From Pseudeuparius sepicola (taxonomy: Eukaryota > Arthropoda > Insecta > Coleoptera > Anthribidae), in assembly GCA_963920635.1 (NCBI GenBank), contig OY987302.1:44519500-44583499 (forward strand): a stretch of DNA of 64,000 nt, written 5' to 3'. Positions within the stretch are counted from its first letter, which is position 1. Every line of letters begins with the position of its first letter. Below the pieces are notes generated by a model. It made no database searches. It was given only the letters and a program-made list of their open reading frames with translations, and was not told where the DNA came from. Position numbers and translations under genes: made by a program. Positions 1 through 64,000 of this stretch are shown here, piece after piece.

Positions 1-280
1 GAAAAAATTTGTTAAGACAAAAAACGAAGTATTTGACATATCTACAGAAGATGTAATACAAAAATTGCCCGTTCCAAAATGTGAGGGAGCTAGTGAGAGG
101 CAAATATCCCTCATCAGTTTTAATTTATACTTTGCCTCTTATGATTTGGGATAATCTTGATATTTTTGCCTTGACAATGGATCATTTATATACGAGTATA
201 ACTTTATTTGATTATTACTTAAGTTTGTATTGCGAGTTTACTTTATATTTTAAGTTACAAAATGTATTCCTGTAATATTA
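1..280. other. AT-rich non-coding sequence
   Basis: No recognisable gene. If the ADP/ATP carrier gene continues leftwards, this is part of its second intron. The 64-codon reading frame at 81-275 has no family resemblance that I recognise and looks like chance. Confidence 0.4.
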
Positions 281-520
281 AAAGTGTCCCGAGGTACAAA
301 CTACATCGTCCCAAGGTACATCATTAGTATGTACCTTGGGACAATTTTCATGCCTCTGAATAAATGTTATTTTTTCTGTAAATACAAAAAAAAAACACCA
401 GTGCAATAAAACTACAGTATTCTAAAAGAATTTTTCTTTCTAGGGTCAAATTTGATGCTCACTAACTTAACAGATATTTGTTTAAAAAAATAAAATGTAA
501 TTTTTGTCCCAAGGTACGAC
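281..520. repeat. Iteron cluster, motif GTCCCAAGGTAC
   Basis: The 12-mer GTCCCAAGGTAC, or a one-base variant, occurs at 286-297, 308-319 and 506-517, and in reverse complement at 331-342. The second and third copies form a hairpin whose arms extend two bases further. The outer copies are both in plus orientation, so clear terminal inverted repeats are not shown. It is probably a small iteron-rich non-autonomous element lying in carrier-gene intron DNA. Confidence 0.4.
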
Positions 521-1160
521 ACCTTCCCCTACCCTGAATGTACCGGGTGCATTGCTTTCTTGCAGTTTTGAATTTGTCATGAAAAGTCCTTTTTGGCAAT
601 ACCAAATAAGTGATATTTGAATGGAATTAACTGGAAAATTAGAATGAAAATACAGTTTTAAGCATTTTTGGTCTTTTATTCATAAAAATAAATATGTTGA
701 TTGTTGCTCTTTGCTTTGCTACATAACACGTAATAAAATATTTAAAAATAAAAAAAAATACATTCTAGGTACCTACATCATGAAGCAGAAAACAGTCTTC
801 TTACAAAGCAAGTTCTTTGTGTTGCTGTTGCTTAACTTTAAGACTTAAAGACTCAAATCAAATGTATTAAATATTAATTGTTATTGTTGTGAAGTAGAAA
901 TGAAATAATAATGAAATCTATTGTTGTTTTGTTGTTTTTAACAAGTTCTATAAACCCGGCTTTACACATTTATTTCGAAGTAAAAGAAGTCGTTGATACA
1001 AATAATTACACTTATTGTACCAAGGAATCAGATCAGAACAGATATAAAATAAACTCAGCAGATACTAAATAGTAAATAAATAGTTTTTGGCACCTCAGAC
1101 TAATGAATACCGAGTTTGGCACAGACAAGCAATAATAAACAAGTGGTTGTGGTTACATGT
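521..1160. other. AT-rich sequence without recognised features
   Basis: Read on both strands. There are many homopolymer A and T runs, no long reading frame and no conserved protein segment. It is presumed intronic or intergenic. Confidence 0.4.
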
Positions 1161-1445
1161 ATATGGATAAATGTCATTTATTGGTGCAGGTGCATTCGCC
1201 TGCCCATCTCTAGTATTTGGTAATATAATAAAATTATTATAGGTTAGAATGTGATAAATGTCATTTATTGGAGGGAAACCACGGGAAACAGGAAAGTTTT
1301 GATTTGGACCAAAAACCCTAACTATAATGGCGCCAAATTTGAAACTTTATAAGTACCCGGTGCAAACCGTTATGCACCCTGGGTATGTACCCATTTGGGA
1401 ACATTCATATGTTCCCAGGTGCATTCGTCTGCCCATCTCTAGCTT
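1161..1445. repeat. Direct repeats plus short hairpins
   Basis: A segment of about 20 bp around GATAAATGTCATTTATTG occurs at about 1167 and again at about 1254. A second segment, GCATTCGYCTGCCCATCTCT, occurs at about 1191 and 1422. Between the later copies are small inverted repeats built on GGGTATGTACCC and GGGAACAT/ATGTTCCC. This looks like a decayed repeat element. Confidence 0.4.
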
Positions 1446-1569
1446 TTATTAAAGATCCATTGTCATATTGGTGAAATTTTCCTTTGGTTTTGGGCGCCAT
1501 AACAGAAAATAATGAAAATAACAAAAAAACAAATCAGAAAACCCCCTCAAGAAAACGGAGAAAAAATAA

Positions 1570-2160
1570 TTGTCCGACTTCCGAAGCGTTGAAAATTACA
1601 CCTCAGGTAGTGGTCGGACAAAATTTATTTTACTTAATCCTTCTCTGTATTTAGATTTCACTGTCCGACCACTGACTACCATTTTACACTTTTGGTTCAC
1701 TACATGAAATAAAAAAGGACGGTCAATACTATTGTTAATAAGTCAAAAAAAGGCGGAGGTATATGGACCGATCATTTCCAGTAGTCGGACACCCGTCCGA
1801 CTATTGGTTTATAACAGAATAATTTACCAGTTTGCCGGCCATTCAATTTTAACCACCAAATCGGGCAAAACACATATTTTTGTGATTTATAATGCAAATT
1901 TAGATCATTTCTAATATATGAAGCTGTATCCCACTCCTTAAATGTACTAAATCAAATTTATCTAAACTTAATAAAACTGCTCCACACTTATTGTTCATCT
2001 AAACATTTGAAGAGAGCACAGACACGTTAACTTTGGCGCGCTTTTATCGTTTCCAGGATGACAACTGCAGAAATGAAAAATATCTAATATAATAACAAGG
2101 TTGCAAGATTATTATTCAATATGCAAGTTTTGTCCGACTATTGGCTGTGTCCGGCTTACT
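1570..2160. repeat. Iteron-rich element, motif GTCCGAC
   Basis: GTCCGAC or its reverse complement occurs at 1572, 1613, 1663, 1784, 1795 and 2132, with a related TGTCCGG at about 2148. The copies at 1611-1619 and 1662-1671 form an inverted pair around AGTGGTCGGACA. Two short reading frames in the block show no known domain. The arrangement resembles the other iteron-bearing elements in the window. Confidence 0.45.
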
Positions 2161-2348
2161 GGCGAATCGACCCTACTTAAGTACTAAGATTAAAATTTGT
2201 ATTGACCAAAAGTTTAAAATTATGCGTGTTGCCCACTACAGATCCAAAAAAGCCATTTTATGGGTCAAAATGTTGAATCGCCACACACGTGCTGTACATT
2301 TAGCCTTAATGACTAATTATTAATTTAATCGCTGGTGCAATTTCTTAC

Positions 2349-2984
2349 CGAGTCCTTGCATAATCCAAAGGATAGACGAAACACAAAGACGATGCTCCGG
2401 CAGCTCCGCCTGACGCCAAATTTCCCGCAAAGTATCTCCAGAACTGTGTTTTCTTATCTACGCCTCCCATAAAAATTTGCTTATAAACATCTTTAAATGC
2501 AAAATTTAGAGCTTGTGTTGGAAAGTACCTTATCACATTTGCTAAATTGCCACGCCAGTAACTTAGGAAGCCTTGTTCTTTTGGAATGCGTACAAAGCAG
2601 TCGAGCATTCCTAAAACAAAGAAAAAAAATTCATAATTTAATGAAATTATAAGTTTGAAATGTTACTTAAGTGGATTTTTTTCGGGTTATGGTATTTTAT
2701 TCCTTATTTAACCATGTGGTTCAAAAATAAGTGCACCAGGGCCCTGGTTTAGGTTTATAGATATTATATGCCTTTAAGTATTTATAATAAGGCCAAGGGG
2801 CCCAAGGGATTATACTTTTATTACCTTTGTACCTTTGCTCTGCAGGAATCTGTTTACTAGCCGCTTGCACTTGTAAAAGCAATTTAACTCTTTCTATGGG
2901 TGCAACAGCAGTTTTTGCAACTGCTGCCGAAATTCCACCCGCCAAAAAATCTTTTATAAAACCCACTGTAGCTTCGGATGGCAT
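2349..2984 (-). CDS. ANT: Mitochondrial ADP/ATP carrier (adenine nucleotide translocase), 5' exons
   Basis: The product exchanges matrix ATP for cytosolic ADP across the inner mitochondrial membrane (SLC25 family). Exon 1 runs 2984-2825 and opens [17 protein letters not shown]. It holds the first carrier signature as [10 protein letters not shown] (P-x-D/E-x-x-K/R). Exon 2 runs 2610-2349 and reads through [11 protein letters not shown], the conserved [13 protein letters not shown] stretch and the second signature PLDYARTR. Donors are GTAATA after 2825 and GTAAGA after 2349; the acceptor is TTTTAG before 2610. A glycine codon is split across intron 1. Together the exons encode about 140 residues of a protein usually near 300, covering repeat 1 and the start of repeat 2. 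The remainder must lie left of the window, or past a long intron. The start is the only ATG giving the family's N-terminus. A second in-frame continuation past 2825 is intronic. No disabling change is visible. Confidence 0.95.
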
Positions 2985-3430
2985 TTTTTTTTTATTTTGA
3001 TCGCGGTCGGTAGTCGATGTTATAGCCCAGAGTTGTGGTTCTTTTTATGCACACGGACGTTTTGATTGAAATGAGCGAGCCCCAGAGTTGTTAATCCCAC
3101 GATGGTTGGAACAGAAAAGAATTTGAACAAAAACGATAAAAGGATTATTGTGCAAGCTCAAGAATTTTGACAGAAATTCAAATTTACTGACAACTGACAA
3201 AAGACAACCATAGATCATAAAATAAACCAGGAAAAAATCTAAACAAAAGTCATAAATTCTATCTTGATTGAAAGTATTAGTGATTAGTAAGAAAGTTGTT
3301 GCAGTGGCGCCAGTGGCGTGGGGAAGCGATGGCGATTTCCTTTTTTTTGGGGATCCTGGAAAAGCAGTTACTTGATCCTAGTTGTGAAAATTAGCTAAGC
3401 AAGTATGTACCTACACCTACCCAAATATAA
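2985..3430. promoter_or_regulatory. Presumed upstream/5' UTR region of the carrier gene
   Basis: This is the segment immediately 5' of the carrier start codon on the minus strand. It has no convincing TATA box. It is less AT-rich than its surroundings near 3000-3110. The assignment as promoter rests only on position; a non-coding first exon further upstream is possible. Confidence 0.3.
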
Positions 3431-3510
3431 TTAATCGATCAAACGAACTTTCCTGCGAATAAGTGAGGCGCCTCGTTCAAAGAGATCACTAGGAATAACT
3501 GGTAGTAGCA

Positions 3511-5481
3511 CCAGAGCATATAAAACAACCAGCGGTATAACTTACTCTTGAGAAATCATCCGCAAATTCAATCACCTTGAGCCATATTGGGGGAATAGAA
3601 GTCAGAGGTGTAGTCGGGAAAATCAATTCAGAAATATAGAGTAGTATTATTAGTAGTTTATAGTGTGTGGTAAGCACGAGCAGCTTTGACTCGTTCCTGG
3701 GATTCTTTATTTAAAGATACTAGCACAAAGCACAATTTACAAGAAAAGCACACTCCACGACACTGTAATATCTCTCATATAGCCAAAAAAGAACTGCCCA
3801 ATCGCCCCGACACTGTATCCATATGACAGAATCTATTCCCAAATGGCGGCTGCGCGAACAGGTGCGCAGAATTTTCCCGGCAAGGGGAAATTATATACAC
3901 TGTGTCCGGATAAGAATGAACAGCATGGACATATTGCAAACGGTGAGAGATACGGCAACGGTTAAATGGGGAAAAAGTCGCGCATTTTTGAGGTCAATAA
4001 AATTGAATAAACAGATTTCTAATATATTTTTTCGTTTCTGAGTTATTTTGAGAAAAGTAAAATTTTGCGTTTTCGATTTTATTTTTTCTGGAGTTGTTAT
4101 CACGGATAGAAAAAAAATAAAAACACTTTCTTATGGCACTTTTTAACGGGCTTTAAGATAGCGTTTTTAGATTTCTTCTACAACGTTTCGTATTTGCGAA
4201 ACCATCTTCAACTTTATTTTTTTAAATTCGGACCTGGATTTTTTTTGCAGATTTTGAAAGCACTTTTCATTGCAAATACCATGATGTATAACACGAAATA
4301 TTTTTAAAATGTTTTGAGTCAATTATACTGAAAATTCCTTTTTTTCCATTCATTTTTTTCTATTGCGGCCCTGTATTTAATAATAAGAAGTCTAAATATT
4401 AATCAGTATTGACAGTTTATTTTGACTTCGAAAACTTAATTTTTTTAAATACGGCCCTGTCTGGTGTTTTCCTCTGTTGTTGTACAGCAAACAGTGTCGC
4501 ATTGTGTTTCGGAGTAAATTCTGCACTTTTTCTAATTGTGAGAAGAAAGCTTTAAGCCAACAAAACCAATAACTTTTGCCATTTATTAATTGCAACAATA
4601 CATACGTTCGGCCTCTACACTATTTCTGTGACACAAGATATAACATGCTGACATGTTAAATTTGCGGTCATTTGAAATAGCACCCTCCATTTATAATGAT
4701 ACAAATTGTTAACTAAATGATACAGTGGGAGTTATGACAAATGACACAGTGTATACTGCTAGTTGTTTTATATGCTCAGAAATCACCCGCAAATTCAATG
4801 ACTTTGAGCCATATTGGGGGAATAGAATGCAGAGGTGCAGTCGGGAAAATCAATTCAGAAATACCTACAGAGTAGTATTATTAGTAAAGTAGATAGTGTG
4901 TGATAAGCACAAGCAGCTTTGACTCTTTCCTGGGATTCTTTATTTAAAGATACAAGCACAAAGCATAATTTATAAAAAAAACACACAATTTTCCCGCCAA
5001 GGGGAGATATACTGCTGGTTGTTTTATAAGCTCTGGTTACCAGAACATATAAAACAACCAGCAGTATATCTGCCCATGGCGGGAAAATTCTGCGCACCTG
5101 TTCGCGCAGTCGCCATGTGGGCATAGATTCTGTCAAATTGATGCAGTGTCGGGGCGATTGGGCAGTTCTTTTTTGGCTGTATGTGAGATATTACAGTGCC
5201 GTGGAGTGTGCTTTTTTGTAAATTGTGCTTTTTGCTAGTATCTTTAAATAAAGAATCCCAGGAAGGAATAAAAGCTGCTTGTGCTTACCACACACTCTAT
5301 ACTTTACTAATACTACCTCAGACTAAAGATAATCTTTAGTCTGAGAATAGTACTCTGTATTTCTGAATTGATTTTCCCGACTACACCTCTGACTTCTATT
5401 TCTCCAATATGGGTCATTGAATTTGCGGATAATTTCTCAAGAGTAAGTTAATCTGCAGGTTGTTTTATATGCTCTGGTTGC
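3511..5481. mobile_element. Inverted-repeat element with GCATATAAAACAACC ends
   Basis: Arms of about 400 bp lie at 3511-3905 and, inverted, at 5060-5481. Both begin at an ACCAGAGCATATAAAACAACC-like end. A third partial copy in plus orientation lies at 4765-5000, and 4986-5090 is itself a palindrome centred near 5038. Each arm contains an AATAAA on the outward-reading strand. The middle (3906-4760) is AT-rich with no gene. The repeated arms share an open stretch MTES-P-WRLREQVRRIFP (at 3823 plus and 5136 minus), which may be coding or chance. The element is inserted in the right terminal repeat of DIRS-B. LTR ancestry of the arms is possible and unproven. Confidence 0.55.
5309..5353. mobile_element. 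Micro-hairpin insertion (29 bp) with 8-bp duplication
   Basis: A 29-bp hairpin at 5317-5345 has 13-bp arms CTCAGACTAAAGA and TCTTTAGTCTGAG around TAA. It is flanked by AATACTAC (5309-5316) and AATAGTAC (5346-5353). The homologous arm copies at about 3640 and 4865 lack the hairpin and have a single AATACTAC-type site, so the inserted state is visible within this window. Confidence 0.75.
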
Positions 5482-5641
5482 ACCCTGGGGACGCATTTGA
5501 CCACAAAGTAAAAAGAAGAATATTTTACTCTTTTGAGGACTTCTCCTTGTTATTCTAGGGACGGCCGTAGGTGTCGCCCATGGTCATCGAGTTCAAATTA
5601 TCCAGATTTTTCAAAATTGGCGCCGAGGGGGGGGAGCGGCG
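5482..5641. other. Short spacer between nested elements
   Basis: GC-richer than its surroundings, with a G run near 5620. No gene is recognisable. It may be leftover DIRS-B sequence or the flank of an older insertion. Confidence 0.25.
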
Positions 5642-6749
5642 CTCCCGTGGTTTGTGAAAACCTAGCAACTATAGTTACTAGGTTTTAACGTTGTATTTGT
5701 ATGCATAAATGATATCCTTGTAAAAAGATCTAGGTACGTGGAAATAGTATTTTTTTATCCATGTATAACCAGAGATACATATATACTTTTAAATCCTAGT
5801 AACTGTGGTTTAATCTATTTATTCCTATATGAAAATCAAGCAAGTTGAATTACTATGCGAGGCTACACCAAAATCTAGTAAGCCTTAGTTACTAGGTTTT
5901 GCCGCTGTAAAATATAACAATTTTGAATAATTTTGCTTAGTATAACTCTCAGTTGCTAGAGATTTGTCATTTTAATTGAGTCACATATTAATCTAAACTG
6001 TGGTACAAGTTAACAGTCGGTACTTAGATACAAGTGGTGGAAATTTGAGAGCAATTGTACAAATCTAATTCAAGAAAATGGGGAGCCGTACTGGCAAAAT
6101 TATTGCAACGGCTAAACAACGTAAGTAATTTTGTCATACTCTCCCAAAAATATATTAGCTATTTTACAGACTCATTTAAGTCCGTAAAATGCTTCTTTTT
6201 CGGCCTAGTCCCTAATAATGAATGAATGACATGACAAAATTATCACTAGTAATCGCCCTAGTGCTTGAATTATTGCCGAAAATTTTTCGAGTAGGTACAC
6301 GAATTTTTTGAAAATTATCACAAGTCGCGTAGCGACGAGGGATAATTTTCGGAAATTTTTTGAATTGCCATGACAACGAAGCAAAAAACGAGCCTCTGAT
6401 TGGTCAAAAAAGGTAGGTATGGAATTTTCAAATAAACAAACTTGTTGCTACGATATCAATTTCTAAGCCAACTTTTTCGAACATTATGATTTCAAAAATT
6501 ATGGAAAATTTGCAAATTTAAGTGTTCTGAAGAATTATTGTAAAAAGCATATAACAAAATTTTGGGAGCGTATGACAAAAAATAGTGTTTGTCACACGTA
6601 CCTAAATGAAGTTTTTCAGGACTCATCTGCTATTCCGGACTCATAGCTAACGCCTCGACCGGAAACAGCAATGATTCGTCTTGAAAAATTCATTTTAGGT
6701 ACTTGTAACAAAAATAACTATTTTGTGTTTATATTATTTAACTTAATAT

Positions 6750-7505
6750 TGCAGTATATGTCCACGGATTGCTCGACGGATTGAGTTTATGTAAGGTGTA
6801 AATGACAAAATATTTTTGAGTTGAAATTTGAGCTTCTGGGTATCAGTCTTGCTTGGTATATAAAACTAAGATGTAGAAAAAATTAGGGCGATTAATTAAT
6901 ATACAGGGTATTTTTTGAGCGAATTTTCAAAAATTGTCAAGAGTAAACTACCTTTATTTTTAAAAATATCAAAAAGTTTTACTTAGAAAAGTTGCTTACA
7001 TTTAAAAGATATATTTCATCGTCGATTTTCAAACATCTCAGCCGACTTTGATTTTTTATTGTGAAATGAAACTACCTTTTTGTTTTTAAAAATATCAAAA
7101 ACATTTATTTAGAAAGTTGTATAGTTAACAGTTACTTTTAGTCACTTTTCAAGCAAATCTGCCGACTTTGGTTTTTACCTCAGAGAAATAACCAAGGATA
7201 TTTCTCTGAGGTTTTTACCTATTTAAATCAAAACCCACCGATTTGCCCGAAAAGCGACAATCGGACACATATTTTAAATCTAAGCGACTTTTCTAAGTAA
7301 TTTTTTTGATATTTTCTAAAAATAAAGGTAGTTTACTCCTGGCGATTTTTGAAAATTGGCTCTAAAAACACCCTCTATATTAATTAATTGTCCTAATTGT
7401 TTCTATATCTTAGTTTACGACCCAGAAACTCAAATTTCAACTCTAATTGTTTTTGTCATTTACACCCTTTAGGTACCTATCCATCCGTGGACATACTGTA
7501 TATTG
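6750..7505. repeat. Foldback (long inverted repeat) element
   Basis: Arms of roughly 300 bp pair 6750-7060 with 7200-7505. They meet in shared blocks such as TATGTCCACGGAT, GTGTAAATGACAAAA and CTACCTTTATTTTTA. A partial third repeat of the inner arm lies at 7070-7165. No coding capacity. The micro-hairpin at 7179-7210 sits near the centre. Confidence 0.65.
7171..7218. mobile_element. Micro-hairpin insertion (32 bp) with 8-bp duplication
   Basis: The hairpin at 7179-7210 has perfect 12-bp arms CTCAGAGAAATA / TATTTCTCTGAG and an 8-nt loop. It is flanked on both sides by GTTTTTAC (7171-7178 and 7211-7218). The ends CTCAGA/TCTGAG are those of the hairpin at 5317 and of the MITE at 25564. Confidence 0.7.
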
Positions 7506-7954
7506 GAAACAAGAAATAGTATGCAATTAATGTAACAATTTGCGCCACATTTGTTCTCCTTTAATTGTAGATATTACGAGGATGCCTCTTTAGATGATAA
7601 AAAATAAATAAAATAAATAAAAACAACAGAAAGATAAGGAGAAAATAAAAATTTCAAAATTACTTTTTACAATTTCAAAACACAGTAACTCCAGATGCTT
7701 TGAAAATATTTGTTTTTCTTGAGGAATATACCAATTTCAAAATAGTAACTCTGTTAGTACAGAGGTATATTAATTTTTACTTTAAATTACATCTCCGTTA
7801 GATAGGGTAGTATGTTTTTGTGAGAAATAAGTTTTTACTCTTCTTATAAATATTAAGTATTGTAACGGCTCGGGTAAAATTGATAAATTCCATTTTTCTC
7901 AAAAGTGAAAAATCCGAGTTACTAGGTTTCACAAAGCACGGGAGGGCGGGAGTG

Positions 7955-8075
7955 ATCTTGTCAAACGAGGCGCCTCATATAATTACGATCGAACTTCTCA
8001 GGTAAGTTCTTTTGATCGATTAATTATATTTCTGCGCCTCGTTCTAGAGATCACTAGGAATGACTGGTAGATGTT
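7955..8075 (-). repeat. DIRS-B internal complementary region
   Basis: Holds two GGCGCC-type cores: GAGGCGCCTCATATAATTAC at about 7969 and TCTGCGCCTCG at about 8031. They are separated by CAGGTAAGTTC and TTGATCGATTAATTATAT. This is the joined-ends layout seen in DIRS-A at 40415-40536, in opposite orientation. In the DIRS family this region templates the element termini. Confidence 0.75.
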
Positions 8076-8250
8076 TAACGAATGAAGGGTCAATTTTTTG
8101 TTTTGGGTTAGTAAAGGACATTGGAACAGTAGTGAACAATGGTTTATTTTTGTGTCCGGGAAAGAAAAACAATATAGTAGTATATATAAAATCTTTATAC
8201 ATAGGTTAAAGATTCAGGACAGTCTTCGCAAAGCTCTTTGTTTCTGAAGC
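8076..8250. other. DIRS-B 3' non-coding segment
   Basis: Lies between the internal complementary region and the recombinase tail of DIRS-B. No feature beyond AT-rich sequence. Confidence 0.35.
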
Positions 8251-8254
8251 CAAG

Positions 8255-8669
8255 GGGCAGTTATAGAACCTGGCAAAGGATCCGAACGTATAAAGACTTC
8301 TCACGGCTATAGCTTTATGTCCTGGAAAACAGATGGCTCTGATGGCTAACAATGTATTCTGCATTGTATTTTATCTCCGGAAAGCGCATGGTGAGCCAAA
8401 AATGTGTCAGAAGTGACAGCCGTGAGCAGTCTTTAATAATATATCAGTCAACAACGCGAATCTTTTGTCCAACAGGCCGATTTTCTTATGGTTTCTAGTA
8501 AAACTCCATTACGAAGAGCCGCAGATGTTGCAGCGTGCTTAACCGAGTATGCTGAGAATATATTTGTGTTAATTCCGGATGCCTGTAGGGTATCTTTGAT
8601 CCACCTGCTTACAGACTGAGTCGAAGCTGTTGTATGTGGTGGTCTGGATGTCAGGGACAGGTAGCCCAA
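8255..8669 (-). pseudogene. Tyrosine recombinase remnant of DIRS-B
   Basis: The minus-strand reading frame gives a DIRS tyrosine-recombinase C-terminus. SRWIKDTLQASGINTNIFSA is followed by a decayed H-x-x-R box (SVKHAATSA, with K in place of the active-site R) and by the segment corresponding to RRSAGWT. The nucleophile box survives further downstream as FARFYN with the Tyr near 8263-8265. A 150-bp MITE splits the two parts. The N-terminal two thirds are gone. Loss of the catalytic Arg, the insertion and the truncation make it non-functional. Confidence 0.8.
8290..8436. mobile_element. Small MITE inside the recombinase remnant
   Basis: Terminal inverted repeats AAAGACTTCTCACGGCT (about 8292) and the inverse of AAAGACTGCTCACGGCT (ending about 8434) enclose about 145 bp. 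It interrupts the DIRS-B recombinase frame between TKDS and FARFYN. Flanking TA-rich bases prevent a clear target-duplication call. Confidence 0.6.
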
Positions 8670-8689
8670 GCAGCATTAAAGTTGCGGTA

Positions 8690-9620
8690 ACTGAGATGGG
8701 AACTTTGAATGAGTAGTTATTACGTAATTATTACTTAAAAATCGACTTATTAGTTTTTATTACTTATATTGAGAAAGTATGAGTAATTACATAGTAATTA
8801 TTACTACAAGTTGGAACTTTATGGTTTCAGTACTTGTAAGTAGTTTTTGAAGTATCTGGAACAGAATTATTACTATGCAAAATTACGTTAAAGTCATGTT
8901 AGTTATATTCAATGGTCACAATTACTTTGTTGCGTTACTTGTTTATCACTTTAAAGTTTTCATTACTTTATGGTAACGGTGAAAGTAACTTCTACATCTT
9001 AGCGACTTTAGAAATACCTCCAAAGTTACGGAACTATATAGTCATATTTAAAGTGAAATTAACTTTCCCTCTACTCGAGAAAACTACTGTATGATAAGTT
9101 TTACTCCTCACTCTATTTTAAAATTACTAGAAAGTTCCAATTACTACAAAAAAATACTTTAAAGTAACTGTCACTTCTATAGGGACCAAAATGGAAACTA
9201 CATTTAGTTCCTTACAATCGTTTGAAGGATTGGGTCGTTTTTGCGAAGTGATGAAAATGTCAGCCATTAGAAAGAAGAAAAATTATAGACACACGTTCAC
9301 ATTTTATAGAAAATTAAAGCAGCAGTTGGATGAAACGAATCGAAACACGAGCACTTGTCTTCAATACAAAATTACAAAACGCTTCTCTTGAGTGGCTACA
9401 ATTTTAAATATCAACATTTCGAATTATAGCACGAAACACACACCGGCTGCAAACAACACTCAAATATAAAAATTATAGGTTAAAGTTCCAAATGGAACCT
9501 AGTAGTAGCATTCGGAACTTAAACGAGGCTTCTGGAACTTTGAAGTTCTCTTGTAGTAATTGGGACTTTAGAGTTTAAAATATCTAAAACTAATTTTCGT
9601 CTTAAAGGTAAGTTAAGTGG
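8690..9620. mobile_element. Iteron-rich insertion, GGAACTTT and TTACTAC motifs
   Basis: Replaces most of the pol region of DIRS-B. Motifs GGAACTTT, AAAGTTCC, AGTAATTATTACT and GTAACTTT recur throughout in both orientations, for example near 8700, 8814, 9130, 9485, 9493 and 9536. Outer ends are imprecise. Short frames inside (8912, 9191) show no known domain. Confidence 0.4.
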
Positions 9621-9629
9621 CAAAGCCTT

Positions 9630-9841
9630 CAAACACCCATTTTAAGGTAAATAATACCATTGATTAAGGACGAATTCCTTATTCAATGCTTTTATCCACT
9701 CTAGTACAAGATTGTTTCTACCAGTAATGTTTTGCCATGTTAGCTGAAAATTTTTTAAGTTTCCGTCAGGGGAATTTACATTCTCAGTGCCTGGTTGAGG
9801 TTTCAGTAGTTCCTGTTCGGTTTGCTAGGGGTACGGTCATA
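9630..9841 (-). pseudogene. Start of the DIRS-B reverse-transcriptase frame
   Basis: The minus strand at about 9720-9640 translates to NITGRNNLVLEWIKAL. This parallels ELVTKNPLILSWIQGY at the start of the pol frame in DIRS-A. The frame is lost just beyond, where the inserted sequence begins. Confidence 0.55.
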
Positions 9842-11001
9842 TTATCGAAGGCCCCTCAGACTCCTTGGCTGGCCCCTTGAGTTTAAAGAATGAGTTTCCT
9901 TTCTGTTAGCGGGTTTTTGGGTGGTTGTAGTCCCCATCTTCAATGTCGGTTTCATGTCTTTGGCCGATCTTTCCACAGCTTTTGCCACTCGAATTCGATC
10001 CCCTAAGTTTGGTCCAAACAACGAGTCAGATACTTCAGAAGAGGTCAACACGATATCTTTGACCCCTTTTGCTAAGTGTGGTGTGAGTGTTAGTCGGCGG
10101 GAAAGCGACATTCTATAGTGGAGGTCGCAGAGAATTTTTGCAGCTTCGCCTATAGCGAAAATAGTTTCTGTTTTCTGGGCGGAATCTGGGAGCTCAAACG
10201 CCTTATCCAGTCCCTTACCAATTGCTGCAATCCCGGTGCTGAGTTGCCGTTGACGATTTATCTGAAATTGATCATTTTTTATGGCTGCTTCGGGGACCGC
10301 TGCTATTATTTCTGGGTCTATTATTGGGGGTTTCAGCTGTGGTAGGTTGCTTGGTAGTGTGTGTTTTGAAAGCAACATGGTTCGATCATCCTGCGACAGA
10401 CCCTGTGTTAGGATGATGGCCCACCTGCTCTGGAGTACATCATGTATTTTGAAAGTCGGGGCCTCTGGTTCGATCTCCCCTAGCATGGAAAGAATTTTTT
10501 CATTCTGACTTGGTTCTGGTTGTGTCCTGACTCAGGAGCCTCTTCATCTTGGTTGCGTGAGTATTGTATACTGGGGGCACGTAGCCTTACCTCAGTAAGT
10601 GGTGCTGTTGTTGTATAAGTGTCCCCGGCACTTGACCTTCGGCTGGACATAGATGGCAGGTTCCGATTTTGGGAACTTAGCCTTCCCAATCGGGCCACAT
10701 GACTAGACTCTCTATGGGTGGTCTGTCGAGGAGGCGTTGTTGGAGAATGAGAACTGTGTCTGTGCGACTTTTTGGTCCGCTTTCTTCCCTTACTATGATA
10801 GGTTGGTTCACTCGAGCTGTTGGAGCTAGACTTTCGCCTCTTGTGTTGAATCGTCATTTTGTTCGGGCATCCACAGGATCCGCATTCTCTATTGTTACGA
10901 CGTTGCAAAACATGAGTCTCTTTCTCACGTTGTGGGCCTTTCCCATGTCGACGTTCTTTGGAGCGAGATGTCCGCGACCGACTGGAATTATACTCGTCCA
11001 T
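9842..11001 (-). pseudogene. DIRS-B Gag-like ORF, split by a frameshift
   Basis: Two overlapping minus-strand frames, 11001-10480 and 10486-9842, together correspond to the Gag-like protein of DIRS-A. The N-terminal half is Arg/Ser/Lys-rich and low complexity. The C-terminal half has the ordered core seen in DIRS-A: VLQSRWAIIL, an N-rich QL-TGIAAIGKGLDKAFEL segment and a tail with SLNSRGQPRS. A frameshift at about 10484 separates the halves. It is a probable nucleocapsid or RNA-binding protein by analogy with Gag; the biochemical role in DIRS elements is not established. Confidence 0.75.
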
Positions 11002-11054
11002 TTTCTATAGGAAAAATCTGTTTTGCGAAAGGGCATGTGGTCACACTACAGTCT

Positions 11055-11090
11055 TCCCTAATAGGGTTCCTTAGGAACCCTAGTCCCTAA
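11055..11090. mobile_element. Micro-hairpin insertion (22 bp) with 7-bp duplication
   Basis: The insert at 11062-11083 has arms AGGGTTCC and GGAACCCT around TTA. It is flanked by TCCCTAA at 11055-11061 and at 11084-11090. It has the same layout as the other micro-hairpins but different ends. Confidence 0.55.
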
Positions 11091-11494
11091 CAAGGAGAAG
11101 CCCACAAAACAGTAAAATATTCATCTTCTTTTTACTTTGTGTACATGGAATTGCTAATTTTATGGCTCCTAAATGCCGATTTGGATGGTTTACCAACGTT
11201 CGAAAAAAATTGCAATTTCAATAAAAAAAATGGAAAACGGAACACCCTGTATATACAAAAATACACAAAATTATATTCTATTAATTTCGAAGAACTTTTG
11301 TAGTAAAACTTTTTTTCTATCTCTTAATGCTGAAATTAATTTCCTAGTATCTCGTGTTCAGATTGTTTTTAAAATCTAGTTTGATGTTCCTGTGTAAAAC
11401 TTTTTTTGAAAATTCTAGCAACAAAACCTATAAGTGCGTAGAATTTCTGAATTAGTCCAGCACTGCAGTATTCAACAACAGCGGCGAAAAATCT
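11091..11494. other. AT-rich sequence without recognised features
   Basis: Contains the fragment ACACCCTGTATATAC near 11242, which resembles the ends of the ACAGGGTG foldback family, but no second arm is seen. No gene. Confidence 0.3.
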
Positions 11495-12085
11495 GACCAG
11501 AAACTATGGAGTTATCAATTTTTTCCCCTAAAGGGATGCAGGGGGTAGTTTTTTTGCCCGGCAATTTTTGTCAACCGAGGATTGATGCGTCTGGGATAAT
11601 TTTGAACGTTCTTGCTGAAAATGGCGAGGATTTGACCAAAACAACTTCGGGAGCGGGAAGGGGTAGTTTTTTGTCTGGCATTTTTTTTACTTCCGAGACT
11701 TTTTTGAACATCATTGTGAAAACGCCGAAATTCGGACCAGAAACAATGGAGTTATCATTTTTTTTTGCTAAAGGGATGCAGGGGGTAGTTTTGTCCGGCA
11801 ATTTTTTTCAACCGCGGATTGATGCCTCTAGGATAATTTTGAACGTCCTTGCTGAAAATGGCGAGGATTCGACCAAAAAAAAAACTTCACTAGTAGGAAG
11901 GGGCAGCTTTTTTACTTTTGAGACTCTTTTGAAAACTGCCAAATTCCGACCAGAAACAATGGACGCAGTTTGGTACGTTTAGAATAATTTTGAATGTCTG
12001 CTGAAAACGGAGAGCAAGAAAAATGAAGTTATTATTTTTTTCCTTAAAGTGGTACAATGGGGTAGTTTTTGACTGGTAAATTTTT
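11495..12085 (+). repeat. Tandem repeat, period about 240 bp, 2.5 copies
   Basis: Units begin at GACCAGAAACWATGG near 11495, 11735 and 11948. Shared landmarks are AAAGGGATGCAGGGGGTAG, CAACCG-GGATTGATGC and GCTGAAAATGGCGAGGATT. The first period is 240 bp, a multiple of three, so an open frame of 158 codons (11506-11982) crosses two units. The frame has no recognisable domain and is probably a by-product of the period. The third unit is shortened. Confidence 0.8.
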
Positions 12086-12119
12086 TCAGCCACGTATTTA
12101 TGAAATATTTGTACGATCC

Positions 12120-12160
12120 CACAAAGGATGCCAACTCGAGGGACTTGGCATCCTTTTGGG
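12120..12160. repeat. Short hairpin
   Basis: AAAGGATGCCAA and TTGGCATCCTTT lie ten bases apart in the run-up to the gypsy relic. No flanking direct repeat was found, so it is not counted among the micro-hairpin insertions. No promoter or terminator role can be inferred. Confidence 0.45.
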
Positions 12161-12249
12161 TTCGCCTAATAATATACGGCAAAGCACAGTCTGTAGTGAA
12201 GCTATATAGGTCTGTGTCCATACCAATGCTACTCGAACTGGTTCTGCTG

Positions 12250-13290
12250 GTATGATCAGACAAGTAGAAGAGGGAAAAGATATGGTTGTTCGATATTACA
12301 GTAAAACTACTTCTCCTACAGGTCGTAAACCTGTTGTAAATATCAGTACAGATAGATACATTGCTGTGATTTCAGTAATCCATTGTGGTATTTCACATTT
12401 GATGAAACCTACGAAAGGGTTTCACGAAGCTTCTGGTTTCCTAAGATGCGTCGATTTATCAGTAAGTATGTTGAAGCTTGTATCAACTGTATGTACCAGA
12501 AAAATCTATCTGGTAAAAAAACCTGGCTATTTACATCCAATACCAAAAATTCCTCACCTCTTGGTCTATTTTCTACGAGCTGACAAGGAAATAATTATGT
12601 TCTGGTCACTGTTGATGCTTTCATCAAATTTTTTTGTGTCGAAACAATTAAAAATATTAAATGACCAAGTGTGTCGTCGATGAATTAGAATCAGTCATCA
12701 AAATATTTGGAGTGCCAAACAGGATTCTCACCGACAAAGGGAAAGCCTTTGACTCCAAGAAAATAAAAGACTTTTGTAAGCAGAGAGAAATTAAGTTGCA
12801 CCTTAATGCTATAAAAACAGTATAATAGAACCGCCCTGAATTCTTTGGCAACTATGGGGGCGGACAGAGGTGATGATGAATTGTTACGAAAACATAACTA
12901 ATATCCAGTTGGGATTAAACAATACAATGCCGGTTTCCTCGAATAGGTGGAAGCGGTGGGGATCCTAAAACTTCGTAGTTCCATTGGCAAATGCATAGAA
13001 GCACACCAACAAACATAGAAGGCAAATTTTGATGCACATCGGGCAAAAACAAAAACGTTTGCCGAGTGCGAGTTGGTACTTGTCAAAATTTCGTCCAAAG
13101 GGAGTACGGGCAAGAGTCACAAGTTGGTGCCTAAATGGAAAGGTTCTTTCAGAATTTCTAAAGGGTTGGACAAAGACCGTTATGAAGTAATATAAATATC
13201 TGGGTCAAGTAGATCGAGACTTCCTTATTGTGAAGTCTATGCTACTGAACATATAAAGAGATGGGTTACCTTTGGAGATTTGTAAAAGAA
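12250..13290 (+). pseudogene. Ty3/gypsy-type integrase relic
   Basis: Translations in alternating frames give an integrase zinc-binding module: a His-x-GH-like start, FDETYERVSRSFWFPKMR and VEACINCMYQK, with the C-x2-C pair visible. A linker (GYLHPIPKIP) and part of the catalytic core follow, in order ILVTVDAFIKF-like, VVDELESVIKIFGVPNRIL and TDKGKAFDSK, with an Asp in the TD position. Several frameshifts and stops break the reading frame and the C-terminus fades near 13290. No LTR was identified on either side. The family assignment follows from the zinc-finger plus core arrangement; BEL/Pao is less likely. Confidence 0.7.
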
Positions 13291-13309
13291 AAAATAAGAA
13301 AAACAAATC

Positions 13310-13560
13310 GGCGGGAATCATTACAATAGTTCTCGGGGCGTTAAAAATTCCATTGACAACTAAGTCCGTTCTCTGGGCTTGAATATTTCTATCGGGAAGG
13401 TTATTTCCCTGAACTCAAAAAATTGCTGTCGGGATTACTATTTCACTGAGCTTGGAATATTGCTATCGGGCAGTTATTTCCCAGAGTTTTGAAAATTACC
13501 GCCGGGAAGAGTGGTTCCCTGGGTTGAAGCCATTAGGAAAGAGGGTTCCTGGGTTTTTAT
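13310..13560 (+). repeat. Degenerate tandem repeat downstream of the gypsy relic
   Basis: About five units of 45-55 bp share the core TGCTATCGGG-(A)-GTTATTTCCC(T)GAGCTTG. Unit starts fall near 13316, 13390, 13425, 13465 and 13502. Such repeats are common in 3' untranslated regions of gypsy elements, but that link is inferred from position only. Confidence 0.5.
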
Positions 13561-15480
13561 AGACCCTATGAGTCTGAGGGATTCTTTATGAATCATTGAG
13601 ATTAACTATCTCAGAAATATCTCAATTTCAAACACTAATTGTTTGTTTCAGATGGGAAATTCGACAACCATCCAGTCAATGTGAGCACCATCCTACGGTG
13701 TTAACCATTTTCTTTGTAACGCTCAGGAAGAACATAAACGCAATTTTAGTTAATCAGTGCGAGTGTCTTATTTTATTATTTCCAAATACTTTACACAAAT
13801 AACTGTAACCCAACTTTTCCATATCAATTCCCGCAAAACAAGAGATCATTCGCTGTTTTGTCAATTTCACATATTCATCAACATCCCAAGCATGATGGGC
13901 TTAATAGAATTTTGCTGGAGCCCTCACCCTTCCCCCACTCCATCCATCCACAATCCATCGCTGAATTATAGAATGGTTTGATGGACCTTGATTGCCATCG
14001 ATGTGTTCAGTGCTGAATTTAGGAATTTGCCCAATGTTGAGGCCATCGTTGGCGCCAACGCTATTTTGTCTTTGTCAATCCACACATTGGACGCACATTG
14101 TTGGCGTCAATACTGGCCCCAATGTGTTGAGTGCGGGTCATAGACAAAGGTTCAGGTAATATAATAATATATTTGATCTGTCCTCACATTACAAAAATAA
14201 GGGGAACCAGCAAAGTTGTTTATATTGTTTCAGGGGTTAGGTTCCGAGTATGTGCAGTCCATAAACACGAAATTTATTTACACAGTTGTATTTTGTATTC
14301 ACGACCCTCGCTTATTTTACGAGGGCCATGGTTATATTATAATAATACATTTCATAATTACACCTACAAATGTCTGGATTCTTTACACTAATTCTGCAAC
14401 ATAATAGATTGGTTAGATTATCTAAAGCAATTCAAAAAGTTAAGTCCACCACTTTGCGTCTTTTGTTTTAAGTCAATATGTTTAATAAAAACGCCATATG
14501 TGCAATGAAACTGTTTTGAGATCGTTGAGATTTTGTGTTTTTTCTCCTGCCATCCACAGCTGCAGTATTTAAATGTCGAAACAGATTTAAATTATAATTG
14601 GTATGCTGCACTGTTTAATGAAAATGCCGTATATACAAAAACGTTGTTTTGAGGTAATTGAGGCTTTGGGTTTTGTCTTCTGCCAGCCGCCAGCCACAAC
14701 TTTTAAATTCATGCATTAAAAAAGTTCCTGATTGAATAGCTTGCTAATTTATATGAAACTTTGAAAGAACTGCAACGGCAATTTATTATTCAGCTACTGA
14801 CAAAATGTTAAATGAATAAAAATAATAAAAAACTGTATCCGTGAGATGGGAAACTGAAAACAAAAACATAGGTAAAGAGAAAACCTATATTTCGAAATTT
14901 TTATTATAATAATATACAATAATGGGTACCTATCTGATATTTTGGTTAAATTTTCAAATAAAAAAACTAATAAAAACTATAAAAAATCTTTGAACTTGCC
15001 CTAACTTATTCATTTATTTTTATATGGTGTTTACTTATAAAAATTGTAACATATGGCAAATGACCTTAGCAATAGGGTACTTGACAATATTTTTAATTGC
15101 TCTAAAATTCTACTCTGTTTACGTTTACAGTAGATGTACCAACATAACACGTAATAAATGAAACAACGGCTTTTAACCCTTATTTTTTATGATAATTAAA
15201 GACAAAGTTGCACAATTTTGTTCAGGCTGAAATCTACAGTTTCGTCGTTCTAGTGTCCAGAGCGCCAAATGTGGCAACTCTGTGCCTCTTAGGAGAAACG
15301 GAACTGTAAGGTTGCCGGTGCCCGTTTGCAATCATTCGTAGAACAAAGGCAAATTGCAGTTTTCTATTCAAGTATCTCCAGCTTGCCTATGAATATCTGT
15401 TACTTAATGTATTGAAACCTTTGAGCTTTAACTAACGCAATTGCACACACAAATTTTGTCACATAAAGACTTTTTATTAC
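13561..15480. other. AT-rich sequence without recognised features
   Basis: Read on both strands. Frames of 60-90 codons (13596, 13757, 14131) have no recognisable domain and no splice-site pattern. No tRNA or long repeat was seen. Confidence 0.35.
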
Positions 15481-15625
15481 GAATATGTTCCGTATATTGA
15501 CTCCTCTATATCAAAATGGTGTCCTTTTATGCTGCACACGCTGGAAACTACTTATATCCTTCATCTCTGCCACGTAACACTTTAGTTAAAATATCTGTAT
15601 ACGGAACATACTATAAATATTCAGG
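15480..15625. repeat. Possible short MITE, TATGTTCCGTATA ends
   Basis: TATGTTCCGTATA at about 15486 and its inverse TATACGGAACATA at about 15598 are spaced about 110 bp apart. No target duplication is clear. Confidence 0.3.
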
Positions 15626-17325
15626 TACCAATATAATGGGGGAAATATTCGCGTATTTGGCAACGTTACCCGCCCACCTAGCCATCTAACCATATTCATA
15701 TATCCACGTCATCTAACACGTATGGTTTTCTGACCGTCAGATGACATCCCGTGATGCCAACTGTCATTCCGTATCTCGCTAAATCAAAATATTAGTAGAT
15801 AATATCTGTGCCATTTATTATAGTTTGTTATTGATATTTACTATTATATATTGTTTGCGGACCTAGTTATCATGTTGTTAGATGTGTAAGGTAAGGTATC
15901 ATGGACATGGACCCTGAAAGGACAATCCGTAATTTGCCGAAATTGGATGCTGTTAGCGTCTGCCGAAATCCATGGGATAAAACTGCAAAGGTTTGTACCT
16001 ACGTTGTAGTAAGAATACAGTAGGTAGTAGGTATTATGAGTTATTAATAAAGAGAGAACCTCGGCCTAGGGACCATCTTGAAGGCGTGTTTATGAAGATG
16101 CCATAGTGCTTAGAAGTACCTTCCGAGCCCGAATTCCAGACTTTAGGCCCAACCTAGCCAAGAAAATTTACAGAAAAACGATTGAATAAGTATTTACGAA
16201 AAAAAACCTTCTTGACTAAAATCGTCGATGGAGGAAGGAATCAATCAACGCTAAAAGTGGTTTCACGGGGCATCATAAGTCTGGGAGTTTGAGGTTAGAA
16301 TTTTGAAATTTCAACTTTCCTTGTAACTTTCACTGCCGAATAAGGTTATGTCTCAGAACACTTCAGTGGTATCGCTATGTTGCCAAATTGCCGTTATAAA
16401 ACACTTGTGACGTCATAAGTGCTTTTCCGCCAAATTTCAAAGAAAGTCTAATAAGTTCCTAATTACGTAAATATACATATTTTAAATAATCGTAGGGTCT
16501 TAGGCAAGTGTTCAGGAATTGTTTTATCAAGTTTGTAAAATTTCGTCAAGAACCCTAGTTGCAAATATCATAGTGCCGTATATTGTGCTGCTGGATCTAC
16601 GGATACTGCAATACTTCTAACAAGTACCATACGGCAAAACTTATTAGCTAGATCAAAAAATAGCCTATTTATACGGCAGACAAAAAATTGAAATCATTTC
16701 ACATGGTGCAGATATGGCTTTTGAAGCAAAATAAGTGGTTGCATAATCACCAGAATAGTCCAATTTTGCTCTAAACGAGAAATCATGAAAATGTTGGTTA
16801 GGGCGTTTTCATTTAACACGGCATAGTATATAATTAATGACAATTTCTTTACAACTTCTCAACTATATTTAATTTAGCATAGTATGCCTATCGTAAATGT
16901 TACGCCTTTGTTCCTTTACTTGTCTCTTCCATTTGTCCTGCTGGTGTCCAACTCTATTTAAAACATTTCCTCTTAAACTCATATTGTGTGACATTCCAGG
17001 TGTATTTGTTGAATCATCCTAGAATTTAAAAAAAAATTACAGATGTATCTAATGTATAGTTAAAGATAATCTATACACTAATAAGATGTGAATTATTTTT
17101 ATTAATCAAAACTACTTTCCGTTTTTCATGGAAAAATCCCTTTGTTATATTTTGTGACAGAAATTTCGTGGACAAAATACAGTCTGTTACTCAGTTAGAA
17201 TGGAAAAATTCGATACTCGTAGTTCCTCACGCTCGCTAACGCTCACGTTCGGAATCTTCCACTCGTATTGAATTTTTTCATTCTAACCTCATTACAGAAT
17301 CTACTATTCTTAACTCGCTTTTGGT
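15626..17325. other. Non-coding sequence with a hairpin motif at 16223
   Basis: No gene recognised. A copy of the CGTCGATGGAGGAAGGAATC motif at 16223-16250 ends AATCAACG and matches the iterons of the 26853-30908 element. GTTAGAATGGAAAAATTCGAT at about 17196 and its inverse at about 17265 form a pair just before the MITE at 17331. Confidence 0.4.
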
Positions 17326-17330
17326 GACAA

Positions 17331-17859
17331 AGCCCGATTTATAAACTTTGACATTTGACGTTGCCGTTTGAAGTTTGATGTTGCCATTTGACGTTCGAAA
17401 GTTGGACATCGAAGATTTGATGCTAGTATTTATAAACTCAAATTCCGTTGCCGTTTGACGTTCCGTCGGGGATAACCAACTTTTATCTTTTTCCATTTGC
17501 CGTTGCAGCTCCGGCCAATGAAGTGTCGTTTTAAGGGTCACTGGGAGGTCACATGGTTTCCCAGTCTTATCAGCTGATCATCTGTATCGATTTTGTGTAA
17601 TATTTTAATATTAATTATCCGAATTAACGCTACATGGTAGTAAACAGAATGGATTCAGAGTTGCAAAATCAGAATATTATAAAATCGAACGACTTCACTC
17701 CGATGACAATGATTGTTGTTGTTATGGTTTATCTTTCTGGCGTTGATACCAGGCAGGCGTACAGAAAATTCCAAACCGAACGGAAAAAGTTTATAAACGA
17801 CTTTGGAAACAGAGCTGCGGCAGCGTCAAACGGAAACGTAAAAGTTTATAAATCCGGCT
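17331..17859 (+). mobile_element. MITE copy 1, ends AGCC(C/G)GATTTATAAACTTT
   Basis: Terminal inverted repeats start AGCCCGATTTATAAACTTTG at 17331 and end AAGTTTATAAATCCGGCT at 17859. The subterminal region iterates TTGACGTTGCCGTTTGA. Flanks CAA and TAA are compatible with a decayed 3-bp TWA duplication, the PIF/Harbinger pattern. It contains an ATG-initiated frame at 17646 shared with the other two copies. No transposase. Confidence 0.65.
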
Positions 17860-17888
17860 TAATGCTAGTAGGAGTGTTTTTCCCATAA
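17646..17888 (+). CDS. Small conserved ORF in MITE copy 1
   Basis: Starting at the ATG at 17646 the frame reads MDSELQNQNIIKSNDF. A hydrophobic run rich in M, I, V and Y follows, then a basic stretch QAYRKFQTERKKFINDF. It continues into the terminal inverted repeat and out of the element. The same start is found in copies 2 and 3, so it probably represents the first exon of the autonomous parent's protein. I do not recognise the family. The hydrophobic segment could be membrane-spanning. Whether it is expressed is unknown. Confidence 0.3.
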   Translation, partial: RMDSELQNQNIIKSNDFTPMTMIVVVMVYLSGVDTRQAYRKFQTERKKFINDFGNRAAAASNGNVKVYKSGLMLVGVFFP

Positions 17889-18386
17889 TATATAAACATA
17901 CTGTATTCTTTCTTTTGAGTTTCTCTTCATTTTTTTGGCAATGATTTCTTTGGTGGCCCACACACACATAGGAAATACTTTCAAGAGTTAACTGAACCAC
18001 ATGTGTGATCCTTTATTCTTTTGACATTAGTGCACCTGCAAGTTCTCATGGTAGCTGATGGCTCTCTTTTTTAACATAAATAATGTCCGCAATAATGCAT
18101 TTCCTCCAACAGATATATATGATATGAATATCATGGTGTTCCAGTAGCCACTACTTTGTCCACCAGGATCGACGATTTTCAATTTTTTTTCTTGATTATG
18201 CAAGCTACTGTCCTATAATAGATAGTGCCAGTAAATTTTTGGAAAAATAAAATTATTAACAGGCAAGGACCAGCCGGAAAATTTAGGATTGCCAAATAGC
18301 ATGAAACACGTGTATGCGGTTACTAGTTTTTCTTTTTGTTAATTTTGAGTGCTTATGCCCATTATCACCTTTTCTTGCAAATCTAA
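17889..18386. other. Spacer between MITE copies 1 and 2
   Basis: AT-rich. No feature found on either strand. Confidence 0.3.
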
Positions 18387-18925
18387 AGCCGGATTTATAA
18401 ACTTTGATGCTTGACGTTGCCGTTTACAGTTTGAAGTTTCCGTTTGACGTTGACGCAGCTTCTGTTTCCAAGTCGTTTATAAACTTTTTACGTTTAGGAT
18501 TCTCTGTATGCCTGTGTGTTATCAACGCCAGAAAAATAAAGCATAAAATAACAATCATCGTCATCGGAGCGAAGTCGTTCAATTTCTGATTTAGCAACTC
18601 TGAATCCATGTTGTTTACTACTATGTAGCGTTATTTTGGATAATTAATATTACAAATATTACACAAAATCAATATAGATGATCAGCTGATAAACTGAGAA
18701 ACCATGTGACCTCCCACGTGACTCTTAAGTAGGCACGCAACGGCAAATTGAAAAAGATAAATGTTGGTTATCCCTGACGGAACGTCAAACGGCAATGGAA
18801 TTTGAGTTTATAAATGCAAACATGAAATCTTCGATGTCCAACTTTCAAACATCAACCGGAAACGGCAAACATCAACCGGAAACGGCAAACATCAAACGGC
18901 AACGTCAAAGTTTATAAATCGGGCT
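18387..18925 (-). mobile_element. MITE copy 2 (inverted)
   Basis: Same family as copy 1 but in opposite orientation: ends AGCCGGATTTATAAACTTTG and its inverse. The shared small ORF lies on the minus strand at 18609-18424 and opens MDSELLNQKLNDFAPMTMIV. A block ACATCAACCGGAAACGGCAA is tandemly duplicated near 18843-18890, lengthening the right iteron array. Confidence 0.65.
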
Positions 18926-18929
18926 TTTA

Positions 18930-21029
18930 ACCTTCATATAAAACATTTTTCAACATAACCTCAAATTTTCCGAGAAAATGGCAAAACACCGATTTCTCGT
19001 TTTTTTTCTCTATTAAAAATAACTCGATTAACATGATATTTTGTGAAAATATACCTTTTTTGCATTTAATAAGCCTGATTTTATTGGAATCTGGGAAACA
19101 AGTAGTTTCCGAGATATTCACAAAACCAAAATATTCCACAGAAAACTATATTGGATTAAAACATTTTGTTGGGGATCATTTTAACCATTGAAATGGTATT
19201 TATATTATGTTGATGATTTATTTTTCTTGAAACCACTTAAAATTACGAAAAACCAATAAAATTCACTGTCCAGTTGCGGTAAATAAATTTGGCGTTATTA
19301 GGTTGATCTTAGTTGCCTGTCTAATCTTATTCTTGTAAATAACCCGCCCTACGAACATTGACCATCTTGTTTGCAAAAGTCTTTTGATAACTTCGAAAAG
19401 ATATGTTCTAAAAATCGAAGGAGATAATAAATCTCTTAATTGAGTGTTGTACTTTCCTCCAGTGCTGTAAGAAACCTCGAAAATCCGATACCCAAAATAT
19501 TTCCCAACTCCCGATTTTCTACTTCCGAGACACAGGGCGGCTGTAGAATAATTTTTAGTTAGAGAACGACACATAAAAATGATCCGATTTCTCTTGGGAA
19601 AAAGCTTAATATCTCTCGACACCGCCTCTTTAAAAATCGAAAAAGTGTTAAAACTCTTAATCAGACCTTCCTCTTGCTTCGTATTGCCAAATGCGTCACT
19701 CAAAGACCCCATTTAAAAAAAAAAAATTCGTCGCGCTCTCGGAAGGTACAGTTTTTAGGAACCATTGTACCAGTAGAATTTATATTTGCCTGTCAGCACA
19801 AAAACAATAAATCAATGGAAGCCATATGTGCCCTGTCCAAAACAATTGTTAAAATTTATGGCACCAGTCAACAATAGGGTATTTTATACGAGATACCATT
19901 TAACTTCTAGTTGATAGCAGTTATTACATCCCATTCTTTAAAAATATTGAACCATAGGTTATTGCAAAAACGGGTTGGTTGTGCAATAAATAATGTCATC
20001 ATGCAATACATCAAAGTCTTCCCCTATGTCATGCTCGCCAAAATGTGGTATGTTGCCATCGTAACATTTTTAAAATCTTATCTCGCGAAAAATTCCCTAA
20101 TGTCTCTGAACATCTAAGAGAGTTTCAATGGGCTATAATATCTAAAATCTAAAATAAAGAAGAAAGAAAAAATCACTGGAACCCGTTTCGGTAGTATGAA
20201 GGGGGAACCAAAATGTGGTATTAAGTGACGCCCCTCCTCCAACTCCCTAGGCCCTGCCCACCCCAACTTTAAAATCTTAAATGTCAACCCCCACATATGA
20301 TATATCTTTGAAAAGCTCTTGAAAAAGCTTTCCAACAGTACCAATCCTAGGTCCTAGGTACATTTGGTTCTTGAATTGTTTCGCTGCATAAATCTACTAT
20401 CTTTGCGTATATCTCTTCTGTAATTTTTAATCATTATCTATGTTCGTGGAGCAATCCCGTACCAGGGCCAAACTAGTAACTGTTAATATCTTGGTGAGGA
20501 ATTTCAGAATTTCTTTGAGCTATTATAATATGTCATTATAGATTTTGCTGGATAAGCCGACCAGTATCGTATTTCATTTTTTGTCCTAAATTTTTGTATT
20601 AAACCCATTTTATTTCATTGTACGCGATATTTTGGCAAATTTTTGTCTGACCGTCAGACAGAAACAAGACAAAAATAAATCTGTTTCTTTTCGATTTGAT
20701 TTTTCGTACACATAAGAAAATTCAGCTTAGCCAATAAGCCCTAATATGTCTCCAATTTTTCCTACCAATCCCGACAATCTAGGGAGTTTAGCGAATGTCA
20801 AGACTTATTCGGTGAGACGACTGTATTAACAGTTAGATTATTTGATCAAGATCTTTAGATTAGATTATTTGATCAGGACAGAAAAATTCATTATAAGGTG
20901 GATCTTTCATATTATAAACCTAGGTCCTAAAGTTCTTGGTTTCTGAGATACAGGGTGTGGTAGTTCTCTTTTGAAATAAAATGTTGGCAATATCTCTGAA
21001 ATTTGGCACTGCAGTGTTTTTGGAAGAAT
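18930..21029. other. Non-coding sequence, one unexplained ORF
   Basis: The longest frame is 149 codons on the minus strand (19712-19263): basic, with Ser/Lys/Arg-rich stretches and no domain I recognise. No splice context or repeat explains it. ACAGGGTGTG-like sequence near 20952 may be the outer edge of the foldback that follows. Otherwise nothing was seen. Confidence 0.35.
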
Positions 21030-21712
21030 AAGCTGAAGATGTCAATTTCTACGTATCTCACAGAGGGCGCCACTTGCGCTATTTTTAAATGGTGCTTTGA
21101 CTCGTAACTTTTTTGAGGTTATCTTTTTGGTCTTTCAGGTCAATCATTTTAGTCCATCTTTTTATTCAGCAACAAAAAATTACCCTACTCTCTTTCATAA
21201 CAATAAAATCAACCGTTTGCATTGAAACTGACAAAACGTGCCCCAAAATACCTGTTAACTCCAACATTTATCACCTACCACTTTCAAATGCTACAGATCA
21301 ACTGTAGAGTCAAAATGATGAAAAATTGGTCAAACCACCACTGGCTTTCTTGAAATAGGATGTTCAAATTTTGTCACATTCAATCCTTTCTATTTTGAAA
21401 GCGAATAATTTTTATTTCATTGTTCATTGATCTGTAATATTTGAAAGCGGTGAAAATTTTATTTTCGAAATGTTGGAGTTAACAAGGGTTTTGGTGCGCG
21501 TTTTTTCAATTTCAACGCAAATGCTTAATTTTATCGTTATGGAACAAGAGTACCTTTTTGTTGCAGAATAAAAAGATATGCACTAAAACGATGGACCTGC
21601 AAGACCATAAAGATAGGTAACTTCAAAAAAGTTCGAGTAAACGCACCATCCAAAAATTGCGCAAGTGGCGCCCTCTGCGAGATACGTAGAAATTGACATT
21701 TTCAGCGTTGAG
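21030..21712. repeat. Foldback element
   Basis: Arms pair 21030-21302 with 21428-21712. Shared blocks include TCAATTTCTACGTATCTC, GAGGGCGCCACTTGCGC, GTTAACTCCAACATTT and TTTGAAAGCGGT/ACCACTTTCAAA. The left arm may start further out, near 20950, while the right side stops at the MULE end, so the MULE may have inserted in it. No genes. Confidence 0.65.
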
Positions 21713-22236
21713 TGAAGGAATAACAAGAGGCGAATCCAGGAAATAAGTGCACAGGAATAAAACGCACAGAAAAAAGCGCACAGTCACATCAGCGCACGGG
21801 AAATAACCGCACATGGAAAAAAGCGCACACGAAAAAAAGCGCACACTGCAAAAAGCGTACAAGGAAAAATGCGCACAAGGAAAAATGCGCACACATTAAG
21901 TGTGTGTTTCACATTTTGGGGTATAATTCTTTGAAATAGGCTTATTCCATGGCCCATTGTTATCAAAAGAATACCCCCAAAAATCACACACCGTATTGGG
22001 CATTTGCAAATAAACAGGCAAATATCAAAAACCATTTAGGTAAATAGTATTCGGATTATTACATTTACATTAATTTAATCCCTATTATTATCTTAATCTA
22101 CATAACGAGTATACCTGTCACCTAATTTGACATGGGAAGGGCCGGCTTATATATGTATAAGCCAGGCAGTTAGAGTTGTCTTTAATCTTCCAAAACTTTC
22201 GAACAAGGCAGTTTACATTTTCTTTGAATTAGCAAA

Positions 22237-23550
22237 ATGGAGTTTTCGACCAGTCAGAAAGGCAAACAAATTCTCGGGTACAAGGGATCTGAATATCGGC
22301 TCTTTCGCACAACAAACGAAATAGATACTTGGAGGTGTTGGGAGGATCGATCTACGAAGTGCCTTTCCTTGATGAAAACGAAGAACGGAAACATAGTGCA
22401 AGAGCCAACCAGTCATTGTCATGACTCCTGTCCTCAGAAAACAGAAGCAAACAAAGCCCGTAGCCTAATGCGTCAAGCCATGGCAGCTGTGAATGCTACT
22501 CCTCGCAATGTTATTGGAGACACCTTATTACAAGTGAGCAATGATCCACTGGCTTATATTCCGAAGCAATCGTCTGTTGCCAGAACTCTTCGAAACCACC
22601 GAGCAGAGAAGCATTTGTCGAATCCATCGACGATCTACTTCGCGATTCCTGAGAAATACTCGGACTTAGTGTTGCAAGACATCGGGATAGACAATACGAA
22701 CAGAATTTTAATTTTGGGAGATAGTTATTGAACACATTGAAGCAAACCACTTTATTCGGTGACGGAACATTTGACAAGGCCCCCTAATGTTTTATCAACT
22801 TTATACTTTACATGCCAAAGTGGGAAATTCGTATCCACCATGTGTGTACATATTGCTACAAAAGAAGAATGAAGCCACTTACATGGAGATGTTTAGAATT
22901 TTGAAAGAGTTAGTTCCAAACATGGCGTCCCAGAAAATGCTTTTAGATTTCGAAAAAGCCTGCATGAATGCTGCCAGAAAATCTTTTCCAGAAGCCGAAA
23001 TAAAGGGTATTGTTATTTCCATTTGTGCCAAAACCTTATAAGGAAAATCCATGCAGTTGGATTAAAATCGGAATTCGAATCCGATGTCAACACAAAATTA
23101 TTGCTGAAATCCCTTGCTGCATTAAGTTTCGTTCCGGAAGAAGATGTAAGAAATATATTTACAAGACTAGCAGAAAGTTTTCCCGATGACGACAAGTTTA
23201 ACATAGAAGGAGCCGCAGGGAGAAGTGCTCAGTTTCCTCCCAGAACATGGAACCACTACGATGCCGCCCTTGACGAATCACCAAGAACTACAAATTGTTG
23301 CGAAGGCTTCCACAATGCCTTAAATTCACTATTTCATTGTAGCCATCCTAGCATATGGATGCTGTTCGACGGATTGCGAAGGGATTTAGCGTGTCATAAG
23401 CTGACTTTAGCGAACGCCGAAGCCAACAGATTGGACCCTACAAAAAGGAAGTACAAACAACTTTACTCGCTTGTTGCCAGCTCGGTAGAAAAATACAGCG
23501 AAACTGAAGATAAATTAGCTTACTTAAGGAGATTAGCTAATTTTCAGTAA
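22237..23550 (+). pseudogene. FLYWCH-domain MULE transposase, frameshifted
   Basis: The first frame (22237-22731) begins MEFSTSQKGKQILGYKG and carries a FLYWCH zinc finger: Phe start, W-x-C at TWRCW, a later Cys, then HCHD near residue 61. The catalytic region then appears in other frames: GDGTFDKAP (first Asp of the DDE triad), FYQLYTLHAK, KMLLDFEKA (second Asp) and YCYFHLCQNL. A last frame to 23550 includes TNCCEGFHNALN. Frameshifts near 22725, 22783 and 23010 break the gene. Taken together it spans about 435 codons, shorter than typical, so the N-terminus or tail may also be reduced. FLYWCH fingers fused to MULE transposases are known in animals. Position between inverted iteron arrays supports transposase identity. 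Confidence 0.8.
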
Positions 23551-23559
23551 TGATTATTA

Positions 23560-23880
23560 ATTTATATTTGTATAATGCAGTAAATGCCGAATTTTTTCGT
23601 TGAATATATTTTTTTAATAAATTATTTATTTGTCAAATGTGATTGTTTTTACAAACACCCTATAGACTGCTAGACATAGTTATACTATGTAAAACATTAC
23701 CTTAGCAAAGCTTCATTGATCTGAGAAAAAATATCATCAAAATATGCCCTCTGGTTTATACCCCTTTTGTGAACAGCCTGTATAACTTAGAGTATTGAAA
23801 TTTTGCACGAAGGGTTTTAAGCTAAAGCCAATTTGATGGCACTATAAATTATTGTGGCCAAAATGTGGAGCTCACTGTAT
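23560..23880. other. 3' flank of the MULE transposase
   Basis: AT-rich. AATAAATTATTTATTTG near 23616 could serve as a polyadenylation signal. The rest shows nothing. Confidence 0.3.
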
Positions 23881-24106
23881 GTATTTCATATGCCCGTTTT
23901 TTCCATATGTGCACATTTTTCCTTGTGCGCATTTTTCATTGTGTGCATTTGTCCATGTGCGCAATTTTCCTTGTGCGCTCTTTTCCGTGTGCGCTTTTTT
24001 CCATGTGCGGTTATTTCCTGTGCGCTTTTTTCTCTACATTTATTTATCTACACGTATAGCATGCTAAGAAGTGGTAATCGAACAATCTAATGTGTTGAAC
24101 TGAAAG

Positions 24107-24302
24107 GAAAGTTAGTCTCGGTTGCTTAAAAAGATGAAGGCGAACGCCGCTCACCCGCCAAACATGGGACTGAGGGTTACAATGGCCGCAGACTCGCGGC
24201 CGATATGAATTGTAACCTCTACTCCCGTGCTAGGCGGGTGTGCGGTGTTCGCCTTGCCGTGTTCTATCTTCGTCTTTTTCAAGCAAACGAGACTAACTTT
24301 CC
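24107..24302. mobile_element. 196-bp MITE, ends GGAAAGTTAGTCTCG
   Basis: Ends GGAAAGTTAGTCTCG and CGAGACTAACTTTCC are perfect inverses. The interior is itself largely palindromic (GCGAACGCCG.../CGGTGTTCGCC, GGCCGC...GCGGCC). No ORF. It abuts MITE copy 3. Confidence 0.75.
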
Positions 24303-24306
24303 ATTA

Positions 24307-24869
24307 AGCCGGATTTATAAACTTTGACGTTTGACGTTGCCGTTTGCAGTTTGACGTTGCCGTTTGACGTTCGAAAGTTGGACATCCAAGATTTGATGTT
24401 AGTATTTATAAACTCAAATTCCGTTGCCATCTGGCGTTTGACGTTCCGTCGGGGATAACCAACTTTTATCTTTTTCCGTTTGCTGTTGCAGCTCTGGCCA
24501 ATGAAGTGCCTTTTTAGGAGACACGTGGGAGGTCACATGGTTTCCCAGTGTATCAGCTGATCCTCTGTATTGATTTTGTGTAATATTTAAATATTATTTA
24601 TCCAAAATAACGCTACATGATAGTAAACCGAATGGATTCAGAGTTGCTAAATCAGAATATTATTAAATCGAACGACTTCGCTCCGATGACAATGATTGTT
24701 GTTGTTATGGTTTATCTTTCTGGCGTTGATACCACGCAGGCGTACAGAAAATTCTAAACCGAACGGAAAAAGTTTAAAAACAACTTTCGAAACAGAGCTG
24801 CGGCAACGTCAAACGGAAACATCAAACTTCAAACGGCAACGTCAAACGTAAAAGTTTATAAATCCGGCT
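24307..24869 (+). mobile_element. MITE copy 3 with TTA target duplication
   Basis: Starts AGCCGGATTTATAAACTTTG and ends with its inverse, flanked on both sides by TTA (24304-24306 and 24870-24872). That 3-bp TTA duplication is the PIF/Harbinger pattern. The shared small ORF begins at 24630 but is cut by a stop near 24757. It is the best copy for defining the family ends. Confidence 0.75.
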
Positions 24870-24964
24870 TTAAGTTCGTTCAACACATTAGAATCGTTCC
24901 ATTACCACTACTTATAATATGCTATATGTGTATATCCAAGGAGACGCAGTGTACAAATACTTAC

Positions 24965-25381
24965 ATCTTCATTTGTGTGTTCTTGATAATTGCCTTTCAT
25001 TCTCTTGTTTAAGAGTGGGTCCAATATGATCAAAAATGCCATATAGATAACGAGTATTGAAATGACCCAAATAACTATTATAACCACAACTTTAATAACT
25101 CCAGTTTTTCTGTTTTCATACTTGCACTTGCAGCGGGGGCAAAATTCTTGTTCCTTTCCAATGATCTGAGCTTGTATCCGTGGCAGAATCACTCCGTCAC
25201 AGTTACTAAAGTTTTCTCGTCAAAAATATTTCAGGTCTCGGGTAAAGGCTGCTTACCATTTACTTGGAGGGACATTCGTTATATACATTATTCTACTTGT
25301 ATGTGAGATTTCTGTACTGTTTGTGACTGTAGATATGCCTGGGCAAATGCATTTGCATCTTTTGTCTTCATAAGATTGTGC
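24965..25381 (-). CDS. TMEM9: TMEM9-family transmembrane protein, two internal exons
   Basis: TMEM9 proteins are single-pass type I membrane proteins of late endosomes and lysosomes, linked to vacuolar ATPase assembly and signalling. Exon at 25381-25257 opens AQSYEDKRCKCICP and ends ITNVPPSK plus a split Cys codon. The next exon at 25205-24965 continues NCDGVILPR, then FCPRCKCKYENR. A membrane span (VVVIIVIWVISILVIYMAFL) and the cytosolic LDPLLNKR and QEHTNED motifs follow. The Cys-rich lumenal region and these tail motifs are diagnostic of the family. Splice sites: acceptor TTACAG before 25381, donor GTAAGC after 25257, acceptor CTTTAG before 25205, donor GTAAGT after 24965. The frame is preserved across the 51-bp intron. 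The first exon (signal peptide) and last exon(s) were not found; the last would lie leftwards beyond the MITE and MULE cluster. No disabling mutations. Confidence 0.9.
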
Positions 25382-25555
25382 CTGTAACAAAATTTGTCAA
25401 TCCTGGAAAATTCGGACATTAAAAATAAAAATCATACATTAATCTGGGTTACTATGAATAATATTATAACAGCACTAAAAATGTAGGAATTCATTTCCAA
25501 ATCACATAAATGTACAAAACATTTATCAACAATTCACAGATTATTATAATAGAGG
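25382..25555. other. TMEM9 intron
   Basis: AT-rich sequence upstream (gene sense) of the first visible TMEM9 exon. The intron continues rightwards at least to the MITE at 25564. No first exon recognised. Confidence 0.4.
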
Positions 25556-26144
25556 TTGACAACCTCAGACTCAGAATATATAGGTTAGCTACATTAGTCT
25601 GACTCATTGAGGTAGTATGGGGGGGAGGCGCCATAACATTACTTTATCGCATATAGCAAACGGGTTCAGAGGGTGTGGCTAAGTCTGTGATCAATATGGC
25701 CGACACGCCAGGGTAAAATTTAAAAAGATGTAAAAAAACGAAAACTAACAACGACGAAATTAAAAGCTTGGTTTAGTCAGTCAGTCAGTCAAATACATAC
25801 CAAATATTTTTCTTTTCATAAAGTACCAAAGTGGATATTATAAATTATATTGATACGGCTCTGTCTATTGTTTACATAACCTGTGAAATGTAATTCCTGT
25901 GAATTTCTTTTTGTCCACTTTAGAATTGCTACTGCAACAACGTACAGCACATGACATATTTATTTCCAGAGGTCAATAGCTCGTAATAACAAGGGAAACT
26001 TAGCAACTTTTAATGCACTTTTAGCACCGAGTCAACAAATTGACGTTGTTCTGGTAATCTATGACGTAGGTGAACCCGCTTTGGGTCACATGACACCTTC
26101 TCCCCTCCATAATTTATATTACCTCAATGGTCTGAGTTGACAAC
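25556..26144. mobile_element. 573-bp MITE, CTCAGAC ends, 8-bp target duplication
   Basis: The element at 25564-26136 begins CTCAGAC and ends GTCTGAG. It is flanked by TTGACAAC at 25556-25563 and 26137-26144. The next shared segment is CATTGAGGTA, displaced on the left by a 27-bp insertion between two GACTCA copies. 8-bp duplication suggests a hAT-like or P-like transposase. No ORF. It lies in the TMEM9 intron. Confidence 0.75.
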
Positions 26145-26844
26145 AATAAATTCTATTGTGGATATTTTATTCTACATTTTGTATTTTGTGATAGGATCAC
26201 AAGAATAAAAATAAATATAGATATTTTTCTATTTTCTTCTTCTTCGTATCTTAGCCACAGATTACACAGAGATATAGAGGGGGGAGAATCATTGTCAACG
26301 TGGGCAAGACTGCTAATTTTTCTACCGCCATTTTAACCCACGAAAGTGCGACAAATTCAAAATATTTGATTTTTCAAATTTTTGTTGCATTTATTTACGT
26401 TTAGGTATAATTTTATATTGATGTGGTAGCAACTTTAGTAAAAAAAGTTTGTTTTTACCTGGACCGTTTTTGGCGAATCTGCCTTGGTGCCTCATTAGGA
26501 GAAATCATTGAATCTGTTGAAGTTGCAGCTTGTGGTAGGCTAGGACCACTTTGTTGTTGGTCAGATTCATTTTCCGACGGTATAGAAGTTGATTGGAGGC
26601 ATTTCTTATTGCCCACCAATTTGTGCATGTTCTTACAGAGCAAGACATGTTAATGAACACAACACGATTACAAAAACAAGCCAGAAAAAACACCAAACAC
26701 ACGAAAAAGTAAACAAATTTCTAGACAAGACTGGCTTAAAATGGCGGCGATCTAAACGCCCTCTGTGTAGCCGAAAAATCGGATGCGCAGTAGCTCAAAG
26801 AGCATTCTCTTCCTCCATATCTCTGAGATTACATCATATCTGTG
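26145..26844. other. Non-coding sequence with a possible exon
   Basis: Mostly AT-rich DNA, then a GC-richer segment at 26480-26820. See the candidate exon at 26457-26643. Nothing else was found. Confidence 0.3.
26457..26643 (-). CDS. Candidate exon, Ser/Gln-rich, unknown protein
   Basis: The minus strand reads MLCKNMHKLVGNKKCLQS, then a Ser/Gln/Pro-rich acidic stretch ending APRQIRQKRS. It is followed directly by a good donor (CCAG/GTAAAAAC) at 26457. Composition resembles disordered regulatory or transposase linkers. I do not recognise the family. The other frame opens MSCSVRTCTN, faintly like a THAP N-terminus. It lies between TMEM9 exons and the THAP element, so either could own it. Confidence 0.25.
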
Positions 26845-27033
26845 ATCTCGCCCCTTGTTTATGGAGGTTCTAGTTAGCTTTTGCTTATGGCGGAATTTCT
26901 ATAACCTTCAAATATGTCCTTATGGTCTGTCTGTCACATTCCCACTTTTTACTAAATATTTCTGTCTCGTTCCCTTACATTTCACCGAGACGCGTCCGTA
27001 CGGTGGCGCCAAATTCCGAACCACGGTCCGAGC

Positions 27034-27092
27034 CGTCGATGAAGGAAGGAATCCGCAATCGACGGTTAGAGAAAAGCGTCGATGGAAGAAGG
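27034..27092 (+). repeat. Left subterminal iterons of the THAP element
   Basis: One full copy at 27034-27064 runs CGTCGATGAAGGAAGGAATC and closes with AATCGACG. A second, half copy CGTCGATGGAAGAAGG is at 27077-27092. Further full copies are at 27511-27538 and, near the right end, 30532-30562. The motif forms an imperfect hairpin CGTCGAT/ATCGACG. Confidence 0.6.
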
Positions 27093-27383
27093 TTAAATTT
27101 TACAGGGCAGGAAACTGTTATTATGTACATACGTACGCGGGCCAGGTATCGATCGACCAAGCGCATCGTCACGTCCAAGGTCCAGCCAGCTGTTTTTGCT
27201 TTTTGCTTTGCTGTGATTCTCGTTCTCTTATTTCCACTTATATTGTTACCTGTATTTGGTGGATAGTGTGCGGTGGTGTTCTAGTCCGATAATTAGTGTG
27301 TGCATATAAAAAAACATTTCGTGTTTTGAGCCATCAGATAAACGATAAATAGGTACAGAGGTTGGGAAGTGAAAATGTGTTTT

Positions 27384-27434
27384 GTTGTATCATAGAAGAA
27401 TCTAGTCGTAGTAGATTCTTCTATGGTTGTATCA
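27384..27434. mobile_element. Micro-hairpin insertion with 7-9 bp duplication
   Basis: The hairpin at 27391-27425 has 14-bp arms CATAGAAGAATCTA / TAGATTCTTCTATG. It is flanked by GTTGTAT at 27384-27390 and 27426-27432; the direct repeat can be read as nine bases (GTTGTATCA). It sits within the THAP element. Confidence 0.6.
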
Positions 27435-27581
27435 AAATGAGTGTTTTCTTGTGGTTTTAGAATCGATGCAAATCAACGGTTCTAGCCTTGCAAGTGTTGT
27501 GTCCCAAATTCGTCGATGGAGGAAGGAATCAATCGACGCCTAAATTGGAATCGCAATTACCTAACCGGGCCAAAGCCAAAA

Positions 27582-28041
27582 GTGTCCGTTTTTGCCTTTC
27601 CTAAGGATCCAGTTTTGAGGGCAAAATGGGTGCAAGCCTTATTTATACAAACAAGGGTGCAAGCCATAAAAAGTGCTTATTTTGTAGTCAAGAAACATTC
27701 AAGGTATGTTATATGTTACATTTTTTATATATTTTTTATAAAGCTTCGGGTTATTGTAGGTCTATGAACAACACTTTTTAACACAAGACATTGAAAGGGA
27801 GACTACGTGTGTTCGTCGATGGTCCTCAATTAACGGTGTGTTTAGAATCGACTGGTGAAACTACGTGCACCTTTAAAAATTCCACGTTTAGCTAAAGGTT
27901 TTAAATTTTCATGGCAAGTTAATTTTATTATATTTTTACAAAATATACTTACTTTTTTTAGGTGCAATACCTTGTAAGTTAGCAGGTTGCCCAAGTTATT
28001 TGTCCAAATCGAGCACGAGTCGTAGGGAAGATCCCAAATAA
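27582..28041 (+). pseudogene. THAP-domain exons of the P-like element, decayed
   Basis: THAP domains are C2CH zinc fingers that bind DNA. The exon at 27582-27703 reads VSVFAFPKDPVLRAKWVQAL, the FxFPKD and W core. It ends with a donor at 27703. The next exon (27760-27897) starts VYEQHF, where the family has V-C-x-x-H-F, so a zinc-binding Cys is replaced by Tyr. The third (27962 on) gives GAIPC, the A-V/I-P box, then CPSYLS and RREDPK, the usual tail, and reaches a stop at 28039-28041. The first two exons do not join in frame, off by one base. Exon 2 also holds a 47-bp insertion. The N-terminal C-x-x-C exon was not identified. The gene is inactive here. A truncated THAP-only product, as in P repressors, is conceivable only for an undamaged relative. 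Confidence 0.65.
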
Positions 28042-28540
28042 AAAAACGACAAACTTTGCAGAAGTTTCAGTTATTAAGTTTTTTTAAGATGCTAGAGTTG
28101 AACGTAAATAAAAATCGTTGGTATCGTACTGTCATCCTCGAAGATGTGCCTCAAAATAGGTACATAGCTAATATTAATATTATCTATTATACAGCGTGGT
28201 CACAGATTTTAGTTATTCTGTGGCGTGGTGAATAAAAAATGCGAAAGTGTGATTTTTCTTTCTTTTGAGTAGGTGCCTGTGAATTCATATTTGACATTGT
28301 CTTGGGATTCCAAACAACTCTTCATAGTGCTGTAGTTCTAAAAATAAGGTTACTTTACTCTTGAGGAATTTTCATAAGTATTTTTCAACCTTCCCTGTAT
28401 ACGAATAGAAATTTTAAAATTTTTCGGGTATATTTTGAGTTTAAGCACAAGTACCAACTTTTATCAAGAATACTTTTTTTTCTGAGAAACTTCAAATATA
28501 GAAAATTCCCATTTGTGTCCAACTTTCTGGCAGACGCTGT

Positions 28541-30037
28541 ATATACAGGGTGAGTTTTTTCGATGCCCACTATAGGGATCTTGGAAACTAGCAGAACTAC
28601 AACAAAGAATTGCGGGGAAGAATTGCAGTTTTGAATGCTCAATCTAATGCCCCTTTTGGATTTTTAAAAAAGTTCATGGCTCACTAGATATTTTGAAAAT
28701 AGTGATTTTTTGCTATCAGATCTCTGTAGCTCCTTTATTTCTGATTATACAGAAAAACTGTAGAGACAAAAATTGTAGATATGTAATCCAATTTTTTATG
28801 TTGTTTGTGATTTTTGAGATATGACATAGACTTGTGTTTTTTTAAATGTAAATCGTAGTTGGCTGCGGCCTTATCAAATCGGCCATTTTTTGAGCTTTTC
28901 AAAAATATAATACTCTGCATAGTTAACAAATAAAATAGCTATGGCTAATTTTCTGATTTTTTTCTTAATTTTCACATAGTCAGCCATGGAATATTTTCAT
29001 AATTACGTTCTATTTTATAATAAGACATACTTCAAACTTTCAAATATTTTATTTTTAGCTGGTAACAAAATGTAACAAAATAAAACAAAAATTATCATGA
29101 TGGAGCTCCATCACATAATAATTATCTGCCCGTAAGAAATTACCTAGATCAGCTATATCAAAATAGTTTGATAGGGAGAAATATACCTATTTCCTGGCAG
29201 CCCAGATCCCCCAATTTGTCTGTTTTGGATAGTACAAAATAAAGTACGAGACAATTGTTGAATTAAGAGCAGCTGTTTTAGAAGCAATTGCCAGTATTGA
29301 CAGGCGCTCTCTAAGAAAGGCGACAAATTCAGTTTTAAAAAGATGCAATATTTGCGTAAATAATAATGATAGATTGTTTGAACACCTTTTTTTATTTTAA
29401 AAGGTGACCTTTTAAAATAATAATAATTTGAATTTGAGTTTTTTAATTTTTGTTTTATTTTGTTACATTTTGCTATCAGCTAAAAACAAAATATTAGGAA
29501 GTTTGAAGAATGTCTAATTATAAAATAGAATGTAATTATGAAAATATTCCATGGCTGACTATGTGAAAATTTTGAAAAAAATCAGAAAATTAGCCATAGC
29601 TCTTTCATTTTTTATAATAACTATGTCGAGTATTATATCTTTGGAAAGCTCAAAAAATGGCCGATTTTATAAGGCTTTAGCCAACTATGATTTACATTTA
29701 AAAAAAAGCACAAGTTTATGTCATATCTCAAAAATCAGAAACAACATAAAAAAGTGGATAAGATTATCTTATTAAGCCCAAAATTATCTACAATTTTTGT
29801 CTCTAGAGTTTTTCTGTATAATCAGAAATAACGGAGCTACAGAGATCTTATGAAAAATAGCAAAAAAACACTCTTTTCAAAATATCTAGTGAGCCATGAA
29901 CTTTTTTAAAAATCCACAAGGGGCATTAGATTGAGCATTCAGAACCGCAATTCTTTCCCCATTTAACCTTTGTTCTAGCTCTGCTAGTTTCCGAGATCCC
30001 CATAGTGGGCATCGAAAAAAAAACTCACCCTGTATAC
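28541..30037. repeat. Foldback element, ACAGGGTGAG ends
   Basis: Arms of about 550-590 bp, 28541-29095 and 29445-30037, are near-complete inverses. Ends are TATACAGGGTGAG and CTCACCCTGTATA, so target TA or TATA is likely. The arms contain CATGGCTCACTAGATATTTTG and ATGACATA-GACTTGTG blocks. A related but rearranged copy lies at 55914-56912. No transposase. Confidence 0.8.
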
Positions 30038-30044
30038 CTACATT

Positions 30045-30062
30045 CGTCGATGGAAATCAACG
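30045..30062 (+). repeat. Short iteron copy
   Basis: CGTCGATGGAAATCAACG, the iteron without its GAAGGAATC centre. It lies eight bases past the nested foldback. Confidence 0.45.
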
Positions 30063-30531
30063 CTATATTTCACAACATAACTACTATTTTGCAAATCTTG
30101 GAAATTTCTCAGGAGGTATTGGTAAAGGTATTGTTTATCCTGTGGTAAAGGTAAAACTATCTCGGACAGTTTTAAAATTTTCTAGCATGCCAGCTGAGTT
30201 TTTTTTAGTGCTATAAACGGTGGCCTTTTTCCAAATTCTAATAAAGTAAACTGAAAACAGTCAGTTTTGCCCACAAACGTCATTAAGAATTTTTTCGGTA
30301 ACTCTTAAAACAAGGCGGTTTTTACAAAGGTTTTTCGAAATTATCTCTGAAAGTATAGGCCGTAATTCTCGAATATGCTTTTGCATAAAGTTAGACCATC
30401 AAAAAAGCAATCTTTTCTTTCAAAGAAAGTTGTCCGAAACCGAAAAATGCATATTTATCAAGATATTCACTGGCTCCCCTTTAATATAGACATCCTGTAT
30501 AGGTCTGTGATCTTATCCTCGTTAAAAGCCT

Positions 30532-30562
30532 CGTCGATGGAGGAAGGAATCCTCAATCAACG
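30532..30562 (+). repeat. Right subterminal iteron of the THAP element
   Basis: A full copy opening CGTCGATGGAGGAAGGAATC and closing CAATCAACG. It is the right-hand partner of the copies at 27034 and 27511. Confidence 0.6.
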
Positions 30563-30916
30563 AAAGCATGCACAAGCAAATTTTTCTTGAGGATTATGTA
30601 TTTCAGTTAAAATGTTTTCAATACCAAGGTATAGCTAGGTATATAATTGTAAATATCTGAATAAACTTTATTATAATTATTGTTTCATTGCGATCGATCG
30701 ATACAAAAACTATGGAAAAAATCGTTTTCAACCGTTTTTATTTCTCTCCGTTAGTTTTAGATTTTGATAATAGGTGGCGCCCTGTGAATCCGATCATAGA
30801 TCTCTGTTAGTTTTAGATTTGGTCCTTAGAGGCCGACACAAGCAACTAAATCTATTAATATATAGAAATTCCGCCATAAGCAAAAGCTAACTAGTCTCAT
30901 AAACAAGGATCTCGCC

Positions 30917-31467
30917 AAGTGACGAAGTGACAAGACCACAGAATTAGAGGGTGACAATGATAGTACACACATTTCCAGAGGGCACACTGGCGTAACATAT
31001 TTTGTGGGCGTGACTGGCGGGTAAGGTACATTCTCATTTCATTTTGCATTCAGAGAGGTGACATTTGCTGGTCAGGACAGGAGTAATGAATTCCGAAGAG
31101 TTATATGATGACTCGAACTCGAAACGATACGTTCGAAAACGGATATTAGGTTTATGGCCTTGGATAATATTATTTACAATAATATTTTTATAGATACTTA
31201 TTACTATTAGAGATGTAATACGAAATATTAAATTTGCTTGAACGATATCGACTTATATATTAAATAGTCAGAGTTTTCTGAGTCCGGACTCTGAAGTGCA
31301 AGCAGAGAACAAACAAGACGCAAGTGTCGCAAGATCCGTAAAATAAGAAGGTCGCCTATTGCTGAGAGAGCGTTCTGGATGACGTCATGGGAATGCTGAC
31401 TTATAATTGACGGCAAGGACCAAGAATGGTGTAACAGAGGATAGTTCGCCAGCTCTGATCGGCGCAA
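30917..31467. other. Non-coding sequence between two elements
   Basis: No gene recognised. The 86-codon minus-strand frame at 31228-31488 shows no domain and extends into the palindrome. Confidence 0.3.
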
Positions 31468-32956
31468 TGACGTCACCGCGGACCTCACGGTTGGGCTCCC
31501 GCATTATACTCGTGTATAAATGAATGTATTTCGTACATGTAGTTTAAATACTTGTATTCCAATTAACAATTATTGGTTTAAAAATACTATATTATTATTT
31601 ATTATTGATAGTAAAGATAAGTTAATAGGAATAATATAGTTCTCAGATAGATATACAGAGTGCCTACTTTCAATAAACATATATACAAATCCATAAAATC
31701 TTTATTTTTGGAGATAATCGCCTGAACTCTTTTTTTTGTATGAAAGACCCCCAAAAAGGACTTCTTGTGACTTTCCTACCATTTTCAAAATGCAAATCCA
31801 GGTCCGGCTGCGATTTTCTTTATACCCCCGATTTTCACGAACACCATTTAGCGGTTTTTTTATTCAAAATCTGACCCCACATCGTTAATCAGGACACCCA
31901 AAAACCTCCAGATACCAAATTTGAACAAAAAATATACAGGAAGTCCGTTCTGCAGGCCAATGTTGTTCAAAATAGGAATTTTAAGGGCATCTGGCGAGTC
32001 CAGTGTACCATGTAATTACTTCGAAACGGTTGGACCACTCAAAGTGTTGATGTACAAAAATCCAATACGATATTATACAGGATATTTATTTCTGGGTCAT
32101 CTTAAAATGTAGGATATTTTTTAACTATATCGGGGTCCAGAGCACGCTGATAGAAGGGTCCAATAATGGAAGATATTTTTTAGATGTTTTGATATTTTGT
32201 AAAATAAAGATAAATTACTTTGGGTTTATTAGCATTTTTTCAATAATTTCGGGGTGCTCTGGACCTCGATAAAGTTTAAAAATATCCTACATATTGAGTT
32301 GTCCCAGAAACAAACATCCTGTATAATATTGTATTGGATTTTTGCATATCAACACCTTGAGTGTTCTTGTTGACCATTCAACTGTTTCTAAGTAATTCCA
32401 TGGCCCATTCGACTCGACAGATGCCCTTAAAATTCCTATTTTGACCAACTTTGGCAACCTGCAGAATAAGAACTCCCTTATATTTTTTGTTCAAATTTGG
32501 TACCTGGAGATTTTTGGGTCTCCTGATTAACGCTGTGGGGTCAGATTTCAAATAAAAAAATCGCTAAATGGTGTTCGTGAAAATCGGGGGGTATAAAGAA
32601 AATCGCAGCCGGCCCTGGATTAGCATTTTGAAAATGGTAGGAAGGTCACAAGAAGCGGTTTTTGAAGGCCTCTCAAACAAAAAAAAAGTTCAGGCCATTA
32701 TACCTCCAAGACTAAAGCTTTTACGGGATTTGTGTATATGTTTGAAAATAGACACCTTGTATATCTCTCTGAGAACTATTCCTATTACCTTATTTTTACT
32801 ATCAATAATAAATTATAATATTATTATAGTATTTTGTAAACCAATAATTTGTAGTGTTAATTGGAATGTGTGTATTAGAGCTACATATGTACGAAATACG
32901 TTCATTTATACGAGTATAACGCGTGAGCCCACGCCGTGAGGTCCGCGGTGACGTCA
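31468..32956. repeat. Very long palindrome (foldback element)
   Basis: Arms of about 720 bp each meet near 32205. The outer ends are TGACGTCACCGCGGACCTCACGG-like at 31468 and its inverse ending at 32956. Internal landmarks such as CATTTAGCGG/CCGCTAAATG, GAATTTTAAGGGCATCTG and GGTCCAGAGCACG are mirrored. A diverged single-arm relative lies at 50530-50860. No coding sequence: the 123-codon frame at 32568 is a by-product. Confidence 0.85.
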
Positions 32957-33680
32957 CTCTACCGCGGCGCGAGGCCAACGATAAAGACAGGCCACGGCGC
33001 TAACGCATAATCGCGTAGTCACGTGACCAACTTAGTCGTATATAATATAAGGCATTTTTGGAGATAAGTAGAAAAAACAAATTTCGTAACAATTTGGCAA
33101 GTTTTCTTTCATCTATTACATTATTGGTTTTGTGCATCCAAGCTTTCTCTAATTGTTTTTCAAAATTTTCAACCTGCCTCAGCTGTTTTAGGCTGAGAGT
33201 TAGACGGCACTGCACTCACAATTTTGGCACATTCTCAAAAATTGTTGGAACATCACCTTCCTTTAGCTTAGGTGATATTCTCTATAGGTATTTTTCTCCC
33301 ACAACACATTTGTCCACTTTAATTATTGTTTCACTTTCTTGAAAATGTGTTAGCCACACATACTTAAGGGTTTTTTAGAAATTAAATCTCAGATTTGACG
33401 TATATGGATTTGACGAATCCATTTTTGGCGGAAATTTTCACCCCGAGGCAAAACAAATGTTTGTTATGGCGACACTTTCTTCCTGGCTTTTGTAATATGT
33501 ATAATTATAATATAAACAGACCCAATATTTGGTATTTAGGTTATTTTTTACGAAATAAAAATGAAAACTAACCTCAGTAGGTATACCTACTGTAAATACT
33601 GACGAGGTCTCAGTTGATCGGCAGCGAGAAAGACAGAATAGAAACCGTATCAGGGCGTGGGTCGACAACGAAAATCCTCT
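32957..33680. other. Non-coding sequence
   Basis: No gene recognised. It contains an 18-bp perfect palindrome CAGTAGGTATACCTACTG at about 33573 with no flanking duplication. Confidence 0.3.
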
Positions 33681-34130
33681 AGTACGTTACAACACTGATT
33701 TATTTCGCACAAGGTGAATGGTGAATACAATAAATACACAAACCCGAACATGGTTAACGGGAACGGCTTCCAGCCACCCGGACCGTCTGAACTCGCGGAT
33801 CTCCCGTAAGCAGTTCATCCCTCTGTCTCTCAGGCTCCACTGTCCAATACTGTCCATGTCCATAATAGTCCATTCCGGTTTCCCTATTCTGTGGTTCGGG
33901 GGAGAATTCCCCTTTACAGCGCTCACGCGTCGGTGCGAGCGGCACCAATACTCTTGGACGGCACGACTCCCACCCAGACGCCATAATAACACCTGGGCGG
34001 CTCCCCTCCGCCAGGACACACGCGCACTAGACACAAACTTGTTTCTAAAATATAAACTAAGACGTTTAAAAACACTTTAAGCATTGAAAACTTCTCAAAA
34101 CCCAAGCTGCCGCTTTCAGTTATGTGACAA
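33680..34130 (-). repeat. Possible solo LTR
   Basis: On the minus strand the block starts TGTCACATAACTG and is GC-rich. It ends near GCGAAATAAATCAGTGTTG, an AATAAA close to the 3' end as in LTRs. Two overlapping short frames show no domain. No second LTR or 4-6 bp duplication was found, so this could equally be another repeat or a promoter. Confidence 0.25.
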
Positions 34131-34797
34131 ATGACATGTAACGTCTGACTAAGATGGTCACGTGATTTTTGTGCGCCAGGGCCTGTCTTTATAGTAGGCC
34201 TTGACCGCGGCGATTGGCCAACATTGCAAGTATAGGGATCGGACTATCCTGTCTTTTACACCATCCTTGGGCAAGGACAACACACAGGGGAACGCCCTCA
34301 GACTAATGAATAAAGGGGACGAATTTGTTTACAAATTTAAGTGTAGTTATTTATTAGTATCCCCATGTTTACAAATATTGGTGCTTTACTGACCTGCCCC
34401 ACACATGTTGTCACATTTAAGAGTAACAATAACTAGGAATATCATAAATAAAATAGGCAATTTCTTTAGCAGATGCATTGAACGTAAAATTGCCCCCACT
34501 TATAAAATTCAGACGGAACACTAAAGTAAAACAACCTTTTCGTGTTCAAGAAAGATTATGTAGGTGTTTTATTTTTTATTATTGACAAAATGGTTATAGT
34601 AGAGAACATCCATTATTCGAACTAATCGTCAACGTTGCGGCAGTTTGACAGGGACCGAAGTTAGCGCTTGCTCAACTTGTTTGTTTTCCATTTTTTTGTT
34701 TGTTTTGGTGTGCGCTTCGGTATTTGCTTAGTTTTACCAGAGAACAAACGCTAAAATCGAGTTTTTCGTGCGGTTCCAAGTTTAAAATATTTAAAAA
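34131..34797. other. Non-coding sequence
   Basis: Read on both strands; no feature identified. Confidence 0.3.
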
Positions 34798-34854
34798 ATG
34801 GTAAAAAGGTGCATACAGTGCAAGTGTCTTTCCTCTAAAGTGAATATTTCAGGT
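34798..34854 (+). CDS. Candidate THAP N-terminal exon
   Basis: The frame MVKRCIQCKCLSSKVNIS opens after an AAAATATTTAAAAA leader and carries C-x2-C at residues 5 and 8, the spacing seen in the P-element THAP finger. A donor-like CAG/GTAGTG follows. No downstream exon could be joined with confidence. It is on the opposite strand to the THAP exon at 40842-41122, so it is a separate gene or relic. Confidence 0.25.
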
Positions 34855-35972
34855 AGTGTTTGTAAATACATTTATCTCTTTCATAAAGTGAGAGGGTTCA
34901 GCTTACTGTTTACATCTGTATGTCTGAGGGAACGCCAATCATTTCATCTGACAAACATTCCTGTGACTTTGGCATTCGCTCTCTCTCTACGTTAGTGGGC
35001 AACCTTACTTTAAGGGTGTTGCAAGTGTCGAGTGTAATACCCGGAGCTGTCAAATGCTGCTGAGGACGCCCGCTCCATGCAAGGACTCTAGAACTCAATA
35101 GTCCTTGCCCTTGCGCTGTTGCGCTCCATGGCTTGTGGCATTCACCCCCCTCTAATTCTGTGAGCAAGACCCCCTTCCTCAATCAACGACAAAACACAAT
35201 AACCAGACCTTGGAAAAAAAAGACACGGGCAGAATTTAATTGAGAGGTGCAGAGCTAGCCCGCGCATCTTTATGGCGCAGCCTTCTTTGCCATCTTTTCA
35301 GTTTAAGTATAGGCGTCCTCAATGAATAAAGATTGGGCGTCCTCTTCAGTTTAGCATTTCAGTGGCGCCAGTTTTTTGCGAGTGTCTGTTATTGTGTTTC
35401 CGTGCTTGCTTTATGACGAATAAGTTCTGTGCTAAAAGCAAGCTTTGTTTGTGCAGCGAAAGCGTGCATGGCGTTTGATCTTAAAGCTGCTTTAAATTCT
35501 TTTGCTTGTGGAGTTCTAGAATTTATAATATGTCGAACAGAGGCGATCTATTTTTCTATTGAAATCTGTAGTTGCATCACTCCCTTAGAATTCTTGCAAA
35601 TGCATTTTTTGATTTAGAAAATCTATAGCATCGGCAACACTGTTATTTAATGTTTGGGCTGCCAGATGAACCTATTTATAAATTACTTTCAATTGTTCCT
35701 AATTTAAATTATAAGTTCCGAGGTAAGTACTTACTTTCATTTTTTGTCTGCTCCACTACATATGGGCCTTTTTTAATTTGTATCGAACGTGGAGACCTTC
35801 CTTTTCTTGCAACTCATCCAGTTAACAATATTGCCACTACTATCATCCCTGAATTGCTGTAGGTTAGCAAAGTTGTTTCTCATAAGTTAATCAACACTTT
35901 GCGGGGTTAAACTATAAACAAATTTGATGTGAACGGGTAGGTACGTAGATTTTGCAGATTACCTACCTATCG
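34855..35972. other. Non-coding sequence, GC-richer in the first part
   Basis: The segment 34980-35340 is GC-richer with a 90-codon minus-strand frame lacking any known domain. The rest is AT-rich. An LTR is conceivable but not supported. Confidence 0.25.
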
Positions 35973-36059
35973 TTATATATTAAAACCTATCTCACTTCTA
36001 TTTTCCTCTTTCTTCTCTGTTTTTTTAACTTTTTCTCTGTAGTTGACGAGCTGGATCCA
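35973..36059 (-). pseudogene. 3' portion of a THAP exon cut off by the DIRS insertion
   Basis: On the minus strand, in the frame of the THAP exon at 40842-41122, this segment gives 28 further codons, Lys/Glu-rich (EKVKKTEKKEE), and a TAA stop at 35973-35975. Being in frame fits the DIRS element having landed in coding sequence. A run this short could be open by chance. Confidence 0.35.
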
Positions 36060-36231
36060 TAATTATATGTCGGCGCCTCGTCCTCTAGATCACTTGGATT
36101 ACTTTATGTAGTGTCGCCTTTTGCGCACTCTTGCCACAGTATTTGAAGAAGAAGAGACAATTTTGATCCCTTTGTGGGACCCCGTGCCTCACTCCTGTTG
36201 CTAACCCGCATCCAACTTCATTCTCATTCTT
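36060..36231 (+). repeat. Left inverted terminal repeat of DIRS-A
   Basis: Begins TAATTATATGTCGGCGCCTCG. From ATCACTTGGATTACTTTATG onwards it is the inverse of the right repeat, through CATTCTCATTCTT. The outermost 25 bases differ from the right end, as is usual in DIRS. Confidence 0.9.
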
Positions 36232-36292
36232 GTTTTTTGTGCGCTCGAAGCCACACGTGCTACTTTTTCGCGACCTTTTTTCCAACGAAAAT

Positions 36293-37498
36293 ATGGGTAA
36301 AAAACGTAGGAGAGACCGGTCCGGAAGCTCATCGTCCACAGATTCTCTGGAAAGACGAATTCGACGCATCGTTGCGGACTCCATTAAAGAAAATCTACCG
36401 AGGAGGTCACATAGTTCACGTCATAGTCATAGCGGCAGCTATCGGTCGCAAACATATAACAGTAAAGCAGCCAGTAGATCCAGATCAAAAACCTCCAGAG
36501 GGGCATACACCCCTGCAGACTCTCCACCTCCTAATAACAGAAGGGACCTATCTACTGGGAGGGAGACACATAGTCCCCTTAAAGACAGTGTACCTTACTC
36601 TAATAACAGGGAGTCCACTGTCGCTCAAATACACCAAACAGGGTTACTGCGAACACATAGTCCAGACATACCCTCAAGGGCACATAGCCCTCTTACCATC
36701 AATGTGGAGAATAATCCTCCAACTGAAAAGGAACCTGCTCTAGAACCAGAGCTCCTACAATCCCTCGGGGAGGACCCAAATTCCAAAAAAGCAGTGCATG
36801 GCCTGTTGCATCCCGCAGTGGCGTCTAGATGGAACCATGTTCTCTCAGCAGGTTTGGATAAAATAGTTTCGCAAGAGCTCATAGAAAAATATCCAGCTCC
36901 GGGAAATTGTCCAGTGCTAAAAACTCCTGCCTTAAATCCGGAAGTATCCCTTCTCCTCAAAGACATAGCCTCAAAAAAGGAAAAGAGGCTATTCTGCCTC
37001 CAACAGTCGACTGGCGCAGGCATCACTGCTGTCGGGTCTGCACTGAATATGGTGTTAACCACAGATATACCAAGCAATACAAAGAACAACTTGGTGAATC
37101 TCCTTGGAGATGCCGGTAGGCTTCTCTCGAGCAGTCACTACCTGACTTCAATGGAAAGGCGCTCCAACCTCAGCCCCTTCCTCTCTAAATTAGCGAGAGA
37201 GACAGCCTTCAACAACCCCGTAGGCGAATTACTCCTAGGCCCTGACTTTGGAGAAAAGTACAAAAACAACAAAATGCTAGAAAAATCAAGCGAAGACTTG
37301 AAGCCAAAACCAATAAAACCTGCAGAATCTAGACCGACAATCACACCCAAGCCTAGGTCAGTTACAACTCAAGCAACAAGAATTTCTTTAAACTCCAGGG
37401 GCCCGTTTCGAGGGCAGAGGGACCACTCGAAGCAGAAAGGGCAATTCTCTTACCAACGAGGGGAAAAACCGAATCAACAGTATCGTCCAAGGAAGTAG
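36293..37498 (+). CDS. DIRS-A Gag-like protein
   Basis: The ATG at 36293 (MGKKRRRDRSGSSSS) is preferred to the upstream in-frame ATG at 36230, which lies in the terminal repeat. About 401 residues. The N-terminal 120 residues are Arg/Ser-rich and disordered. A conserved core follows: LHPAVASRWNHVLSAGL, STGAGITAVGSALNMVL and LLGPDFGEKYKNN. The basic tail has SLNSRGPFRG. No zinc knuckle is seen. By position it corresponds to Gag, presumably binding element RNA. The same order is found in the broken DIRS-B copy (9842-11001). The stop overlaps the open pol frame, which lies in the -1 frame, so frameshifting or reinitiation would be needed to express pol. Confidence 0.85.
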   Translation: MGKKRRRDRSGSSSSTDSLERRIRRIVADSIKENLPRRSHSSRHSHSGSYRSQTYNSKAASRSRSKTSRGAYTPADSPPPNNRRDLSTGRETHSPLKDSVPYSNNRESTVAQIHQTGLLRTHSPDIPSRAHSPLTINVENNPPTEKEPALEPELLQSLGEDPNSKKAVHGLLHPAVASRWNHVLSAGLDKIVSQELIEKYPAPGNCPVLKTPALNPEVSLLLKDIASKKEKRLFCLQQSTGAGITAVGSALNMVLTTDIPSNTKNNLVNLLGDAGRLLSSSHYLTSMERRSNLSPFLSKLARETAFNNPVGELLLGPDFGEKYKNNKMLEKSSEDLKPKPIKPAESRPTITPKPRSVTTQATRISLNSRGPFRGQRDHSKQKGQFSYQRGEKPNQQYRPRK

Positions 37499-39346
37499 CG
37501 GTAAGTGTAGCTGGGAGAATTAGACATTTTATTAAAAACTGGGAACTGGTAACCAAGAACCCACTAATCCTTAGTTGGATCCAGGGATATCGAATACCAT
37601 TTATAAATAAACCTACTAATAACGGTAGGCAAAAACCCTTTTGGTCTCCCAGGACCCAAGGGAAGGGACTCCAGTCCTGCGTAGACATACTACTTAAACA
37701 AGGAGTAATTTCCAAAGTGGCTCCATGCCACAACCAATTCCTTTCCGCTTATTTTTTGGTGGAAAAATCCAATAAAAAACCAAGGTTTATACTTAACCTA
37801 AAGAACCTTAATACTTACATTCAACAGGTACATTTCAAAATGGAAGACTACAGGACAGCAACAAAACTCGTCCAGCAAGGTTGTTATATGACATCCATAG
37901 ACCTTAAGGATGCTTACTACACTATCCCAATATATAGTAGGCACCGCAAATTCCTAAGATTCCAATTAGGAGACTGCCTGTTTGAATATAACTGTATGCC
38001 TTTTGGTATCTGCTCAGCCCCATTCACGTTTACCAAATTAATGAAACCAGTACTAGCTCATCTAAGAAAACAAGGCATCATCTGCATGTTATACCTAGAT
38101 GATTTTTTGATTATAAGTAGCGATTTCGTTACATGCCAAGATAATACCCAAGTAACTATCCAGTTGTTGGAGTCACTCGGGTTTATTATTAACTACGACA
38201 AAAGCAGCCTCATACCTTGTCAAAAATGTAAGTACCTTGGGTTTATTTTTGACAGCACAAATATGACTATCGCCCCCACCCAAGAAAAAAGAATCTGCAT
38301 TGCCAATATGCTAGAGAATTTATTAGTAGAAGGAAGTAATAAGTACCTTAGTTTCCATATGCCCTGCTATAAAATATGGCTGGGTATACACTAAAGCTCT
38401 AGAGCTCTTTAAGAATCAAGAACTCACCCGTCATAATAATAATTATCAAAAGAAAATCTGTATACCCCCTTCACTAAAGGCGGACATACAGAGGTGGAAA
38501 CAAAAAATTAGTACAGGGTTCAACGAGATTAGATCAGACAAATACGACATGGTTCTATATACAGATGCTTCTAAAACAGGCTGGGGCATAGTGCATGATG
38601 ATAAGGAAACATGGGGATGGTGGTCACAAGCAGATTCAAAACACCACATCAATTACTTAGAACTACTAAGTATACTGTACGGATTAAAATGCTTTGCGAA
38701 GAATTTCACTTCTATTAACATACTTATTAGAGTTGACAATACCACAGCTTTGGCATATGTAAACCGCATGGGGGGGGTAAAACATAAGAAACTAGCTAAC
38801 TTGGCCAAAGAAATTTGGCAGTGGTGTGAGACCCGTAATATATGGATAGTAGCATCGTATATCCCCTCCTCTCAAAATATCGCAGACAAGGCATCCCGAG
38901 CCCTTCCTACAGATACAGAGATGGAACTAACCAATTCTGCATTCTTAGAAATCGCTAACAAATTTGGTATGCCGGAGATAGATCTATTCGCTTCCCATAT
39001 TAACAATAAATGTAACAGATATATTTCTTGGTTACCAGACCCAGGGTCGTATGCAGTCGATGCTTTTACTATCGACTGGAGGGAAGAGCATTTTTACGCA
39101 TTCCCGCCTTTCTGCCTTATCTTAAGAACACTCAATAAAATAATAACAGATAAAGCAGAGGGCATTATAGTCATTCCAAAATGGGAAACACAACCATGGT
39201 ATCCCATTTTTGAAAAGTTACTTATAGGCAAACCGCTAGTTTTACCTGCAACTTCAAATTTAATTCTTAATTCCAGATCCCAAACCCAGAAGTTCATTCA
39301 ACTACATCTGATAGTGGGTTTAGTATCCGGCAGGAATTACCAGTGA
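37498..39346 (+). CDS. DIRS-A pol: reverse transcriptase, RNase H, methyltransferase-like domain (one frameshift)
   Basis: The frame is open from the Gag stop. Reverse transcriptase motifs run in order: RFILNLKNLN, MTSIDLKDAYYTIPI (first catalytic Asp), MPFGICSAPFTFTKLM, MLYLDDFLIIS (YLDD at 38092-38103) and KCKYLGF. Near 38335 the frame shifts and LVSICPAIKYGWVYTKALE continues in the next frame. RNase H follows: YTDASKTGWGI, NYLELLSI, RVDNTTAL and IADKASR. The last part, IDLFASHINNK, YAVDAFTIDW, FPPFCLI and IPKWETQPWYP, matches the Dam-like methyltransferase domain known from DIRS elements, whose role is unresolved; FPPF stands where DPPY-type motifs lie. The product copies element RNA in virus-like particles. 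Its stop overlaps the recombinase frame by four bases. The single frameshift suggests recent loss of function. Confidence 0.88.
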
Positions 39347-40365
39347 TTGTAACACATCCCAGCCCCCAAGCAGAAAAAGTTTCCTCCTTTTCTGGTACTA
39401 GAGAGGCTATCGCTCAGGCCCTCCTAAGGAAAGGATATCCAGCAGAAACACTGGAAACACTCTTTCAGTCCATTACAGAAGCGACTCAGAAGCAGTATAC
39501 AACAACACTCAAAGCCTGGTGGCTGTTCTGTAATGAACAAGATATTGACCCACTATCTGGATCCACTAACGCAGTCTTATTATTTTTACAAAACCTCCTT
39601 TCTACTAAAAAGTCCAAGTTCGGTACCTTTAATAACCACAGGTCAGCATTAGCATTTATCCTCCCACAGGAAGTAACCAATAATATACTTATTAAACGCT
39701 TTATGAAAGGAGTAGCAAGAATGAGACCACCCAAACCGAAGTATCAAGTAATTTGGGACCCAGGATGTATTCTACAATTCTTGAAGGCAACCAAAGGTGA
39801 TAATGCCTCTCTATCTGTGCTAGATCTATCCAAGAAAACAGCAGTATTGCTGGCACTAGCTACAGGGACCAGACTACAATCCCTTCATCTTATCAGGGTT
39901 GAAAATATAACCTTCACAGAATCAGGAGTAAGAATTCATCTACCAGACAGAATTAAGACATCGGGAACTAATAGGTACCAACCGTCTTGGGAATTACCCT
40001 GGTTTGAAAATACAGATATATGTGTAGCAAAGACTTTAATGGATTATATTGATAGAACTGCTAACTTTAGAGACAAGACCGAGTTTCTCTTCCTGACCAC
40101 CAGGCATCCCTTCAGACGTGCCACAAAGGACACAATTGGCCGCTGGATTAAAAGCATTATGGCTGCCGCAGGTATAGATACAGATATCTTCTCAGCACAC
40201 TCCACGAGGCACGCTGCCACATCCTTAGCCGCACGCCAAGGAATCTCGTGGGATATAATTAGAAGATCGGCAGGCTGGACGGAAAAGTCTGCCATATTTG
40301 CTCGTTTTTACAACAGACCTCTTTTAGAAACTGATATCCGTTTTAGCTCCGCAATACTCAAATAA
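39347..40365 (+). CDS. DIRS-A tyrosine recombinase
   Basis: The frame is open from 39343, but the first codon there is GTG; it probably starts by readthrough or frameshift from pol, or at an internal Met. It joins the circular DNA to the target. An N-terminal core-binding domain (TEATQKQYTTTLKAWWLF) is followed by the catalytic domain. The first Arg is in ATGTRLQSLHLIR, then HSTRHAATS gives H-x-x-R. RRSAGWTEKS follows, and the nucleophile Tyr is in FARFYNRPL (40309-40311). All catalytic positions are present, so the protein looks functional. About 340 residues, a usual size for DIRS. Confidence 0.9.
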
Positions 40366-40414
40366 ATGACAAAAACAGCTTTGATTTTTCATTTTCTAAT
40401 GTATCTCTAAATAG

Positions 40415-40536
40415 CTACATAAAGTAATCCAAGTGATCTAGAGGACGAGGCGCCGACATATAATTAAACGATCAAACGAACTTACCTGTGATGTTCGATC
40501 GTAATTATATGAGGCGCCTCGTCCGAATAGATCACT
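40415..40536 (+). repeat. DIRS-A internal complementary region
   Basis: The first half is the exact inverse of the left end, down to GGCGCCGACATATAATTA. The second half is the inverse of the right end, from TTAAACGATCAAACG to GTCCGAATAGATCACT. The two meet at TTA. It therefore records the circle junction GATCGTT-TAA-TTATATG and predicts a TAA crossover, which the flanks show. Confidence 0.92.
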
Positions 40537-40631
40537 CCCTCCCTTAGTCCCAACCCGGGCAACCAAATCGAAATGAAAAATAAAATCCTTCCAAGGTTGA
40601 CCAAGGTCAACTTTACTAACCCCACTCTAAA

Positions 40632-40841
40632 AAGAATGAGAATGAAGTTGGATGCGGGTTAGCAACAGGAGTGAGGCACGGGGTCCCACAAAGGGATCAA
40701 AATTGTCTCTTCTTCTTCAAATACTGTGGCAAGAGTGCGCAAAAGGCGACACTACATAAAGTAATCCAAGTGATCTATTCGGACGAGGCGCCTCATATAA
40801 TTACGATCGAACATCACAGGTAAGTTCGTTTGATCGTTTAA
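40632..40841 (-). repeat. Right inverted terminal repeat of DIRS-A
   Basis: The inverse of the left repeat from AAGAATGAGAATGAAGTTGG to GATC. It then carries its own terminus with GAGGCGCCTCATATAATTAC and ends GATCGTTTAA at 40841. Confidence 0.9.
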
Positions 40842-41122
40842 AAATGGTAGATGTAGTCGTGTATGATGTAAATGACTTGCCGAAGGTTCTGATATTGATA
40901 ATGAACTATCGAAACTATAGGCTATAGGATAATGTTCACTTCTCACACCTAATTTTTCTGACGGCACAGCGCCTACCTTTAAAAATTGTTTGCCACCACG
41001 AATAATAAAATTATTGTCATCGTCATCTTTAAAGTGTTCAGAACAGATAACTTTATTTTTTGCCCATATCAATTCTCTGTGCTTTTTCCGATTAATCGCA
41101 ACCAAACATCTTGAAGCTCTGT
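40842..41122 (-). pseudogene. THAP-domain exon interrupted by DIRS-A
   Basis: The minus strand reads RCLVAINRKKHRELIW, NKVICSEHFKDDD and FLKVGAVPSEK. This is the second half of a THAP finger: the W/C-x-x-A-I-x-R helix, C-x2-H at CSEH, and the AVPS box. A Ser/His-rich linker follows to HLPFL. The final Leu codon is the TTA shared by target and DIRS-A end, so insertion took place in coding sequence without further loss. A 3' continuation is found in the same frame at 36059-35973. An acceptor-like AAAACAG precedes at about 41123. The N-terminal C-x-C exon was not found. Whether the host was a cellular THAP gene or a DNA transposon is unresolved. Confidence 0.6.
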
Positions 41123-41811
41123 TTTAGGAGATCTTTAACAGAAAACCAAAATAATAATTAATACCAAATATCTCATTATTTTATTTTGATATTGACTTAC
41201 AGGCGAAAACTAAGGGACTTTCCTTGAGGTGGAAATTTTCTATTATTTTTGCAGTTCTTCACGGCACAACTAACATGCCATAAGTAATGAAACTAAACTA
41301 TCACTTAATATCACTAATCACTAATAAACAATACTATCGCATAACAAACAATAGGTACTCAAATCTATAAAATATTACCTACATAAAAATGTCGTAACCA
41401 ACCACTCCAACCATCAGTCGTAAATACTTGTAAATCACCTTTTTGTTTAATGTTTAAGGATAACGACGGGAATCTTTTGGCGTTAGTACTTGAAAATGGC
41501 GGACCCATAGAATCGGGCAAAATTAGGCTGCTAGTCGTCTAAGAACCATCTCCTCACCATCATATTATTATGTGCTGAACAGTGTTTTTTATGAATAGGG
41601 TGCGTGGAAAATAATGACCAAAATTGAATATATATTTTGGGGCCCATTGCACATGCCCATTTAATATCTAGTTGACTTATGGCCCAGAGTGCATGCGCGT
41701 TTTCTAGATCAAGGGAGAGACCAGAGAAATTTTCTCTGGGAGAGACGCACAATAATTTCTGGATTGCTTCGACCACAAAATTTACGTTACCTTCCACGAT
41801 AGAATTACCCA
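41123..41811. other. Non-coding sequence
   Basis: No gene recognised. A 97-codon minus-strand frame (41824-41531) has no domain I know. Confidence 0.3.
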
Positions 41812-41856
41812 GTTTATCCGGCACCGTCGCTGTTATTGCGACGGTGCCGGTTTATC
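41812..41856. mobile_element. Micro-hairpin insertion (31 bp) with 7-bp duplication
   Basis: The hairpin at 41819-41849 has perfect 12-bp arms CGGCACCGTCGC / GCGACGGTGCCG around TGTTATT. It is flanked by GTTTATC at 41812-41818 and 41850-41856. It is strongly GC-rich in AT-rich surroundings. Confidence 0.7.
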
Positions 41857-42686
41857 GTGGTTACCTTAGACCTTATCTGACCTAATCTTGATGTTCGGTG
41901 GTTGTCATGTCATGCTTTGCTTTAGGCTTTAGGTTAGGTCCTTGTTTGTTTGATGAAAATAAAAATTTTGCCGACCAGGGAGGAATTTGCCATAAATAAT
42001 AATAATAGATTCGTGTACGTGTACAGTAATGAGTAAACATTCTATCACAAAAGTTTAGTTTTATCTGCATTGTTTCATATCTATTTTTTAGAGATATAGG
42101 TAAACCTGTACATTAGTGTACATATTTTTTTCGGAAGTGTATCCTGGGCTTACCGCTAGGAACATATTTCATCGATTTTTTTTAAAGTAGTTGAAGATTT
42201 TTTCGCGACAAAATCACCTACCATTTCTAATAAGATAATTATCAGCCAGAGTCCCATTAGTGAATAGAAAGACATTCAGTAAGTGCCTTATTTATATACC
42301 AACAGAAGGGGGGTGTTTCGAAGGTATCCACATAACCTCAGGGATTATATTTAAGAATATAGCTGGCTTACCATGTAGCCAGGCTATTATTTTTTTAAAC
42401 TGACAACTGGTAGGCATTTTAACCTGTTGGTTCAGTGTGCCAACCAATTGGTCGGCAAAATATCCTACTATTTACCTACTAAAATTAATTGTCGCCACAA
42501 TGCGTATCTTGTCAGGAAAATTTGGAAAACGTGAAATGACGATTTGGTGGAACGTATGACTCCTGGGATTTATTATTCTTTATGTTGCTTATTACATTAT
42601 TATTGTTCTCTTTTAATATATAATTTTATTAACATCTAAATGGAAAATATATTTTTTAAGAAATGAAAACCGGAAATATATTAGGA
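41857..42686. other. Non-coding sequence
   Basis: AT-rich. No gene, RNA or repeat identified with confidence. Confidence 0.3.
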
Positions 42687-43436
42687 AGTGGATAAAGGTC
42701 CGCGAGTCGCGGATCTTTAGTGTATTTTTTAAAGGTCCGCGAGTCACTGGACGTCTTCATGTACAACAGAAGATTCGCCAGAGCATCGTTAGAGCAGTGG
42801 TAGAGCGTTGGAAAACCAGTCGGAAGGTCCGGGTTGAAATCCCACGTCAAGAGTTTTTTTAGGCAGTGGCTATTTATACGTGGTAGTCGGCAACGATGGG
42901 CGCTGCCTTATAAAAAAGGAAGGCGTAATTATTTCCAATGGTGTAATCCGCCCCCGATTTTCTTGAAATTTAGGCTAACCCCTTATTTTCGCCCAACATT
43001 CGGAAATAATTACCCCTTCATTTTCATACAGGCAGCGCCCATCGACGAAAATGGAGGGCATAATATGCCCCTTATTGCAACGATGCTTGAGAAAATTCAC
43101 TTCAGAAGTATCTAAATCATTTTACTTCAGACATGTATGATGGAGTTAAATGTACGTCCAAAGAAGTCACGTGACTCAACTGGCCAATGAGAGCGCAAGA
43201 CGTATACCGACTTTTATATACGTCGGACATATATATAGCCACTTTCTTTTTTATTATTTTTTATTTCCACGTTTGGGGTGTCCGCGTCTTCTAGGATGTT
43301 CTTTCATTTACTATTCGTTTCAAGGACCGGTATTTTCAAGAAGGAACAAGTCTACTGCTTTACAGATCGAGATTCGCGACTCGCGGACCTTTAAAAAATA
43401 CACTAAAGATCCGCGACTCGCGGACCTTTATCCACT
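42687..43436. mobile_element. TIR element with TCCGCGAGTC iterons and a tRNA-like segment
   Basis: 59-bp inverted repeats (42687-42745 and 43378-43436) begin AGTGGATAAAGGTCCGCGAG. Each holds two copies of GGTCCGCGAGTC with GACTCGCGGATC between. Outside, AATATATTAGG and CCCAATATATT extend the symmetry. The interior has a tRNA-like segment and a second inverted pair, GATGGGCGCTGCC (about 42895) with GGCAGCGCCCATC (about 43031). No ORF with a known domain. Confidence 0.7.
42785..42848 (+). other. tRNA-like segment inside the TIR element
   Basis: TAGAGCAGTGGTAGAGCGTTGG resembles a tRNA D-arm (A box), and GGTCCGGGTTGAAATCCCACG resembles a T-arm with a damaged B box. The anticodon arm does not fold properly and acceptor ends are lacking, so it is not a working tRNA gene. 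Confidence 0.5.
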
Positions 43437-43969
43437 CCCAATATATTAATATAATATTATAGTATATTTTGCTGACCAATTGGTTGGCAAACTAAACTAA
43501 CAAGTTATATACTGCCTACTGGTTTGCAGCCTAAACAAATATATATAGCAGGCAGGTTATACACTTTGTATAAATTATGACAAAAAGGTCATTTAAACAT
43601 GTGTCCTAAACCTGGACCAACACTATATTAAAGACCTGTGCATAGCCTTGTTTCAAGCGATCGCCACTGGCGCCACACAAAATAAAACTATAGGGTGGTT
43701 TAATGTTAAAACACCATTGTTGCAGAATATTTTAAAAATAAAAACATGCAAAGATGTCTGTTATAAGAAATTTAATATCCAAAATAAAATAAAATAATTG
43801 TTTGTTATTTCTCATTAATCTGACAAGTTTACATGGCATATTTCCTCAGATTTCTTAAGAAAAGTGAGTCTAAAAAGCAAGCAAGAATGTTTTGGTACCT
43901 TTCGGTTTGAAATGAAGTCCATGTCTAGCTGTATAGTATAGAACGCATTAGATTTTCCAGTTTCTTCTT
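43437..43969. other. Non-coding sequence
   Basis: AT-rich. No feature recognised. Confidence 0.3.
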
Positions 43970-44400
43970 TATACAGGGTGTAACTGAACTGATGGTAAAA
44001 AATGAAACCATGTATTCTTGGAGTCAAAATAAGGGAACTTCATATATTCTTTTCCCCTACGGGCCATAGTTTTTTTTTATACAGAGTTTAGAAGTTTAGA
44101 GAAAAATACACATATTTCTTAGTATCTCTAGAAGTATTCCAGATGTTTTCTTCAAACTTGGTGTGCCACTGAGCGGATGAGCTGTCAAACTTAAGGCTGA
44201 TATAAAGCTTCTGAGGCCCCCAGTTGCGGAGATTCAGGGTGTTTCTAAAATTAATTAGTTCAGATAAATATGAATACCCTGTATAATCGCATTTTCTAAA
44301 ATTTGTTTTGAGTCGTGAATCCAATGGTTAACAAAAAGTATCTCTTAGTATTTTTTCATATTCTCAGCCGTTTCTTAATTATTTTCAAAAAACGGCAATC
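43970..44400 (+). repeat. Single arm of the ACAGGGTGTAAC foldback family
   Basis: Begins ATACAGGGTGTAACTGAACTG and matches the left arm of the palindrome at 46843-48075 for about 420 bp, ending near AACGGCAATC. The opposite arm is replaced by the repeat that follows. Confidence 0.65.
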
Positions 44401-44815
44401 TTCAACTGGTTGGACAGATCATCACGTAATTCCAAAATAGTGTTTATTCTTCTGCAATTCACGTAATGGTCTGTGCATAGGATTTTCTTCATGAGCGTGG
44501 AAATTTCACAAAAAAATCTACCTATAAAAGCTCTGTTAATATGACAAAACTGCTAAATATTGACAGCAAAGGGAATTCGTTACTGTAAAAAGAACATAAA
44601 TGGTACTAAAGCAAGATATTTAAAATATGGGACATTCTAAATGTCAGAAACTGACATACCTATAACAACAGAATATCCCTCTATAACTTATAATAAGCCG
44701 CCATTTTTTTTGTCGAGTAGCACCACTTCAGTCCCCAAACAACAATGAAATATGACACGTCATGCTCGGGTCTTTAATATAGTGTCGGTCCAGCCTAAAT
44801 TAAAAGGCTTTGTTT
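44400..44815 (+). repeat. Dispersed repeat, plus copy
   Basis: About 410 bp matching the inverse of 61595-62015. Shared blocks are CCAAAATAGTGTTTATTCTT, GCTAAATA and CCGCCATTTTTTTGTCGAGT. It ends at GTGTCGGTCCAG. Family unknown; no ORF. Confidence 0.6.
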
Positions 44816-45932
44816 CCAAAATACAGGGTATTAAAGTTTTTCTTCAAAAAGTCGTCTTTTAGTCCCAATTTCTACACCACTTGCAAAAAGTGAATAGATA
44901 TGAAATCAAGATGAAATAGTGAAATTTTAAGCTATACTTTACTCTATAAAGTTGTACTTGTTAAATGTTGCTATGTCCAAAGGTCTTCGAGAAATTTGCA
45001 ATAGAACGGTCAGCGTTTTGCCATGACCATTTAAATATTACTCATATTAATGCCAAAAATTATCTTTATTTATTTATTTATTTACTTATTTATTGTTCAA
45101 AATTTCACTTCTTATTTTACATATTATAGGTATCATACCATACATATTGCACCATCCATCATGGTTAATCGATTCAGAAAGATAATTTCTAATACTAAAA
45201 TCGGGACTAAAATAGTAAATAAAATGTATACGAGAAGATAATGCCACTATTATTACCACTAAAAAAATATATTTTTAGTGGTAATAATTAGGGTTCCTTT
45301 AGTAATAATTATATATTTCTGTTAATTAGTTCACCTTAAGTTTCAATAAATATATTGGCTTGTATATTGGTTTTTGTTCCTGTCCTGAATCAATTTAATA
45401 TGATGGATGGAGTGGGATAGTCTAATAATGGATGTGGACATTTTTTCATTTTATGTAAGGTCTGGTAGGCATAATTAAAAAAAATAAGAATTTAAATAAT
45501 TGTTAACCATAAATAAATAAATAAATAGTTTAAATATTACAATTAACTTTCAGCAATAACACGAACGAGTAATATATAAACAGTCGCTGGGAAACACCAA
45601 CCGTTTTAGCACACCATGTTCGTATGACTTTTTTGCCATAAAATAATCCAACCTGTAGTAAGCAGAATATGCGGATACCTCGCGAAACACTCTGTAGGTA
45701 TATAAATAGTTACATACCATTTAATGTGGTATGTAACCGTGCGAAAATATCAATGATGGGTCAGCCTATGTGTAGCTTTGTCTATGATAAAACTATATAA
45801 AAAAGGGCATATTAAAGAAAGGTACCTTCTTGTTAGTACTTATGTATTTTGAAGAATTTTTTTTCTATTCCTACCGGAAGGCGCAGGATACACTCCTATT
45901 TTTTAACTAGGTATTATTAAGTACTCTCAGAA
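44816..45932. other. Upstream region of the Gmd gene
   Basis: AT-rich. It includes a hairpin ATTACCACTAAAAA/TTTTTAGTGGTAAT at about 45252-45286 and another, GTTACATACCA/TGGTATGTAAC, at about 45710. Neither has flanking direct repeats. The promoter is expected in the last few hundred bases but no element is certain. Confidence 0.3.
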
Positions 45933-48923
<2,991 letters not shown>

Positions 48924-49050
48924 TATTTGTATTATAATTTTATTTTTGTGATACTCGCAAATTCAGATTATTTTGTTTTTTGTTAAAGTTTTGTTATGCC
49001 TTTTTGTTTCAAAAGTTCACTTCAATTCTAAATTTGCTATATTTTTGTAC

Positions 49051-49056
49051 AATAAA
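49051..49056 (+). terminator. Probable Gmd polyadenylation signal
   Basis: AATAAA lies 128 bp past the Gmd stop codon in AT-rich DNA and is the first canonical signal there. Confidence 0.5.
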
Positions 49057-49274
49057 TACATAAATACATACAGTGTGTGCCAAATGCATAATTTTAGAAG
49101 TCGGTTATATTGAAAAAGTCCCGATAACTTAAGACTTAAGTATTTTATTTGTTCATATTTTTTATAATTGAATTTATTTTACATTTAGTAATATTGGGCT
49201 TTTCAGCGAAAACAGCAGCTTACATTCAGCGGCTATTTCTGCTGACCTTGCTTGTTGGCATTTCACGGCTATCC
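49057..49274. other. Short intergenic segment
   Basis: Downstream flank of Gmd; no feature. Confidence 0.3.
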
Positions 49275-50127
49275 CAGGTAGAAGACTGACATCTTACAGA
49301 CGTCATCTTTGATGTCATGAAGACGTTCTGAGGACATCCAAATGTCACAGCCAGAAGACGTCTTATGTGGACGTCTACAAGAAGTCTCATATGGATGTCC
49401 ACAAGACGAAGGTGTGGCATCACTTGAGCCTGGGAAAATAAAAAAAAAATGCCAATGGCAGCGCCGAACCTACGAACATCGGTTTACAAATCTGGCGCTC
49501 TGACGAACTAGCCATCAATGCACGTGAAAATATTACCTATACTGTTGTAGAGCTCCATCCAATTCTAATTTTTTATCTACAAACATTTTTGTAAATATCT
49601 TAGATTTCAATATTACAATTAAAAATGTGAAACCTATAGGTATGTAGAATTTTTTTATTCAGAAATTAAGACTTACAAAAATTTTTGTACTTAAAAAGCT
49701 TTGGATCATGGTACGGTTGGCGTCAGACGAAACCGAACGCTAAAAATTCATTTCCTTGGAATACTTGGATTCTGTTCTAACAACGTCGCGTTCGTCGGAC
49801 GCTTCTTCCCTCGGTCTGACCTTGAATTCCTTGTCTATTGAATGGATTTTGGGTATTATTACCCCAAAAGTATATAGAAAATGGCTTTACGTCGTTCGGT
49901 TTCGTCTGACGCTAACTGTACTATATACAGCGGTATTTTTTAACAAAAAAAGTTTAAATATGTAGTTCCGGATACGTCTTGGATAACTGTCTTGAAGATG
50001 ACATATTATTATTACGACCAAGCGAAGACGTTACCCCATACATCTTCTATGTTCCTAAAAGGGACGTCTTGAAGACGGCTTTTAAAGATGTCTCTAAGAC
50101 GTCTTGAAGACGTCAGTCTTCCACCTG
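49275..50127. mobile_element. TIR element with AGACGTC iterons and a tRNA-like segment
   Basis: Ends CAGGTAGAAGACTGAC and the inverse of CAGGTGGAAGACTGAC. Between and just inside them AGACGTC, GACGTCTT and GATGTC variants recur, about eight on the left and ten on the right. A minus-strand tRNA-like segment lies at 49455-49522. Outer flanks CTATCC and CTATTT may be a decayed target duplication. No transposase. Confidence 0.65.
49455..49522 (-). other. tRNA-like segment (SINE head type)
   Basis: On the minus strand: TGATGGCTAGTTCGTCAGAG (D-arm), then CAGATTTGTAAACCG (anticodon-like TGT) and GTTCGTAGGTTCGGCGCTG (T-arm, damaged B box). It matches 58558-58622 in order and spacing, including the downstream GCCAA and A-run on the other side. 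Confidence 0.55.
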
Positions 50128-50529
50128 CTATTTGCTAAACACGAATTGCAGCACGGCATCAATTTTGCATGAATCCAATTGCTGTGAATTGCCAACTTTG
50201 CCAAAAACCAACAGAGGTTATGAACAAAAAAACGACAAAGTTCACAGCACATGCGGGTCTGTCACCGGGGCCAAGCACCACAATATATTCGCATTGGCAA
50301 AATGTGAAAGCTGCTTATTACGCTGGATTAGCAGTATAGGTCGTTTAGCGAACCTAGCAAGGTCAGCAACTCAACATGTTGCGTTCGATAAATGCGTCCA
50401 TTGTTTCAAAAATCCAAGGCAAACTTGATCAGCATAAAATTCTAAAAAAGTCGAAAATTTCAGACACTGTAGAGGAAAACATCAAGTATATTTCTTCTTG
50501 TAATTTTGTTCATCAATACTTTGGGCGCT
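50128..50529. other. Non-coding sequence
   Basis: No known gene; a 98-codon frame at 50132-50428 has no recognised domain. Confidence 0.3.
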
Positions 50530-50860
50530 GCTGTTAATTCTTCAATCCTTTTGAAATAATTCCATAGCACGCTTGACTCGCCTAGTGCCTTTAAAGTCCT
50601 TATTTTGCTCAACATTAACACGGTGTAGAACCGAACACCCTCTATATTTTTTTGTTCAAATTTGGTATATGGAAGTTTTATTTATAGATTTAGTTAACGC
50701 TTTTGTTTTAGATTTTAAATAAAAAAAATTGCTAAATGGTTTTCGTAAAAATCAAACAAAGGAAGGTTTTCGAAAATATCTCACAAAACAATTTTTTTTA
50801 TCGATTTGTATACACTTAAACTTAAAAGTAGACACACTGTATGTAAATGTGTCAAAACAA
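50530..50860 (-). repeat. Diverged single arm of the 31468-32956 palindrome family
   Basis: Matches the right arm of that palindrome around 32390-32760: TTCCATAGCAC, GTGCCTTTAAAGTCCTTATTT, TTTGTTCAAATTTGGTA and TGCTAAATGGT-TTCGT. No second arm was found. Confidence 0.55.
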
Positions 50861-52180
50861 TATGGGCGAGTTTATCGACACTTGGCCGTTTTTTGAATGA
50901 AATAAGATATTCATAAACATTAGTCCTTATATTTCACTTATGTTTATGGTTCTTTCATTCATTACCGTTCAAATGAAACAATGTGCATGCGCATAGTGAT
51001 TTCGTTATTCGTAACAAAATTCCTCAAAAATAACCAGTGCGCATCAAGTAAATTGAAGTATGTGCCATTGCTCGCCACCTTAAGAGACAGGTAAGCAGAT
51101 TTTTGCACCCTGGATATACCTACTGGAGTACAGTTGTAGTGTGGGTTTATATTTAAAATTAATTGATATTGTGTAAAATGAGATACTTTCTTCTTAAAAT
51201 GAAAGCTATGTAGTACGTTTTTCATAAAATATTAAGCTGTCGATAATTGGTACATTTCATAAGGATGAACAAACTTATGTTAGTAATCCAAACATTTTAG
51301 TGATAATTTTGTTTATGCCTAGACAAATCCATAGTGAAAACCATATGTACATATATTTTTTACTGACCAATTATATCGACATAGCGATGTTTTATCGGGG
51401 AAAAAGATATATGGAGGGGAAAAGTCGTGTCGATAATTGGTTCAGATATCTGTTGGTAATTGGTACACTCTTTTTATTCCAATTGCAGACATGAACAATT
51501 CAACGAAAACTAAGATTTAAACCTTTCCAGTAGCAAGAAAATATTATGCTAACAACAAAAATTATGATCCACGACAGATTGCATTAAACAATAAAGTAAA
51601 CAGCAAAGTTCCCCTGTCTTAAAAATGTGGCCAAAAACTGTTCTAAGAGGAAATGTAGAGCAGTCGCCAGTTAAATGAATGTTCTGTCTTGCTAATTATG
51701 TTTTTAAATTAAAAAAATATACAGGGAATGATTTTATGTAGTTTATGATCCCAATACTTTTAACTAATGTGACTGCTAGTAGACATATAATATTAAAGTT
51801 ATCAAAAATCAATGCAATGTGTTTTTACTTTTAGGTACCATTGAAAAAATTAATTTTGTTATTTTTAAAATGTTTTCAATATAATGTTGTTAAAAATAAT
51901 TGTTTTTTTACTTGTGTCGATAATTAGTTCAGTTGGTGTCGATATTAGGTACTTCTTGCTTTGCTACCTGTCGATAACAGGGTCAGTAGGTATATTTCAG
52001 AAATTTAATTTCTTTGCTTCAAAACGGAAAAACCAAGAACAGACATAAATTACCAAGTAACTTTAATAAAAGACTAAAACATATTGAAATTGATAATAAT
52101 GTTAATTCATTCTAAAAATTTGCAGCGGCATTGTGAAGTTAACACTTGGCCTTATGGCGTCGATAATTGGTACCACCACC
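50861..52180. repeat. Iteron-rich block, motif GTCGATAATTGGTAC
   Basis: Copies or close variants at 51239, 51430, 51916, 51938, 51970 and 52159, a partial one at 51454, and inverse ones near 51366 and 50873. Spacing is irregular. Flanks are AT-rich with no transposase. The block resembles the other iteron-bearing elements but its ends were not defined. Confidence 0.5.
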
Positions 52181-53415
52181 TTACGTCAAGAAGATATAAA
52201 AAAAACGTGCCTTTGCTGCCCACAACGGTGCCTGCAAAATAAACTAATGGCTGCCGGCGCCCGAAAAATATACCAGATTTCTATCATGGCTATGAGATTG
52301 GCAAGGTAATTCAAAGGAGGATTATTTGGAAAACGTACGTGATACTCTTGTTAGAACCTATACCTCAATATATGCTATACCTACCCCATATTTTATGATA
52401 TTAATATTGAAGATTATAATGTACTTGGCAACGACCACGTTCTTCCTCCCAAATTTATACAGGGTATTATAAAAGAAATAGGTCCATCCATTGAGCACAG
52501 ATTCTTTGGGCTAAAATACCTAATTACCTTTCGACGCAATTTTTCGGTTAGATGCAGTTAGATGTAGTCGATTTTTAAGAAACCGAACGACCAGAAGAAG
52601 TTTCTCGTGGCTTTCGGTAGCGGGCGTGCCTAGCCGACAACAGAGCACTGCCTGGCTACAGCACCGGCGGCCGGTGGCGGCAGGCCTGTCTTCTAACAAT
52701 AAACCCATAAAATGCAAATGCTTTGTTTATTTTTGTAATTTTTTGTTTATTTTTTCTAATATTTTTGTTTTTTAAAATATTGAGCTCAATTTTTGATTGA
52801 GTAGGTATCTTCTAAACATAATCTTGTAATTTGCCTAACCTAATTTGCGTATGTTGTTATGTGAAGCTAGGGGGGACAATATTTCTAAAACTCCAAAATC
52901 TATCAAGTGCTCATTTTAGGTTAGGGAAATTACGAGACGTGAGAACTGATACCAAATTTGAGCTCGATATTTAAAAAACAAGATTTTTTAAAGAGGTCAA
53001 TTCAAGACTTACTTAACAATAAATTTGAATAAATAGCCAAATAAGTTGCAATATCTCCTAAACCGAAACCTAAATGAAAATTTTACAAAAATAAAAAAAT
53101 AGGCAAAATTAACGACGATTTTAATGAATTATCCATTTAAATCAGGCGTATGCAGAAAAAGTTGGAGGGGGGGGGGGGCAAAGAGTAATCACCCCATATT
53201 GTCCTGTTCCTTCTTTGAATTTTTTAACTATTATTCCAGAAAAAAATGTGTTTATATAAGGAAACAATTATTCTTTCAAATCGTTTTTTTTTTAGAATTT
53301 TACCACCATATACTTTGGGGTCGTCTATATGAAAAATTGAATGAGAAAAGGAATGAGAAAACATAGGTACTTACCCTCACATCCCCTTAAGAATTAATGG
53401 GTATGCATTTTTTGT
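52181..53415. other. Non-coding sequence with one GC-rich patch
   Basis: A GC-rich patch at 52590-52700 codes for nothing I recognise. A G-run at 53165-53178. Nothing else was seen. Confidence 0.3.
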
Positions 53416-53455
53416 GTTAAATCGTTGACTGAAATATTTCAGTCAACGGTTAAAT
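53416..53455. mobile_element. Micro-hairpin insertion (26 bp) with 7-bp duplication
   Basis: The segment 53423-53448 is a perfect 26-bp palindrome with half-site CGTTGACTGAAAT. It is flanked by GTTAAAT at 53416-53422 and 53449-53455. Confidence 0.65.
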
Positions 53456-55113
53456 ATAATACTATATTATTATTCCACTTTATTCTCCTTGCCTTTGCCC
53501 TACTTTATTATTACCATGAATGATAATTTATTTATATTTTGTTTATTTGTTTATTAAGTACATTATTATAATTTTGCCCTGAATGTTGAATTTTAATAAA
53601 AGCTTGAAATATTCAGAAAATTATTTAGGTAAAGTAGAATCAGTGTCAAAACCTAAGAATTCTTTGCCGGCAGCTCATTCGAGTGCTGTTGCCAGCAGTT
53701 CATTCAGGTGCCGTTGTCGGCAGTGGAGGCACATTCAAGTGAAACATTGTACAAGTGAAAGAGTTAAGGGCTACAATTATTACAAAACTATACTAGTCCC
53801 CTAAAAATGTATTTATATTAGTACCTACCATAAAAATTGCTGTGTTCATTTCTGGCTTCCATTTTTCATTTTTCCCAGAAGTACCTATTGAATTCTCCCT
53901 GGCCGTCTCAATCCAAATTTGTAGTTTTGTCCCTCAACTTTTACCATTTTTTTAAAATATTTTTTCTGATCCCCGTATAAAAATCATATTCGGATCCCAT
54001 CGGATTTAATTTAACTTTTAGCTCAAAAATAATAATTCAGTCAACGAATGCTCAAAAATGGGTTGTAGCACAGAATAAATAGCTTCACAGTAGAATAAGG
54101 GCAAATGTCAAAAATAAGCGAGTCTCCATTTCAATTTATGGAAAAACAGCCAGTATTTTAAGAATACATAATTTGGTCCTAATACAATCTCTTGGCTGTG
54201 TAGGTTAACGTAAAATGAAATTAATGTACAATAATATATTTATCTTAAGATATTTCGCCCAAAAGCGAGTCTCCTTTTGACACATGTGGCTAAGGATTTG
54301 TCTATATTATTCATTAGTCTGTGGTTGTAGAGCGACTTTTGTGTGCACTTTTTTTTACCGAACAAAAGTGCTGAGAAACAGAGCTGCAGAAGATAAAATT
54401 GTCTTCAAAATGGAGTATGAAAAGTAAAGTTAAATCCACCTATTACTTTAAAAGTTATACCTGTTTGCAAAATCCATAACAATATTATCTGATTTTCAGA
54501 TTGATTTGAGTGTCTAGAGAACGTAGGTATCCTTTTCCTAAGAGAAACCGGCAAGGGACCACCTTGCAATTGACACTGGTCGACACAGTTGACAATTGAC
54601 ACTGGTCGACTGTCTTATTTAGTGACTTTGAGCACTCTCACAACATCCGTTGGTGAAGTAGTTTTCAGATTGTTTTGTTGGCCTACAATTCCTTAAAGTT
54701 CATACGTTGTGTAGAAAAAACATCACAACATACAGAAGGCGACGATACTAAACTGTAAGTATGAGAACTTCACATACTTTTGGTTTCAAGACAAAGTGCT
54801 TTCTGGGTACAGTAATACCACAGGTTCAGTCATCTGTGGTAATACCCTTAAACAAGGGTAATACTAATCGATGATGACTTCAAAAGAAGAATATAGAGAA
54901 AAAGCCTTCAGTAAATGCAGAAAATGATGGTCAGTTCAAACTACTATTTAATATGTGAAATGTCAAACAGAATTATTGTCGGCTTTTGTAGGTTGTGAGA
55001 ATGGATATTCCCAGCTAACCACGAATGACCTATAACGTCAATTTTGCGTTATTTTAATAACGTAAAAAACAAGTAATAAAAGTAGCATTAATATTATTAC
55101 TACGATACCTATA
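53456..55113. other. Non-coding sequence with one direct repeat
   Basis: ACTGGTCGAC preceded by AATTGAC occurs at about 54568 and again at about 54594, a 26-bp period in two copies. No gene. Confidence 0.35.
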
Positions 55114-55880
55114 TTATAGATACTTCCGAATAATAAAACTTAGACCAAGGTTTTGGGAACTTTGGGAATTTTCAATAGGGTCCTCTCCTGAGAGAGTCTG
55201 AAAATTTAATTCCTTCTGGCAAATCATTGATGAACAATAAAAATAACAGAGGTCCCAAATTAGATCCCTGAGGGACTCCAGAGTTGATGGTGTATTCTTT
55301 GGAGGAGGTACCTTTAAATTGTACAATAAATTCTCGATTCATTAAATAACTTCTCAACATCTCACTGTGGACACCAAAGTTACTCAATTTATTTAATAAA
55401 ATATCGTGGTCAACCCTATCGAATGATTTACTGAAGTCTGTGAAAATTGTATCTACTTGAGCTTTTTTTGCAAACGATTTATGTACTTCGTTTGTATATG
55501 AATATAAGTTAGTACTAATGGATTTCTTGTTAACAAATCCATGTTGAAACTCAACTATAGAGTTTATCTCTACATGCTTGTATAGTTTCTGGTATATAAT
55601 GTGTTCTAAAACTTTAGCTGGCGCACTAATAATTGATATTCATCGATAGTTTTCGATAACCGATTTTTCTCCTGATTTATTTAGCGGTATACATTTTGCT
55701 AATTTCCATTGGCTGGGAATATTCCTGTTTTTTATTAACCTATATATTTTGTGGTTTTTATTGCTAAGTTGTAAATATACAATAAGGGGGCTTTCAACAA
55801 GTTACTGCATGCTTTAATTATGTAAGGTGGAATACAATCAATTCCGGCCGATTTTTTTGGTTTAAGCTTTATAATCCCCG
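55114..55880 (-). pseudogene. LINE (non-LTR) reverse-transcriptase fragment
   Basis: Minus-strand translations give RT motifs in order: LAKCIPLNKSGEKS, APAKVLEHIIYQKLY, FQHGFVNKKSISTNL, DTIFTDFSKSFDRVDHDILL (catalytic Asp), NSGVPQGSNLGPLLFLLFIN and DLPEGIKF. The YxDD box is missing: the sequence ends near 55114 after a frameshift at about 55200. Frame breaks occur near 55615 and 55640. The set is typical of Jockey- or CR1-like LINE enzymes. It is an internal fragment of a 5'-truncated or otherwise broken copy, abutted on its 5' side by a foldback. Confidence 0.8.
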
Positions 55881-55913
55881 CCTCATATACCTACTCATCC
55901 CCACTGATGACAC

Positions 55914-56912
55914 AAACTTGTGTTTTTTTTTTAATGGAAACCATAGTTGGCCATGGTCTCTAAAAATCAGGCATTTTTAGAGCTTTCCAACGATATAATA
56001 CTCTATATGGTTATTCGGAAAAATAACGGAAATAACTATGGTTTCCATTTAAAAAACAAAAGTTTGTGTCATATCTCGTAAGTTTGTGTCATGGAAAGTA
56101 GGACATGATAACCGCATTAGGGACACAATTCCCTCCGACTTTGGTATTTACACTTTTTATCTAAAATCAGAAACAACGAAGATGGATTAGGATAAATCGA
56201 CAAAATTTCGATTTTTTATGGGGATCTCGGACACTAGCGGAGATAGAAGGAATAAGGTTAAATGGGAAATGAATTGCAGTTTTGTGGGCCCAATTTAACG
56301 CGCCTTGTGGATTTTTGAAAAAAGTCATGGCTTACTAGATATTTTGAAGAAAAAAAAACGATTATTTTGGCAATTTAATCTAATCCATCTAGCTTCGTTG
56401 TTTCCGATTTTAGATAAAAGGTGTAAATACAAATGTTGGAGGGAATTGTGTCCCCAATGTGGTTATCATGTCTCACTTTGACAGCTGCCATTTTCGAGAT
56501 ATGACACAAACTTGTGTTTTTTTAATGGAAATCATAGTTATTTCCGTTATCTTTCCGAACAACCATATTGAGTATTATATCGTAGGAAAGCTCTAAAAAT
56601 GCCTGATTTTTGAGACCATGGCCAAGTATGGTTTCCATTTAAAAAAACAAGTTTGTGTCGTATCTCGAAAATAGCAGCATCTGTCACGGAAAGTACGACA
56701 AGATAGCCGCATTGGGGACGCAATTACCTCCAACTTATGTATTTATACACTTTTTCTCTAAAATCAGAAACGGAGAATAAATCGTCAAAAGTTCGTTTTT
56801 TAAAAATATCTAGTAAACCATGAAATATCTAGTAAACTATTCTTTTCCCATTCTATCTCCGCTAGTTTCCGAGATCCCCATACTGCGATCATCATAAAAA
56901 ACTCACCCTGTA
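55914..56912. repeat. Rearranged foldback related to 28541-30037
   Basis: Repeats of GACACAAACTTGTGTTTTTT, GCCATGGTCTC-AAAAATCAGGCA and CGAGATCCCCATA occur in both orientations, and it closes with CTCACCCTGTA at 56902. The left part (55914-56090) is itself a palindrome, so the arms have been duplicated or shuffled. Confidence 0.6.
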
Positions 56913-58270
56913 GATATATTTTTTGGCGTAATATAGGCCGATTTAAATATTTCATATACCTACCATTTTGAAGATAATTTTATCATCTGCGGTCTGGGAT
57001 AAGGTTTAGAAGATACGAGACATTATAATTATGTCCAAAACCCTGGCGTCTAGTTTGAAAGTTACTTTTGAAAAATAACAGTTTTCAACCAGTTATGGTT
57101 AGGTTAGGGACAGGAAAAAATGAATATGCACTATTTTGTTCCAAATTTTGTCAGATTTAATTTTGTATATAGGTTGTTAATAAAGTAAGTCACAAAATTT
57201 CAAGGGAAGATTTTAAGAAAAAAAGTTCATATAAACATATTTCCTTGTTCCTTAAGGGATTCCTTTTTGAGATAATATCGAAAATTTGGAATAACATTTC
57301 TGTAAATGAATCAATCGAAGCCAAACTTGGTAGTTGCTAGTCTATTTTTTTAGCATGTAAGAAGACAGTCTAAGTTGTGCTAGCTGGATGTCGGTTGTAA
57401 CTGGTTATTTAACAGCAATAAAATAGCTTTATTCACAAAACCAGAGTTTGCCTTGAAACCCTAAGAGATAGGGAAAAAAGTCAAAAGGGGACTTTTGTGG
57501 AGAATTTTATGGTCTATCTCAAAATGCAATAAAATGTTGTATTACACTGGGCCGGAACATATATTTTTCCAAATTAAGAAACGTCGGTCCCTCGTAACCA
57601 CGCCACTGGCACACTGGTAGAATACTAGTATACTATATACCATAATTTGGCACTTCTTTTAGGCCTAGTGACTCCCAAGTTTGGCTTCGATTGATTCATT
57701 TACAGAGAAGTTATTCAAAATGTTCGTTACTTATATGACAAAAATTCCGCACGCTGCAGGGGTGCGGTTTTGTAAACATTTTTTTTGCAAAAAAATTACC
57801 ATAATAAAAGTTTTAGAGGATAAAATTCTGCTCAACTTTTTCTTATAGATTTTTTGTGTCTATAATACTTATATTGATTTACAGGGCATTATATGACAAA
57901 AAAATCGTTTACTACAGGACTGGTCTGGTAGGTAAAAATTTGTATCCAAGAAAATGACCTTAATAAAATGGAGAGGGGTAAATGGTCTACATTTTGTTTT
58001 ACAAAAGTTTTTATTATTTTGACTACTTAACAAGTTACAGCACATTTATGACAAAAATTTCGCAGTTTTTTCCAGTTCCTAACGATTAGGTACCTATCTA
58101 ATTAGAAACAACTTTAAATGCAAACTCATGGATAAATGTAATTTGCAGTTTCCAATGGCAGTGTTGTAAGTGAGGTATTTACCCGAATGATATTTATCCA
58201 AGGACATTTGAACAACCTAAGAAAAATAACACATACGTATTATGTATCAGAGGTGCAATGGATAGATAAG
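56913..58270. other. Non-coding sequence with an inverted pair
   Basis: TAAATGAATCAATCGAAGCCAAACTTGG (about 57306) is mirrored at about 57680-57705. A second block, TTATATGACAAAAATTCCGC with CTGCAGGGGTG (about 57733), is mirrored at about 59855-59880. Both suggest decayed inverted-repeat elements. No gene. Confidence 0.35.
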
Positions 58271-59042
58271 CCCATATAGCAAAATCACATTCGCGGAATA
58301 TTCTGATAATATTTTTTCAGAGAACATGTATGCATATTGTAGGAATATTCATAAAAACTGTAGAAACATTATATGAACATTCAGGCAACATTCAAGTGTT
58401 CATTGTTCACCTTTTGAAGGTACTATTTCACGTATTATAAACATTCACAAATAATATATTGAATGCACGTTCCACAAATATTCATGTCTGTTCTATGTAT
58501 ATCCATTTAATAGTCACGTGTACATTATAAAATAAAAAAAACCGCCAACACCAGTTTCTGGGTTCGAACCTACGACCATCGATTTACAAGTCGACCCTCT
58601 AACCAACTGAGCCATTGAGGTACTTGGAAATATTATCTAAAAATAGTGTAAGCTAGAATCTCTGTGACGTCACAAGACTAGGAATAAGTACCGTTTGTGA
58701 ACATTCATAATATATTTGCTGTATGAATATACTATTTAGCATGTTCCAGCAATATTCCAAATTGCACGTTCCTAAGGTGAACGTGCCTGTAATGTAGGTA
58801 CTTAAGTTAAATGTTCAATTTGTAAATATTTATAGAACCACTAAGTTAGGAATATGTTACACAAGATATTGTGGAAATATCCCTTCTTATTCAAAACAAA
58901 CATATACATCATTTGTACATTCATCTAACATATATTTGTATCTGCGATTAACAAATATCTTGGGTATATGCAGTTACTGGAATATTTTTTGCACATTAGG
59001 AACTTATTTTGCATATTCAAAAAATATTAAATGCTATATGGG
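58271..59042. mobile_element. TIR element with AATATTC iterons and a tRNA-like segment
   Basis: Ends CCCATATAGC and GCTATATGGG. The interior is filled with ACATTCA, AATATTC, GAATATT and similar words in both orientations. A tRNA-like segment lies at 58558-58622. No transposase. Same plan as 49275-50127 and 42687-43436. Confidence 0.6.
58558..58622 (-). other. tRNA-like segment with intact A and B boxes
   Basis: On the minus strand: TCAATGGCTCAGTTGGTTAG (canonical D-arm/A box), CGACTTGTAAATCG (anticodon arm, TGT) and GTAGGTTCGAACCCAG (perfect T-arm/B box). Acceptor halves do not pair, so it is a SINE-type promoter or tRNA pseudogene and not a functional tRNA-Thr. Confidence 0.65.
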
Positions 59043-59694
59043 AGAGTAATAATTGCTTCAATTTATCTCATCAACTTAGTTTAATCAGGTATCGATTTTA
59101 ACGATACACAAAACTAACTAAATACTGCCAATCTAAAATGAATGGAAACTAAACGAACTGACGCAGCCTGACAGCTGATGCATGACAGCCTGATACCGCT
59201 CGCCCCACTTCCAATAGTGTTTTGTGCTCTAACTTGTTAAGTAGTCGAAATAATAATAGTTATTTATGTACCAAGGCACTGAAGTTCAACTTAGGCCTCT
59301 GGCCGAGGCAAATAAACCACATGAGTCATAAAAATAACTTCAGTGTCGAGGTACATATTATATATATTTTTTTAAATCGGAAAAAAAGTTTTATTAGACA
59401 AGCAAATAGTAATAAGGGATCACCCGTCCATTAACCGACTACGCGCGGCGTTGCTTGAACAGAAAAACCAAACTGCTGCTTCTTGTGTAGCCTCCATAAC
59501 AATATTCTTTTGATATTCAAACCTACTAAAATATGTATACTGAAGGATTACGCTTTTATAGGAAACAATTTCGCAATGTGTACGAAAAGTTAAATGGGCC
59601 TTTATCGCCCGGGTTTTGAATATTTGGTCACTTTCGACGGGCGATTTCTCCGCGTCTGACGTGATGTTTACATCTCGCCAAGGCGTACTTATTG
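59043..59694. other. Non-coding sequence
   Basis: No gene recognised. Frames at 59222 and 59749-59420 show no domain. Confidence 0.3.
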
Positions 59695-59765
59695 AAAAAA
59701 TCGTACAATAATAATAATGTAGCCCATTATGTACAATAATGTAGCCCATTATTGTACGATTTCTG
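59695..59765. repeat. Tandem duplication inside a palindrome
   Basis: GTACAATAAT(AAT)AATGTAGCCCATTAT is repeated twice in tandem. The outer TCGTACAATAAT and ATTATTGTACGA are inverses. Confidence 0.5.
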
Positions 59766-61594
59766 TGCTATAATGCAAAATTGTAGATCATTTACCTTTC
59801 TCCAACTTTTATTAAAGTCTTTTTTTGTAAAAAAAGGTTTACAAGACCACCCCTGCAGCGTGCGGAATTTTTGTCATATAAGTAATGTGCTGTAACTCGT
59901 TATGTATTAGAGATACAAAAAAATATGAAGAAAAGTTGTTCATACTTTGATACCCTACAACTTTTATTAGGATCATTTTGCTCTAAAAAATGTTTAGGAA
60001 ACCACCATATAGAGCAATTCATACCAGGAGTTTGAGTGTGATATTTTGGTTGGACACTTCTGAGTGTCTCGACTGAGTGGGGACTGCCTGAAAAAATCGT
60101 CCTGTGTGGATTTTTTTGCAAAACTGACATCTTTATTTAGACTAAGTCACTTGTTTTTACTACAGTATCTTTCATCTCTCATTTCTACTACCAATACCAG
60201 GTTCGGTTTAAATGGTTGAAGTGTTTCAATATTTTTTGTGAGTATTTTTTATTTTATTATATTTTCTTCAACAAGACAATTTTCGATTTTCATACTCGAA
60301 ATTCGAAGACTCTGTAAGAGATACTGTAAACATCCATGTAGAAAAGTTGCTTATCACTTATCAGAGCTCAGAATTGAAAATTATGATTGTGTGTATATGC
60401 ACCCCCCTTACTTGACGCACGTATAGATAACACGCATCTTTCTGAGGTTTTTTGTTCAAAGGTAAAAACCCAGATATTATTGTGGAGGTCGGGCAATGGC
60501 AATGCTTGCGTTCCTCATCTGGATCAACCCTTTCAAACCAAGCGCTTTGTCGTTTCGCCCCGTTACGTTTGTGTAATGCTCACGCCACCGCGCGTAAACC
60601 GACAAATAAACACTCGATTTCCAGAACGCGGTATTTACTTGTTTAGGTGCTCATCCTTTTTATCGCACCGGCGGCGGCCTTTTCTAAATTCGATAACGGC
60701 CGACGAGCGTCAAGGATTGGTCTGTGGCGCTTCGTGGGTGGTCTCCGCTCCCTGCTCTGTGTTCGGGAGGTGTGGGAATCACTATACGCCGTCGAACATT
60801 TTGCATGGCTTACAACTTTTTGCATTTTTTGAATAACACTTTTTCATGTTTGAAATACAAGAGCAAGACTAAAAAAGGAGTTAAAGGGTTAATGCACATA
60901 GGAAGGGGGGCTACGTTTTGAACACACTCTATGGACAATAAAAAAAAATAGGTGGGTACCTATTTACTTTTGACATGAGCTTTTTTATTTTTGGTAGAAA
61001 TTACGGATTGTTGCATAATTAATATAACGAGTGCACGAAACAATAATTTCCTTCTTTTAAGAAGTTAGCAATGCAAAATAGTCCATTTGTCGCATCCACA
61101 TAATATCGACTTGTTCTTGTCGTACATATATTTCTATAATTTTCATTTTGTTTACTTACTTAGAACACGCGAGGCACGGGGAGAAGTTTTGTAAGGAGGC
61201 AACGATGCGTGCCACGCACTTGACTGGCTGGGGCTCAAGAACCGAGAGCCCTCTCGTATGCTACAACCGCGTGTAGCGGAAGCAGCCGACTCGGTCCGAT
61301 TGCGCTCCTTTCCCCGCGGAATCGCGGCTCAAATATTCGTGCCGCCAATCGACGATTTTACGTTATTATAAAAGGTATCCGTTGCGGGCGTTTAAATAAT
61401 ACTTATTGTAGTTAGTACATTATCGGTTGCGGGCGTTGCGGCAATTTAATTAGGAAGGAACAAGGATGTAAAATATAGAATGTAGCAGTCGCGGAAGTAA
61501 ATTATTTTTCCCATTTTCTACTGGGGGGCTCTAGCCCCAGAGCATCTATGGACGAGCCGCCACTGGAATATCTACCATAATTCACAATCCTGAC
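59766..61594. other. Non-coding sequence, partly GC-rich
   Basis: GC-rich patches at 60500-60790 and 61160-61390 stand out. A 149-codon frame at 60387-60836 and its shadows contain no domain I recognise. An LTR or CpG-rich promoter is possible. Confidence 0.25.
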
Positions 61595-62015
61595 CTGGAC
61601 CGACACTATTTTAGATTAAAGACCCGACCATGACGTCATATTTCATTGTTGTTTACGGACTGAGGTGGCGCTACTCGACAAAAAAATGGCGACTTATTAT
61701 AGGTTATAGGGGGGTATTCTCATTCTGTGGTTATTGGTATATCAGTTTGTGACGTTTAAAATGTACCAAATTTTAAATATCCAGCTTTATTACGATTTGC
61801 CTTCTTTTTACGGTAACGAATTGTCTTTGCGTCCAGTATTTAGCAGTTTTATCCTATATTAACACAGCTTTTATAGGTAGATTTGTTTGTGATAACATGA
61901 AATTTCCATGCACATGAAGAAAATGGTATGCACACTGCACAGACCAATAGATCAATAATTGCAGAAGAATAAACACTATTTTGGAATTATGGGATGATCT
62001 GATCAACCAGCTGAA
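61595..62015 (-). repeat. Dispersed repeat, minus copy
   Basis: Inverse of 44400-44815 over about 410 bp, starting GGACCGACACTATTTTAG and ending GATGATCTGATCAACCAG. Together with the plus copy it defines an unnamed repeat family. Confidence 0.6.
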
Positions 62016-62228
62016 GAAGCGAAAATTCTAGATATTATTTTGGAAGAATATTTTGTAACGTATGCAAGAATGAAAATAGAAAATTGTTTATAGCTCCAAA
62101 GCGAACCAATAGTCCTCCATATAAAGGAGAAACTGAAAAATTTAATGCGTTTTATGCTTACCTACACTACAACTAGCCATGGACTTCATTTCAAACCAGA
62201 AGGTACCAACTACTCTTGCTTGCTTTTT
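62016..62228. other. Short non-coding spacer
   Basis: The block CCATGGACTTCATTTCAAACC with AAGGTACCAA near 62180 resembles the inverse of 43880-43925, a hint that the dispersed repeat and its neighbour travelled together. No gene. Confidence 0.3.
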
Positions 62229-62482
62229 AAGGTAGATTTATAAACTCGACGTTTGCGTTGGCGCTCGCAGTTGACGGTGACCTTCGCAGTTTGCGTCCAG
62301 AAATGTGAACGACGGAACGTGATAAAAGATGAAATTAGTTTATCTCGGACGGCATCGGACGCAGACGGCAACGTTCGACGGCGTTTATAAACGGTTACAC
62401 GTAAAATATTGGGATTGAATTTTCGACGCAAACGGCAACGGCGAGCGCCAACGCAAACGTCGAGTTTATAAATCCACATTTA
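62229..62482. mobile_element. 254-bp MITE related to the 17331 family
   Basis: Inverted repeats start GTAGATTTATAAACTCGACG and close with the inverse, followed inside by TTTGCGTTGGCGCTCGC. The TTTATAAAC block and GACG/AACG iterations recall the 17331, 18387 and 24307 copies, but the small ORF is absent. No clear target duplication. Confidence 0.6.
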
Positions 62483-64000
62483 GACTCGCTTTTCTGGAAA
62501 TATGCCATGTGAACTTGTCAAATTAGAGGGACATAACAAACCAGGGACTCTTTAAAGTAAGAGGACCTAGCATTATACTTTCCAAAGTGAGGCCTATAGG
62601 TACTTTGATTGTTAGTAAAAATTAATAATGGTTTCCATAATTTCTAAAAATTAGACTTGACAATTTTGTGTATACAACTACAGAATGTGGCAACTGTCAA
62701 ATGAAAGAAATTTATTTTATAGTTGAAATCGATTTCCAGCAATTATTTCCACGAATTTAAGTAATAAGTATGGTAAGTCAGTAGTGCCGATTTTGCTTAT
62801 TATTTAAGAATTTGTCGCTATTGCACCTTGTTACCAGGTTCCTCATTCCATTATTTGTAATATGTATATTTGAACTTTCTTCCCTTGTTGAATGTATCTA
62901 CCCAAAGAACTTTCACAGATTTCGGGATGGACTAATAAGATTAGGACTAGTAGTTCTAATGACGTAGTTTTTCTCGGTGTTCATTATAAAATTTTTGTGA
63001 TTTTATTTCTCTCCCAAGGTAGGTATACCTCACAAACTTAAAATAAACTTGTAATCGTAGATAAAAACGCTTTAAAAAAAGAGCTGACTGAAGCTACCTG
63101 CTTAGTAAATTAAAACTTTCGAAATAAGATTTGTTTTGAACTACCTACTTATACGTAATGCCAACGTAATGGGAATAGTAGGATTACTAAAGGTGATACA
63201 GGAAAAATCTGGTTGCAATTATTGGGCCTACTACTACAGGCGGCCGCATTACCTTTAATTGACACATCTGAGTATCTGGAAGTTAGAAAACTTAAAAATT
63301 GTGAATTATGATGGGAAATCTTTTGCCTCCTTTGGAATCTATGGCACTGGCATGTCACATAAAACCTGATGGCAGTTGGACACTGACATATAACATAATT
63401 ATAATATTTGTTGTTTCGGCCCCGCCCTTTTAAATACGCTACTGACTGGATAACCCTGTACACGGGACTCGGAGGCGCGGGGCCAATCAAAACGCAGGCC
63501 GCATACGCCGCACCGTTCGCATACGCCTAGAGCCGGCCCTGGAGGCTTTAGTCCAGTGGCTGTTGAAATTGAAATAGCTTTAAGGTTAAAAAAACCTACT
63601 ATTTTTAAATGGTTTTTAATACGGAGCGCTATAATATCTATTCATAAAAGATACTCTGGGATTTCCCTATTCTCCTAATCCATGGCGCACGCAGCCATGC
63701 ACCCCCGTTCACCGTTTACTGTTGTCCATTGTTGCCAGTTATGTTTTATTTTATTTGAAATCACATTCTGATGATAAAACTCGGTACTGCACTGATCCAA
63801 AAATTATGTTTTGTTGGCAGTTTTTGGGTGGGTTTGATGGGTTTCCATAAATCTACTGGAAAACCAGTTTAATAAATTATTACACTCACTGACGCTCGGG
63901 AAGCTCGTTCTATAGTGGTGGAGCAAAAGCATATAAAATGGTGGTATTTCGGGGGGGTTTGAACCCCCAAGAACCCCCCTCAGATACGGCCTTGAAGCAC
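62483..64000. other. Non-coding sequence to the window end
   Basis: No gene recognised on either strand. The GC-richer patch at 63420-63540 has no domain. Nothing else was found. Confidence 0.3.

Follow-up and report, generated by a model that had tools for sequence, protein, structure and literature searches.

The perfect palindrome at 5317-5345 is probably the excision footprint of a transposon of the P superfamily, or of a miniature relative of such a transposon, and not the arrival of a mini-element. It is one of 20 candidate scars with flanking duplications in the window, that is, the whole 64-kb stretch of DNA that was analysed (Table 1). That 5317 arose by excision, and that the enzyme which cut was of the P type, is our inference. 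Footprints of P excision are known from experiments, and the set is an instance of this known kind at a surprising density.

The insert had been described as a near-perfect 29-bp hairpin with 13-bp arms. The hairpin is present, but its arms are 14 bp long and the palindrome is perfect (14+1+14); across 5309-5353 the letters are AATACTAC / CTCAGACTAAAGAT-A-ATCTTTAGTCTGAG / AATAGTAC. The two flanking octamers differ by a single base and form a true target-site duplication, as had been proposed. The host repeat is indeed uninterrupted in its copies near 3640 and 4865 (opposite strand), which read ACTAATAATACTACTCT and carry the target once. When aligned, the filled copy exceeds the copy near 3640 by 34 bp and not by 37, because one AAT of an AATAAT run is also absent from the filled copy.

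The five companion cases of the preliminary description, placed at 7171, 11055, 27384, 41812 and 53416, were found to be real, with duplications of 8, 8 (one mismatch), 7, 7 and 7 bp, respectively. The suggestion that they form a recurring class was borne out on the 64-kb window, where they are more frequent than in shuffled sequence. A strict test, which demanded outer arms perfect over 8 or more positions, an insert of 16-36 bp and a duplication of exactly 7 bp or of 8 bp with at most one mismatch, returned the six hairpins already described and 41722, i.e., seven loci compared to a mean of 0.04-0.05 per shuffle (mean 0.038 and maximum 1 in 500 whole-window shuffles; mean 0.047 and maximum 1 in 300 block shuffles). 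When the flanks of the strict palindromes were displaced by 7-40 bp, 7 matches were obtained over 34 offsets. The strict inserts are 17-35 bp long and none of 37-60 bp was found. Empty sites with a single-copy target, which had also been claimed, are clear for 5317 and 11062 and weak for 7179; no paralogue of 27391, 41722, 41819 or 53423 was found within the window.

Table 1. Putative excision scars, candidate scars and related elements in the window.
Position	Strand	Feature	Flanking duplication and remarks
1094-1114	+	One-sided scar: F2 end kept for 16 nt (1 mismatch), followed by short joint	8 bp, TTTGGCAC, at 1086-1093 and 1115-1122
5317-5345		Palindrome CTCAGACT..., assigned as scar of family F2 (ends CWCAGA)	5309-5316 and 5346-5353; empty paralogues near 3640 and 4865
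7179-7210		32-bp palindrome CTCAGAGAAATA...	8 bp, GTTTTTAC, at 7171-7178 and 7211-7218
11062-11082		21-bp palindrome TAGGGTTCC...	TTCCCTAA / GTCCCTAA; single-copy paralogue (empty site) near 5560-5640
16223-16250	+	28-bp F3 hairpin (CGTCGATGG...)	Flanks CTAAAAT / CTAAAAG (6/7)
26853-30908	+	Probable P-superfamily transposon of 4,056 bp with inverted ends CCTTGTTTATG...	8 bp, ATCTCGCC, at 26845-26852 and 30909-30916
27034-27064		F3 31-mer similar to 30532	No clear duplication
27391-27425		35-bp palindrome CATAGAAGAATCTA...	7 bp, GTTGTAT, at 27384-27390 and 27426-27432
27486-27764	+	THAP-like exon within 26853-30908	PF05485, E 3e-4, 21.9 bits, under the cut-off of 23.9
27511-27538	+	28-bp F3 hairpin inside THAP-like exon	CCCAAATT / CCTAAATT (7/8)
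27637-27656		20-bp candidate scar CCTTATTTATA+CAAACAAGG, ends like 26853-30908 (F1)	7 bp, GTGCAAG, in 11-bp direct repeat; boundaries ambiguous
27814-27835	+	22-bp F3 scar	Exact 7 bp, GTGTGTT
28201-28222		22-bp scar, CACAGA at both ends (F2)	Exact 7 bp, GCGTGGT
30045-30062	+	18-bp F3 candidate	Flanks CTACATT / CTATATT (6/7)
30532-30562	+	31-bp F3 hairpin	Flanks AAAGCCT / AAAGCAT (6/7)
34297-34313	+	CTCAGACTAATGAATAA, 16/17 bases as end of 54069-54323	No clean duplication
35320-35335		16-bp candidate scar CAAT...ATTG	Exact 8 bp, GGCGTCCT
41722-41738		17-bp palindrome CAGAGAAA...	Exact 8 bp, GGAGAGAC; purine-rich, weaker case
41794-41860		Candidate older scar CCACGATA...TATCGTGG	7 bp, TTACCTT; split by later event 41819
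41819-41849		31-bp palindrome CGGCACCGTCGC...	7 bp, GTTTATC
45289-45301	+	One-sided candidate scar TAGGGTTCCTTTA	Exact 8 bp, GTAATAAT; first 11 bases as at 11062
53423-53448		26-bp perfect palindrome CGTTGACTGAAA...	7 bp, GTTAAAT; related end at 54046 (minus)
54069-54323		255-bp element, ends CACAGAATAAATAGC / CACAGACTAATGAATAA; parent-type of F2 (ends CWCAGA)	7 bp, GTTGTAG, at 54062-54068 and 54324-54330
54819-54838		20-bp F2 scar CACAG...CTGTG	GTAATAC at 54812-54818 and 54839-54845
54846-54857		12-bp F1 scar CCTT+AAACAAGG	Between second and third GTAATAC (third at 54858-54864)

The ends themselves were used in an end-motif test, which asked for C as the first base of both ends, G at position 5 (G5) of one end or both, complementarity at 4 of 5 end bases and an exact duplication of 7 or 8 bp. 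Ten loci with inserts of 12-36 bp were identified, against a mean of 0.06 and a maximum of 1 in 200 shuffles. For inserts of 37-136 bp the count was 1 compared to 0.37 (30 shuffles), and this sole locus, 41794, encloses the scar at 41819. The motif was derived from the first loci and the test is partly circular for those; 1094, 35320 and 54846 were new as flanked loci, and 27637, 28201 and 54819 had already appeared in earlier, looser scans. Ends seen among the scars include CTCAGACTAAAGAT, CATAGAAGAATCTA, CGTTGACTGAAATA, CGGCACCGTCGC, TAGGGTTCCTT and CGTCGATGGAGGAAGGA.

Altogether 31 hairpins were listed, 24 of which lack a duplication and lie outside the scar account. As scars, 308, 12123, 29392, 45249 and 45709 were set aside as hairpins without a duplication, and 59726/59711 was dropped as a tandem repeat. 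Dropped or downgraded were 43384 and 42710, as repeats of a longer motif, and 8737/8738, 2479, 44429, 50075 and 54577, which lack the end motif. A local template for the hairpin arms found no support, since exact copies of arms of at least 10 nt of the strict hairpins are absent from the window outside their own hairpins. The 9-nt arm TAGGGTTCC of 11062 recurs exactly once, one-sided, at 45289. The arm of 5317 has near matches, with 2 mismatches, at 1094 and 34297. Others were observed for the 12-nt arm of 7179 at 13439 and 32762 (1 mismatch) and at many positions with 2 mismatches, for the arm of 41722 at 30339 (1 mismatch) and for that of 53423 at 54035 (1 mismatch) and at 8442 and 21706 (2 mismatches). 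Several of these turned out to be family ends.

In the proposed mechanism, a transposon of the P superfamily (of the P, 1360 or Galileo type) or a miniature relative would insert and thereby duplicate a target of 7 or 8 bp. The transposase would later make a staggered cut, one strand being cut at the tip of the element and the other 17 nt inside, each flank would keep the inverted end over no more than 17 nt, and the two flanks would be united by non-homologous end joining. The product would consist of a target copy, up to 17 nt of the left end, up to 17 nt of the right end and a second target copy; survival of both ends would give a palindrome, and trimming of one end a one-sided scar. For P transposase, the 5' cut is described as lying 17 bp inside the inverted repeat (PMC7776569), and 17-nt overhangs are given in a second source (PMC5386867). 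Because one strand would be cut 17 nt inside, the palindrome of a P-type scar should not exceed ∼34 bp within its 7- or 8-bp duplications.

The lengths kept in the window correspond to at most 17 nt per end: inserts measure 12-35 bp, none lies at 37-60 bp, and 16 nt are kept at 1094. The insert of 27391, at 35 bp, is 1 above 17+17. Duplications of 7 or 8 bp abut the remnant at the 7 strict loci and at the 10 loci with the end motif. Among palindromes with perfect arms of 8, a duplication was present in 8 of 149 at 16-36 bp (7 sites), and at larger sizes in 0 of 130 (37-60 bp), 2 of 171 (61-100 bp) and 0 of 431 (101-200 bp). One of the two duplication-flanked long palindromes is 41794-41860, which measures 29 bp once the 31 bp of the scar inside it are subtracted together with a 7-bp copy. 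An edge of a similar kind is seen when palindromes are disregarded: maximal direct repeats of 7-9 bp numbered 56, 52 and 51 at spacings of 5-14, 15-24 and 25-34 bp, compared to ∼32-33 in 20 shuffles; 42 were counted at 35-44 bp, and 24-45 per bin (mean 32) at 45-204 bp. GT starts were present in 16 of the 159 repeats with inserts of 5-34 bp and in 42 of the 560 with inserts of 35-204 bp. Slippage probably makes up much of this bulk excess of short-spaced repeats, because they have no clear GT preference.

The earlier view that the inserts are two abutting ends of transposase origin is supported. Larger elements in the window carry similar ends. Two such elements, 54069-54323 and 26853-30908, were absent from the first element scan and surfaced in a looser, wider one; they match families F2 and F1, respectively, and for the other families no parent was found in the window. 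The hairpin at 5317 agrees with the end of 54069-54323 in 9 of the first 10 bases and in 12 of 17 overall, and a parent with the exact ends of 5317 was not found within the window. At 28222 (minus strand), 12 of 13 bases are as in the left end of 54069-54323. Over 16 nt, the sequence at 1094 repeats the right end of this element, CACAGACTAATGAATAA-TATAGAC, with one mismatch; of the next 23 bases, 3 match. At 34297, 11 of 23 bases match at positions 18-40 (background 27%; P ∼0.03) and 15 of 43 at positions 18-60, with a gapped score within background. This locus may be a scar or the end of a diverged element, a clean break at 17 being not certain. Because 34297 has no clean breakpoint, the evidence for the breakpoint comes solely from 1094.

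The F1 element 26853-30908 combines inverted ends, which continue for ∼50 bp inward with one short gap (judged by eye), with an 8-bp duplication, as is characteristic of the P superfamily. It also contains other repeats. For a transposase core, no Pfam match was obtained with the 10 ORFs tested out of 30 of at least 48 aa. Because of the missing transposase match and the other repeats inside, the element is called only a probable member of the P superfamily. The scars at 27637 and 54846 have the ends CCTT and CCTTGTTT, as in this element. GTAATAC occurs three times in 54812-54864, around two scars of two families (F2 and F1); judged from the sequence, this is one target used twice, 54846 being the second event there.

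For the THAP-like exon within 26853-30908, neither the PDB nor the protein collection yielded a THAP relative. Residues 4-50 of the exon map to positions 1-35 of the profile, leaving 12 residues extra, and these correspond to the 28 bp of the scar at 27511 and one 8-bp copy (36 bp). The surplus may be taken as a protein-level hint of the empty site for 27511. For the scar at 27637 the profile alignment has no gap and runs straight through.

Eight of the nine duplications first catalogued start with GT in one orientation (binomial 2.5e-7, with a motif chosen after the sites were seen), and among all candidates 13 of 20 do (expected ∼10%). GT-type duplications are GTTAAAT, GTTGTAT, GTTTATC, GTAATAC (reverse GTATTAC), GTTTTTAC and GTAGTATT, and the duplication of 54819 is exactly GTATTAC. 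A GT start is lacking at 16223, 27511, 28201, 30045, 30532, 35320 and 41794 and in the duplication of 26853-30908; sites of family F3 are mostly without the motif. Reported targets are the 8-bp GTCCGGAC for P and the 7-bp GTTNAAC for 1360 (PMC3276498). For Galileo, a 7-bp target GTANTAC/GTATTAC with three copies of 8 bp is given in one source (PMC4168063), and duplications of 7 bp, rarely 8, in another (PMC2775673). The targets in the window thus appear to agree in part with P-type targets.

The preliminary description took the hairpins for insertions of ends-only elements, meaning that a transposase supplied in trans inserted the 17-35 bp hairpins as such. Such an origin is unlikely, and this part of the description is probably wrong, although the duplications and empty sites do resemble insertions. 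Points in its favour come from family F3 (ends CGTCGATGG / CGTYGATTGAGGA; loci 16223, 27034, 27511, 27814, 30045 and 30532). Between the F3 28-mers of 16223 and 27511 a single base of the 28 differs, the 31-mers at 27034 and 30532 have this same hairpin centre, and the flanks of 16223 are not similar to 26853-30908, the element that holds the other three of these loci. One centre common to four loci is not predicted by independent end joining, and it could be explained either by recurrent junctions or by a mobile hairpin. It is unlikely that some hairpins are mobile. In that reading the F3 hairpin of 28-31 bp would be a transposon of nothing but two abutting ends, derived from a scar that became mobile again and making 7-8 bp duplications; if so, few known transposable elements would be as small, and it would be spreading beside ordinary scars. 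Against insertion of the hairpins speaks that, in contrast to the F3 centre, the arms of the strict loci did not recur in any second hairpin within the window. For P elements, a requirement of 138 bp and 216 bp at the ends is reported (PMC1562414). At 1094 the remnant is one-sided, and it breaks off after 16 nt of the end of a longer element. The size limit of ∼2 × 17 bp, the one-sidedness of 1094 and the larger elements with the same kinds of ends appear to fit P-type scars better than ends-only insertions.

Interrupted gap repair is a known route to short derivatives, in which larger elements would lose their middle during repair synthesis and both ends would stay. Palindromes with target duplications would also result from such internal deletion, but it sets no limit near 34 bp, and the sizes observed here stop at 35; one-sided 16-nt remnants are not predicted either, and we regard this route as quite improbable. 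Very improbable are footprints of hAT transposons, the ends of which have the form C/T...G5. The set resembles hAT elements in the 8-bp duplications of a part of it, in GTNCGNAC-like targets (hobo) and in TAGGG and CAGAG ends, which, with G at position 5, we take to be similar to hAT ends; a hAT-like 559-bp element with the duplication AGATTACA is present at 26267. However, duplications are not confined to 8 bp, exact 7-bp duplications being found at 27391, 41819, 53423, 28201, 54819 and 27814. In hAT excision, hairpins are reported to form on the flanking DNA and the footprint to be random (PMC3878927); therefore no end sequence should be left, and the inverted ends retained here are unexpected. 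There is likewise very little likelihood that the set arose from chance palindromes, template switching or slippage. It is true that palindromes as such (perfect arms of 8, 16-36 bp) exceed shuffles, with 149 compared to 43.8, that shorter flanking repeats are raised as well, 3- to 6-fold (4 bp, 16 vs. 4.7; 5 bp, 8 vs. 1.3; 6 bp, 2 vs. 0.36), and that GT is not clearly preferred in the bulk of short-spaced repeats. Yet the excess is concentrated at 7-8 bp: for arms of 8 in which one mismatch was allowed, exact 7-bp duplications were found 6 times compared to 0.065 (27637 and 43384 being weak among the six) and exact 8-bp duplications 2 times compared to 0.03 (200 shuffles). In addition, ends are shared with larger elements and single-copy empty sites exist, and for the strict loci chance was rejected by the shuffles and the end-motif counts.

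Excision scars of P type, the preferred reading, can be compared with known systems. Footprints of P in Drosophila are alike in their order of duplication, at most 17 nt of each inverted end and duplication, and in an 8-bp target that starts with GT; unlike them, the present set is a fossil one with several end families, 7- and 8-bp duplications and an enzyme that we infer. For 1360 and Galileo, compared by target only, the likeness lies in 7-bp duplications, GTTNAAC and GTANTAC there and GTTAAAT, GTTGTAT, GTTTATC and GTAATAC here. P-derived MITEs of Anopheles are described as short and flanked by a target duplication, as is their candidate relative 54069-54323, but they are mobile, multi-copy and have longer ends, whereas the scars here measure 12-35 bp (PMC1562414). 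Among the titles and abstract openings listed from open-licence PMC papers, none describes palindromic scars of this sort as a natural set from several families, which is weak evidence of novelty.

Cut-and-paste elements mostly leave little on departure. P-type scars would record, within at most 34 bp, the family (in the end sequence), the target choice (in the duplication) and the repair route (in the junction). The set may thereby serve as a fossil record of departures. Should the whole genome be as dense in scars as the window, with 20 candidates in 64 kb, there may be more scars than resident copies; lost families could then be recognised by their scars alone, and departure rates could be measured besides insertion rates. 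Coding sequence can also gain small pieces from scars, an example being the THAP-like exon.

One repeat probe searched against microbial contigs, and one repeat probe and one hairpin searched against viral contigs, gave 0 exact matches, and microbes and viruses say little here. The window also holds a GMDS exon and a DIRS retroelement, the proteins of which point to an animal; for the DIRS recombinase the named matches, among the 120 of 486 matches listed, are insects and one endosymbiont record.

Two candidate scars, short palindromes between target duplications that were read earlier as P-type excision footprints, were found one within the other at 41787-41867, with TTACCTT as the outer and GTTTATC as the inner duplication. 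The TTACCTT-flanked scar is the candidate older one, which would have been split by the younger, GTTTATC-flanked scar.

Beside the 255-bp element (54069-54323), an end-like sequence, CGTTGACTGAATTATTA, was identified, which by eye matches the start of the 26-bp palindrome at 53423 in 15 of 17 bases and carries an imperfect TTTGAGC repeat in its flanks.

Features identified in the window
Feature	Position	Strand	Remark
Mitochondrial carrier exon(s)	2348-3044	minus	
FLYWCH zinc-finger ORF, then 217-aa ORF	22228-23550		
TMEM9 exon(s)	24911-25219	minus	
hAT-like element	26267-26825		559 bp
DIRS retroelement	36060-40841		
RT ORF of DIRS	37357-38394		
Tyrosine recombinase ORF of DIRS	39271-40365		
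THAP domain	40755-41123	minus	PF05485, second half only
GDP-mannose 4,6-dehydratase exon(s)	46028-46797	plus	
CGTTGACTGAATTATTA	54046	minus	Likeness to 53423 palindrome

The THAP half-domain, whose match lies above the cut-off (E 1.2e-5), was apparently interrupted by the DIRS element, and could derive from a further P-type transposase or from a host THAP gene. For the DIRS tyrosine recombinase, most named relatives among the matches listed are insects.

The hAT-like element has CAGAGATAT as its ends and is flanked by an exact 8-bp duplication, AGATTACA. In all three elements at 17437, 24322 and 62245, the start of the inverted ends adjoins TTTATAAA (TTTATAAACT...), a sequence that is either the target, which would then be fixed, or belongs to the ends themselves. 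The 217-aa ORF gave no match in a Pfam search; it is perhaps a MULE-type transposase, a kind associated with FLYWCH zinc fingers.
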